Shown: one piece after another, positions 1 to 47,264 of the stretch
How the letters are laid out: every line of letters starts with the position of its first letter
How positions within the stretch are numbered: the first letter of the stretch is position 1
Notes under the pieces: model-generated
Seen by the model: the letters and a program-made list of their open reading frames with translations, nothing else
What the model was told of the DNA's origin: nothing
Databases searched by the model: none
Assembly: GCA_022425745.1 (NCBI GenBank)
Contig: JAKMEW010000497.1
Coordinates: 1 to 47,264 of the forward strand
From: Rubripirellula sp.
GTDB taxonomy: Bacteria > Planctomycetota > Planctomycetia > Pirellulales > Pirellulaceae
DNA length: 47,264 nt
Reading direction: 5' to 3'
Made by a program: the position numbers and the translations under genes

Positions 1-230
1 GGTTTCAACTCACCACTATTAGAATCGAGATCAAAGTAATGAATGCCTTGTCCGTTGCCGGGAGGCAAATCAACCTGCGTTGGCAACACATCTCCAAGTG
101 GTGAACTAAACGTCCCGACGTAAGCCATTACTTTACGCGATTTTCGGGATTCTTCAGCCGCCACATAAGAAACAGCCAACGGCAGTAATAGAAAACAAAA
201 ACGGATGACGTTGGTCACATGAATCGACAT
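1..230 (-). CDS. Exported lactonase-family beta-propeller protein, N-terminal fragment
   Basis: Only the first 76 codons lie in the window; the rest runs off the left edge. The ATG at 230-228 opens a frame with a typical signal peptide (MSIHVTNVIRFCFLLLPLAV, then a small-residue stretch ending near A25). It is followed by VMAYVGTFSS and GQGIHYFDLDSNSGELKP. The YVGT(Y/F)-x(n)-GI-x-x-(F/Y)D-x(n)-GEL pattern is the first blade of the 6-phosphogluconolactonase-like (Lactonase, PF10282) seven-bladed propeller, which planctomycetes often export. The assignment comes from this one blade only; catalytic activity cannot be judged. It is transcribed leftward, and the next gene on the same strand starts at 1020. 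Confidence 0.7.
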   Translation of the reverse strand, partial: MSIHVTNVIRFCFLLLPLAVSYVAAEESRKSRKVMAYVGTFSSPLGDVLPTQVDLPPGNGQGIHYFDLDSNSGELK

Positions 231-330
231 TGAAAACATCTCTTTCTCAACTTAGTTCACTTATTTGCTTCACCGCTCGGAGGTGCCACCCCTTTTTAAA
301 TCGGAGTGCGAAATCTTCTCGATATGGATT

Positions 331-1020
331 CTATTCTGTCAATCGCTGACTCGCGGCAGAACGAGAATCTCTCGCTCGGTTATCCACTTTTTTGATAACG
401 TAACGAAGCAGGAAAGGCTGCATGACAGTCGTATCACCGACAAAGATTCGTTCTTCGTCTCGTACTTGTATCTCTTTGTTTTGTCGGCTGACATAGATTT
501 CGTGAAAATCTTTTAAAGGCAGAATCCACATTCCGTTGCGTTTTTCATCAAACGCACAGACGTAAGCAAATCGATCTTTCAACAGATGCTCGGTTCGAAG
601 ATCCCGATCCAATGAGAGAGGTACCACCTCAAGTGAATCAGTCACCAAAGCGGTGCCAAAGGTTGGATCCGGTAGATCCTGTAACAACAGATTGACACCA
701 CCGGTTGTGGTAAAGAGCACTCGCTGGTAGTTAGGTTCTGCGTACTCGTCATAAGCACCGAAGAACAACTCATGAATGTCTTTGTCGCGGTACTCTTCTG
801 CGATCGGCAAACGCACGAGGTAAAATAAAAGCCGATAAGCAGGATCATGCTGGTCTCGAATGGCATTAACCCAACCCTCTTTACCATCATTTAGCGGCCC
901 AGCTTGATAAATAGCGCGTAGCGTTGGATGTGCAGCAACGAGCTTTGAAATAGCTTCCTTACGATTAGCCGCTGCCACGTAATCTCGAATAGGGTTTGGT
1001 TCACTTACATCATCCATCAT
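331..1020 (-). CDS. Hypothetical protein, 229 aa
   Basis: I do not recognise this family. The protein is soluble, with no signal peptide or membrane segment, and is acidic in its middle part. It begins with two consecutive Met codons (1020 and 1017), with a short GGA purine stretch upstream as a possible ribosome site. The N-terminal third looks helical and carries aromatic-rich YRLLFYLVRL; the rest alternates short hydrophobic strands (RVLFTTTGGVNLLL, FAYVCAF, RNGMWILPL), as in a small alpha/beta fold. It has no Cys/His metal cluster or nucleotide-binding loop. It sits 100 nt upstream of the lactonase-like gene on the same strand, so the two may be co-transcribed. Codon use looks like that of its neighbours, and the frame is uninterrupted over 690 nt, which supports real coding. 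Confidence 0.6.
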   Translation of the reverse strand: MMDDVSEPNPIRDYVAAANRKEAISKLVAAHPTLRAIYQAGPLNDGKEGWVNAIRDQHDPAYRLLFYLVRLPIAEEYRDKDIHELFFGAYDEYAEPNYQRVLFTTTGGVNLLLQDLPDPTFGTALVTDSLEVVPLSLDRDLRTEHLLKDRFAYVCAFDEKRNGMWILPLKDFHEIYVSRQNKEIQVRDEERIFVGDTTVMQPFLLRYVIKKVDNRARDSRSAASQRLTE

Positions 1021-1342
1021 AGATGTCCAATCAAACTAAGTTGCTGCAATCATTCTTGATATGACTCGCTGGGATTCACCCCGACCTTCCAATCGTATTA
1101 CCGGTTTACCTCGGTGACCACTCAGTCCGTGTCATTTTGTTTGAATATCAAACACTAGTTTCGGAAATTGCCTGCTTGGAACCTTCGAAGCTTACACGTA
1201 GACGGCGAAAAACAAAAAAACCCCAGCAGAAAAGACTACTGAGGCTTCACTTTCATGAACGCAACCTGAATGCCCCAACGCTGATCCATTCCGTCAAAGC
1301 CATGGCAATTCTTCACGGCCGAGGCATCAACACCGATGCGGC
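1021..1342. other. Intergenic region between hypothetical gene and lipoprotein gene
   Basis: About 320 nt without a supported gene. It holds the minus-strand terminator at 1208-1244 and, to its left, the presumed promoter and leader of the 229-aa gene. A short plus-strand frame here has no ribosome site and lies antisense to the end of the lipoprotein gene; I do not call it. Confidence 0.6.
1208..1244 (-). terminator. Rho-independent terminator of the metal-binding lipoprotein gene
   Basis: Read on the minus strand, CCTCAGTAG and CTGCTGGGG (1244-1236 and 1229-1221) form a 9-bp stem with two G-T wobbles around a 6-nt loop. A T-rich run interrupted by one G (1220-1208) follows. It lies about 100 nt beyond the stop of the lipoprotein gene. 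On the plus strand the wobbles become mismatches and there is no T-run, so it works only leftward. Confidence 0.8.
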
Positions 1343-1774
1343 CTACTCGGCATCCGAAGTATCGGTAGGGTTCAAAACCTGTTCGAGCTGAGCCAAGTAC
1401 TTCTCTGGCTCATCCAATAAAGTTTCTCGACAGCCTTCGCAGCAGATCCAAATCGTGGTTCCATTAACATCCACTTTCTCCGGTGCACCCATCGAACCAA
1501 GTGGCTCACCTCCGACCAAACACATCTTTTGCGCTAATACCGATTCACGATCACCGTCTGCGAAACCAGCTAGAGCTTTCTCGATTTCTTCAGCTTCAGA
1601 ATCGTGCGAGTGATCTCCGTGGTCGTGATCATGATCGTGCATCGCTTCCTGTTCATTAGAAACGCTTGATGTATCTGCCGCTGTATCCTTGCTGCTATCA
1701 GAGCACCCAGGAGCACAGATTATCGCAAACGCAATACTGAACACGAACCCATACCTACTCTGTCGATTGACCAT
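1343..1774 (-). CDS. His/Cys-rich metal-binding lipoprotein
   Basis: A 143-aa exported lipoprotein. A hydrophobic leader (residues 8-20) ends in the lipobox APGC with Cys24 as the lipidated residue. A His/Asp-rich loop, MHDHDHDHGDHSHD, spans residues 45-58. The C-terminal half holds Cys85, the stretch GGEPLGSMGAPEKVDVNG and then the cluster CCEGC (Cys111, 112, 115), followed by EPEKYLA. This C-x(n)-G.PLGSMG-x(n)-CC.GC arrangement is the YHS-like heavy-metal-binding domain seen repeatedly in planctomycete metal-resistance proteins. I infer periplasmic binding of copper, zinc or a similar metal. The start is well fixed: AGGAG lies six bases upstream of the ATG (positions 1785-1781). It is divergent from the stress operon that begins near 2117. 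Confidence 0.82.
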   Translation of the reverse strand: MVNRQSRYGFVFSIAFAIICAPGCSDSSKDTAADTSSVSNEQEAMHDHDHDHGDHSHDSEAEEIEKALAGFADGDRESVLAQKMCLVGGEPLGSMGAPEKVDVNGTTIWICCEGCRETLLDEPEKYLAQLEQVLNPTDTSDAE

Positions 1775-2010
1775 CTCGAGCTCCTAAAAAACATCTGTTT
1801 AGTTGATCGGCAGCGGGGCACTTCTAACCCCGGACCGGAACGCTGTTGTTATAGCAAATGCTGGAAATTCAAATAAGAAGACTACCAGCTTGCACATAAA
1901 CCACCCAATTGTTTGATCGCTGTTCCAAGATTTTGAGTGACAAACACTCACCGAGATTAACAACGCCGCCTGTCTCTTCCCCAACGCCTCGGCTAATCAT
2001 TCAAGAATTG

Positions 2011-2031
2011 AGTGGGGCATCATGCCCCACT
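2011..2031. promoter_or_regulatory. 21-bp perfect palindrome, candidate activator binding site
   Basis: The half-site AGTGGGGCAT (2011-2020) is repeated as its exact reverse complement at 2022-2031 around a single central base. Its centre lies about 80 nt upstream of the -24/-12 promoter, which is where bacterial enhancer-binding proteins usually bind. The operon ends with an NtrC-type activator carrying a Fis-type helix-turn-helix, which binds such dyads. Binding by that protein is inferred; there is no T-run, so a terminator is unlikely. Confidence 0.6.
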
Positions 2032-2090
2032 AGGGTAATTTTGCCACGAGTAATAAGCATTACACCCCCAAAACCTGGGGAAATCCGGTT

Positions 2091-2106
2091 TGGCACACAA
2101 ACTGCT
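2091..2106 (+). promoter_or_regulatory. Sigma-54 (RpoN) type -24/-12 promoter
   Basis: TGGCACACAAACTGCT matches the consensus TGGCAC-R-N4-TTGC-W at all positions except the first T of the -12 element. The invariant GG (2092-2093) and GC (2104-2105) have the correct spacing of 10 nt between them. Transcription would begin near 2117, leaving a leader of about 50 nt before the ATG at 2166. Confidence 0.7.
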
Positions 2107-2165
2107 CCTAGCTAGACGTATCGACCCGTTCATCTCTGAACCTGCCTGCAATCAGGAGTAGTCCG

Positions 2166-2363
2166 ATGAGTGCATGTAAATGCTCAACAAAAAAATTGAA
2201 CCGTGAACCAACACCTGAGCAAATTCAAAAGCGAGCCGCAAGGATTCGCAAACGCTGGAGCCGCCGAACTGAGCAGCGAAGACGTGTGGGAAATCGCACC
2301 CAATGGATCATCCCAAATATTGACCTGACGGAATTGGATTGCCAGTTGTGCTGTGCCTCGTAG
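2166..2363 (+). CDS. Small Cys-rich and Arg-rich protein, 65 aa
   Basis: This small ORF is probably real: it has AGGAG at 2154-2158 and is the first frame after the sigma-54 type promoter. The product begins MSACKCSTKK, continues with a basic helical stretch TPEQIQKRAARIRKRWSRR followed by TEQRRRV, and ends LDCQLCCAS. It has five Cys in all, at both ends. The basic segment with a central W resembles the many short planctomycete proteins with an IRxxWS motif, whose function is unknown. The terminal Cys pairs could bind metal. The stop is about 105 nt before the protease gene, so the two are probably co-transcribed. No signal peptide is seen. The function is not known; a regulatory or metal-sensing role is only a guess from context. 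Confidence 0.6.
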   Translation: MSACKCSTKKLNREPTPEQIQKRAARIRKRWSRRTEQRRRVGNRTQWIIPNIDLTELDCQLCCAS

Positions 2364-2468
2364 ACAGCCGTAGAGAATCACTTGAACAAGCGTCCGCTCT
2401 AAACGGATCGCCGATGAGCAAACCTTTGCAAATCACTCAAATATCCCCAAATCAAATAATTAACGATC

Positions 2469-3998
2469 ATGAAATACAAACATTTTCTCTTAGCCGCCGC
2501 CGGTTCGTGTGGGATCGCTACCGCTCTTTTTTTCCACTCTCAGTCGAATGCTGATAGCGCGAAGTCTCTGCCTCTTCAAGGGCTGAGCGCGCCTCAACAA
2601 GTAGCCCTGGAACACGCCAATCAACTCTCTACGGCTTTTCAATGTGTTGCCGACGAACTTCTTCCCTCCGTCGTGGCGATTGAATCGATCAAAACCAAAA
2701 CGCCTCAAAACTGGCCGGATAATTCCCGAAGCCCTTTGATGCATCCGCCTTTCGGTAAGTACGGGAGCAGTCCATTCGAGGAAATGTTCGAACAACTTCA
2801 ACGCGACCCTGGGAGTGCGCCACCCGCCACACGCCAACAACCAAAAATGGTTAACGGGATCGGCACTGGGGTTATTATTGATTCAGTCGGTATCGTGATC
2901 ACCAACCACCATGTCATCGCGGAGTCGGACGAAATTCGAATTCGAACACACGATGGCCGAGAATTTTTAGTTAAGCAAACGATGTCGGATCCCAAGACCG
3001 ACATCGCCGTCTTGGAACTGGAGAATGCAAGTGATCTGACCGCTGCTACTTTCGGGAACAGCGATCAAACTGGCGTTGGAGAATGGGTGCTTGCGCTGGG
3101 ACAACCTTTTGGACTAGAGAACTCCGTTACGGCGGGAATCATCAGCGCCAAGCAACGGGGAATTGGCATTGCCGATCGCGAAAGCTTCATTCAGACGGAC
3201 GCCGCAATCAACCCAGGAAACAGTGGAGGTCCCTTGGTAAACCTCCGTGGCGAAGTGATTGGCATCAATACCGCTATTCATTCAAAAAGTGGCGGTAACA
3301 ATGGAATTGGTTTCGCAGTCCCTTCGAACATCGCAAAATGGGTTGCCGATCAACTCCTCAATCATGGCGATGTCAATCGAGCATATCTCGGCATTGCAAT
3401 GCAAGCGATCACTGCGGACCTTGCGGAACATTTAAATGTAGAACCGAGAAACGGGGTAGTCGTAACGGACGTGGTTCCCGGCAGCCCTGCAGAGAAAGCA
3501 GGACTACAAGTCGGTGATGTCATTACTACTCTTGGCAATCACAAAATCGAAGGCCCCAAGGAACTGCAGTTAGCGGTTGAGCAATCGACATTCGACAACA
3601 CCTATCAAATTTCCGTCAAACGCGATCATGAAACCCTAAAACTTACCTACGTCGCCAAACCTCATCCGATCCACGACGATTCAGAAAGTAACGAAAGTCG
3701 CTCCGCTACAAAAATCGAGAACCAACCCACTCTTGGAATCCATGCCGAAGATCTGCATTCGCAAGCGGGCGAACGATCTCCCGGCATCCGTGTCATCGCT
3801 GTAGAGGCAGATAGCGCCGCCGCGCGTGCCGGCGTGCAAGTCGGTATGGTTGTGCTACAAGCCAACCGCCAAGTTCTGGAATCACTCGCTGACCTTGGGG
3901 AAGCTTGCAGCAAAGCAGCTGAAAGCAAACGTGAGTCAGTTTTGTTACTGGTAGAATCAGAAGGAGGAAAACGGTTCCTCGTCGTTCCGTTGATCTAA
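2469..3998 (+). CDS. htrA: HtrA/Deg-type periplasmic serine protease
   Basis: A 509-aa S1C protease that degrades or refolds damaged envelope proteins. Residues 1-29 form a signal peptide (hydrophobic LLAAAGSCGIATALFF). The trypsin-like domain spans about 60-275 with the full catalytic triad: His148 in TNHHVI, Asp178 in KTDIAVLE and Ser252 in NPGNSGGPL. A Deg-type LA loop with aromatic and Met residues lies around 88-112. PDZ1 covers roughly 300-395 (YLGIAMQAI through GSPAEKAGLQVGDVI) and a more divergent PDZ2 roughly 430-509. The length fits the usual Deg size of 450-510. It is the second gene of the sigma-54-linked operon. A strong hairpin directly after the stop separates it from the kinase gene, so protease and kinase levels may be uncoupled. 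Confidence 0.93.
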   Translation: MKYKHFLLAAAGSCGIATALFFHSQSNADSAKSLPLQGLSAPQQVALEHANQLSTAFQCVADELLPSVVAIESIKTKTPQNWPDNSRSPLMHPPFGKYGSSPFEEMFEQLQRDPGSAPPATRQQPKMVNGIGTGVIIDSVGIVITNHHVIAESDEIRIRTHDGREFLVKQTMSDPKTDIAVLELENASDLTAATFGNSDQTGVGEWVLALGQPFGLENSVTAGIISAKQRGIGIADRESFIQTDAAINPGNSGGPLVNLRGEVIGINTAIHSKSGGNNGIGFAVPSNIAKWVADQLLNHGDVNRAYLGIAMQAITADLAEHLNVEPRNGVVVTDVVPGSPAEKAGLQVGDVITTLGNHKIEGPKELQLAVEQSTFDNTYQISVKRDHETLKLTYVAKPHPIHDDSESNESRSATKIENQPTLGIHAEDLHSQAGERSPGIRVIAVEADSAAARAGVQVGMVVLQANRQVLESLADLGEACSKAAESKRESVLLLVESEGGKRFLVVPLI

Positions 3999-4015
3999 AA
4001 TCCCAGTAAGATCGC

Positions 4016-4057
4016 ACGAGCCAGAGGGCAGTGAATTTTCAATTGCCCTCGGCTCGT
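4016..4057 (+). terminator. Strong intercistronic hairpin after the protease gene
   Basis: ACGAGCC (4016-4022) pairs with GGCTCGT (4051-4057), and GAGGGCA (4024-4030) with TGCCCTC (4044-4050). This gives a 14-bp stem with a single bulged A at 4023. No T-run follows on either strand, so it is not a classical intrinsic terminator. It could be a partial terminator, an RNA-stability element protecting the protease message, or a processing site. Confidence 0.5.
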
Positions 4058-4077
4058 CAGATCAATATCAACAATGT

Positions 4078-5625
4078 TTGCTTCATCGTTCCACCGCTCC
4101 CCTGGTCGACGAATCAAACCACGCCATTCATTTCAAACTTAGGCGTTTTTCCAGCATGCAGCTCGCAGCGAAGCTCATTCTTTTATTCCTAGCGGGCATC
4201 CTTTTGGTTGTCGGGATTTTTTCCTATGCCACGATCCAATCGGACAAACAATTGGCAATCCTCGAACACCAGCAAAGAGCAAAAACAATTGCCGAAGCAG
4301 TATCAAAGGATCCGGATTTACGCGTGACCCTTGATCAATGGATCCAACCAAAGGCGTCAGTTACCAATCAATCATGGAGGGTCCAATCTCGAATCCGAAT
4401 CATTGAAATTGGTTCGTCGGGCAGGCCCGTCTCGAGTGACTTCCCGAAAGATCTTGTGCTTACGCAAAAAGAAATTACGACTGTCACTCGCACGGACGAA
4501 TTTGGTCAACCTCGATTCTTCTCGTATTTACCTCTCACAGACGGATCTTCTTCCTCTGTAAACAACCAACGTATTGAAGTATCAGATACCGATCATCAGG
4601 CAACACAACGCATTCGTCGGTCTCTTGTTTCATCCATTGCGGCTCTCCTTGGCGTCACCTCATTATCCGGAGTCATCATCTGGATCGGTGGCATCAGAAT
4701 GGTTGGTCGGCCACTGACTCTCTTGACTGAGAAAGTTCAGAGAATTGGGCAGGGGGATTTCACAGAACCCGTTGAATTGAAAACAAAAGATGAACTTGCC
4801 CGTCTCGGTGATGCCATCAATGAAATGTGCACACAGCTATCGGCACAAAGGGACACCATCAACCAAGAAACGCAATCAAAGCTAGAAGCCATTGAGCACT
4901 TACGACACTCTGACCGCTTGACCAGCGTCGGCCAAATGGCGGCAGGTTTTGCGCATGAAATTGGAACGCCATTAAACGTCATACTCTGTCGGGCTGAGCT
5001 AATTGCCACCGGCGCGATGCCTGCCGAGCAGATTCAAAAGAATGCCGAGACAATCAAACAAGAGTCACAACGTATCTCTAGGATCGTCAGGAGCCTTCTG
5101 GATTTTTCGCGTCCAACAAAACCCCATTGTCAGCAGGTTGACCTAAAAAACTTACTTCAAAAAACCTGCGATACACTGCAGCCGTTGGCAAAAAAAGAAT
5201 GTTCTCAGATTCTTTTGCATATGCCGAACGACAACCCCAACACGTTTATTGACCCTATACAAATCGAACAGGTCTTAACAAACTTGATAATCAATGGAAT
5301 TCAAAGCACGGGAGACCAAGGAACCGTTGACATTTCACTAGGCAGCGAAAAAATCCCGGAAGAACATGGCGAGAAATCCATATCGCGTACCTATCACGTG
5401 ATCACGCTAACGGACAATGGCATGGGGATGAGCGCCGATCAGCTTGAAAGGATTTTTGACCCTTTTTTCACTACAAAAACTGTGGGCGATGGAACCGGCC
5501 TCGGCCTGTCAATCGCGCACGGCATCGTCAGAGAACACGGTGGTTGGATAGACGTTGAAAGCGATTTAGGGCAGGGCAGTACCTTTCGAGTCTTCTTACC
5601 TTCAGATCAAACATCATCACCATGA
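4078..5625 (+). CDS. Membrane sensor histidine kinase of the NtrB/ZraS type
   Basis: A 515-aa two-component sensor. Transmembrane helices at about 29-51 and 183-205 enclose a periplasmic domain of about 130 residues; HAMP follows at about 205-258. The HisKA phosphoacceptor is His293 in GFAHEIGTPLNV, a variant of the usual HEIRNPL seen in NtrB-like kinases. The ATPase domain has the N box (NLIINGIQ), G1 (DNGMGM), F box (DPFFTTK) and G2 (GTGLGLSI). The start is uncertain: a TTG at 4078 gives an extra 26 residues, while the ATG at 4156 begins just before the first membrane helix and seems more natural. A 22-codon frame at 4074-4142 could be a leader peptide. The gene overlaps the response regulator gene by ATGA, so the pair is translationally coupled and should phosphorelay to it. 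Confidence 0.9.
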   Translation: MLHRSTAPLVDESNHAIHFKLRRFSSMQLAAKLILLFLAGILLVVGIFSYATIQSDKQLAILEHQQRAKTIAEAVSKDPDLRVTLDQWIQPKASVTNQSWRVQSRIRIIEIGSSGRPVSSDFPKDLVLTQKEITTVTRTDEFGQPRFFSYLPLTDGSSSSVNNQRIEVSDTDHQATQRIRRSLVSSIAALLGVTSLSGVIIWIGGIRMVGRPLTLLTEKVQRIGQGDFTEPVELKTKDELARLGDAINEMCTQLSAQRDTINQETQSKLEAIEHLRHSDRLTSVGQMAAGFAHEIGTPLNVILCRAELIATGAMPAEQIQKNAETIKQESQRISRIVRSLLDFSRPTKPHCQQVDLKNLLQKTCDTLQPLAKKECSQILLHMPNDNPNTFIDPIQIEQVLTNLIINGIQSTGDQGTVDISLGSEKIPEEHGEKSISRTYHVITLTDNGMGMSADQLERIFDPFFTTKTVGDGTGLGLSIAHGIVREHGGWIDVESDLGQGSTFRVFLPSDQTSSP

Positions 5626-6986
5626 GCAAAACAGAACCGTATATTCTGATCGTTGATGACGAAGCGTCAATGCGAGAACTGGTGGAAGAAGTGCTTCAAC
5701 CAATGGGTTTCGCGTGCACCTCGGTAGGTAGCGCAGCCGAAGCCCTTAAAGCAATCTCTGCAAATACTATTGACGTTGTGTTGACCGATATCAAGATGCC
5801 ACAGACTTCGGGACTCGACCTGTGTCAAACCATTCACGAATTACGGCCGGATATCCCTGTCATCATCATGACTGCCTTTGGTTCTTTGGATACAGCGATA
5901 GAAGCGATTCGAAGAGGAGCCTACGACTTTGTTACAAAACCATTCGAGCTTGAATTGCTACGACTCACTGTAAAACGAGCCTCCAATCACCGCACACTAA
6001 CCAAACAAATTGAATTCCTCGAAAACCTTGAGAAAACGGACATAAAAAACCACTCACTCATCGGCGCAAGTGAGGTCATGACTCACTTGCGTTCCACCAT
6101 CAATCGAGTTGCTCGCAGCGATGCATCGATCTTGATTACTGGAGAAAGTGGTACGGGTAAGGAACTCATTGCCAAGTCAATTCACCAGAATAGCGACCGC
6201 AATCAACAACCTCTTATCGCAGTAAATTGTGGAGCAATCTCCGAAAATCTTTTGGAGAGTGAATTGTTTGGTCATGTCAAAGGCGCTTTCACCAATGCCG
6301 AAAAAGATCGCCAAGGTCTAATCAAAGCTGCAGAAGGTGGCACACTCTTTCTCGACGAAATTGGAGAGATGCCCTCATCCATGCAAGTTAAACTCCTTCG
6401 TGCCTTAGAAGAGAACACCATACGACCGGTGGGCGGTAACGAGGAAATACCGTTTAACGTCAGGATTGTGGCAGCCACTCATCAAGACCTTGAAACCTCT
6501 ATCGAGGCGGGCAGCTTCAGGGAAGATCTTTTCTACCGGATAAACGTGATCCAACTGTACGCGCCTCCGCTACGTAGCCGCGGTAGCGATGTCCTAGAAC
6601 TTGCTTCGCATTTTCTAGAGCGGTTTTCGAGTAAAAACCAAAAATCTATTGAAGGATTTACTCAAACGGTAGCTGAAAAGCTCGTCACCTACTCGTGGCC
6701 TGGCAATGTCAGAGAGCTACGGAACGTCATGGAAAGAGCGGTGGCGTTGACCGCTGTGAATCAGATCACAGTTGAAGACCTTCCCAAAAAACTCATCAGC
6801 CATCAAAGTGATCAGATTGTGATTGGGGGAGAAAGCCCTGACGAACTCGCTCCGCTCTCGGCAATCGAAGATCAATACATTCAACACGTCGTAAGAGCAG
6901 TCGGCGGTAACCGAACACTCGCTGCCAAAATACTAGGGCTCGACCGCAAAACACTCTACCGAAAACTAAAGCAGTTCAACGTTTAA
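5622..6986 (+). CDS. NtrC-family sigma-54 activating response regulator
   Basis: 454 aa with the classical three domains. The receiver (1-120) has Asp56 in VVLTDIKMP as the phosphorylation site, acidic residues in VDDE, Thr84 and Lys106. The AAA+ domain (about 145-385) has Walker A GESGTGKE (174-181), Walker B TLFLDE (241-246) and the WPGNVREL motif. A Fis-type helix-turn-helix closes the protein (about 410-454: GGNRTLAAKILGLDRKTLYRKL). The sigma-54 contact loop reads GAFTNA (221-226) instead of GAFTGA; the critical F-T pair is kept, so activity is still likely. It is coupled to the kinase gene by ATGA. The likely target is the operon's own promoter at 2091-2106. Its 3' end overlaps the convergent ATPase gene by 21 nt. 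Confidence 0.93.
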   Translation: MSKTEPYILIVDDEASMRELVEEVLQPMGFACTSVGSAAEALKAISANTIDVVLTDIKMPQTSGLDLCQTIHELRPDIPVIIMTAFGSLDTAIEAIRRGAYDFVTKPFELELLRLTVKRASNHRTLTKQIEFLENLEKTDIKNHSLIGASEVMTHLRSTINRVARSDASILITGESGTGKELIAKSIHQNSDRNQQPLIAVNCGAISENLLESELFGHVKGAFTNAEKDRQGLIKAAEGGTLFLDEIGEMPSSMQVKLLRALEENTIRPVGGNEEIPFNVRIVAATHQDLETSIEAGSFREDLFYRINVIQLYAPPLRSRGSDVLELASHFLERFSSKNQKSIEGFTQTVAEKLVTYSWPGNVRELRNVMERAVALTAVNQITVEDLPKKLISHQSDQIVIGGESPDELAPLSAIEDQYIQHVVRAVGGNRTLAAKILGLDRKTLYRKLKQFNV

Positions 6987-9900
6987 CCAGCGAGCTAGAT
7001 CCTCTGGGTTGGGACACTCAAATACCCGACATTTTTGCACTCCACCGTCTGCATCGTCATACAAAAGGATTGTGGCCCCTGATAACTGCGATGCCTCTGA
7101 TGAATCAATAAGGAATGCGGAGTCGGAAGGATTCATTTGACCAAGCAAACGCAATTCAAGATCTCGGTGGGAAGAACGTGGCAACCATCGAGTGAGCGTT
7201 TCTACTGAAGCACACGCGATAACTGAAAAAATATTAACCGATGGCCCATCTTTCAGTATCGATTGAAATGCTGCGCTTGCGGATTTCGCGTCAGTATCGC
7301 CGCTGAGTGAAAAACTAAAATTCTCTTCTTGCCTCAATTCTCGAAAACGCTCGAGCGGATCGATAAAAATAAAGAGAGGTGGGTGATCCTGATCACCATC
7401 CATACGTGCTTGTACCAACTTCTCGATCTCAATGATTTTCGATTCACAATCTCGCGGCGCCGCAACCACCACACTGAACTCGCTGAGATCTAGCGACTCC
7501 CAGAGAGGCTTCTCAGCACGTTTTCGATGCCCTTCAAAGACATGAATTTGCGACGAAGGATGCGTCTTTAAATAAGAAACTAAAAGCAATGCTTGGATTG
7601 CATTACGCACTTCTTCGCTTGCGACAACCAGAAGATTCCTTCCTGGCTCATCACGAAACTGAACAGAAACTGGAGGGCCGATCTCTACCGACTCACCGAT
7701 CAAACCAATCACATTCTCATTTGAGTCTTGAAGTAATGCGACATCCGCTAACTCACCGCGCCAGCGAGATGGCCGGTTACCCTCAAAGACTACGCGTGCT
7801 TGCAAACCAGACTCAAATTCGGCATCGCGTGAAGTGATCTTCTGCAACATCCGCTGATGCTCGGAAGCTGAGAGCCAGGCAACTTGAAAAGGTTGGTTGC
7901 CCTCTACAAGTCCACCAGCGTCATTATAAATCGCTTCGCCGGGACGTCGGATCATTTTTGCAGCAGTGTTATCGTCGGATAGTATCAGGGACGCATCAGA
8001 CTCCGAACATTGCATTGCGATTCGAATGGCCATCTGCCCAAGCGTTGCTCGTGGCAAAGAGTACGCCCCGGCAAGTGACTGACTACTCAAAACAACATGC
8101 AAGCCAAACGACCTTCCTTGCCTGACAATTCGATCCAACAGCATCGTGCATTCATTGGCAATTCGATCATCACGTACAAATAACTCTTGGAATTCATCAA
8201 CCACCAAAACAATTCGAGGTAACTGCTCGCCTGCCTTCTTCTTGTACTGCGCTATACTCTGAACGCTATGAACCCTGAATTTTTCACCGCGTTCTTGCAA
8301 CTCACGATCGAGACGCTGCAGAACGCTCCTGCCAAACTCTCTTTCGCTCTCGATACCGATCACACGAGCATGCGGTAAGCCGCTATCAGCGTAAGGCTTA
8401 AATTCGACCCCCTTCTTAAAATCAAGGAGAAAATATTGAAGCTGATCTGGCTGATATTTCATTGCTCCCGCGGTGATAAGTGAATGCAGAAGTGTACTTT
8501 TTCCAGACCCTGTCTTTCCCGCGATCAGGACATGCTGCTTCACACCTTCACCGATTGATAGAAAAATCGGTCGACCTGCACCTTGAGTACCAAGTGTGAT
8601 CGCAAAGCCATCATCCGTTGTATTTTCAGGCGCAGCTTCCTCGTTGATCAATTGACCCAGCGGAACCTCAACCCTCGCAGCCTGTACAGCGTTTCGACCA
8701 AGACGATCAATCAACTGCTGACGTTCTTCGTTATCTGGACCAATATGCGGGGAAAGCTCAAATTGATTGAGCCGGTCGATTTGCAATCTCCAGCCCAACT
8801 CCTCGCTCACATCAATTCGGAGACATTTGGACTGGATTGGCGCTGGCATGTCACTAGGCCAAACGGCCTTACGATCACCCACCATCAACACTGTATTGCC
8901 ACACCGAAGACCACTTTCAATGAGAGCATTCATGTGTCGGTAAGCATTGCGATTTAGACCATTTGGAAAACCGACCGCCGCAACAACCGAATAGGGCTCG
9001 GCCATTGCGCCGGCCTCCCGATTGTAGTCTTCGATGCGCTCAAAACGATCTCGCAAACAGGACTGCAATAAATCCTCAGCATGATGAACCATCTCGCCCA
9101 AACGCGTCTCTATGTGTTCTTCAGTTGTCCAAACTCGATGACCTACCATTTGCGGATCATAGTCCGCTAAGGACATGAAATTTGTAAAATTCTGTCCGCG
9201 TCCCAACGGATCGATTAGCACTAAGTTCGCTCTTGAAGCGGGAACGGAGCCTAATAAACGCCACAAAATTCGATGGATAAATTCCACAGCCTGAGGCATG
9301 GTTGAATCATCCGAAGTGATGATTAAACCAGAGTGCAGACGACGATGCAGCACAACCGGCAGATCGGTGAACTCCACGAACTCACTCGAAAACGCTTCTT
9401 CACCAGATCTCTCAAACTGCCCAAGCGATTTGCTCGATGCGTCAATCAATGAATGCTTGACAGAAGAAATCCAGGGTTCAATATTCAATTTCCCGATGGG
9501 TAAAAAATCCAATGTTTCAGTCGGTTCTGACCGCGATTCAGCAAGTAAGTTCCAGTCAGTGAGTCGATCCTGAACCCTATCGCTGGATTGGATAACTCGA
9601 CGTTGCATGTCATCAATCCCTCTAAGCAGTCGATCATATATCCGCTGATTTTCTTTTATTTGCTGCTCATCAAGCTGTCTCTTTTCGTCGGTCAACTCGT
9701 GATCCGCTTCAACCAGCTCCTTTGATATCTCCTCAGCGAGACGATCAGCGTGCTGCCTCATCTGATGATTCAAATCTTGATTATGAGAAGCAAAGCGATC
9801 ATTTAAAGACTGTATTGCAGACTGAATCTGTTCTGATTGCGTTGCCTGCTCCGATACTAATCGATCCTCTAAAGCTTTTTTGGCCTCACTTTGCCAGTGC

Positions 9901-10901
9901 GAGGCTGTGTCGACCTCGGTATCACATTGCTGTAACAGGCGTTTTTCTGAATCCGCAAACCGGCTGAACAAGAACTTCTGATACCTGAGAAACTCTTTCT
10001 CAAAACCAGCAAGTAATGGTGCTATCGCGTTGAAGTGGCTTCGGGTTTGTGCCTTGAGCGGAAACATCAGACAGACGTAAAAACCAAACCCAACGAGACC
10101 GGATATCGCTGGCCCAATCACTAACCAAAGAAGCTGAGGAATATCAGCAGGGAAGGGCCGATAAAAGTAACCCAAAAACGCCAATAAGAAACTCGTTAAA
10201 CAACCGGCAAGTGGCAAGAACCAAGATTCCACAATCCTTGCGACGGTGGTACCAGTGAGTGATTGAAGCAGAGAATCAACGTGTTGTATCTGTGTGTCTG
10301 TATAGTGTCCAAAATCGAAGGCACGATCGAACTGAACGGGTGGGCTCGCCGCCTGCGATGAATCAGCGTTACTGCTATTAGGTAGCCCATCAAGACGACG
10401 CACAACAATCGCATCGATCTCTTTATATTTCGAAACGAATCTTTCGCGATGTTTCTCGATCAGACGATTTTCTTGCCTGTGGCTAACTCGCAATTCCTGG
10501 AGAGATCGATCACATGATTTCTTTGCTTTTGACTTCTTTTCCGCGGTCTGCTGCTCAATCCCCTTAAGTTGCTCCGCCAGCTTTCGGCGAAACAAAACCG
10601 ACAGTCGACTGAGTTGGTTCTGCTGATCAGCAATCTGAATTTCGTAATCAGAAATACAAGCTTCTTGCTGGCGATCCCAATCATCGAGTAGATCACGCCG
10701 TCGCTTTCTGCAACTACTGACGACTTGCGCGCGGGATTGCTCCGCCTGAGCGGCTGCTTTCTCTTGTTCTGCTTGCTGCCTCAATGAGACTTTTTCCAGT
10801 TCAGAACGACACAGCTGAAATCGTGTATTGAAACCATCAATAAGCTTCTGCTGGCGATTTGGTGCCAAGATTCCGACCGGTCCAACAGCATTTTTCTTCA
10901 T
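6966..10901 (-). CDS. Large membrane FtsK/SpoIIIE ATPase, EssC/EccC-like architecture
   Basis: 1311 aa. The order is a charged coiled-coil region (about 20-165), two transmembrane helices (about 226-247 and 257-281), a second long coiled coil (about 300-445), then three ATPase-like segments. The first (about 470-740) has a Walker-B-like LVLIDPLGRG (560-568) but no P-loop. The second (about 765-1015) is canonical: Walker A GKTGSGKST (795-803) and Walker B VLVVDEFQEL (898-907), with DFKKGVEF and the FtsK-type QSLAGAYSLPRATLGQMA. The third (about 1060-1310) keeps the fold pattern (RNLLVVASEEVRNA, FIFIDPLE) but has lost the P-loop. Three tandem FtsK-type segments after a membrane anchor is the layout of type VII secretion motors. 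Here the active site is the middle one, and coiled coils replace FHA domains. It is not the cell-division FtsK: no gamma domain or four-helix membrane region is seen. It is the last gene of a minus-strand group. Confidence 0.85.
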   Translation of the reverse strand: MKKNAVGPVGILAPNRQQKLIDGFNTRFQLCRSELEKVSLRQQAEQEKAAAQAEQSRAQVVSSCRKRRRDLLDDWDRQQEACISDYEIQIADQQNQLSRLSVLFRRKLAEQLKGIEQQTAEKKSKAKKSCDRSLQELRVSHRQENRLIEKHRERFVSKYKEIDAIVVRRLDGLPNSSNADSSQAASPPVQFDRAFDFGHYTDTQIQHVDSLLQSLTGTTVARIVESWFLPLAGCLTSFLLAFLGYFYRPFPADIPQLLWLVIGPAISGLVGFGFYVCLMFPLKAQTRSHFNAIAPLLAGFEKEFLRYQKFLFSRFADSEKRLLQQCDTEVDTASHWQSEAKKALEDRLVSEQATQSEQIQSAIQSLNDRFASHNQDLNHQMRQHADRLAEEISKELVEADHELTDEKRQLDEQQIKENQRIYDRLLRGIDDMQRRVIQSSDRVQDRLTDWNLLAESRSEPTETLDFLPIGKLNIEPWISSVKHSLIDASSKSLGQFERSGEEAFSSEFVEFTDLPVVLHRRLHSGLIITSDDSTMPQAVEFIHRILWRLLGSVPASRANLVLIDPLGRGQNFTNFMSLADYDPQMVGHRVWTTEEHIETRLGEMVHHAEDLLQSCLRDRFERIEDYNREAGAMAEPYSVVAAVGFPNGLNRNAYRHMNALIESGLRCGNTVLMVGDRKAVWPSDMPAPIQSKCLRIDVSEELGWRLQIDRLNQFELSPHIGPDNEERQQLIDRLGRNAVQAARVEVPLGQLINEEAAPENTTDDGFAITLGTQGAGRPIFLSIGEGVKQHVLIAGKTGSGKSTLLHSLITAGAMKYQPDQLQYFLLDFKKGVEFKPYADSGLPHARVIGIESEREFGRSVLQRLDRELQERGEKFRVHSVQSIAQYKKKAGEQLPRIVLVVDEFQELFVRDDRIANECTMLLDRIVRQGRSFGLHVVLSSQSLAGAYSLPRATLGQMAIRIAMQCSESDASLILSDDNTAAKMIRRPGEAIYNDAGGLVEGNQPFQVAWLSASEHQRMLQKITSRDAEFESGLQARVVFEGNRPSRWRGELADVALLQDSNENVIGLIGESVEIGPPVSVQFRDEPGRNLLVVASEEVRNAIQALLLVSYLKTHPSSQIHVFEGHRKRAEKPLWESLDLSEFSVVVAAPRDCESKIIEIEKLVQARMDGDQDHPPLFIFIDPLERFRELRQEENFSFSLSGDTDAKSASAAFQSILKDGPSVNIFSVIACASVETLTRWLPRSSHRDLELRLLGQMNPSDSAFLIDSSEASQLSGATILLYDDADGGVQKCRVFECPNPEDLARWLNVELL

Positions 10902-11031
10902 GGAAGATCATTACAAGGGAGAGAAGTACCCAATCGGAACCGGCATAATCGGCTCAGCAATCCAAGACCCAAAAAGCGTGTGGGTACGCGTGCTAAATAA
11001 GGGTAGGAATTCCAAACGCCTGCAAGCAATC

Positions 11032-11268
11032 TCACTTATCGTCCAACAGCTCTTTTTCCGCATCAGAAACGGAATCTGTCAATTGTCCCAGCATACTAGA
11101 TAAACGCTGCAAGCTTGGACCGATGGTCGTTAGGTGCTGCTTCTCGTATCGCGTACGACGTTCATCTTTCCAAAATTCACCAGTTGCCTGCCACAATTTT
11201 GAAAAATCACCGAATACCCGACGCAATTGGCCGTTTTGCTCAGCTAACCGAGATCTCATCTTTGACAT
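11032..11268 (-). CDS. Small helical protein, 78 aa, possible WXG100-like partner
   Basis: The preferred start is the ATG at 11268, because a longer reading would run into the upstream gene. The product is almost wholly helix-forming, with a first segment LAEQNGQLRRVFGDFSKLW, an aromatic turn W-x(6)-W (FSKLWQATGEFWKDERRTRY) and a second amphipathic helix ending in DSVSDAEKELLDDK. Size (about 80-100 aa), absence of a signal peptide and placement next to an EssC/EccC-like ATPase recall WXG100 (EsxA-type) proteins. The canonical W-x-G motif is not present, though, so homology is only inferred. Alternatively it is a cytosolic adaptor of the ATPase. It starts 22 nt after the HEAT gene's stop and lies 130 nt before the ATPase gene, so an operon is likely. 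Confidence 0.6.
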   Translation of the reverse strand: MSKMRSRLAEQNGQLRRVFGDFSKLWQATGEFWKDERRTRYEKQHLTTIGPSLQRLSSMLGQLTDSVSDAEKELLDDK

Positions 11269-11290
11269 ACAGAATCCATTTCTTGTTAAC

Positions 11291-12910
11291 TCACTCACCG
11301 ACTGAAGGTGAAATATCACCACCGGCGAAATCACGGTCCGGATTGAAAGTGCGAAGCATTTTCCGCCCTTTGTAAAGATTGAAAATATCTTGCGGCCCCA
11401 TGCAGCGTTCACCAGATCCGGTGACATATTCAATGCTTTCTAATCCATCTGTAATCACAATGAACGGTCGATCATCGCGTGTTGCAGTGAATACGCCTGC
11501 CATTTCATCTAGAAACCTCCCAATCAAAACGGCATCGATATTCTGCAGGCCACATCGTTCTAGGTGCTGTTTCCACTGCTCCAGCTGCTCGCGCTGAAGA
11601 TCATTCCAATTTTCTGAGGTTAGAGTGAAAATCTCGTCATGCTCCGCATGCCATCCAGCATAGATCGCGTAGGTGTCACTGAACGACAGGTCAGTGAGAT
11701 CTGATGACATCGCAAAGGTGACTGGACCGGTGATTCCCACGTTCGAGTAACTTTGTTCACCAAAATTATATTCAAATCGAACCAAGGAGATATCAATTGG
11801 ATCATTGAAACTGGGCCAGAGACAACGCATTGAGTGGAGCACTTCAACTCTTGTTGGTGGAACGCCCATCTGTTGCGGTTGACTCAACCACAAAGCTAAT
11901 TCGGCTTCTGAGGTAGACTTTGGACTGCGGAATTTATCATCAACCTCTTCACCAAAACCGAGTTCTTCAGCGTATTGAATGACCCTCAGTCTTGCAGCAG
12001 GTTCATTCAATAATTCAATAAGTCGGTCTTTCCCTTGGTCATCACCCAACCGCGCCAAAGCGCCTGCCGCCTCACTCTGCACGCGACGATGTCGCAGCTC
12101 CATCGCTTGATGTAGTTTGCCAATTGAAGAAAGATCCCCGATCAAGGCTAACGCGTCACTAAGCGATACCGCCAAGGCAACCGCCTCCGCCAAACGCGCC
12201 TGAACAATGGGTACCTCTGTCCCAAATGTTCTTGGGTCATCTTCAAACTGCCCTAACCGACCGACGACTTCCCCTAAAAGGTTCCGCAACATCTCTACAT
12301 ATTCTGATGCTGGGTGGTGCTGTAGCTTAGGTTGACGGAATAAATAATTTGCAAGGTCAAGCAAAGGTGAGGCTAAGCTCGCGTGTTGCAATAAGGTCAA
12401 CGAGACGGGAAAAAGTGCCTTTACATTCCAATCTGGCCGTTGCATCAAAGGACTCAACACCTGCGCCGCTTCAACCCACTTAGCAGGTGGAGCAATCGTC
12501 AAAGATTCCACTAATTGTTGCAACGCTTCATCTTGTTGATGAATGGCGTAAAGTTGCTGCAACAGAAATCGATTGGTGGTGCGAGGTGGTATCGAGGACT
12601 CAAGTTGCTGAATATCTTCAACTGCCAAACTTTGCACTACAGCCCAACCTTGCTCTAAAAAAGCGGTATGGAGAATGCTCAGAATGGTACCGACGATTGC
12701 AGGATCCGCATTTACCAGGTCTGACCGCGCCTCGATGAGATGCTGTAATAAATCGGGTGCGTTACCTCGCGATTTCTCAGATAGTTCGCGCAGTTGCCAT
12801 CCGGCGGCGACTGGGTCGACCTCAGCAAGTAGTAAGGCTTGAAGGTTATCTTGTAACAAAGCAGTCACTCTAAAGACACAGGTAAGATGAATCAGTAAAG
12901 AATCGGACAA
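11291..12910 (-). CDS. HEAT-like helical repeat protein with unknown C-terminal domain
   Basis: 539 aa from a TTG at 12910 that directly abuts the stop of the upstream gene; a GTG at 12868 is an alternative start (525 aa). Residues about 15-320 are alpha-helical and Leu/Ala-rich. A HEAT-like pair around 252-318 (HRRVQSEAAGALARLGDDQG, then DRLIELL and RVIQYAEELG) suggests a solenoid scaffold. Residues about 340-539 form a separate mixed domain with many aromatics (VRFEYNFGEQSYSNVGITGP, YAIYAGWHAEH, AVLIGRFLDEM) and no catalytic motif I know. It has no signal peptide or membrane helix. It precedes the small helical protein and the membrane ATPase, so a role as a cytosolic scaffold or chaperone of that system is possible but inferred from position only. 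Confidence 0.8.
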   Translation of the reverse strand: MSDSLLIHLTCVFRVTALLQDNLQALLLAEVDPVAAGWQLRELSEKSRGNAPDLLQHLIEARSDLVNADPAIVGTILSILHTAFLEQGWAVVQSLAVEDIQQLESSIPPRTTNRFLLQQLYAIHQQDEALQQLVESLTIAPPAKWVEAAQVLSPLMQRPDWNVKALFPVSLTLLQHASLASPLLDLANYLFRQPKLQHHPASEYVEMLRNLLGEVVGRLGQFEDDPRTFGTEVPIVQARLAEAVALAVSLSDALALIGDLSSIGKLHQAMELRHRRVQSEAAGALARLGDDQGKDRLIELLNEPAARLRVIQYAEELGFGEEVDDKFRSPKSTSEAELALWLSQPQQMGVPPTRVEVLHSMRCLWPSFNDPIDISLVRFEYNFGEQSYSNVGITGPVTFAMSSDLTDLSFSDTYAIYAGWHAEHDEIFTLTSENWNDLQREQLEQWKQHLERCGLQNIDAVLIGRFLDEMAGVFTATRDDRPFIVITDGLESIEYVTGSGERCMGPQDIFNLYKGRKMLRTFNPDRDFAGGDISPSVGE

Positions 12911-13459
12911 CTATTCAGGTTGTCTCATAATCGACAAGCCGCATCGAGCTTCAACAATTGATAAATGGTGATCGAGATGTCCAGCTGCCACCCAAGCAAT
13001 GGCTCGAGTGGTGAGTTGATGCCCATCGATCTCTACCGATCGCTCCCATGCAACCGGAACAATCCTTCGCAACAACAGGAGGTTTGCTTGACGCTGATGC
13101 CCCAACTCGGACACCAATCCAGAAAAATTCCCTAAGCCAAACCGGCTTTCGGCATAGGCTTCATGATTAAATCCGGAAACTGCAGAAAGGTCCCCAGCGG
13201 CACAACGGAGTAAACACATACCCAGGAATCTTTCTACATCAACGCAGTGTTCAAAAACCTGCCTTACCGTCCAACTGTAGGGTCGGTGTACTTTATCAAT
13301 TTGTTCGGTACTTAAATGACTAGCTAACTCACATAGCCAATACATTTGATCGCTCAGCAGCTTCACTGCGCATGACCCAGAAAGCCTTTGAACAAGCATA
13401 CGATGCCCATCAAAAGAAAACTCGTTGTCGGCTGGTCGTCGGCTCACGATTCGAGTCAT
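12911..13459 (-). CDS. DinB-family (four-helix bundle) protein
   Basis: About 182 aa from the ATG at 13459; a longer reading to 13537 would add 26 Cys-rich residues unlike the family. The pattern YSWTVRQVFEHCVDVERFLG and the C-terminal AWVAAGHLDHHLSIVEARC match the DinB/DfsB-like metal-binding bundle. The presumed metal-binding His residues are in FEHC and in HLDHH. Such proteins are thiol-dependent or metal-dependent enzymes of mostly unknown substrate. The central segment (GFNHEAYAESRFG) is also typical. Its stop touches the TTG start of the HEAT-like gene, so the two are coupled, but a functional link is unclear. Confidence 0.75.
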   Translation of the reverse strand: MTRIVSRRPADNEFSFDGHRMLVQRLSGSCAVKLLSDQMYWLCELASHLSTEQIDKVHRPYSWTVRQVFEHCVDVERFLGMCLLRCAAGDLSAVSGFNHEAYAESRFGLGNFSGLVSELGHQRQANLLLLRRIVPVAWERSVEIDGHQLTTRAIAWVAAGHLDHHLSIVEARCGLSIMRQPE

Positions 13460-13625
13460 ACATTTCTCAATTTGAATGTGGGCGATTGATGAAAAACAGC
13501 ATGTACGAATGCCCATGCACCACGATTGCGATCGCATACTAACGATCGTTCAAAATCCCTGCTTGTGCTAACCAGTTGCAACTTCATCACTTATCAAATG
13601 AACCTCTACCCACACTGCGTTTGAA

Positions 13626-14363
13626 TCACAAAGCTCTTAAATCTTTTAGCATCATCCCACTCTTGGAGATTGACTCGGTATCGATGGTGTGCGGCCCATC
13701 AAAAGAGTGAAATTCTACTTTTACCTCGGAATCTTTTAGCATCTCCTTAACACACTCGGCGCTTGAGAACGGAAGAATTGGATCGAGTGTTCCATGAGAC
13801 TGAAATACTGAAGTTTGCTTCAAACGATCGCCAACCACTGCACTCCATGCGTCTTGGCAGATCATTGTTCCAGAAAACTGAAGAAGCACACTCGGTGGGA
13901 CCACTTCACCGCGAAGAGCTACATCCATGGACAGCATCGCTCCTTGCGAAAATCCCCCCAAACCATAGCTGCCATCCTCACATCCTAGCTCCGCAACGGC
14001 CTGGCTGATCAATTCCGACAACGCACTTCTTGCCGAATCGATACCCGGGGGCTCGTGTTGGTGTAACTCATCAAATGCGGAAGCTTGAACCATTTCGGCG
14101 AGGCGAGCCATATTGATTGGCCACCAAGCACGACCAAAGGGCATACCAAGGTCTGCTAACGAGTGTGGAGCGTTAGGAAAAATAAATCGATAGTCGATTG
14201 ACTGATCACCGAGAAGGGAGATCCACTCGAGACTCAGTGGTGCGAGATCTTCATGATTCGCCCCATAGCCATGGCAGACCACCACGAAATTCTTCGGTGC
14301 CGATCCTCCATCCACAACGATGCATTCCAATTGTCCAATAATCCGTCTCTGCGGCTTGATCAT
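13626..14363 (-). CDS. Phospholipase/carboxylesterase-type alpha/beta hydrolase
   Basis: 245 aa, Abhydrolase_2 family (acyl-protein thioesterase / carboxylesterase type), cytosolic. The oxyanion-hole stretch is VVCHGYGANHEDLAPL (28-43). The nucleophile is Ser139 in GGFSQGAM, with the acid Asp194 in GTLDPILP and His225 in DGPHTID. The sequence FIFPNAPHSLADLG and GRAWWPIN are family hallmarks. The length fits. The ATG at 14363 has GGAAAAGAG upstream as a possible ribosome site. It follows recJ on the same strand after about 134 nt without a clear terminator. Confidence 0.9.
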   Translation of the reverse strand: MIKPQRRIIGQLECIVVDGGSAPKNFVVVCHGYGANHEDLAPLSLEWISLLGDQSIDYRFIFPNAPHSLADLGMPFGRAWWPINMARLAEMVQASAFDELHQHEPPGIDSARSALSELISQAVAELGCEDGSYGLGGFSQGAMLSMDVALRGEVVPPSVLLQFSGTMICQDAWSAVVGDRLKQTSVFQSHGTLDPILPFSSAECVKEMLKDSEVKVEFHSFDGPHTIDTESISKSGMMLKDLRAL

Positions 14364-14497
14364 GCGTTCTCTTTTCCGTTTTTACCTTGAAGGGCTTTGC
14401 AGCAATTCCATCAAGCAACCAAGTTAATTCTAGGCGATTCAATAACCCGCCACTGACGGACGAAAACCGCACCGAAGTCTATCCCACAATTAACCTT

Positions 14498-16273
14498 CTA
14501 ACCCTCAACTGGTTCTGGATGTTGACTGGCCGATTTCAGCCGCCAGTCAACCAAATGAATTTCCACATTGCGATAACCTCGAAACTCATTAATGACCGGC
14601 CTATACGCAATTTCGATTGGCTCACTCAACTCGTTGAGCTCCTCGCACCAGTCTGCGGCACCAAATGCGACAGCTCGCACGACTTTACTTCCTTGACGCA
14701 ACTTCACGGTCAGATGCCTTTCGCCACTACCCATTTTGCGAGCAGGTTCATCCAAAGTTACATCGCGACAACAGAGAACAGGCCGAGGATTCCCAGCACC
14801 AAATGGCGCAAGGGTTTCAATCTGCCGAATCACCTCTAATGTGAGCTGCCCAAGTGATGCCTCCGCATCAATCGAAATCTCGGGAACCACCTGCTTTTCG
14901 ATCCACTGAGTTGCAACTGCTTCGCAAAAGTCTTCCCTAAAATCAGCAAGTTGGTTTTCGTTGATCGTGATCCCAGCAGCTGCTGCATGCCCACCAAAAC
15001 GCACCAGCTTATCTTCACACTCACTTAGAGCATCGTAAAGGTTGATGTTGGTACCACCCACACGACCAGAGCCGATGGATTCTGGCTTCCCTGAAGAGCT
15101 AAGCGAAATAACCATGACCGGTTTCGCGTATTTCTCAGCTAGTCGACCGGCGACAACCCCTATCACACCTTGATGCCATCCTACACCTGCTAAAACCAGT
15201 GCAGCATCCTTTTCGACATCAAAGTCTTCTTTTGCCTGCTTGTTTGCAGCAAGGTACACACTTCGCTGCAGGCTATCCCGTTGGTTATTCAACTGGTGAA
15301 TATAGTCAGCAAGTTGCTGTGCTCTTTCACCCGCTTCAATGGTCAACAACTCGATGGCTAGTTGCGCCTGACCTAAACGGCCAGCAGCATTGAGCCTCGG
15401 TGCCAAGGTGAATGAGATACTTTCCGTATTCAGATTGGGAGACTGATCCAGTTCGGTGACCCGCATTAGCTCAGCGAGACCAGGTACTGGCTCCTCTTTG
15501 AGCATACGAATACCGTGCTCAACCAAGATACGATTCTCATCGAGCAAAGGTACAACATCCGCCACCGTACCGATTGCTGCTAAGGCAAGTGATTGCATCA
15601 GGTATCGCCGGAGTGGTTCGCTCACTTTTTTGCCACCACATTGATGCTGACATACGGACCACGCTAATTTGAAAGCCACCCCTGCGCCACAGAGCTCACC
15701 AAACGGATAAGACGTCCCGGGCAATCGCGGATGCACCACAGCAGCGGCACCAGGAATTGTCTCTCCGATCGTATGGTGATCTGTGATCACCAACTCAACC
15801 CCGAGCTCCTTGCAAAGCTCCGCATGATCCACGCTGGTAATACCGCAGTCCACAGAAACAATTAAGCGTTTGCCTCTCTCAGCAAGACGCCTAATTGCCT
15901 CCTCGTTCAGGCCATAACCGTCCTCAAGGCGGTTCGGTACATAATAGCTCACATCGGCGTTCAACAGCCGCAAGCCATTTACCAGTATTGCCGTACCAGT
16001 CATGCCGTCGCAGTCGTAATCACCATAAATCACGATTGGGACGCGATTTTCAATTGCCCTTACCAAAACAGCTGTTGCCTCGGGTATACCTGGCAATGTC
16101 TGCGGATCTCGTAACCCTTTGAGTTTCGTGTCCAAGAATTTATCAGCCGATTCTGCGTCATAGATTCCACGACTAACCAGCAATTGAGCAACTACAGGTG
16201 GCAGTGATGCAGTGCGCGATAAACGCTCAACCCGAGCAGAATCATGAGGAATGATTCGCCACTTTCGACGCAT
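14498..16273 (-). CDS. recJ: Single-stranded-DNA-specific exonuclease RecJ
   Basis: 591 aa; 5'-3' single-strand exonuclease acting in RecF-pathway recombination and mismatch repair in the cytoplasm. The DHH-family motifs are in order: DYDCDG (85-90), VDCGITSVDH (141-150, Asp142) and TDHHT with DHH at 165-167. These are followed by VVHPRLPG and GAGVAFKLAW. The DHHA1 region carries GSGRVGGTNI and GGHAAAAGI, and a C-terminal OB-like RecJ domain ends the protein. The length equals the usual 560-600. It has an unusually strong ribosome site, AAGGAGGTGAT, ending five bases before the ATG. Confidence 0.96.
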   Translation of the reverse strand: MRRKWRIIPHDSARVERLSRTASLPPVVAQLLVSRGIYDAESADKFLDTKLKGLRDPQTLPGIPEATAVLVRAIENRVPIVIYGDYDCDGMTGTAILVNGLRLLNADVSYYVPNRLEDGYGLNEEAIRRLAERGKRLIVSVDCGITSVDHAELCKELGVELVITDHHTIGETIPGAAAVVHPRLPGTSYPFGELCGAGVAFKLAWSVCQHQCGGKKVSEPLRRYLMQSLALAAIGTVADVVPLLDENRILVEHGIRMLKEEPVPGLAELMRVTELDQSPNLNTESISFTLAPRLNAAGRLGQAQLAIELLTIEAGERAQQLADYIHQLNNQRDSLQRSVYLAANKQAKEDFDVEKDAALVLAGVGWHQGVIGVVAGRLAEKYAKPVMVISLSSSGKPESIGSGRVGGTNINLYDALSECEDKLVRFGGHAAAAGITINENQLADFREDFCEAVATQWIEKQVVPEISIDAEASLGQLTLEVIRQIETLAPFGAGNPRPVLCCRDVTLDEPARKMGSGERHLTVKLRQGSKVVRAVAFGAADWCEELNELSEPIEIAYRPVINEFRGYRNVEIHLVDWRLKSASQHPEPVEG

Positions 16274-16278
16274 AACCT

Positions 16279-16289
16279 ATCACCTCCTT
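16279..16289 (-). promoter_or_regulatory. Near-perfect Shine-Dalgarno of recJ
   Basis: AAGGAGGTGAT is fully complementary to the usual 16S rRNA 3' tail and sits at a normal distance from the recJ ATG at 16273. It fixes that start and stands out against the weak sites of most genes in the window. Confidence 0.85.
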
Positions 16290-16572
16290 GCCGAACTTCC
16301 CGTGCAACAACCGCCGTGAATCAATCTAGGATCTTCTAAACCAGAGATCCAAGTAGTGGGCGTCCACGCTCCACGCGCCGGCTCGCGACCCAAAGCTAAA
16401 CAAATCTCCCAAGCAGAGCATAGCAACTCTAACCAAACAAAATCGGAGAAGCCGCGTTTTCCCTGAGTTCGGATTGAATGAGAGTATTAACCACACCCCA
16501 AAAGGTAACGACGCGGTCGAATAAGCGATGAGCCAAGCAGTGTCCGCTGAAATCACAAAAGCCGAAAACAAA
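16290..16572. other. Intergenic region between recJ and the rpmG terminator
   Basis: With the recJ ribosome site and the terminator it makes about 350 nt without a supported gene. An 81-codon minus frame (16571-16326) exists, but it begins against the terminator and lacks a ribosome site. No tRNA cloverleaf or T-loop consensus was seen. The recJ promoter should lie here. Confidence 0.5.
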
Positions 16573-16600
16573 ACGACGGCAGAAAAAATCCTGCCGTCGT
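16573..16600 (-). terminator. Rho-independent terminator of rpmG
   Basis: A 10-bp perfect stem, ACGACGGCAG / CTGCCGTCGT (16573-16582 and 16591-16600), surrounds an 8-nt loop. On the minus strand it is followed by TTTGTTTTC. It lies 30 nt after the rpmG stop. Confidence 0.88.
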
Positions 16601-16629
16601 AAAATGAATCGTTGAGTTAGATGAAAAGA

Positions 16630-16794
16630 CTATTTCTTCTTTTCATTGTGAAAGGTGTGCTTTCGCAATCGCGGACAATACTTCTTGAGACGAAGTTTTT
16701 CGCCACCTGGCTTACGTTTAAGCGAGTAGTTGTAGTCGCCACATTCTTCACAGACGAGGAAGATGGTCTCTGCTTTTTTCTTACTTTTGGCCAT
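16630..16794 (-). CDS. rpmG: 50S ribosomal protein L33
   Basis: Found by translating the minus strand; 54 aa. The protein begins [20 protein letters not shown], continues with [19 protein letters not shown] and ends [15 protein letters not shown]. This is bacterial L33 by the CEEC pair, the YNY-x(n)-K core and the KYCPxxRKHT motif. The second zinc pair reads CPRL rather than CPxC, so only three of the four usual zinc cysteines are present. The start ATG at 16794 is close to the family N-terminus. It stands alone with its own terminator downstream and about 230 nt of upstream sequence that must hold its promoter. Confidence 0.95.
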
Positions 16795-17023
16795 GACGGG
16801 GCTCTAGGAATAAATGTGTATCGGTGTCTTTAAACTGATTTGTTTCAATTTTGGGAGGAGCAATTATTGCAACTAAACCCTAGTTTCCACAAGTAGAAAT
16901 AGGAAGATGCTCAGAGATGAGCAACGGGAATTTCTTTGCGAGATTTGGATCGCACAACCAATTCCCTAAAAACCACGCAACCATGATATGCTGTCCAAAC
17001 AAGCCAAGAACCACCCAAAAGAG

Positions 17024-19438
17024 CTATTGCTGAAGGCAGTAGAGCACAATATTGGCAGCAATTTGGGCGGCGATCTCTGTCGAATACCCAGGGCATTGAA
17101 TCGAATTTGGGCTCTCGAGAGCACAACTAAGGTCCAGTGGGGAAAAAATAACGGCAGCTAGACCGTCGTATTTCATCCAATCCAAAGGTGGCAATCCTTC
17201 GTTCTTGACCAGCTGCCCAGCGCCGTCAAATCGTCGACTGGACACCGTACGGATATCAAAACCATTTCCCAGATTCATCAATGCACTCTCGCGGCTGACC
17301 GGCTCGAATCCAGCACCAGGAAGCACCAAGGACCACTCGCGTTTAAAGGCTTTTGTGAAATTTTCGCTTCCACATAACGCTGCACCGATAACAACACCGC
17401 CGTTTTCGATGTATTGACGCAGCACATCTCGTTGCTCCGGACTAAAGGTAAAATCCTCACGGCCGTGAACCCACAAGAAAGGAACTTTCTCCAACTCTTT
17501 CGGGTCAAATCCTACGGGTTGCCCCAACGCCACTAACTGAACCGGAATACTCGACGATATTAGAGTTGCAGCATTGGGAACCGTCCGTTTCGCCTCCGAA
17601 GCTCCGGCATCTAACGCCAGAGTGGCCAATCGTATCTCTGCACGCTGCACTTCTAACGATGGCTCCCCGCTCAGGACGATTCGCTGCTCGAGCTTTTCCT
17701 TCAGTTCTCGACCGGTTGCATAAGCGATTAGGTTCTCCCCTAGCTCGATTGCCGTATTCACTTCCACAAGTGCTTGCTGTGTGGTGGTGCTGGGAGGTTG
17801 CGCAGAAGAGCGAAGCAAATGATCACCATAGCCCCACCGGCATGAAACACTCTGAGGAACATAAAAGACCGCTGTTCGACAGCACGCCTGTACGCCGTAG
17901 ACCCAAAAATCAGTACCGATCTTTGAAGGATCCACTCGATGTCGTGCCGTCCAGACCGTGTGGCTGGGTGGCAAACGCTCAAGGGGCGTCTGAGGAAACC
18001 AACGTTCAATCAAGGCGTTCACACTCCGTGTGAATCCACTCGCATCACCACACCCCGCACCTGATTCTGCTTCGAAGATCAGGCAACCACCTTGGTCGAC
18101 ATAATCTCGCAGTCGATCTGCCGCTGAATCTGATATTTGAAATGAATCGCTTCCGCTCATGATCAACACAGGGGCCTGCAAAAGATCCTGCAATTGACTC
18201 GACTCTATTTCCACAGTTTGCCAACTCAGATCCCGCCCCCAATCCCGCTCGACATGCCTCACTAACTGCCTCAGCGAATTTGGGTGCCGATGCCACTGCA
18301 ACGCGGCCTCATCTGCCCCACTGGAGTATTTGGCTCGGCCGATAACCACCTGTCGCTTACCTTTACTAAGGAACAATAACGCGAAAGAGGTTGCGACATC
18401 ACGATTCTGCTCCATCGCACCAGAACCTGACCAAAACCCAACAAACTCATCCTGTAACGACAACAATCGCTCTGCACCCTCTCGATACCAGTCGTGGCCG
18501 CCTATGAAACGCCTTCCTGTCAACCTTCCAACGCGCTCTAGCGCGTAAAGGTAGTAATAGAAAGTTAAGGAGTCGCCGCCTGGATTTACCTGCAAGGTGA
18601 AGTGGTCACCCAACCATCCTAGCCCCTGTTCGATGGGTATCACCTGATTGTCGCCACTACCACAACAATCGATCGATAATTCGCCCGTCGAACTCAAGTT
18701 CTGACTTGCAATCACCAAAGAGGCGATACCTGCACAAGTCATACTCCCCGACAATCGTGGACTCGTCCCGTAACTCCAGCCACCCTCACTTTGCCTGACC
18801 TGCCAATACTCAAGCGACCGAGCAAAGACTTTCGGGTCAACCTGAATTCCTGCATCTGACGCAGCACTCAGCGCCAACAAAGCGAACTGCGAATTGGAAG
18901 GGTCCCCGCTACCGCGTTGTCGGCCGTAGTCCCAACTACCACCACGATCAGAAATAGGATCACCCCTTCGCTGATGTTCAACCAACCATCTCACATTCCT
19001 GCGAATTCTCGGTAAGTCGCCAGCGGAACCAAGATGACAAAAGGTGAGGGTTTGAAGAGCAACAGAGTAAGTCTCCTCTGGCTCAAAACCACGCAGGTAT
19101 TGCATCGCTTTCTGGATGACCAGATCATCAGCAGGGACACCAGAATTCAGCAACGCAAGCGTACACAGAGAAGATAAACCACAAGACTGACCGCTGTACT
19201 CGGCCCATCCACCGCGATCGTTTTGGCTCTTCTTTAAGTAAAGCACGCCTCGATCGATTGCCTGCTGAACCAAAGTCGGATCGACCGCTCCGTAAGCCGC
19301 AACACTACTCAACCTGACGAAAACTGTCGCAATCAGAAGCAGAATCGTGTTTCGACGTGAAGAATGCAAGCAATTCAGATGCCTGGAAAAACCAGAAACC
19401 CATCGTGACTCCGATGCACCACTACCGCTAATCTCCAT
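17024..19438 (-). CDS. Exported alpha/alpha-toroid protein with DUF4159-like domains
   Basis: 804 aa. A charged N-terminus of about 28 residues precedes a hydrophobic segment TILLLIATVFVRLSSVAAYG, a signal peptide or anchor. Residues about 55-385 show repeats of the terpenoid-cyclase/prenyltransferase toroid type (GVLYLKKSQNDRGGWAEY, YLRGFEPEETYSVALQTLTF, LEYWQVRQSEGGWSYG). The C-terminal half has two related segments of the DUF4159 type: about 400-515 (APVLIMSGSDSF, LRDYVDQGGCLIFEAESGAG) and about 650-804 (KVPFLWVHGREDF, LRQYIENGGVVIGAALCGS). DUF4159 proteins accompany MoxR/DUF58/BatA operons; here the gene diverges from one with a 171-nt gap, so the module is complete and probably co-regulated. 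No enzymatic residues are evident; a scaffold or receptor role at the membrane is inferred. Confidence 0.82.
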   Translation of the reverse strand: MEISGSGASESRWVSGFSRHLNCLHSSRRNTILLLIATVFVRLSSVAAYGAVDPTLVQQAIDRGVLYLKKSQNDRGGWAEYSGQSCGLSSLCTLALLNSGVPADDLVIQKAMQYLRGFEPEETYSVALQTLTFCHLGSAGDLPRIRRNVRWLVEHQRRGDPISDRGGSWDYGRQRGSGDPSNSQFALLALSAASDAGIQVDPKVFARSLEYWQVRQSEGGWSYGTSPRLSGSMTCAGIASLVIASQNLSSTGELSIDCCGSGDNQVIPIEQGLGWLGDHFTLQVNPGGDSLTFYYYLYALERVGRLTGRRFIGGHDWYREGAERLLSLQDEFVGFWSGSGAMEQNRDVATSFALLFLSKGKRQVVIGRAKYSSGADEAALQWHRHPNSLRQLVRHVERDWGRDLSWQTVEIESSQLQDLLQAPVLIMSGSDSFQISDSAADRLRDYVDQGGCLIFEAESGAGCGDASGFTRSVNALIERWFPQTPLERLPPSHTVWTARHRVDPSKIGTDFWVYGVQACCRTAVFYVPQSVSCRWGYGDHLLRSSAQPPSTTTQQALVEVNTAIELGENLIAYATGRELKEKLEQRIVLSGEPSLEVQRAEIRLATLALDAGASEAKRTVPNAATLISSSIPVQLVALGQPVGFDPKELEKVPFLWVHGREDFTFSPEQRDVLRQYIENGGVVIGAALCGSENFTKAFKREWSLVLPGAGFEPVSRESALMNLGNGFDIRTVSSRRFDGAGQLVKNEGLPPLDWMKYDGLAAVIFSPLDLSCALESPNSIQCPGYSTEIAAQIAANIVLYCLQQ

Positions 19439-19609
19439 CTACTTGCTGCTCCTTCCTCTTTTCGCGGCGGCATCGTTGTTTGATAGCAATTGATACCGTC
19501 TCAATAACCAGTGAGCCGATGAAGTATCAGCGTCCTGTGTTTTCAAGATCGAATCAAGTGCGATGAAACGTCCCTTTTCCGTTTTCCTACTCATTCACGC
19601 TGTTATCCC
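19439..19609. promoter_or_regulatory. Divergent promoter region of the DUF4159 gene and the moxR operon
   Basis: 171 nt between two divergent starts, so at least two promoters must lie here. I could not assign -35/-10 or -24/-12 elements with confidence. Confidence 0.4.
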
Positions 19610-20716
19610 ATGAGTGGCACTCCACCACCTTCGCCGAACCCGTCACCCGCTCAACCAAACGACGGTCCCGCAAAGTCAATCAATCCTTCTCAAGCACCTC
19701 CGCGGAATTTAGCGGATGTCCTACGTGAATTTGCTGGGCACCAGCAAACGATGCGGGATGAGCTTGGAAAGGTAATCGTTGGACAGACGGACACCATTGA
19801 ACAACTCCTAGCCGCGATCTTTACTCGAGGCCACTGCCTTTTGGAAGGTGTTCCCGGACTTGCAAAAACCCTGATGGTTAGCACGTTATCTGAAATCCTC
19901 GATGTCTCATTTAAGCGGATTCAGTTCACTCCCGACCTGATGCCATCAGATATCACTGGCACACAGGTGCTGGAAGAAGACGAATCAGGAAAACGAACTT
20001 TTCGCTTTGTGGAAGGGCCGATATTTACCAACATTTTGCTCGCAGATGAGATTAACCGAACGCCACCGAAAACACAGGCGGCACTGCTTGAAGCGATGCA
20101 GGAACGGCAAGTGACCATCGGACGCGAGACCTACAACTTGCCAGCTCCATTCTTCACGATTGCAACGCAAAACCCGATCGAGCAAGAAGGCACCTATCCA
20201 TTACCTGAAGCTCAATTAGATCGCTTCATGTTTAACATCAAAATTGACTACCCGACTGCGGATGAAGAAGAGCAGATTCTCACTGCAACGACTCGAGGTG
20301 AGCTCGCCAAGGTCAGCAAGGTGTTATCGGCAAGAGCAATTCTTAATGTGCAAAAACTGGTGTCCAGTATTGCGGTGAACCCTTACGTGATTCGCTATGC
20401 CGCTCGGCTCGTTCGTGCGACTCGACCGAGTGACGATACTGCTCCGGAATACGTCCGGAACCTTGTCGATTGTGGTGCAGGCCCACGAGCAGGCCAAAAT
20501 CTGATTGCCGGAGCGAAAGCGATTGCCGCCATGGACGGACGGTTCAGCATTGATCCGCAAGATATACGCAGGATCGCCACGCCCGTACTTCGCCATCGGA
20601 TAAGCACCAACTTTCAGGCGCAAGCCGAAGGAATGGACTCGGACTCCATTATCAAACAGCTACTAATTGATATCCAAGAGCCGACGCCGGACAAACTTTC
20701 CAGGCAGAGCAAGTAA
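19610..20716 (+). CDS. moxR: MoxR-family AAA+ ATPase
   Basis: 368 aa, AAA_3 class. A Pro/Ser-rich, probably disordered N-terminus (1-32) precedes the ATPase. Walker A is GVPGLAKT (80-87), Walker B ILLADEIN (142-149) and sensor 1 is [20 protein letters not shown]. The lid domain with ALDRF-like QLDRFMFNI and [11 protein letters not shown] follows. MoxR proteins act as chaperone-like ATPases that mature or insert metal into partner complexes, together with vWA proteins. It is the first gene of a plus-strand operon with DUF58 and BatA-like genes; the gap to the DUF58 gene is 72 nt. Confidence 0.95.
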
Positions 20717-20788
20717 TGGTGGCACGACAGCTTCCACCACTGCACATGAATCTTATTTACCAATCACTCATTTGCTCAATCCATCGCT

Positions 20789-21694
20789 ATGCCGAGTTCG
20801 CTTTCACCAGAATCCCTGCAACAGATCCAGCGACTGGATCTCAAAGCAAGAATGGTGATCCGTGGATTTTTGCAAGGGTTACACTCGAGCCCGTTCCATG
20901 GATTTTCGGTCCAGTTCAGCGAACATCGTCGGTACAACCGCGGTGACGACCCAAAATTGATTGATTGGCTAGCCTACGCAAAAACTGATAAATACTTCAT
21001 TAAACGCTTTGAAGCCGAAACGAATTTAACTGCGTACCTTGTCATGGATTTATCGAAATCCATGGGCTTCACCAGAAATCAGAGCATGAACAAATTTGAG
21101 TACTGCACATGCCTTGCTGCATCACTCACGTATTTGATGACCATGCAACAGGACCCAGTTGGCTTACTTACTTGTGCAGAAAAGGTTCGTGCTTTGCTGC
21201 CCGCAAGGAGTCGCCGCGGGCATCTTGGTGATGTCTTAGGCCAACTCAATCAACTTGAACCATCCGGCACGACACACCTTCCTGACTGCCTGACTCAGAT
21301 CGCAGCGATGCTGAAGCAGCACTCGCTCGTCATCTTCCTAACAGACCTGCTACCCAATTCCGACGGTGGCGGACAACCTGATGAAGTCATCTCGTCTTTA
21401 GCTCGACTTCGCCATGGAGGCCACGATGTCATCGTCTTTCATATTTTAGACGAAGCTGAAGTGAATTTTCCGTATTCTGGATCAGTGGAATTTGAAGATA
21501 CCGAATCAGGCCAAACAATCACTGTAGATGCGTCTGAAATTCGCGATGAGTACCTTCAGGACCTCGATGAATTTCGCCAACAGTATCGCAATGGGTGCGA
21601 TCGCCTTCGAATCGATTATGTTCCCCTTGATACTAGCATGCCCTTTGATAAAGCCCTGACAGAGTATCTGATCCAACGCCAAAATAGGTTTTAG
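20789..21694 (+). CDS. DUF58 protein with vWA-type fold
   Basis: 301 aa. The DUF58 signature RRYNRGDDPKLIDWLAYAKT (47-66) is followed by YFIKRFEAETNL. The vWA-like domain has a MIDAS-type motif D-L-S-K-S (87-91), then VIFLTDLLPNSDGGG and HDVIVFHILDEAEVNFPYSG. DUF58 proteins are the partners of MoxR ATPases and act at the cytoplasmic face of the membrane; substrates are mostly unknown. This one has no membrane helix. The gap to the downstream BatA-like gene is 17 nt, so co-translation in one message is very likely. Confidence 0.93.
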   Translation: MPSSLSPESLQQIQRLDLKARMVIRGFLQGLHSSPFHGFSVQFSEHRRYNRGDDPKLIDWLAYAKTDKYFIKRFEAETNLTAYLVMDLSKSMGFTRNQSMNKFEYCTCLAASLTYLMTMQQDPVGLLTCAEKVRALLPARSRRGHLGDVLGQLNQLEPSGTTHLPDCLTQIAAMLKQHSLVIFLTDLLPNSDGGGQPDEVISSLARLRHGGHDVIVFHILDEAEVNFPYSGSVEFEDTESGQTITVDASEIRDEYLQDLDEFRQQYRNGCDRLRIDYVPLDTSMPFDKALTEYLIQRQNRF

Positions 21695-21711
21695 CAAACG
21701 CTGGCAACTGA

Positions 21712-24147
21712 ATGAGCTTTTTGAATGCGACATTGATTTTTGGCAGCCTTACCATTGCGATCCCGATCGTGATGCATCTACTTTCGCGCCGACAGCCAAA
21801 ACGTGTTTCATTTCCATCGATTGGGTTCCTGAAACCTAAAGCGACCTACTCCAAGAGTCGTGTGCAGATCAAACGCTGGTGGCTTTTGGCAGCAAGGGTT
21901 GCTCTCCTCGCTATTCTCTCAGTTGCACTCGCGCAGCCCATCATTAGCGCAGATTTCTCGTCGACATGGTTCAGCATTGCAGCAATTTCGTTTTTGGGAT
22001 TTTGCCTGCTAATCCTCGCAACGGTCGGCCACCGCCGCAACTTCAGCCGATCCATCGTACGTGGGCTTGCTTGTTCCGGAATCATCTCGCTCGCAGCAGC
22101 GATTACTTGGTCAATCCTGACTGCAGCCAAAACGCCAGTCGCCTCGCAGACACTGAACAACCCGCAGGCGGTCGCTATCATCATTGATAACGGACCCTCT
22201 TCGGCGTGGACAGAGAAAGAGGGGTCAAGGCTGGCACAGATGAAATCTGCATGCGAGCAATTCATCAAGCAACTACCGGCTCGCAGTCAAGTTTGCATCA
22301 TCGATCGATCCACAAGAAATGCCACCTTTAGCATTGATCAAGTCAGTGCACTGAACAAATTAAAGCAACTGAAGGTCGTCCAATCTGTACAACCGATTGA
22401 TAATCAAATTGCAATGGCGAGGAGCACCCTCGAGACAAGCCGACTCAGTTCACAACAAATCTTGGTATTTTCGGATTTCAGCGAATACAGCTGGGATGGA
22501 ATTGCACCATTCGAAACGAACACATTTAGGAACAAACAGGGCAGCATCAACTTAACCCTTTTCGATTTCGGTAAATTTGAGGGTCAAAACCGGGGTCTCA
22601 CCAATCCTCAACTCTCTGACCGAAGCCCTGCTCCTCATACACCTACTCCGATTGGCTTTACGGCCTACAGTGAGTCAACCCTCGAATCAGCCGAAACCTC
22701 CATCACAGTCGAGCTTGAAGTTTTTCAAAATACTCAATCGCTTCCGATGCTCAAGAATGGAACCATTGAGTTCCCAAGCGTTGAAACAGCTGATCGCACG
22801 AGCATACGATTAACCAATAACGGACAACGAGAGTTGGTACTCAATCTCCCGTCGTTACCACTTGGCATTCATCACGGTCGAATTCGACTCGCGGGAAAAG
22901 ATGCAACCATGCTGGACAACGAAAGATACTTTTCCATCGAAGTCTTACCTGCGACACGTATCTTGATTGTTAGCGATGAACCCGCTGCCTCCAGAGTCGT
23001 CTTCAATGCAATTGGTGCAACGGAAAACGCAACTCAAGGCTCTGAATACCTAGCAGACACCATCAGCTTTGCAGATCTACCACTCGCTCGTCTCGACTCC
23101 TATGAAGTCGTCGCTCTGCTCGATCCACCGGCCAACATTGCGACAACCAAGAATGCTGTGGAAGCCTACCTCCAAACAGGAGGCAAGCTACTTGTTAGCT
23201 TAGGCCAACAAAGCACCATCGCTTCAATCCGAGAAGCATGGTTTCCGGGAAGCGGCATAAACTCGGAAGAAGTAAACAAACCCAAGAGGTGGCGCAGTCC
23301 CAAACCCGGTACCTTCTTACAACCAATAACGGTTCAACATCCGATCCTGCACTCCCTCGTTCGTAACGTTCCGTGGGGAAATCACCGCATTGAGCAATAT
23401 TGGAGCGTGAAAGCGGAACCAAACGATTCAGTCTTGATGAACTATGCTGGGACTGACCAACCCGCAGTGATTGAGAGAGTAGTTGCCAACCAGAGCGGTT
23501 TGACGGGAAAACTCATACTCCTCACCACTCCTTTCCCCGCCGTTGCCGATGACAACAAAAAATGGAACCAACTATTTGGGGAAAATGCGTGGCCAGCGTG
23601 GCTTCTATGTCGGGAATCCATTGACTATCTCGCAAACCGCAACAGTGGGTCAAGCAATGCAATGGTTGGCCAGACGTTTGCGTTGCAACTCAGCAAAGAA
23701 CAAAATTCGCTCGATGGCGGAAAAGTGTTCATGTTCGAACCCGGTCACCGTCAGCCTAAACCGATCATTGGCTTGGGCGCAAGCCAATTCCTGCGAATCA
23801 ACGACGTCACCGCTGCCGGCACCTACTGGATACGAGGAGAAGGACTTGAAAATGGCTTCTCAGCTAATCTAAACCCGCAGGCCACCAGCATGACTCGGAT
23901 CGACCCGTCCACCCTCACGGCCGGATTGAACACTGAGCAATATCAGGTCATTACGAATCTGGAAGCGATGAAGTCGTTCACGAATCTCAAAACCAAGCGG
24001 GTCCCTTTACACTCACCGGCTATTCTCCTGGCTGCTATCGTTTTCATTCTCGAAAATATCCTTGGCAATCGCTTTTACCAAAACCGCACTCGCAACATAG
24101 AGAACGGTTCCGCGGTCGCTACTTACCCTCGAAATCCGGCACCATGA
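21712..24147 (+). CDS. BatA-like membrane protein with vWA-like domain
   Basis: 811 aa. The N-terminus is the BatA signature (FLNATLIFGSLTIAIPIVMH, then LLSRRQPKRVSFPSIGFL). Three further membrane helices follow at about 57-78, 85-105 and 113-135, and one C-terminal helix at about 763-783 (SPAILLAAIVFILENILG). A degenerate vWA-like domain begins at AVAIIIDNGPSSAW, with the MIDAS serines partly kept. A beta-sandwich-like region and a GATase1-like segment (EVVALLDPPANIATT, LQTGGKLLVSLGQQ) fill the rest. It belongs to the MoxR/DUF58/BatA group, where such proteins present periplasmic domains to partners. It is the third gene of the operon. Confidence 0.9.
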   Translation: MSFLNATLIFGSLTIAIPIVMHLLSRRQPKRVSFPSIGFLKPKATYSKSRVQIKRWWLLAARVALLAILSVALAQPIISADFSSTWFSIAAISFLGFCLLILATVGHRRNFSRSIVRGLACSGIISLAAAITWSILTAAKTPVASQTLNNPQAVAIIIDNGPSSAWTEKEGSRLAQMKSACEQFIKQLPARSQVCIIDRSTRNATFSIDQVSALNKLKQLKVVQSVQPIDNQIAMARSTLETSRLSSQQILVFSDFSEYSWDGIAPFETNTFRNKQGSINLTLFDFGKFEGQNRGLTNPQLSDRSPAPHTPTPIGFTAYSESTLESAETSITVELEVFQNTQSLPMLKNGTIEFPSVETADRTSIRLTNNGQRELVLNLPSLPLGIHHGRIRLAGKDATMLDNERYFSIEVLPATRILIVSDEPAASRVVFNAIGATENATQGSEYLADTISFADLPLARLDSYEVVALLDPPANIATTKNAVEAYLQTGGKLLVSLGQQSTIASIREAWFPGSGINSEEVNKPKRWRSPKPGTFLQPITVQHPILHSLVRNVPWGNHRIEQYWSVKAEPNDSVLMNYAGTDQPAVIERVVANQSGLTGKLILLTTPFPAVADDNKKWNQLFGENAWPAWLLCRESIDYLANRNSGSSNAMVGQTFALQLSKEQNSLDGGKVFMFEPGHRQPKPIIGLGASQFLRINDVTAAGTYWIRGEGLENGFSANLNPQATSMTRIDPSTLTAGLNTEQYQVITNLEAMKSFTNLKTKRVPLHSPAILLAAIVFILENILGNRFYQNRTRNIENGSAVATYPRNPAP

Positions 24148-24269
24148 TCTAATCGCCCATTCCGACAAAACGATTTGGCCTGCAAGACAGAAGATCGAAG
24201 TGGTGATAAAATTATTTGTCGGTGCCAAACACTTGCCTCACCTTGCAAGAATGCTATTGCAGCGTCCCC

Positions 24270-25313
24270 ATGGAACAAATCATCAAACCTGCGCTCCTTC
24301 GGTTCAACGAGGAATTACTTTTTTTGTCGAGGGCAGGAATTTCATTCGGCCTAGGTGAGTTGGATCAACTGGACCGCAACGCTCGAAACGGAGAGGCAAG
24401 CGATTCCGCGGAAACGATCCTAGCTCGCGTCAACGCGTTCCTGAAAGAATCCAAGCTTTCGGATGAATCGATCGCACAAGCGATCTCAGACAACTTCCCG
24501 AATTCACGAAATTACTGTCGCGCGGTCGCCATCTTGTCGACAACGGGTAGCGAATCACTTGCGTTGGAGCAACTTCGTTTTCCATCTCGAACCAGAGCAG
24601 CAATCACACGCACCATCGGTAACTCGCTGATCTACCCCTCAATCCTGCTTATTTTTGTGGCCCTGGGATTTTCGGTGATCTGCTTGTTCACAACGCCGAC
24701 CATCACAAACCTTTACGAGCAGGTTCAACAAGAACTGCCAACGAGTGTCCGAGTACTTGAAACCGGACGTCGACTCCTGCCTGTTTGGGGCACTGCGCTA
24801 CCTGTTGCAATGATTTTGTTTTGGGTCTGGTGGCATCGCACGGGCAAATCAAGGTCGTGGACTTGGTTACCCGGAAACACCTCTTATTATCAAACCGCAA
24901 TCAAAGCTCACTCGGCCCGCCTGCTTGGACAACTCTTAAGCAAAGGATGCAACCCGAAGTTAGCAATTGAACTGGCATCACCACACAAGCGAGCAAACAC
25001 GACTCACATTCATGGATTAGCCAGCTCTGCGTCGGGCGACTCGATCACTTCACTACCGCCATTAATGCAATGGGCAATTCAGAGAAGCGATGCTAACGAA
25101 CAATCACTCCAAGACTCACTTTCTGTCGTGTCGGAAATCTACGCCAAGAGTGCAACGAGACAGACTCGGTCGTGGCGATCATTGCTACCGACAATTTTAG
25201 GGATTCTGTTTGGTGGATTGATCGTGTTTGCCTATAGCTTCAGCCTCTTCGCTCCGGTGATAGAAGTGCTGTACGATCTGGCAAGTCCACTAGGGGGCCT
25301 CAGTGACCCCTAG
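24270..25313 (+). CDS. GspF-like inner-membrane protein 1
   Basis: About 347 aa from the ATG at 24270; a TTG at 24216 would add 18 residues. The type II secretion / type IV pilus F-domain pattern is visible: a cytosolic helical N-domain (to about 120), then three membrane segments (SLIYPSILLIFVALGFSVIC; LLPVWGTALPVAMILFWVWW; LPTILGILFGGLIVFAYSFS, the last near the C-terminus). A second cytosolic helical domain lies between the second and third. After the first membrane helix comes FTTPTITNLYEQVQQELPTS, equivalent to the P.F..M/...G..LP.. region of GspF but divergent. It is the first of three tandem GspF-like genes that differ strongly in sequence. It probably anchors pseudopilin assembly, but the partner ATPase is not in the window. 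Confidence 0.75.
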   Translation: MEQIIKPALLRFNEELLFLSRAGISFGLGELDQLDRNARNGEASDSAETILARVNAFLKESKLSDESIAQAISDNFPNSRNYCRAVAILSTTGSESLALEQLRFPSRTRAAITRTIGNSLIYPSILLIFVALGFSVICLFTTPTITNLYEQVQQELPTSVRVLETGRRLLPVWGTALPVAMILFWVWWHRTGKSRSWTWLPGNTSYYQTAIKAHSARLLGQLLSKGCNPKLAIELASPHKRANTTHIHGLASSASGDSITSLPPLMQWAIQRSDANEQSLQDSLSVVSEIYAKSATRQTRSWRSLLPTILGILFGGLIVFAYSFSLFAPVIEVLYDLASPLGGLSDP

Positions 25314-25375
25314 AAATCACGACGGCAACTAATTGAAATCCACAACAAAAACTCGGCCAGCGTTTCAAACCAAAA

Positions 25376-26425
25376 ATGCCGACTAGTACTCGCGATGAAA
25401 AACTCAACTGGGAAGATGAACCAATGAACGATGGAGGAGCTGACAAGACGCTAGACACCATCTTCAAAAACAAGGACTCTCTCATCGCTGCGCTGAACGC
25501 TCTTGTTGAAGACCTGCATCAACTGCAGACTAGAAATCAGCTACACGCCGTCATTCGCGACCTTGAAGAAGCCCAATCGCCAGAGGCAATCAGATCAAAC
25601 AAACAGTTGATGCATTGGCTTCCAGTACTCGCCTCAGGATTCAGCGACGAAGCGATAAAACACAGCTTAACGGACCTGATTGACTATGCTTCTCGCGATC
25701 ACGAATTGAGACTTGAGAGAAAACGAGCGTTGGCATACCCCGCAGTGCTGGTCGTGGGAATCGTATTCGTCTTGGGTCTGCTAACCATCCTTGTTGTCCC
25801 CATCTTCGACAAGATGTTTGAGGACTATGGCATCCAATTGCCGGGTGCGACCCAAATGCTCATTGCTCTCTCCCGAGAGGTCAGAGAACAACCGCTCTAC
25901 ATTCTCTTAAAAATCGCGAGCCTAGTCGCCATCGCGATTGTTGCGAAGAAAGGTTGGTCGCGATTAGGAATCACTCACCGCCTGTTTAAATTTCTCGTCA
26001 ACGGCAATTCGGCGAGCGTTAGCGAGATGTCCATTCTTACTGGTCGGCTCGCTGAACTTCTTCATCTGGGTTTGTCACGAAACGAGGCTTTATTACTCGC
26101 GGGGCAGGGCCTCAAGAGCCATTGGTACCGTAGGGCATGTGAAGCCCTTGCGACAAGAATGGCTACAGATATGAATTGGGCAGAGAGTAAAGCAGCGAAA
26201 ATGTTTCCGAACAATGTGATTCTGGCTTTGCAGGGGAACGCAACACCTAACATTGACTTGCTACGTGAATTGTCAGCCATTTATGCCGAGCGCATCCATC
26301 ACAGAGTTGACTGGGCAACAGGAGCCTTCGCCCAGATCGCCATAGTCTGCCTCGGGGTAGCCGTTGGTTTCATTGTGATCGTGTTGTTGACGCCGTTGTT
26401 CAGCCTCATTTCTGCTCTGTCATAA
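25376..26425 (+). CDS. GspF-like inner-membrane protein 2
   Basis: 349 aa, the most canonical of the three. The N-domain (about 1-118) is followed by the membrane helix ALAYPAVLVVGIVFVLGLLT. The hallmark VVPIFDKMFEDYGIQLPGAT then follows (compare VPxFxxxFxxxGxxLP in GspF/PilC). A second membrane segment is at ILLKIASLVAIAIVAKKGW, and a second F domain begins with MSILTGRLAELLHLGLSRNE. A C-terminal helix, IAIVCLGVAVGFIVIVLLTP, ends the protein. An alternative ATG at 25424 would shorten the charged N-terminus by 16 residues. It belongs to the platform of a pseudopilin machine, 62 nt after the first GspF-like gene. Confidence 0.85.
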   Translation: MPTSTRDEKLNWEDEPMNDGGADKTLDTIFKNKDSLIAALNALVEDLHQLQTRNQLHAVIRDLEEAQSPEAIRSNKQLMHWLPVLASGFSDEAIKHSLTDLIDYASRDHELRLERKRALAYPAVLVVGIVFVLGLLTILVVPIFDKMFEDYGIQLPGATQMLIALSREVREQPLYILLKIASLVAIAIVAKKGWSRLGITHRLFKFLVNGNSASVSEMSILTGRLAELLHLGLSRNEALLLAGQGLKSHWYRRACEALATRMATDMNWAESKAAKMFPNNVILALQGNATPNIDLLRELSAIYAERIHHRVDWATGAFAQIAIVCLGVAVGFIVIVLLTPLFSLISALS

Positions 26426-26440
26426 AAAGGAATCGCACGC

Positions 26441-27583
26441 ATGCCGGAAAAGTGGTTCCTAAGCTTCCGCGGAGCAGGACTCGTAGCTTCCCCAAGCTGG
26501 ATGGCTTCGCCTTGGTGGCCAAGTGATTCCCTACAAACAAAGCAACGAGGTTTACTACGCTTACTCGCCCTGTCACACCGGCAAGGCAGCGATCCTCGTA
26601 GCATCATTCACAACTTTGCGATGGAAAACCGTGGCCGATACCGGCGAATTTTAAACCGTCTGGTCGCTCGGCTAGAATCGGGCACCTCAATCATTGAAGC
26701 ATTAGAACAGGTCCCGGATGCAATCGATGACAATGACTTATTAGCATTACAGGTTGGAGCTGAATATGATCTCTCTTCTTTAAAGTCTGGAACCGAAACC
26801 GACTCCATCAGGGAGACCTTCACTGAACTTCTCAAAAGCGGAGAAAGTCAAAACGGAGGAAACCAAACGATCAAGCGGAACCTGAACGTCTACTTCGTTC
26901 TACTCGCTATCGTCTTCATTTTGATGACGAATTTTATTGCTGTTTTCATTGCACCAATCCTGCGACAGATTCACGAAGAGTTCGACATCGCAGGCAACGG
27001 CATCTCACATAATCTAATGACCATTTTGGTAGATGGGTTTGGAGCAAGCTTGCCCTACGCCTTCCTTCTCTTTTTCGCACTTGCGACCTTTGCTTGCTCA
27101 TCTCGCCTTCGACGATTCTCACGAAGGACACTAGCGTTTCTGAACCTGAGAACACCATCATCAGCCTACAGCCATATCCTTAGCATCATCGCTGTCGGCA
27201 TCGACACGCAACACTCAGCAAAAGATGCGGTCTCTGCATTAGCTCAGAAACACCCCGACCCAAGAATACGGCGGCGACTCCAACTCGCTGAAACACAATC
27301 AGCGAGCGCCCCAAATCCTTGGCGTGCTCTATCAGACAATGGGATCATTACCAAAAACCAGGCCGATGCTTTGGACCAAGTGGATCGATCCGACGCTGTA
27401 AGTTGGTGCCTTCGAGAATTTGCTCAAAATCAAATTATCCAGGTGAATTCCCGAAAGAACTTTCACACTCGACTGATCCATCCGATCATCACCTCCACCT
27501 TTGCTGTGCTTGTGTTGATCGTCGCCTGCGCGATGATCAGCTTTCTAACAGAAATGATCCAAGCACTCGCAAGCGTGGTATAG
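26441..27583 (+). CDS. GspF-like inner-membrane protein 3
   Basis: 380 aa. RLLALSHRQGSDPRSIIHNF and RLVARLESGTSIIEALEQVP form the first F domain. The membrane helix NVYFVLLAIVFILMTNFIAV and then FIAPILRQIHEEFDIAGNGI follow, the expected GspF linker. A second helix (ASLPYAFLLFFALATFACSS), a second F domain (HILSIIAVGIDTQHSAKDAV) and a final helix (PIITSTFAVLVLIVACAMIS) complete the fold. AAAAGGAATC just before the ATG may serve as ribosome site. It starts 15 nt after GspF-like protein 2 stops and ends 12 nt before the pseudopilin genes, so all are one operon. Confidence 0.82.
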   Translation: MPEKWFLSFRGAGLVASPSWMASPWWPSDSLQTKQRGLLRLLALSHRQGSDPRSIIHNFAMENRGRYRRILNRLVARLESGTSIIEALEQVPDAIDDNDLLALQVGAEYDLSSLKSGTETDSIRETFTELLKSGESQNGGNQTIKRNLNVYFVLLAIVFILMTNFIAVFIAPILRQIHEEFDIAGNGISHNLMTILVDGFGASLPYAFLLFFALATFACSSRLRRFSRRTLAFLNLRTPSSAYSHILSIIAVGIDTQHSAKDAVSALAQKHPDPRIRRRLQLAETQSASAPNPWRALSDNGIITKNQADALDQVDRSDAVSWCLREFAQNQIIQVNSRKNFHTRLIHPIITSTFAVLVLIVACAMISFLTEMIQALASVV

Positions 27584-27595
27584 GAGCGGAACTCA

Positions 27596-28000
27596 ATGGA
27601 TGCATATCACCAAAATCGCCGAAGCGCTTTCACGAGTACAGAACTGGTTGTTGCCTGTTCATTGCTAGTGGCTGCGACATCCGCCATCGCGACCCTTGCG
27701 GTCAAAACCACTCGCCTCTGGCAAGACTCCCGACATCAGCAGATTGCAATCGATGAACTGAGCAGTGAACTCGATCGGTTAACCGCCTTAGATTCTAATG
27801 AGCGACTTGCCGCGATGAAAAACCTCACTCCTTCAAAGATCCTTCAAGACATTAGCCCATCGGTGACCTTATCCGCGTCGTGGGAAGACGATTACAAGTC
27901 CGCAATTCAATTGCAACTGAACTGGAATACTGCACAGCCTAAAGCGCCCGTCCAGCTAACAGGGTGGATCAACCCCATTGCTGATGGAGCGTCAAAATGA
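27596..28000 (+). CDS. Pseudopilin-like protein, minor (GspI-like position)
   Basis: 134 aa. The prepilin signal is RRSAFTSTELVVACSLLVA: cleavage would fall after Ala11, leaving Phe12 as residue +1 and Glu16 as the conserved Glu at +5. Ala at -1 instead of Gly is tolerated by some prepilin peptidases. A hydrophobic helix to about residue 32 and a small mostly beta C-domain follow. Three F-like genes precede it, and the next pseudopilin overlaps its stop by ATGA. The function is inferred as a minor tip subunit. Confidence 0.75.
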   Translation: MDAYHQNRRSAFTSTELVVACSLLVAATSAIATLAVKTTRLWQDSRHQQIAIDELSSELDRLTALDSNERLAAMKNLTPSKILQDISPSVTLSASWEDDYKSAIQLQLNWNTAQPKAPVQLTGWINPIADGASK

Positions 28001-28512
28001 AAAACAAGATGGTCAGACAAGGCTACACCCTTATCGAACTTTCGATTTCGATGACGGTTGGAAGTACACTCCTCATTCTGTCCGCTGGCTTGATTCACCA
28101 AGTGATGCGATACCACTCCGTTACTCGCGACCGCGCCCACGAGCACCAAATACTCGATCGATTAGGCGGAGACCTGCGTCACGATATTCATCGCGCGATC
28201 GCCGCGCAGCTGAAAGCGGCCAACGAAGTAGAATTAGAATACGATGGCAATCGATTCATTCACTACAAGGTCAACAGATATTCGGTCGAAAAAACACACG
28301 CCCAGGCAAATCGTACGACACGGATGGAATCGTACACATTCAAGCGACCAATCGTTGGTTCATTTGAATTACTAGAAAGCCCACAACTAGTCTCGCTAAC
28401 TATCCAATCGCCCGAGGAGATCCAGGGCACTAGAAAAGCTACACCTCGAAGAATTTCGGCATCACTTAGCCGAGTAGCTCGACATGAAATAGGTGAGGTG
28501 AGCGATGAATAA
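27997..28512 (+). CDS. Pseudopilin-like protein, minor (GspJ-like position)
   Basis: 171 aa with a textbook prepilin signal: MKNKMVRQG is cleaved before Tyr10, then YTLIELSISMTVGSTLLILS with Glu14 at +5. The C-domain (about 40-171) is basic and mixed alpha/beta. The ATG overlaps the stop of the preceding gene (ATGA), and the 3' end overlaps the next gene by 8 nt, showing tight coupling. Confidence 0.85.
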   Translation: MKNKMVRQGYTLIELSISMTVGSTLLILSAGLIHQVMRYHSVTRDRAHEHQILDRLGGDLRHDIHRAIAAQLKAANEVELEYDGNRFIHYKVNRYSVEKTHAQANRTTRMESYTFKRPIVGSFELLESPQLVSLTIQSPEEIQGTRKATPRRISASLSRVARHEIGEVSDE

Positions 28513-28942
28513 AACCAGAAGAGTGACAAATCGAACAGGTGCATTGCTTGTCTGCGTTTTAGTTTGCATGGGCGTTGCAACAACCATCATGAGTCTTTCC
28601 ACGGTCGGCGCTATTCGCGCCCGACGTTCGATTCAAAAATCACACCAACTTCGGCAAACACAGTACTTACTTGATGCAGGTGTCTTGCGATCTGCAAGGC
28701 AACTTCAGGCATCACCTGAATACCGCGGGGAAACATGGCGCCCAGCCCTTGAATCGCTTAATCGATTCAACCCGGAAGTTGTTATAGCCACCGAAGAAAC
28801 TGAGCAACCAGGCGTGCTTCAAGTGACAGTTGTTGCCCAAATGGGAAGCCCAGGCACCGACGTTGGTTCCCTGAATCACCTTAAAACCAAACGTTCACAT
28901 CAGTTCCAGTATCGTCTTGATGCCCCTAAATCAACCAATTAA
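28505..28942 (+). CDS. Pseudopilin-like protein lacking Glu5 (GspK/PilX-like position)
   Basis: 145 aa. The N-terminus MNKTRRVTNRTG is followed by ALLVCVLVCMGVATTIMSLS. Cleavage after Gly12 would give residue +1 Ala13, but there is no Glu at +5, as in GspK and PilX-type minor pilins. After the helix comes RRSIQKSHQLRQTQYLLDAG, typical of the PilX/GspK N-region, then a small soluble domain. The assignment follows position and N-terminus only. Confidence 0.7.
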   Translation: MNKTRRVTNRTGALLVCVLVCMGVATTIMSLSTVGAIRARRSIQKSHQLRQTQYLLDAGVLRSARQLQASPEYRGETWRPALESLNRFNPEVVIATEETEQPGVLQVTVVAQMGSPGTDVGSLNHLKTKRSHQFQYRLDAPKSTN

Positions 28943-28967
28943 AACCGACCCACCGGAGTCCTCCACG

Positions 28968-29843
28968 ATGCATCAAAGCATGAAGCAAATCCAAGATCGC
29001 CGCGGCTGTCGCGGCTTCACGCTCGTTGAACTTCTTGTCGTTATCGCCATCATTGGCGTTCTTGTGGGATTACTCCTGCCAGCTGTTCAAGCCGCAAGGG
29101 AAGCAGCGAGAAGAGTTTCCTGCATGAACAATCAGACACAACTGGGGCTAGGAGCACATCACTTTGAGTTCAGCATGGAACACCTTCCTTCAGGAACAGT
29201 GAATCCAGAAGGGCCAATCACCAACCAACCCGTCGGCCAAGCGGTTAGCTGGCTTGTCTCAATTTTGCCCTACATCGAACAACAAGCGGCTTACCAACAA
29301 TTTGATTTTGAAGCTGGAGCTTATGCCGAGGCGAACCAAAAAGTCCGCGCCCTCGCGATACCCACTCTGTTCTGTCCCTCTAACCCGGGTGAACAGGTTC
29401 GCATCGAGAATGATCTATCCGTGGGATTGAATCACTACGTGGGATGCTACAACGATGCAGAAGCCCCAATCGACTCCGATAACAATGGCTTGCTCTATCT
29501 CAACAGCGAAGTGAGATACAGCGAAATCCTTGACGGCAGTGCACACACGATCCTTTTATCGGAATGCAAGCAAAATATGAATAGCCTCGGTTGGGTATCG
29601 GGAGACCGCTCCTCGCTTCGCAACACCAGTGGCTTCGACAAACGAGATCCATGGACACTGAATAATCCAGATAATGCCGAAGAAAACCCAAACGATGTCG
29701 GCAAATTTGGGAGCTACCATGTTGGGGGTGCGTTGTTTACCTTTGCTGACGGCTCCACCCGATTTATTTCGGAAAGCATCGACCCAGACCTCCTGCGGCA
29801 GTACGGAAATCGCGCGGATGGTGAACTGATGAGCCAACCCTAG
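28968..29843 (+). CDS. DUF1559 pseudopilin-like protein
   Basis: 291 aa from the ATG at 28968 (GGAG at 28955-28958); a TTG at 28917 would add 17 residues overlapping the previous gene. The signal RRGCRG^FTLVELLVVIAII, with Glu21 at +5, and the following LLLPAVQAAREAARRVSCMN are the unmistakable start of the planctomycete DUF1559 family (PF07596). The family end, HVGGALFTFADGSTRFISES, is also present. Such proteins are abundant in planctomycetes and their role is largely unknown. Here one sits in a structural pseudopilin operon, which supports a true pilin role. Confidence 0.95.
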   Translation: MHQSMKQIQDRRGCRGFTLVELLVVIAIIGVLVGLLLPAVQAAREAARRVSCMNNQTQLGLGAHHFEFSMEHLPSGTVNPEGPITNQPVGQAVSWLVSILPYIEQQAAYQQFDFEAGAYAEANQKVRALAIPTLFCPSNPGEQVRIENDLSVGLNHYVGCYNDAEAPIDSDNNGLLYLNSEVRYSEILDGSAHTILLSECKQNMNSLGWVSGDRSSLRNTSGFDKRDPWTLNNPDNAEENPNDVGKFGSYHVGGALFTFADGSTRFISESIDPDLLRQYGNRADGELMSQP

Positions 29844-30041
29844 CATCCCCCCCGAGGGACTATTTACTGGGCGGCAAGCTGGCAAACTGACCGTGATTAG
29901 TACATTCACATCAGAAAGAAGGCTTGCGGACAAGTTGGTGGCGGATTGAAGTAGACCCCTGCGTCGTGGATCGGTAGTTTACGGTCAGTTGTAGTCTATT
30001 AATGTGATGCCCATAGCGTTTTTGGTCCCCGACTGTCGCTT

Positions 30042-33000
30042 ATGAACCAAGATCCTCTCCTCGAGCGACGAAGCCCTCTTGGCATCCCCTATGCGCTTCT
30101 GATCCTCGTTGTTTTCTTTTTCTGCATGCCATCGGTTTTCCGAGCGGCTCGCCTGAGTCTTCAGCAGAAAGAAAATGACGTCAAAGATTGGCTTCCAAGT
30201 GATTTTCCGGAAACCGCAGAACTCAGCTGGTTTGCTGAGCATTTTGCGGGAGAAAGTTTTGTCTTAACCACTTGGCCAGGTTGCTCAAAAGACGATCAGC
30301 GTTTGAAGCTGTTCCAAGAAAAGCTGATTCACGAAAGTGCAGCTTACGACCCATCCGAACAGGTTCCTGCGGAACAAGCTGAATCCTACAAGCGAGCTCG
30401 ACAAGTAGGTCAGAAGCTGCAGCTCCTACGAAGCGGAAACGACTTCTTCAACTGGGGTGGAAAGCAGGAAAAATGGCTCAGCACCGCGTCGGGACAGTGG
30501 CATTACATCACTCCTGATGGCCGACTTTACCGGTGGGAAGGGGCGATGAATGCGGTCGCGGGAGCGGTTCGTGGCGTTCAGCGATCCATGGGGACCTTTG
30601 AGCTGGAAGGTAAACTCGTCACCGCTTTTGGCGAACCATCCAACAGCCGAGTCGCTAATCCGTTCTATAACGACCTCTCGTTGCTCTGCGCACCGCTGTT
30701 TCAGTCTGTGCAGACCGGTGAAATGATAGTCGAGGAGTTGGCACAAGAGGGTGGATCCCTGTGGCCTGTCGATCTCACCGATGAATCGCGTCGAGGAGTG
30801 GTAGCGAAACGTTTAGCAATGGATCGGCTCACGGGAAGCCTTTTCGCTCCTGCAATCAGTGATCAATTTGCGTGGACTCCACAAGCTTTCAGGGAAATGA
30901 TCCCTGAAAATCGAAAAGGAGATCTACCACTTGATTTTGATTTCATCGTTGAACGAGTCCTGAATGAGACGGTTGACTCGGAATACGGCGGCTCCATTGA
31001 TTCCTTGAAAGCGGCATCCCTGAGTGAACGAACGAACGTTTGGTACTCCATTTACGACGCCGCTGCGGTCGAGCCGCCACCGCGTTTGACCTGCGTGATG
31101 GTAACCCTAACCGACTTGGCTAACGATAACCTTCCGTTTGCCTTAGGAAGGGGATGCTTGGGGCAAGCCAGAGGCAGACTACTCGTCCTCGCGGAAGAAT
31201 CAGGCATTGCCGCCCCCAGCGCGCCATCGATGGCTCCTCCACCTTTTAACCAAAGCAATTCCTTCATTGCTCCGGGAACCACTCCGCTGCGAATGGGCGG
31301 CCCACCGGTGGATAACATTGCGATTGATGAAGAGGGAACCGTCACCTTAGTGCGATTGGTTGGCTACAGCATTCTATTGGGCATTGTGCTCTCCTACATC
31401 TGCTTCCGTAGCTTGAAAATCACCATGATGGTGTTTGTGGTTGGCGGAAGTTCGGCTGGTCTCAGTATGGCGATCGTTTGGTGGACTGCTGGACGTGTCG
31501 ACGCCATCCTGATGAGCATGCCTTCATTGGTGTACGTGCTGGGGCTTTCCGGTGCGATTCACGTCATCAACTATTATCGTGATGAAGTGCGTGCACGTGG
31601 CGAACGAGGGGCCACTGGGCGAGCGTTCCGACATGCCCTTTTGCCATGTGCACTCGCCTCAACCACCACCGCCATCGGTCTCGTTTCGCTCTTCACAAGC
31701 AACCTGGCGCCAATCAGTAATTTTGGCCTCTACTCCGGAATCGGGGTGATGATGACCGTCGGAGTTCTCTTCTCGTATCTTCCAGCAGCACTCCAGACCT
31801 TTGTGCCTGGATTTAAAGAAGAAGAACTTTCGCCCGAGAAGGAACTTGCAGCCGAATCCAAACTTTCGGAGTGGTGGGCAAATCTAGGTCGCTGGATCAC
31901 TGGACACTACGCCTCGGTTACCGCTGTCTGCCTACTCGCCTTGGCTCTCGGCGGATGGGGCCTACGAGAGATCAAAACCTCTGTTCAACTGCTCAAACTT
32001 TTCGACGCGGACTCTCGAATCATCCATGACTACGGATGGCTTGAAGATAATTTTGGCAAGCTGGTGCCAATGGAACTTGTAGTGCGAATCCCTGCATCGA
32101 TGCAGGAAGATCGTGGCAGCATTGCCGATAGCGAGTCCCCCGCGGAATCAAAAGATGCCCTTGCAATTGACTCACTGAAAATTTTGGAACGCGCTGAACT
32201 TGTCCAACGCGTCAGAAAAGTGGTCAGCCAGACACTCGGAGAACCCGGAAGAGGAATTGTTGGTCAGGCGATGAGTGCCAACACCTTCCTGCCTCCGCTA
32301 CCAGAACCTTCCAATAGCTACAGCCCTGTCAGAGCCAAGTTCAACCGAGAGCTCACCGCGTCGCTGAGCGACTTGAAGCAGATTGACTACCTCCGCATGG
32401 AAAAAGGGTCTGAATCAAGCCCCAGTGAACTTTGGCGAATTAGTTTACGAGTTGCTGCGTTATCCGATGTCGATTACGGAAATTTCATCCACACGCTTCG
32501 AGAAGCGGTGCAACCGGTGCTGCACGCATACGAAACTCGGCGAGCACTACTCACACAGCTAACCGAGCTGGATGAGTCTGGAGCTGGAACGATTAACCCA
32601 AAATCGAAGGTGCTATTGGTTGGAGCCAAGTCACCACCAACGCTAGATGATGCACGCCTTTTAGGACCTGATCAAGTCATCGATTCACGGGCGGCCTACC
32701 TAAGCACACTTGGTGAACTCATTAGCGGAGAACGAATTGCTCGCCCCTCTTGGCTGGATGTCTCGCAAGATAAACGTGATGAACTCATCAGCAATGAGAA
32801 ATGGGCAAAGTTCGTTGACGCTTACGACGCGATTGTCTGGCTAGGAAGCGATGTATTTCAAAAGGAAGACTTTGCTGCTGCGAAGAATCTGATCGACACA
32901 GAGCAGATTCTTAATCAATCTCAACAAACCATGGCCATTACAAAGCCAAACGAGAACAGAAGTGTCCAAGAGACAATCGGAGTGGTTTACACGGGTGTTG

Positions 33001-33815
33001 TACCAGTTGTTTACAAGGCTCAACGAACACTCCTTACCAGCCTTACCGAATCAATAGGACTCGCGTTTGTGCTAATTGCAGGGGTGATGATTCTCCTTTT
33101 GAACCCAGGTAATTTACCCACCAGTTGGATGCAGCCGGCCAACTTATGGGACGGCTGCATGGCAGGTATGGTTGCCATGATTCCAAATGTGTTCCCCGTC
33201 ATCATGGTGTTCGGCGTGATGTGCCATCTCGATATGGAAATTGATATCGGAACCATGATGACCGCTTCCGTAGCAATGGGCGTTGCAGTGGACGATACCA
33301 TTCACTTCCTAGCGTGGTTCAGGACGAATCTATCTCGCGGCATGAGCCGGATTGATGCGGTGATTGAAACCTACCGACGAGTAGGTCCCGCGATGACTCA
33401 AACAACCATCGTTGGCGGGCTAGGACTGTTCGTTTTCGCTCTATCAACCTTTACGCCGACTCAGCGATTTGGATCGCTGATGCTCGTAATGTTGGCAACC
33501 GCCTTAATAGGCGACATGATCCTGCTTCCGGCTCTCTTAGCAGGACCTGCTGGACGATGGTTCAAATGTAACCATCAGAAGAAATCAAACCCCCATCGAG
33601 GTAACGCATCAGAGATCTCAGCTTCGGACGAAGCTCCTTTTGATTCGAGCGATACAGCCGAGCCGGAAGCTGTCGCTATCGGGGAACGCACAACATCGAC
33701 CCAGCCTGCCAGCCTCGAGCTACTGGAGGGAACCGAAGATCCGCTTCCAAAGCTCCGCCTACACTTCCCAACAGATACCCAATCTGGAGATCGGCGGCGG
33801 GTGTCTGGTAAATAA
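30042..33815 (+). CDS. RND/MMPL-family transporter, 1257 aa
   Basis: The protein has the RND two-bundle architecture: TM1 at about 14-32, a long periplasmic loop (about 35-430), and a first bundle about 436-590 (LVGYSILLGIVLSYICF, SMPSLVYVLGLSGAIHVINY). TM7 and a second loop lie at about 625-995, and a second bundle about 1000-1175 (AFVLIAGVMILLLNPG, GVAVDDTIHFLAWFRTNLSR). The GVAVDDTIH motif with its paired Asp is the RND proton-relay region. A soluble tail of about 80 residues (1175-1257), rich in Glu, Ser and Pro, is cytoplasmic. It is of MMPL or hydrophobe/lipid exporter type rather than the tripartite HAE1 type. No periplasmic adaptor or outer-membrane channel gene is next to it. The substrate is not predictable. 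About 200 nt of non-coding DNA precede it. Confidence 0.9.
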   Translation: MNQDPLLERRSPLGIPYALLILVVFFFCMPSVFRAARLSLQQKENDVKDWLPSDFPETAELSWFAEHFAGESFVLTTWPGCSKDDQRLKLFQEKLIHESAAYDPSEQVPAEQAESYKRARQVGQKLQLLRSGNDFFNWGGKQEKWLSTASGQWHYITPDGRLYRWEGAMNAVAGAVRGVQRSMGTFELEGKLVTAFGEPSNSRVANPFYNDLSLLCAPLFQSVQTGEMIVEELAQEGGSLWPVDLTDESRRGVVAKRLAMDRLTGSLFAPAISDQFAWTPQAFREMIPENRKGDLPLDFDFIVERVLNETVDSEYGGSIDSLKAASLSERTNVWYSIYDAAAVEPPPRLTCVMVTLTDLANDNLPFALGRGCLGQARGRLLVLAEESGIAAPSAPSMAPPPFNQSNSFIAPGTTPLRMGGPPVDNIAIDEEGTVTLVRLVGYSILLGIVLSYICFRSLKITMMVFVVGGSSAGLSMAIVWWTAGRVDAILMSMPSLVYVLGLSGAIHVINYYRDEVRARGERGATGRAFRHALLPCALASTTTAIGLVSLFTSNLAPISNFGLYSGIGVMMTVGVLFSYLPAALQTFVPGFKEEELSPEKELAAESKLSEWWANLGRWITGHYASVTAVCLLALALGGWGLREIKTSVQLLKLFDADSRIIHDYGWLEDNFGKLVPMELVVRIPASMQEDRGSIADSESPAESKDALAIDSLKILERAELVQRVRKVVSQTLGEPGRGIVGQAMSANTFLPPLPEPSNSYSPVRAKFNRELTASLSDLKQIDYLRMEKGSESSPSELWRISLRVAALSDVDYGNFIHTLREAVQPVLHAYETRRALLTQLTELDESGAGTINPKSKVLLVGAKSPPTLDDARLLGPDQVIDSRAAYLSTLGELISGERIARPSWLDVSQDKRDELISNEKWAKFVDAYDAIVWLGSDVFQKEDFAAAKNLIDTEQILNQSQQTMAITKPNENRSVQETIGVVYTGVVPVVYKAQRTLLTSLTESIGLAFVLIAGVMILLLNPGNLPTSWMQPANLWDGCMAGMVAMIPNVFPVIMVFGVMCHLDMEIDIGTMMTASVAMGVAVDDTIHFLAWFRTNLSRGMSRIDAVIETYRRVGPAMTQTTIVGGLGLFVFALSTFTPTQRFGSLMLVMLATALIGDMILLPALLAGPAGRWFKCNHQKKSNPHRGNASEISASDEAPFDSSDTAEPEAVAIGERTTSTQPASLELLEGTEDPLPKLRLHFPTDTQSGDRRRVSGK

Positions 33816-33936
33816 CACCGTCGATACTCTAATGCTACCCCAGCGGGGTGAGCGAACACGGTGCGCACCGAAAGGTATTCACAATACCTCAAAGCACCTT
33901 CCTCAAATCAATCGAGACAGAGTTGCTCGTTGCCAA

Positions 33937-33971
33937 CAAAAAACCGCCATGCTCAACAAAGAGCATGGCGG
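33937..33971 (-). terminator. Rho-independent terminator of the Gfo/Idh/MocA gene
   Basis: An 11-bp perfect stem, CCGCCATGCTC / GAGCATGGCGG (33944-33954 and 33961-33971), closes a 6-nt loop. A T-run follows on the minus strand (33943-33938). It lies 28 nt beyond the oxidoreductase stop. Confidence 0.9.
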
Positions 33972-33999
33972 CGATGTAGAGCCATTGGTCGCTTTTAAC

Positions 34000-35322
34000 T
34001 TAAGCAAATGGGTCGTATTTGCCTGGTACAGCAAATGGGTATTTACCATCCGACCCTGGAAGCGCTGATGGCGGTGGAGGAGTATCGAGTGTGTAATTAT
34101 CGATTCCCGGTGCAAGTTCCTTGCCCTTCGCCAACAAATCATCCCACTTGATGATCTTGCCACTGTAACACGCTTCACGACCAAGGATTGCAGTGAAGGT
34201 CGACTTAGCGCCGTACTCACCTTCGTTGTAAATCTCACCAGCCATGAGCGATTCGATCATGTCGTGCTGTTCTTGCTGATGACCACTGGGACGATCGCCT
34301 TCAAACTTCCAAGGGTTTGCACCATCAATCCAACCCGCACCGGGGTCAGACGTACCTTTTGAGCCGTGCACAAACTCTCCAACGTGGTTCCAAACGCCGC
34401 GGACGTGTCGCCCTTGGCTGTACATTTTGGTTCCATCGGCAAAAGTGTATTCGCAGAAAGTGTGATCAAAGATCTGAGACTTGGTCGCGTCTCCAGCTTC
34501 TCTCAACTCGCGTCCACCCATTCCGTTACACTCGACGGGGTACTCACCTTTGACCCAACATCCGACATCCAAGTTGTGAATATGCTGCTCACAAATCTGG
34601 TCGCCGGATAGCCAATTAAAGTGATACCAGTTGTTGACTTGGAATCCCATCTCGGTCTGTGATTCGTTACGATTTCGATACCAAATCCCAGAGCCATTCC
34701 AATAAACTCGCATATTGATGACATCACCAATTGCACCATCATGAATGCGTTGGATCGTCTCGACGTAACGCGGCTCGTGTCGACGCTGCAGTCCGATCGC
34801 AACCATCAGGTTCTTCTTCTTGGACTCTTCAACTGCATTCAGCACTCTTCGAACACCAGTGGCGTCAGAGGCAACAGGCTTTTCCATAAAGATATGGCGA
34901 CCTTTGTTTACCGCATACTCGAATTGCTGCGGCTTGAAGCCCGGTGGAGTTGCAATGATCACGAGATCGGCATCCACATCAATCGCCTTCTTGTAGCCAT
35001 CTAGACCACCGAAGATTCGATCCTGCGGCACATCGATTTTATCGGCAAATTTACCCTTATTTTTTTTACCGAGGTTGGCGAGGTTATTCGCTGCCTTTTC
35101 GGTGTACGGGTCAGCAGCAGCAACAAGCTTCACATTGCCTTTCGTGTTCATGATGTTCTCAGTGGCACCCAAGCCACGTCCACCACAACCAATCAAAACG
35201 AATTTGATTTCGTCACTACCCGCAGCATGGGCTGTCCGAGCGATTGTGCTTGTCAAAGCAGCGCCAGCAGCGGCAGCCGTCGAGCCCTTGAGAAAATTTC
35301 GACGGTTTGAATCATTTTGCAT
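34000..35322 (-). CDS. Tat-exported Gfo/Idh/MocA-family oxidoreductase
   Basis: 440 aa. The N-terminus has a twin-arginine signal (SNRRNFLKGSTAAAAGAALT, Arg7-Arg8), so the enzyme is folded before export to the periplasm, as in many planctomycete members. The Rossmann fold begins at FVLIGCGGRGLG (45-50 core), and the catalytic-lysine motif is EKPV (147-150). The conserved region GLQRRHEPRYVETIQRIHDG and the C-terminal NWYHFNWLSGDQICEQHIHN follow. It is NAD(P)-dependent and probably acts on a sugar or sugar derivative. The gene stands alone with its own terminator; about 260 nt separate it from the epimerase gene upstream. Confidence 0.93.
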   Translation of the reverse strand: MQNDSNRRNFLKGSTAAAAGAALTSTIARTAHAAGSDEIKFVLIGCGGRGLGATENIMNTKGNVKLVAAADPYTEKAANNLANLGKKNKGKFADKIDVPQDRIFGGLDGYKKAIDVDADLVIIATPPGFKPQQFEYAVNKGRHIFMEKPVASDATGVRRVLNAVEESKKKNLMVAIGLQRRHEPRYVETIQRIHDGAIGDVINMRVYWNGSGIWYRNRNESQTEMGFQVNNWYHFNWLSGDQICEQHIHNLDVGCWVKGEYPVECNGMGGRELREAGDATKSQIFDHTFCEYTFADGTKMYSQGRHVRGVWNHVGEFVHGSKGTSDPGAGWIDGANPWKFEGDRPSGHQQEQHDMIESLMAGEIYNEGEYGAKSTFTAILGREACYSGKIIKWDDLLAKGKELAPGIDNYTLDTPPPPSALPGSDGKYPFAVPGKYDPFA

Positions 35323-35584
35323 TGCTTAAAACCTCAAGTGATATTTCGAGTTATGTTTAGACAAGTTGCATCTATTGCTTTCGACCGAAATTGTAAACAG
35401 GCTGAGAACCTAATTGTGAAATCCGACCGAGAAATCGCAATTTTGAATACGTTTTAGGACCACCGACCGTTTGGCGAAGTTAACCGAAAAATGAGTTTTC
35501 CCTGATTTTTCTCACGTTCGCACTTCAGACTCTCACCGGTTTCCATGCCTCGATAAGCCTACAAACTATCTCTGGCCACTGTCC

Positions 35585-36829
35585 TCACTCTGACACTTCG
35601 GATCGCTCACTCAAAGAATCAAGCAAGCGACAGCACGTGAGTTGCATCCGCGGCAGATGGAAAGGGCCCTTCCAGTAATTTCCTTTTGCCGTAGAAGTAA
35701 CTCTCCCTGTCCGATCCAAATAGCCGAACCACTCACCATCCTGGGGGTCCGGAAAATGGCGATAAGCCCAATCATGGGCCTGTTGATGACACTCAGCATA
35801 GTGCTGATCACCCGTAACAACATATGCCATCAATGCTGCAATGATTGTTTCATTTTGTGGCCACCAAAACTTCATATCATGCCAGTATTCCTGAACAGGA
35901 TGACCATCTAGGTCAGTGAAATAAAGCAGACCTCCGTATTCACGATCCCAACCTCGATCCCACATCCAATCAAACATCTGAGTACCTAATTCGGCCAACT
36001 TTTGATCGTCTCGATAAAGCCCTTCCTGCATCAGAAACCACGCAGCTTCTATGGCATGGCCAGGATTGAGCGTACGGCCATCGAAATGATCAATCACTTC
36101 ACCCTCGATGCCAACGGTTTCCATCACGCAGCAGAGTTCTGGCTTCACGTGGTAACGCACAATCTGGTCAATACTCTCATCGATCCAATCATTGGCTTCT
36201 TCAAACCCAATCGAGTCTCGCAATTCTTGAGCGGTTGCTACCGCAATCATTGGGTAACCAATGCTTTTAGTCGGTCGCGTATTGGTAAACTTTTGCGATA
36301 GCGTGTCTTGTTTTCGCGATCTTTCTATAAAGCGATGAAACAAATCAATTGCACGCTCAGCATATTTTGGTTCATTCAATGCCTTCGCAACTTCAGCATA
36401 AGCAATCGCAGCAAAACTCTCACTAAAAGCGTACCTCCGTTTCCTTATCGGTCGCCCTTCCTGCGTGAGGTGGAACCACATATGACCGTCGCGATCATCA
36501 GTACCGTGGTGCTCAAGAAACCCAAGAATACGCTCAGCTACCTCCAACCACTGTTCTCGCTCGGCTGGATCATGATCCGGATAAGCATTAGCAAGCTCGC
36601 CGAGCAACCAAGCAAACCGACCCTGCTGCCATACCGCCTTATCTGTATCAATGACCTTTCCGGTCCGATCAAGACACGTGAAAACACCACCATATTGTCG
36701 ATCAACACCATGCTTCATCCAGAAAGGCACAATATCTTCGAGCAAACCAGTCTCATAGAGGTTTCGGTAGGAAAGCCTTTCTGCGCGGTCTAGAAGCAAT
36801 CCCATTGAAGGCTCTGGATCTTGTTTCAT
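35585..36829 (-). CDS. AGE-family (N-acylglucosamine 2-epimerase-like) sugar epimerase
   Basis: 414 aa with the (alpha/alpha)6 barrel of the N-acylglucosamine 2-epimerase family. Conserved motifs are DTDKAVWQQGRFAWL (61-75), AFSESFAAIAYAE (134-146), LNPGHAIEAAW with His258, and KFWWPQNETI (320-329). It is about the length of the GlcNAc 2-epimerases. In a sialic acid or ManNAc pathway it would convert ManNAc to GlcNAc, but cellobiose or mannose 2-epimerase activity is also possible. Its ATG overlaps the stop of the NanM-like gene (ATGA), so the two are translationally coupled, which favours the sialic acid assignment. Confidence 0.88.
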   Translation of the reverse strand: MKQDPEPSMGLLLDRAERLSYRNLYETGLLEDIVPFWMKHGVDRQYGGVFTCLDRTGKVIDTDKAVWQQGRFAWLLGELANAYPDHDPAEREQWLEVAERILGFLEHHGTDDRDGHMWFHLTQEGRPIRKRRYAFSESFAAIAYAEVAKALNEPKYAERAIDLFHRFIERSRKQDTLSQKFTNTRPTKSIGYPMIAVATAQELRDSIGFEEANDWIDESIDQIVRYHVKPELCCVMETVGIEGEVIDHFDGRTLNPGHAIEAAWFLMQEGLYRDDQKLAELGTQMFDWMWDRGWDREYGGLLYFTDLDGHPVQEYWHDMKFWWPQNETIIAALMAYVVTGDQHYAECHQQAHDWAYRHFPDPQDGEWFGYLDRTGRVTSTAKGNYWKGPFHLPRMQLTCCRLLDSLSERSEVSE

Positions 36830-37950
36830 TGCTGGCGAATCTCTACTTCCTGATTGATAATCTTTCCTCTTAACACAACTGGTGTACGCACCCTTGGCCG
36901 AACTTCACCACTGGGTATCACGACATCCCCATTCCATTCCACTGCAACCGTGGTCACATGGTTGGCGGGAAGTGAGCCTGCTTCGATCCACTGATCTGTG
37001 GAGACTTGGTATCGGTAATATCGTTTTGGAAAACCGGGGTGACGATCTTTCAGCGAGTCTGTCTGATGAAACAGGGTACCGTCAGCACCCCCGAATAGAT
37101 GAATCTGGTCATTCACCAACGATAAACCTGTTCCTGCCATCAAGCAGGTTGGAGCAGTGGCGAGCTGAGTCCATCGATCCTCCTCTGGCAGATACTGCCA
37201 ACTATCACGAAGAAACTCCACTTGCCCCTCTGGATTTTCACGCCGACCGCTAAACAAGAACAATGAATTACTAGCTTCACGATGTGTCCCAACCAGTAAA
37301 TGAAATGAGCGGTTGAATGCTGGAAAATCTGACATGCGTTGCCATCTGAAAGATTTGCCTTGATCAACTTGAGTAAGATTTAATGACCAAACCGTGCGAG
37401 TAGCTGATGCGAGACTTGCATCACTCTGACCGCCAACCACATAAACGGTGTTGCCCAAGCGAGCTGCTGCCCCGTAAGCGCAAGGATGCGGCAACGGTGG
37501 ATATTCCACGATTTTCAATTCATTATTTTTCGGATCGATCTGTAGTAAAAAGACTTCCCTAAAATGCTGACTCGAGTCACACCCACCGATACATAACACA
37601 CCACTGGGAATCGTAACCGAACATCCATACGCAACTTGCCGTGGTAGCTTTCCAACTGCACTCCATTGATAACTGCCGCCTTCATCGCGGAGCGCGTACA
37701 CGCTATCGACCCACTGCTTGCTTGTTTCCCAAACTGGGTGAGGAAAATTGGCGCCACCCGCAACAAGTAATGAATCGCGGTGCACACCAACAAAAGGGCC
37801 TGCTACTCCTAATGCATCGGGTAGCGGCGGGAACTGCCCCCACTGCATCTCGTACTCAGCGAAATCGTCTGCCCGTAGAGTGTCAAACGAAGGTAGAAGA
37901 AAAACCCAGACGGCCAACAGTGTAAGCAAGGAAGTAGTTCTAAAGCTCAT
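36826..37950 (-). CDS. Exported kelch-repeat mutarotase, NanM-like
   Basis: 374 aa. A signal peptide (MSFRTTSLLTLLAVWVFLLP) precedes kelch repeats; motifs include GVAGPFVGVHRDSLLVAGGA and NFPHPVWET, YGCSVTIPSGVLCIGGC, and YGAAARLGNTVYVVGGQ. These fit the cyclically permuted mutarotase / N-acetylneuraminate epimerase (NanM) group, which interconverts alpha and beta Neu5Ac in the periplasm. It is coupled to the AGE-family gene by ATGA overlap, and about 60 nt from the methyltransferase stop upstream on the same strand. No sialidase, NanA or transporter is visible here. Confidence 0.85.
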   Translation of the reverse strand: MSFRTTSLLTLLAVWVFLLPSFDTLRADDFAEYEMQWGQFPPLPDALGVAGPFVGVHRDSLLVAGGANFPHPVWETSKQWVDSVYALRDEGGSYQWSAVGKLPRQVAYGCSVTIPSGVLCIGGCDSSQHFREVFLLQIDPKNNELKIVEYPPLPHPCAYGAAARLGNTVYVVGGQSDASLASATRTVWSLNLTQVDQGKSFRWQRMSDFPAFNRSFHLLVGTHREASNSLFLFSGRRENPEGQVEFLRDSWQYLPEEDRWTQLATAPTCLMAGTGLSLVNDQIHLFGGADGTLFHQTDSLKDRHPGFPKRYYRYQVSTDQWIEAGSLPANHVTTVAVEWNGDVVIPSGEVRPRVRTPVVLRGKIINQEVEIRQQ

Positions 37951-38013
37951 GATCTTTCTCTTGAATCAACTGAGGAACACTCGACGCTCCACTACAACTG
38001 AATGCACCACATC

Positions 38014-39708
38014 TTAACTCGCATTTCCCTGGGTATTTGCCGCCGGTTCTCGCAACAAAAAGGATGAATTGAGCAAAGGCTTTTGCTGAGTCACCAAGTA
38101 TGACCTGAGTGCGAATTGATCAATTTCCTCATCGATCTCCCAAGTCCGTATGGCATTGGGATTAAATCTTGCCCACATCTCGCTGTGTAGTATTCGCTCA
38201 ACTCGCAAACTTAAATTTCGCGTCTCGCCAACATAGATGGGAAATTGATCATCATAAATTACATACACGCCAGGACGCGAATACTGTTTTGAAACGCAAC
38301 TCTCTAACCCCCTACGGCGAGGCTGCTTTTGTTGAGACCAATGTTGATACCCCGCATTGGCGGCCTCACGGAAACGCTTCGTGGTTGCTCGCTTCCTAAG
38401 TGACAACGCCGACCACCGATACTGAAATGGCTGGTGTCCGGGCGCGAACATCGATGCCATCTTATCGAACTCGCTTACAGCGTCTGGTGAGCACAGCAAC
38501 TCATCAAGGGTTAAGCCATAATCGAGCATCATCAATCGCGAACTGACTTCACTTGCGTCACTATAGGGATCCATCTCGACTGAAGACAAACGCTGACCCG
38601 TTGATTCCGCTCGCGGCAACTTACCAGCCTTCCGAACCCTTAATAAAAAGGCATTCCATAGACGCGGGTCTCCAGGAACCGACTTTGCTTTACAAGCGTT
38701 GAGAAATCGAGAACTCAGAGCGGGTTCGCAAAGGACATAATCAGCCGAATGCCCATCTGATGATTCCAAGAAAGCGTCAACAACTGCCTGCTCTGATTCG
38801 GCTGACAAAGGAATGACCGGCCGACCATTTAAAAATTTGGTCCGTGTTTTTCCCTTCGAGGTTGGAACGCCTCCAGCTGGTCCATCTGTACCATCGAGGG
38901 TATCACCGACACCACATTGATCCAGTCTCAACTGAATCCTCGACACATATTCCTTAGAAAGCTCAATTCCCGAATATCGTCGCCCTAGTTTCTTGGCCAC
39001 CGCCAAAGTGGTTCCACTGCCAGCAAATGGATCAAGAACAATATCGCCGGGATCACTTGAGATTCTAATGATCCGCCCCAATAGCTGTTCCGGCATTTGG
39101 CAGCCGTGAAATCCCTCTCGTTCTTTAAATGTTCCAGCAACGCGAGAGTAACACCATGTGTCATGTGACACACTAAAGGCAGGCTCGGGTACATCCTGAG
39201 GCCGAAGGATCCAGGTGTTATCAGGTAATCGACCTTTCGAGTTTGCCCTAGTATCTGCATAGACGAGTTGCCTTGCCGACGCGACGCGAACAGCCGGATT
39301 TTCACCGTTAAAAGTGAATTTCTCTTTGTCTTTTACAAAGTGAAAGAGATGTGTGTGCGATCGCGAGAAACCTCTCGCGCAATTCACACCAAAGGTGTAA
39401 TACCAAATCACCCAGCTACGACAATGAAACCCAATTCGCTGAGACAAGAGCTTTAATTCAGCAGCAAACTCATCACCAATGGCCAGCCAAAACGAGCCAT
39501 CGGATTTTAAAACACGGTGACACTCAGAGATCCAAGTGTCACAGAATGACAAATACTCATCCTCAGTTTTTTTATCATCATACAGATCGTACTGATAACC
39601 AATATTAAAAGGTGGATCTGCAAAGATGAGATCAACCGAGCCCGTTCCCATCTCAGCAAGCTTATCTTGACAGCTGCCATGAAGAATCTGGTTGGCTGGT
39701 AAATTCAA
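38014..39708 (-). CDS. Beta-class DNA methyltransferase with C-terminal GIY-YIG domain
   Basis: 564 aa. Motif IV DPPF (31-34) precedes motif I DPFAGSGTT (226-234), the beta-class order of N6-adenine or N4-cytosine methyltransferases. The recognition region lies between them. GDIVLDPF and YSGIELSKEY are conserved. A middle region (about 290-465) of unknown fold ends in a basic stretch. The last 90 residues are a GIY-YIG domain: RPGVYVIYDDQFPIYVGETR holds the GVY (480-482) and YVG (492-494) signatures, LSLRVERILH the Arg region and KPLLNSS the conserved Pro/Asn (544-547). The metal-binding Glu normally nine residues before that Pro appears as Arg535, so nuclease activity is doubtful. No separate restriction gene is adjacent. 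This could be a one-protein restriction-modification enzyme, or a solitary methyltransferase with a DNA-binding module. Confidence 0.85.
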   Translation of the reverse strand: MNLPANQILHGSCQDKLAEMGTGSVDLIFADPPFNIGYQYDLYDDKKTEDEYLSFCDTWISECHRVLKSDGSFWLAIGDEFAAELKLLSQRIGFHCRSWVIWYYTFGVNCARGFSRSHTHLFHFVKDKEKFTFNGENPAVRVASARQLVYADTRANSKGRLPDNTWILRPQDVPEPAFSVSHDTWCYSRVAGTFKEREGFHGCQMPEQLLGRIIRISSDPGDIVLDPFAGSGTTLAVAKKLGRRYSGIELSKEYVSRIQLRLDQCGVGDTLDGTDGPAGGVPTSKGKTRTKFLNGRPVIPLSAESEQAVVDAFLESSDGHSADYVLCEPALSSRFLNACKAKSVPGDPRLWNAFLLRVRKAGKLPRAESTGQRLSSVEMDPYSDASEVSSRLMMLDYGLTLDELLCSPDAVSEFDKMASMFAPGHQPFQYRWSALSLRKRATTKRFREAANAGYQHWSQQKQPRRRGLESCVSKQYSRPGVYVIYDDQFPIYVGETRNLSLRVERILHSEMWARFNPNAIRTWEIDEEIDQFALRSYLVTQQKPLLNSSFLLREPAANTQGNAS

Positions 39709-39801
39709 AATCGTTTCTCCACTACATCAGTCTGAGCAAAGTGCTATTTAGCTACAGGATTTTCGTGACGTGTTCAGCATCTGTCCACACCCTGAACTTG
39801 T

Positions 39802-42342
39802 TCAAAATTTGTTTTCTCTCTGAATCCTCTGTATTTCAGACTGAATCTCTACACCTTCATAAAACCACATTCCACCGGATACCGTCACAGTTGCACCGGG
39901 ATCGCAATCCGGAAAGACTGGGTCGGAGTGGATACACGGAACTGGCGGGTTAGCCCAACACCGATTCAGCGGCGTCCATGCGGTGATCAACCAACGATCA
40001 TCTGAGTCCGATTGGATCGCAATGAAAGGCCCCTCCAAAACCTGCGTCCTGCGGCGTTGAGCTTGGAAGCCTACAAGACCCTTGAGCATCGTACAAACCT
40101 GCACCCGCAGTCCCGTTAGCCGTTCACTGGTCCCATTTGTTAAATCGATTTGCATCCGCACGCCGGACTGATCACTGGATACCGAGCTTTTTATGATAAT
40201 CCCGTTCGGTAACTTTCTACGCATCACCAAATGCTCGCCCTGTGTTTCCCATTCACCCGGTTCAAGCTCCACACCATTTGAAGTCCAAATGGTTGGGATA
40301 TGCTTGTGTGCCAAGTAGGTGAGACCTAGGTTACTAAAGATCGCTTCAGGAATATCGACCACCGCGTAACCGCCTTCTTCCCACGGCGCAAAAATACTGA
40401 CTTTGGTCTCTCGTTGCGGATCAATTGCTCCTTCTAAGAAGCCACGCCGAGGGTGCCTCCCGCCAGGGTAGGGCAACACTTTCAAACGATTCGTTTGCTG
40501 AACGCTCCGCTCGTCTTCAATAGAGTACCGACGCTTCCAATCCTTCACGGCCTCGAGTGTCATCCCGGTTGCTTCTTGCACCTCACTATCTGTGTAGCGA
40601 TGATCGATGATCATGTTGTGCAACCACCTATCACGATCATCGTCTTTCAATGACCGGCCCTTGGAAGTGCTTGCGTCTGAAGGCTGCACTTCTAGTGATT
40701 CATAAAAGCTCAGTGCGCGTGCATATTCATCAAGTGCTTCTTCTCCCACAATACCTCGACTTCTTTGTATTTCTTTTTTCATCCGCGAAACGAGGAAATG
40801 CTTCTGTTCATAGGTAGGGAGTAATCTGCTGCCATCTTTTTGGACATACCATGGAGCCGTATGCGCGAATCTTACTCGTCCATCTTCCAACTCTTCATAA
40901 AACCTAATGGCATACCATCCAGTCTTATCACAATCTAAGACTCGCTGATAAGTCGATACATAAGAACCGTCATTCACCTTCAAATTATTCGGACGAATCA
41001 ATTCGATAGGCTGCCCGTTATGAATCAACTCTCCATACAACACGGGACCTTGAGAGCAAACTGTCAATTCGACGTCGAGCGAACGAGTCTCTTCCTGATC
41101 CAGCTTAAAAATACCACCTGGATCTTGCCCATTGATGGTCGCGAATAGCATGGGCCCCGTTGTCACAAAGCTCCTGCCAGCCTGGAGACCCATTTTCCAA
41201 TCTTCAAGATTGAAACCGTTTTCCAACCGAACATAAACTCGACTGAACCCAGCAGGCACCGGATGAACTCCATTGGCCGTCCCCGCAGACGGCGGCAACC
41301 GATATCCACAATTCAACAAGCTGTAATACATACCAAGAGTAAAATCGATCCAATCGCGTTCTCCACCTTCAGTGCCACCAAAGGGAGGTTGGATGAAGGC
41401 AGGGGTTGGGGTCGTCCATTGTCGAAATGCAAAATCCGTGCGCCAAAGGTGATTGTTTGCTAACTCGTAAGTGGCATTCGGAGCGAGAAACGGCAGAACC
41501 ATCGAGCTTGGCCAAGCCAACTTGTCCATGTCGAGTAGCACTGGACTTTCTGCGGACTGCATCTGTTCAATCACCGGACCCCAAGGTGGCACCGATGCCT
41601 TAAGACCGTCGCGATGCCCGAGGACAAAGAGTGCTCCGAGCGTATGCCGTTTTTCGCCGACTGAAAAAATTTCATATTCGGTGTTTCTTGGCCAAATGAC
41701 GTGATTCTCACTGACAACAATTGGTTCTTCCGGAACTCTGCTGTTCAGGTTTTTGTCACCCCGTGATGGTGGAGTATCTGACTTGGTCACCCAATTGGTG
41801 AGAGGAAATGCCACATTTAAATTTTCGGCCAACAACACATTTCGCAAGTCTGCAATTTCGCGGTGGAGATGGAGATCACCGCTGTACCATCCGCGGCTTT
41901 CCATGTCACACCAACGACGAAGATCCACCGTAATTCGTTGATATGCTTCCGTCACCTCGATGCGTTGTTGGTGGGTAAAATATGTCTTACCTCGCTCGAC
42001 CGTTAACGTATAAACACCTGCTGATAATTCACATTGGCATGGATGAGCCGAGACCGTCGTATGATTCTCAATAGACTGCGGATTGATCCAATTCCGCTTC
42101 TCGTATTTGACTGCTGTACCTTGCTCAGCAGTTGTCTCGAAGAAGTAATCCTTGCCGTCTGAACCTTGCAAATAGATTCTTGCTTCGATCGGTAATTGAG
42201 TATCAAAATCACGCACAGCCACGACGAGCTGGTTTGCTTTCACAGCAGCCAAAAGGTTGCACATTAAGAGAAGCAACACACCACGGCAAATAATTGGCAC
42301 CCAACTCTCCTTGCTCATCGTGTCTCGGTCTGATAACTCCAA
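39802..42342 (-). CDS. Exported CehA/McbA-family metallohydrolase
   Basis: 846 aa. The hydrophobic segment VPIICRGVLLLLMCNLLAAV (15-34) is a signal peptide; the ATG at 42318 (Met9) is a likely alternative start. After an Ig-like domain (about 38-140) comes the metal-binding motif GWYSGDLHLHRE (151-162; DLHLH 156-160), as in the PHP-like CehA/McbA hydrolases. GQPI, GRSFVTTGPML and FAPWEEGGYAV occur later. The last about 200 residues form a separate beta-rich domain containing HLVMRRKLPNG and MWFYEGVEIQ. CehA and McbA hydrolyse carbamates; the substrate in planctomycetes is unknown. It directly follows the cytochrome/propeller/azurin gene (15-nt gap), so the two are probably one operon. Confidence 0.88.
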   Translation of the reverse strand: MELSDRDTMSKESWVPIICRGVLLLLMCNLLAAVKANQLVVAVRDFDTQLPIEARIYLQGSDGKDYFFETTAEQGTAVKYEKRNWINPQSIENHTTVSAHPCQCELSAGVYTLTVERGKTYFTHQQRIEVTEAYQRITVDLRRWCDMESRGWYSGDLHLHREIADLRNVLLAENLNVAFPLTNWVTKSDTPPSRGDKNLNSRVPEEPIVVSENHVIWPRNTEYEIFSVGEKRHTLGALFVLGHRDGLKASVPPWGPVIEQMQSAESPVLLDMDKLAWPSSMVLPFLAPNATYELANNHLWRTDFAFRQWTTPTPAFIQPPFGGTEGGERDWIDFTLGMYYSLLNCGYRLPPSAGTANGVHPVPAGFSRVYVRLENGFNLEDWKMGLQAGRSFVTTGPMLFATINGQDPGGIFKLDQEETRSLDVELTVCSQGPVLYGELIHNGQPIELIRPNNLKVNDGSYVSTYQRVLDCDKTGWYAIRFYEELEDGRVRFAHTAPWYVQKDGSRLLPTYEQKHFLVSRMKKEIQRSRGIVGEEALDEYARALSFYESLEVQPSDASTSKGRSLKDDDRDRWLHNMIIDHRYTDSEVQEATGMTLEAVKDWKRRYSIEDERSVQQTNRLKVLPYPGGRHPRRGFLEGAIDPQRETKVSIFAPWEEGGYAVVDIPEAIFSNLGLTYLAHKHIPTIWTSNGVELEPGEWETQGEHLVMRRKLPNGIIIKSSVSSDQSGVRMQIDLTNGTSERLTGLRVQVCTMLKGLVGFQAQRRRTQVLEGPFIAIQSDSDDRWLITAWTPLNRCWANPPVPCIHSDPVFPDCDPGATVTVSGGMWFYEGVEIQSEIQRIQRENKF

Positions 42343-42357
42343 ATAAGACCGATTACT

Positions 42358-45300
42358 TTATTCGCTAACCACATTCAGCCAACCGTTCATCACCATCCAG
42401 TGTCCTGGAAAAGTGCAGAGATACGGATAACGTCCCGGTTGTTCCGGCGCACGAAAGTAAATGGTGTGTTCCGAGAATGGCTCAACGATATCCGTAAACG
42501 CGAGGACTTTGTTGGATTCAGGAATATATTGATTCGCCACCGCTTCTGGATCCGAGATCAACTGATTACAGAGTATTCCAACTTCCTCTAGCGAACCTTT
42601 CTGAACAAGTGCCCAGTTATGCGGAACAGCGTCAGGATTTTTAAAAGTCAATCGAATGACTTCCCCAGGTTTAACGGACACCTGATCCTGATCAAACATG
42701 AGATTCTTAGCCGCTGAGATCGTAATTTCTTTTGCATCCGGGATCGGCTTGCCATGCGGATTACGTTTCTTGGCCATTGGCCGTTGCAAATCTGCAAGCA
42801 TCGGATGTGGCAGCCGAACCTTTTCATACGGCTTATATCCATTGAACTGCATGAATGGCTTATCCATTCGGTTCACCGTCAAAAATAAATCATGATCGTG
42901 ATCGTGGTTGGTGCGAATCAATAGGTGCAATTGATTCACCAACTGAAGATCTCTCATTTCCAAAAAGACCTCGCGACCCGAGCTTAATATTGACACCGAT
43001 TGAATTGAAATCACATCGTGCCCACGTAAACCGATTTGTCGATGAGAGTACTCCGGGGATCCGTAGGCGCCGCTGTATCGATAGTTCCAGGCTTGCGCGA
43101 AGTGGTTTTTGGTCTGCTCGACCAAATTCTCATCGACCGGCTGAGAGAATTTGACTCGGATCCCATTTTCATGAACATGAAAAGCGACAGGTAATTGTGT
43201 CTTATCTTTGCCTGTGTAGCGGATCCTTTGGAGACACCCATCGTCGGTTGTGTAAGTGCCCCAACCGGCCATCCCCGACACATACAGTTGCCCGTCAATC
43301 GGATGGAATCTTCCACGGTGAACTCCAGACAGCAACTCACCAGCAATGGGAACCACCGCGCCCTGAATCCATCCATCAAATTCATCTTTAAGCAACAGAA
43401 ATGCTCGCCCGCCACCAAATGACAAGTGAACCATCTTCCCCTGCACGGGCCCCCACTTGTCAGTCGACACATAGACCTGACCGCCGCTCGAATTATCGAG
43501 ACCCCTCGGTAAATAGAGCATTGGTATCTCCGGTGGTCGCGTCAAATTCGTCCCAGGGCGACCAAAGAATGGCGAGCTGATACCGGTCGTATCATTAGGA
43601 TAATCTTCAAAGCGATTCAACACCGCACCATCTGGGCGAATAGCAGCGATCATCGACGCTGGCATCCAGTCACCCTCACTGCTGGGGATAGTTACAAGTC
43701 CATCGGGAGTCACGCCAATACCGTCTGAATTGCGAAGCCCGGTTGCGAGTACTTCTGCCTGTTGACCGTCTGACGAAACTCTCATTACACCCTGCAAACC
43801 ACTTGCGGTGTAAAAACGACCTGATGCATCACGTTGCAAACCACACGTGAAGTCATGCCCAGATTTAGACGTTCCGAGTGCGCGGCTGTACGCTTCGTAG
43901 AAATCAGCTTCACCATCGTCATTTAAATCATGAAGACGTGTAATCTGATCGCGTCCTTGGACATAAACTTGATCGCCATCAACGTATAGACCCAATGGTT
44001 GGTGCAAACCAGATGCAAATTTCCTCCAAGTTATTTGCTTTAACTGATCGTCGATGCCTTGACCATGCCACACATCACCCTGCATCGTGCACAACATCAC
44101 TGACCCATCGGTCATGAAATCATGTCCTCCGACATAGATCAGTGATTGCCACGGATTATCAAACGGCAAATGAATCGTATCGACCGCATACGGTGAGCCC
44201 TCTCCAAGTGAACCTTGTGTTGTTACCGTCTGCAGATAACGGGGCGCTCCACCGCTCAAAACAGATTTCGCCGGATGTTTTTCGATCGGCGCAACAATCC
44301 GTTCAAACTTTCCCTCACGCACGACGGGCTCATCGAGGTAAGTAATACCTCGTGATTGATACGCAAAGATGACGCGATCGCCATCCCGATAAAGCCCCAA
44401 GAATCGATTATCTCCTTGCTCGCGGGAGACTTGAGGGTCGACTCCTGACATGATCTCGGATACTTCAACAGTCTCTCCTGCTTGTCGGACGCCATTCATA
44501 AATCCATGGCGTACATCGCTAAACGACACAAATCCACTCTTCCAAACTCGTGGATAGGTTAACGAGTCAGGGTCAAAACAAACCGAGACAGTATCCTTCT
44601 GCTCACCCAGACTCACGCATAAACCTCGAGCGACAGAAATTCCCTCGCCATGGAAAACACCACTCTGCAGCGAACCAAGAAAAGAATTAGACCACCTTCC
44701 ATCCGCCCAGACGGGTTCAGACTGATTACCCCAATGCCCGTACTTTCCTCCATCTAAACCCTGATACTCAGCGAGTAATGCAGGTTGCGGGCTCACATCG
44801 CGGAAATGCCTCGCCTGCTTGCGGTAATAATCGTAAACGCGATCACGATTGACATGTTGCTCCCAACTCTTCCACTGCTCTGGATTTAAGGGCCCGCGTT
44901 CCATATCCAACGATTCAGGATGGTGCGAATGTCCGTGTGAGAACAGAGTATCAATCGCTTCTAACGAAATCTTTTTGTAAGTCCCCAACTGTGTTAAAAA
45001 CGCGAGCAGGTCATACTGATCTTGCTGGCTCAGCGCATCCATCAAACCGGTAGGCATGAGAGATCCGATTTCTTTTACAGCTTCGATGTCTGCTTGCGGA
45101 ACGGTCTTCTCGGCATTGGTGGTGTAATCACGAAGTACTACATACTGATCTGATTCACTGACTCGGTACCCGCGAATCATGCTGCCGTCGGCCAACAAAA
45201 CTGCGATTGCACGATAACGTTCCTCCACGGTTGCTTGCGGGTTCCACAACGATGCAACCACCTCCTGGAACGAACGCTGCAACGAAACACGACTGAGATC

Positions 45301-45564
45301 TGGCCCAACCTGACCACCTTGCTTACCTACCTGATGGCACGATAAGCAAGCCTGAGTCGGTGAAGAAAAAATGATGGCTCCACGGGCAGGATTACCCCGC
45401 TCAGTGACTTGCTCTAAGGTTAGTGCCGGAACCGAAGTTTCCGACTGACGCGAGTCATTCTCCGTATCTTGAGAGGCCACCAAGGTTGCCAAGCAGACGA
45501 AGTGAAAACAAACCAACGTGAATCGTGTGAACATCCAAATCAACCTAAACGCGCAACCGAACAA
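42358..45564 (-). CDS. Cytochrome c - beta-propeller - azurin-type cupredoxin fusion
   Basis: 1068 aa, exported. The first Met is at 45564, but Met11 (45534) fits the signal peptide better. A single c-type haem site CLSCH (73-77) is followed by SLMPTGLMDAL, whose Met is the likely axial ligand. The middle (about 230-850) is a DUF6797-like region and propeller (ADGRWSNSFLGSLQSGVFHG, SLIYVGGHDFMTDGSVML). The C-terminal domain is a type 1 copper protein with His982 in VPHNW, Cys1050, His1055 and Met1059 in LCTFPGHWMVM. This is the exact azurin C-x4-H-x3-M spacing. The enzyme could oxidise a substrate in the propeller and pass electrons through haem and copper; the substrate is unknown. It is upstream of the CehA-like gene. 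Confidence 0.9.
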   Translation of the reverse strand: MFGCAFRLIWMFTRFTLVCFHFVCLATLVASQDTENDSRQSETSVPALTLEQVTERGNPARGAIIFSSPTQACLSCHQVGKQGGQVGPDLSRVSLQRSFQEVVASLWNPQATVEERYRAIAVLLADGSMIRGYRVSESDQYVVLRDYTTNAEKTVPQADIEAVKEIGSLMPTGLMDALSQQDQYDLLAFLTQLGTYKKISLEAIDTLFSHGHSHHPESLDMERGPLNPEQWKSWEQHVNRDRVYDYYRKQARHFRDVSPQPALLAEYQGLDGGKYGHWGNQSEPVWADGRWSNSFLGSLQSGVFHGEGISVARGLCVSLGEQKDTVSVCFDPDSLTYPRVWKSGFVSFSDVRHGFMNGVRQAGETVEVSEIMSGVDPQVSREQGDNRFLGLYRDGDRVIFAYQSRGITYLDEPVVREGKFERIVAPIEKHPAKSVLSGGAPRYLQTVTTQGSLGEGSPYAVDTIHLPFDNPWQSLIYVGGHDFMTDGSVMLCTMQGDVWHGQGIDDQLKQITWRKFASGLHQPLGLYVDGDQVYVQGRDQITRLHDLNDDGEADFYEAYSRALGTSKSGHDFTCGLQRDASGRFYTASGLQGVMRVSSDGQQAEVLATGLRNSDGIGVTPDGLVTIPSSEGDWMPASMIAAIRPDGAVLNRFEDYPNDTTGISSPFFGRPGTNLTRPPEIPMLYLPRGLDNSSGGQVYVSTDKWGPVQGKMVHLSFGGGRAFLLLKDEFDGWIQGAVVPIAGELLSGVHRGRFHPIDGQLYVSGMAGWGTYTTDDGCLQRIRYTGKDKTQLPVAFHVHENGIRVKFSQPVDENLVEQTKNHFAQAWNYRYSGAYGSPEYSHRQIGLRGHDVISIQSVSILSSGREVFLEMRDLQLVNQLHLLIRTNHDHDHDLFLTVNRMDKPFMQFNGYKPYEKVRLPHPMLADLQRPMAKKRNPHGKPIPDAKEITISAAKNLMFDQDQVSVKPGEVIRLTFKNPDAVPHNWALVQKGSLEEVGILCNQLISDPEAVANQYIPESNKVLAFTDIVEPFSEHTIYFRAPEQPGRYPYLCTFPGHWMVMNGWLNVVSE

Positions 45565-45587
45565 ACCAAGACCACCGATCTTACCAG

Positions 45588-46598
45588 CTACTTACCTGAA
45601 GGAATCTGAATCAGAACCGGCGGCTTTTTCTGACCGCCGCTCTCGCGCGATAGAGTTTTTCCGCCAACTTTTAAATCCCAATCAACATCAAACAATAGAT
45701 CAAAACCTGGATTCTGATCTTTCACCTGACACGAACAGGGGCCGACAACAAATTTGCAAGCCATCTCAATCGTGTCTTTGTAAATCCCTTGACCGACAAG
45801 AGCATACAAAACTCGGCCACGACCAATCACAGGAAATGCCATCGGCTGGTTTGAAAGATCGACTAGATCTGCTTCACTACCCATCAACATAGCGATCAGA
45901 AATTGCTCACGCGGATCGTTTCGATCTACCTTGACAATCGAAAAATCAATTTTCAATTCGATTGGATTCTCCTGATCGAAAAACTCATCTGCTTCCAATA
46001 CATCTTGCTCTGGGAGTTTCAAATTGGCTTTGTTCCACTCGATTTGATCTTTGAGTCTGCGCAACGCCTCGGCATCTTGAACTTGATCCCCTGATGACAC
46101 AAAAATCCAAACAGCCGACTGACCATCTAGAAGCTGATTTGCGATTTTTTGCCGAGCTGGTGAAGCTAATAAGGCTTCAGCATCAAGATCTTCTAGTGGC
46201 ATGGTGGTCACAATACGGTCAGGCACCTCACGTGAATTAGCGGAGTAAAGTAAACATGCCGTAGGAGAGTCGTTCGCTGCAACAATTCCCTTTGTCAAAA
46301 CTTCAAGCTGCCGATCAACCTCCGCACGCAGATCACATTCACGAACGCGAAGATTCAGTGCAGCTCCAGAGGCCCGAGTTGATTGTCGAATCATCGCGAT
46401 TTTCTGCTGCTCTTTAGGCGTAAGGTCACGTCGATGCAAAATAATCAACTCGTAATTGTCTGACTGCCACCGTTCAAGGGCATACCGAAAAACGGGAACG
46501 TTACAAGCGAGTAAGGTGTTGTTTGCACTGAGGATGGATAACCACACTAAAAGGGTTGCTAATCGCCAATTCATAAAGCAGCTCGAGGGTTTTTGCAT
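45588..46598 (-). CDS. Exported hypothetical protein of the CNVPVFRYALERW type
   Basis: 336 aa (328 from Met9 at 46574, which directly starts the leader). The leader NWRLATLLVWLSILSANNTL ends in LLAC, so Cys32 could be a lipidated residue. Right after it comes CNVPVFRYALERW, a stretch I have seen in exported planctomycete proteins near ABC transporters, but I cannot give a family name. The body is alpha/beta with acidic stretches; GQSAVWIFVSSGDQVQD and CKFVVGPCSCQVKDQNPG are notable, the latter with Cys residues that could bind metal or form disulphides. The 3' end lies 23 nt from the start of the fusion protein gene on the same strand. Function unknown. Confidence 0.72.
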   Translation of the reverse strand: MQKPSSCFMNWRLATLLVWLSILSANNTLLACNVPVFRYALERWQSDNYELIILHRRDLTPKEQQKIAMIRQSTRASGAALNLRVRECDLRAEVDRQLEVLTKGIVAANDSPTACLLYSANSREVPDRIVTTMPLEDLDAEALLASPARQKIANQLLDGQSAVWIFVSSGDQVQDAEALRRLKDQIEWNKANLKLPEQDVLEADEFFDQENPIELKIDFSIVKVDRNDPREQFLIAMLMGSEADLVDLSNQPMAFPVIGRGRVLYALVGQGIYKDTIEMACKFVVGPCSCQVKDQNPGFDLLFDVDWDLKVGGKTLSRESGGQKKPPVLIQIPSGK

Positions 46599-46662
46599 GT
46601 CCGTCTATTGGAAATCGCCGAGTCAAGCGAACGTTCAATGATTTGATGTTGTCTTTTGCATC

Positions 46663-47264
46663 TCACTCACGTTGAAATTCTATTCCCGCAATGACCGGAT
46701 TCTCGGATTGGGAATGTACCTGAAGCGAAATTCGTTCCATCAATTTCACTCCAGAAAATTCAACTCGCTGATAAAGCGACTCATCTGAGCTCGGACCTCC
46801 CAAGTGCTGATGTTTTGTTTTTCCCTGAACGCTCAACTCCACGTCACAGGAACCGTCAGCAGCCAAGTAAGCGAGAAAAACAGTCAAACGATAGCGGATA
46901 TTTTCTTCCTTGGACGAGTCGTCGCCATGATCAGCGAGCCGGATCTGCAAGCTGGTAACCCCTTGGAGGCCTGAAGCATAGATCCAGCGATAGTCATTTT
47001 TCTCAATGCTGCTTGGGTGACTCTGAGTCAGCGTGACCTCGGGGTTCCAATCTATTTCAATTTTGGGCGAATCCCCCGCGACGATGGGGTACTCTAGCCA
47101 AAGATTCCCATTATCGTCCCGTCGATCACCCGGAGCACCAAAATTGATTCCAAGATGCCGTATCGGTTGATCGAGAGATTCACCCACCGCAAAATCATCG
47201 ACGCTCCACAGGTCGACTTCAGGCATGTGTACCAAGGCAAGTGAGGTTAGATTCTGGTAAGCAC
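46663..47264 (-). CDS. C-terminal end of an exported PQQ-like beta-propeller protein (partial)
   Basis: The frame is open to the right edge: eight more codons (AYQNLTSLAL up to the edge) lie before the TTG at 47235, so that TTG is not the true start. At least 200 residues are visible. HLGINFGAPGDRRDDNGNLW and LEYPIVAGDSPKIEIDW match the C-terminal domain that follows PQQ or BamB-like propellers in planctomycete exported proteins. A carbohydrate-binding-like beta-sandwich ends the protein (RYRLTVFLAYLAADGSCDVE, MERISLQVHSQSENPVIAGI). The propeller itself is outside the window, so the call rests on this end domain. The gene is 65 nt upstream of the CNVPVFRY gene on the same strand. Confidence 0.7.
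   Translation of the reverse strand, partial: AYQNLTSLALVHMPEVDLWSVDDFAVGESLDQPIRHLGINFGAPGDRRDDNGNLWLEYPIVAGDSPKIEIDWNPEVTLTQSHPSSIEKNDYRWIYASGLQGVTSLQIRLADHGDDSSKEENIRYRLTVFLAYLAADGSCDVELSVQGKTKHQHLGGPSSDESLYQRVEFSGVKLMERISLQVHSQSENPVIAGIEFQRE

What the first reader, a model, noticed from the sequence alone, without database searches (positions are those of the whole stretch)
6966..12910. Type VII-like ATPase locus: EssC/EccC-style motor, small helical protein and HEAT-like scaffold
The 1311-aa protein has a membrane pair, coiled coils and three FtsK-type segments, but only the middle one has a P-loop. The gene just upstream encodes a 78-aa all-helical protein, and the one before that a HEAT-like protein with a novel C-terminal domain. 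This looks like a stripped-down or divergent type VII secretion relative (or a related protein/DNA pump) without FHA, EccB/D/E or mycosin genes. I consider it the best candidate for an undescribed system in the window.
Basis: partly seen in the sequence, partly recalled or inferred. Interest (0 to 1): 0.7.

Follow-up and report, generated by a model that had tools for sequence, protein, structure and literature searches.

The report
Dispersed four-gene WXG100–FtsK machine
The window carries two of four genes of a small machine related to type VII protein secretion; in planctomycete bacteria its genes are often scattered over the chromosome yet are nearly always kept together, and what it moves is unknown.

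Summary
The 1311-aa protein has an N-terminal membrane pair amid coiled coils and three tandem FtsK/RecA-type domains; only the middle one has a P-loop. The 78-aa protein upstream is WXG100-like (W-x-D instead of W-x-G) and lies upstream of the ATPase in 26 of 36 loci read. The HEAT protein is a bystander: 187 of 199 family genomes have it, with or without the ATPase.

The window shows half of the system. A true WXG100 protein (A) and a ~165-aa helical protein (B) lie on another contig of the same genome. In many other planctomycetes A-B-C-ATPase is one cassette. A and the ATPase co-occur almost perfectly (both in 38 of 41 and 116 of 124 genomes that have either), although 15 of 20 one-contig genomes keep them at least 440 kb apart.

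It is not undescribed: a 2012 footnote describes 'solo WXG' plus a three-domain ATPase with only the middle domain active, in planctomycetes among others (PMC3482391). New here are the four-part make-up, the dispersal and the vertical inheritance. Export of A/B/C is inferred, not shown.

The parts
6966..10901 (-). EccC/EssC-related FtsK-family ATPase, 1311 aa
   Evidence: relatives in 39 of 294 phylum-sample genomes and 121 of 199 family genomes, own genome included, E <= 1e-30
10068..10220 (-). hydrophobic (membrane) pair, about residues 228-278, between coiled-coil stretches
   Evidence: Kyte-Doolittle scan
8667..9389 (-). N-terminal FtsK/RecA-like domain without P-loop, residues 505-745
   Evidence: hhalign against the C-terminal domain, Prob 95.0; no P-loop
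7812..8639 (-). middle, intact FtsK/SpoIIIE domain, residues 755-1030
   Evidence: PF01580 E 2.9e-27; motifs aligned over 35 homologues
8496..8519 (-). Walker A GKTGSGKS
   Evidence: conserved in 35 of 35 aligned homologues
8193..8198 (-). Walker B DE of hhhhDEFQE
   Evidence: DEF in the 34 of 35 homologues that cover it; the 35th is cut by a contig end
6987..7799 (-). C-terminal FtsK/RecA-like domain without P-loop, residues 1035-1305
   Evidence: hhalign against the middle domain, Prob 98.2
11032..11268 (-). gene C: 78-aa WXG100-like hairpin protein with W-x-D motif
   Evidence: one match in the own genome
11291..12910 (-). HEAT-like protein, neighbour but not a component
   Evidence: in 187 of 199 family genomes irrespective of the ATPase

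Best explanation
A four-part, inner-membrane, type VII-like protein pump. SHOWN by sequence: three small helical proteins (A, a WXG100 protein; B, about 165 aa; C, a WXG100-like protein, the 78-aa product) are kept together with one FtsK/EccC-like ATPase that has an N-terminal hydrophobic pair, one intact and two degenerate motor domains. INFERRED: A and C form hairpin complexes with B, as Lap1 and Lap2 do with an LXG domain. The complex docks on a degenerate motor domain, a hexamer assembles, and the middle domain uses ATP to pass B, or the A/B/C complex, across the inner membrane. In sister systems the B position carries an extra C-terminal stretch (a nuclease-like domain, by the CoCoNuT paper), so B is the likely carrier. 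In Planctomycetota B is short, so either B itself is the exported product or a partner encoded elsewhere is carried.
For: Best PDB matches of the ATPase profile: 4nh0 (entry says FtsK/SpoIIIE; EccC by recall), EccC5, YukB. A: over the Pfam WXG100 cut-off in the own genome (40 bits), WXG100 in 12 of 12 members, best PDB matches HP0062, EsxB, EsxA. C: best PDB match EsxA, E 3.4e-4. Cassettes: A in 22, B in 21, C in 26 of 36 loci. A and ATPase: both 38, ATPase alone 1, A alone 2, neither 253 (phylum sample); 116, 5, 3, 75 (family). B in 16 of 16 chosen ATPase-positive genomes and 0 of 27 chosen negative ones. G315, G431 and G446, with a second divergent ATPase, also have a second A. At least one N-terminal hydrophobic segment in 60 of 66 ATPases. 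LXG-Lap1-Lap2 precedent: PMC9600955, passages read.
Against: No secretion data. No effector-like fusion among the 22 aligned A proteins, and one full A hit per genome outside the three with a second system. The Yxxx[D/E] export motif is absent: 0 of 22 A, 1 of 21 B, 0 of 26 C. No YukD in 20 genomes; no apparatus gene among recurrent neighbours; no outer-membrane part seen. The carrier role of B rests on weak profile matches to the longer proteins (E 3.6e-9, 1.5e-5, 3.4e-5, 7.5e-4; Caballeronia 0.16, not significant, a small search set, so the E-values flatter), and Pfam names no convincing domain in them. Copy numbers do not match everywhere: G311 has an extra C-terminal half of the ATPase but one A.
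Confidence: 0.55

Rival explanations
1. Not a secretion machine but a stress- or conflict-response ATPase: the WXG100-like proteins are regulators or assembly factors of a motor that acts inside the cell, as may hold for the TerY-P/CoCoNuT siblings.
For: Sister copies in G315, G431 and G446 sit among vWA, kinase-like and helicase-like genes (domain names by eye); the Caballeronia plasmid copy lies with VWA, CARF, PP2C and kinase genes and the Rhodococcus plasmid copy near TerD genes. PMC11090510 thinks a different mechanism likely for forms without membrane helices.
Against: The stand-alone form has N-terminal hydrophobic segments, unlike the three vWA-linked copies, lacks their partner genes next to it and forms a separate clade.
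Confidence: 0.25
2. A DNA translocase (FtsK/HerA-like) with helical accessory proteins.
For: FtsK-superfamily motor; PADLOC SspH, mad8 and HerA profiles match the core.
Against: EccC/EssC models score far above FtsK (106.7 vs 24.6 bits); WXG100 partners; the genome has another FtsK-like protein (C544).
Confidence: 0.08
3. The HEAT protein, the 78-aa protein and the ATPase are the functional unit, with HEAT as scaffold.
For: HEAT and ATPase genes are neighbours in all 13 sampled genomes of the own genus and in at least 5 others (coordinates). In G422 and G466 HEAT is beside C although the ATPase is megabases away.
Against: HEAT is in 72 of 78 ATPase-negative family genomes; among the 39 loci blastp finds it only in the window, L001 and L002.
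Confidence: 0.07
4. A degenerate remnant of a standard T7SS whose other membrane components are lost or encoded elsewhere.
For: Homology to EccC/EssC and WXG100.
Against: YukD 0 of 20 with a working control. The motor is under constraint: Walker A in 35 of 35 aligned homologues, and the tree follows taxonomy. EssB and EccB were not searched genome-wide.
Confidence: 0.05

Closest known systems
'Solo WXG' with YueA-like three-domain ATPase, 'mobile versions of T7SS' (PMC3482391, Table 1 footnote 6; passage read)
   [quoted passage not shown] planctomycetes are named
   Different: The footnote gives no parts list; here there are three small partners, and the stand-alone planctomycete form looks vertically inherited and often dispersed
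WXG100/EssC-like module of TerY-P triads and Type III-A CoCoNuTs (PMC11090510, section 10 read)
   Same: N-terminal coiled coil, three ATPase domains with only the middle one active, two WXG100-type proteins and a coiled-coil protein; A, B-like protein, small protein, ATPase in that order in L143 and L145
   Different: The window form has a hydrophobic pair and no vWA, kinase or phosphatase gene beside the ATPase; its B is short; it is a separate clade
Helicobacter pylori 'WXG100 secretion system' with HP0062/HP0066 (PMC4978471, passages read; HP0062 structure, PMC3397514, passages read)
   Same: A's best PDB match is HP0062 (3fx7, E 5.9e-13), which also has WRD at the hairpin bend; an FtsK/SpoIIIE gene in the cluster
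   Different: The H. pylori cluster lists a DnaK homologue and an HNH/EndoVII nuclease; neither was seen beside the window's genes by eye
T7SS subtypes a-j (PMC11217815, abstract and passages read)
   Same: EccC/EssC-like ATPase and WXG100 protein
   [quoted passage not shown] this one has three domains and no YukD found
LXG effector with Lap1 and Lap2 (PMC9600955, passages read)
   Same: A longer helical protein made with two small helical partners
   Different: No toxin domain on B in Planctomycetota; sequence relation to LXG or Lap proteins was not tested

Membership tests
Type VII secretion system (T7SSa-j) | EccC/EssC ATPase, membrane-anchored, tandem FtsK domains | tested here: inconclusive
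   Hydrophobic pair and EccC homology met; three domains, one P-loop, where PMC11217815 reports four; NCBIfam equivalog cut-offs not reached (106.7 bits against 509)
Type VII secretion system (T7SSa-j) | WXG100 protein(s) | tested here: met
   A over Pfam cut-off in the own genome, 12 of 12 members match; the window's C is below cut-off, E 0.11
Type VII secretion system (T7SSa-j) | W-x-G at the hairpin turn | tested here: not met
   W-x-D in 22 of 22 A and 26 of 26 C, W-x-G in none; HP0062 also has WRD
Type VII secretion system (T7SSa-j) | Yxxx[D/E] export motif | tested here: not met
   last 30 residues: 0 of 22 A, 1 of 21 B, 0 of 26 C
Type VII secretion system (T7SSa-j) | YukD/EsaB-like protein (most subtypes) | tested here: not met
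   PF08817 in 0 of 20 ATPase-positive genomes; of 14 control genomes it rings in Bacillus subtilis
Type VII secretion system (T7SSa-j) | other membrane components (EccB/D/E or EssA/EssB/EsaA) | tested here: inconclusive
   none recognised among recurrent neighbours; genome-wide search not run
Type VII secretion system (T7SSa-j) | secretion of the WXG100 protein | not testable with these tools
   needs an experiment
Solo WXG / three-domain ATPase systems (PMC3482391) | three HerA/FtsK domains, only the middle one active | tested here: met
   activity judged from motifs only
Solo WXG / three-domain ATPase systems (PMC3482391) | solo WXG protein | tested here: met
Solo WXG / three-domain ATPase systems (PMC3482391) | mobile | tested here: not met
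   for the stand-alone planctomycete form: family labels need 12 changes on the tree, the minimum, against a shuffled mean of 31.5 (quick method); parts often dispersed
TerY-P / CoCoNuT WXG100-EssC module | flanking vWA genes; ATPase without membrane helices | tested here: not met
   the window ATPase has a hydrophobic pair; no vWA gene next to it by eye; the three vWA-linked copies form another clade

The most novel reading that the evidence does not exclude
A type VII-like protein pump that is a vertically inherited, dispersed chromosomal machine of double-membrane Planctomycetota, not a mobile weapon. Its only conserved cargo is its own A/B/C set, so it serves a housekeeping task such as envelope assembly or moving a structural protein into the periplasm. 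It would be a non-toxic, possibly ancestral branch from which the TerY-P/CoCoNuT modules arose by adding a nuclease to B and losing the membrane anchor, or the reverse.
Probability: 0.3. Interest if true: 0.75.

Novelty: new variant of a known kind. Interest (0 to 1): 0.5.

Why it matters
Type VII secretion is usually described for Actinomycetota and Bacillota, where many extra components make the core hard to define (a 2016 survey of secretion systems left it out as absent from diderm-LPS bacteria; PMC4793230, passage). Here four genes recur together, in up to four separate places of one chromosome, which points to a minimal functional core: one intact motor domain, two WXG100-type proteins and one helical carrier candidate. 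It also ties a poorly known branch, mentioned in a 2012 footnote and met again in H. pylori and in defence islands, to a testable parts list in a phylum where gene deletions are possible (PMC10632474, passages).

Tried and rejected
Rejected: HEAT protein as a component. Rejected: 'only one partner gene' (A and B found on contig C105). Rejected: contamination as the source of A and B; the genomes of L001 and L002 have A-B among the same neighbours. Rejected as mere DNA translocase. The A-only genomes G271 and G279 are probably contig ends: L102 stops just after C; L103 stops 1.1 kb after C in an open frame that looks like the ATPase's coiled-coil start, though it gave no blastp match at 1e-10. 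Not followed: the family exceptions G380, G381, G386, G412 and G470 (ATPase without A) and G390, G463 and G482 (A without ATPase; the G390 hit is 39 residues long). Partial A hits also in G328 and G420 and a second, 27-residue one in G232.

Led nowhere: AlphaFold2 of ATPase residues 470-1311 with three rows; Foldseek on the 78-aa model (7 matches with E <= 10, none <= 0.001; rank 2 is CFP10-ESAT6, E 5.9); Pfam on the longer B-like proteins; the plasmid search gave 14 records, all under 60% identity, some of them ordinary EssC or EccC; a literature search for WXG100 + Planctomycetes + type VII secretion gave 0 papers.

Rows dropped and limits: L034, L037 and L049 (my ORF picker did not return their ATPase) from the neighbourhood counts, leaving 36 of 39 loci including the window; L067 from the motif alignment (ATPase in two ORFs); L066 from family C. 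Of the 66 ATPases, 35 come from those loci and 31 from later loci by picking an ORF with the P-loop motif; each of those 31 loci yielded one, but only the 35 test its presence. Four of the 66 (L104, L105, L149, L150) repeat others and were left out of the tree with L069. The six without an N-terminal hydrophobic segment are L050 and L061 (called without their N-termini), L066, and the vWA-linked L143-L145. HMMs A, B and C were built iteratively from these loci, so hits within them are partly circular; the genome-wide searches test them better, though profiles A1, A2 and A6 hold members from some of the same genomes. The genomes were chosen by me.
Full report
CHECK. The 1311-aa protein (6966-10901, -) has coiled-coil stretches, a hydrophobic pair at about residues 228-278, and one P-loop at 795. 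Pfam finds one FtsK_SpoIIIE domain, residues 758-943. NCBIfam EccCa, EssC and EccCb match that domain far better than FtsK does (106.7, 92.3 and 88.3 bits against 24.6), all below their curated cut-offs. The flanking domains have no P-loop but relate to the others by hhalign: C-terminal vs middle Prob 98.2, E 2.8e-14; N-terminal vs C-terminal Prob 95.0, E 3.9e-8; N-terminal vs middle only Prob 3.7. These E-values are for single comparisons. AlphaFold2 with three rows was useless, so the three-domain architecture rests on sequence profiles.

RELATIVES. The ATPase is found in 39 of 294 genomes drawn from the phylum and in 121 of 199 of its family, the own genome included in both. I read 36 of 39 fetched loci in the orientation of the ATPase (L034, L037 and L049 dropped out of my ORF picking). 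Upstream lie, in order where complete, A (about 90 aa; 22 loci), B (about 165 aa; 21) and C (70-78 aa; 26), which includes the window's 78-aa protein. In the clustering of neighbours the other families seen in 4 or more loci are ORFs opposite A and B (12 loci), sensor/regulator genes (9), a roughly 430-aa family (6) and some in 4-5, at varying distances; none looks like a T7SS apparatus protein.

IDENTITY OF THE SMALL PROTEINS. A is a WXG100 protein: Pfam WXG100 matches 12 of 12 members, and the best solved relatives are HP0062 of Helicobacter pylori (3fx7, E 5.9e-13), EsxB and EsxA. C is a diverged WXG100 relative: EsxA is its best PDB match (E 3.4e-4), and 6 of 16 members match Pfam WXG100 at E <= 0.1. 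The window's own C alone scores E 0.11. Both carry W-x-D rather than W-x-G (22 of 22 and 26 of 26), as does HP0062 (PMC3397514, passages read). The C model has two helices with W33-x-D35 next to the turn.

THE MISSING HALF. The window has only C and the ATPase. A Pfam WXG100 search of the own genome gave one hit over cut-off, on contig C105 (at the loose E <= 1 used, 13 of 14 control genomes also ring, 1 over cut-off): it is A, followed by B. The genomes of L001 and L002 have the same split.

CO-OCCURRENCE. Phylum sample: A and ATPase both in 38, ATPase alone 1 (G219, where the locus is a 3.6-kb contig), A alone 2, neither 253; the two A-only cases are probably cut by contig ends. Family: 116, 5, 3, 75. 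Fisher p is about 1e-44 in both, but genomes share ancestry, so p overstates independence. B is in 16 of 16 chosen ATPase-positive genomes and 0 of 27 chosen genomes that lack ATPase and A. C is in 16 of 16 chosen ATPase-positive genomes, although for G446 the hit is doubtful (one match is the second A, the other has E 0.001). Three genomes with a second, divergent ATPase also have a second A; G311 has an extra half ATPase and one A.

DISPERSAL. Of 20 one-contig genomes with both, 15 hold A and ATPase at least 440 kb apart by listed coordinates (5 genomes); in 5 they are close. In G105, G422 and G466 ATPase, A, B and C are in four different places. Co-retention without linkage argues for a working machine and against a passenger cassette.

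INHERITANCE. In a tree of 61 ATPases, families f3, f12 and f67 are each one side of a branch, the main copies of f1 group together (support 93), and all labels need 12 changes, the minimum (shuffled mean 31.5, quick method). Counted singly, f1 needs 3 changes (its second copies, and two rows under the name Pirellulaceae) and f48 needs 2. The three vWA-linked copies are a separate clade with long branches, so their exact place is unsure. This does not fit the 'mobile' label of the 2012 footnote for the stand-alone planctomycete form; patchiness then reflects loss (inference).

SIBLINGS. In G315, G431 and G446 the second copy has one or two vWA-type genes, A, a 436-491-aa B-like protein, small proteins, an ATPase of 1039-1068 aa without hydrophobic segment, then vWA-, kinase- and helicase-like genes (domain names by eye). 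That is the module described for TerY-P and Type III-A CoCoNuT islands (PMC11090510, section 10). A Rhodococcus plasmid has an ATPase, a 314-aa B-like protein (E 3.4e-5) and an A-like protein (E 8.2e-13) near TerD genes. So the B position can carry extra sequence; the nuclease label is the paper's, not confirmed by my Pfam search.

HEAT PROTEIN. It is in 187 of 199 family genomes: 115 of 121 with and 72 of 78 without the ATPase. It neighbours the ATPase in all 13 sampled genomes of the own genus and in at least 5 others. In G422 and G466 it sits beside C but far from the ATPase, which is worth remembering but does not make it a component.

KNOWN OR NEW. [quoted passage not shown] That is this system. 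PMC4978471 (passages) lists the H. pylori counterpart as a WXG100 secretion system. PMC11217815 (abstract and passages) covers Bacillota and Actinomycetota. PMC3935865 (passages) found WXG100 proteins almost only in Actinobacteria and Firmicutes. Searches showed no print account of the A-B-C parts list, the dispersal or the vertical inheritance; apart from the papers named here I saw only their listings, subscription papers are not covered, and Anantharaman et al. 2012 was seen only as cited in PMC11090510.

MECHANISM. Most likely an inner-membrane protein pump whose substrate is B or the A/B/C complex, by analogy with LXG-Lap1-Lap2 (PMC9600955, passages). Shown: parts, domains, co-inheritance. 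Inferred: complex formation, docking, export, direction. Against it: no effectors, no export motif, no YukD, no outer-membrane partner.

Noticed in passing
window 38014-39708 (-): 564-aa protein that reads by eye as a DNA methyltransferase with a C-terminal GIY-YIG-like stretch (motifs recalled).
   Followed up: no
window 24216-27583 (+): Three consecutive genes that look by eye like diverged GspF-type inner-membrane proteins, followed by a prepilin-like protein at 28917-29843.
   Followed up: no
window 19610-24147 (+): By eye a MoxR-type AAA ATPase, a DUF58/vWA-like protein and a BatA-like membrane protein in a row, about 9 kb from the ATPase gene; a common planctomycete set by recall, not linked to the finding.
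   Followed up: no
window 5622-6986 (+) and 6966-10901 (-): An NtrC-type regulator gene and the ATPase gene converge and overlap tail to tail by 21 bases.
   Followed up: no
L143, L144, L145: Second, divergent ATPase loci with vWA-, kinase- and helicase-like genes: TerY-P/CoCoNuT-type islands in genomes of the window's family, each with its own A gene.
   Followed up: partly
L155 10996-11940: Rhodococcus conjugative plasmid: B-like protein with a Gly-rich linker and an own C-terminal stretch, next to an A-like gene and TerD genes; possible effector architecture.
   Followed up: partly
L056 7565-12253 (-): ATPase of 1562 aa, longer than its kin: about 110 extra residues within the C-terminal domain and about 110 after it (from the blastp pieces).
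   Followed up: no
L102 and L103: Contig ends fall just after the A-B-C genes, probably explaining two apparent A-only genomes.
   Followed up: partly
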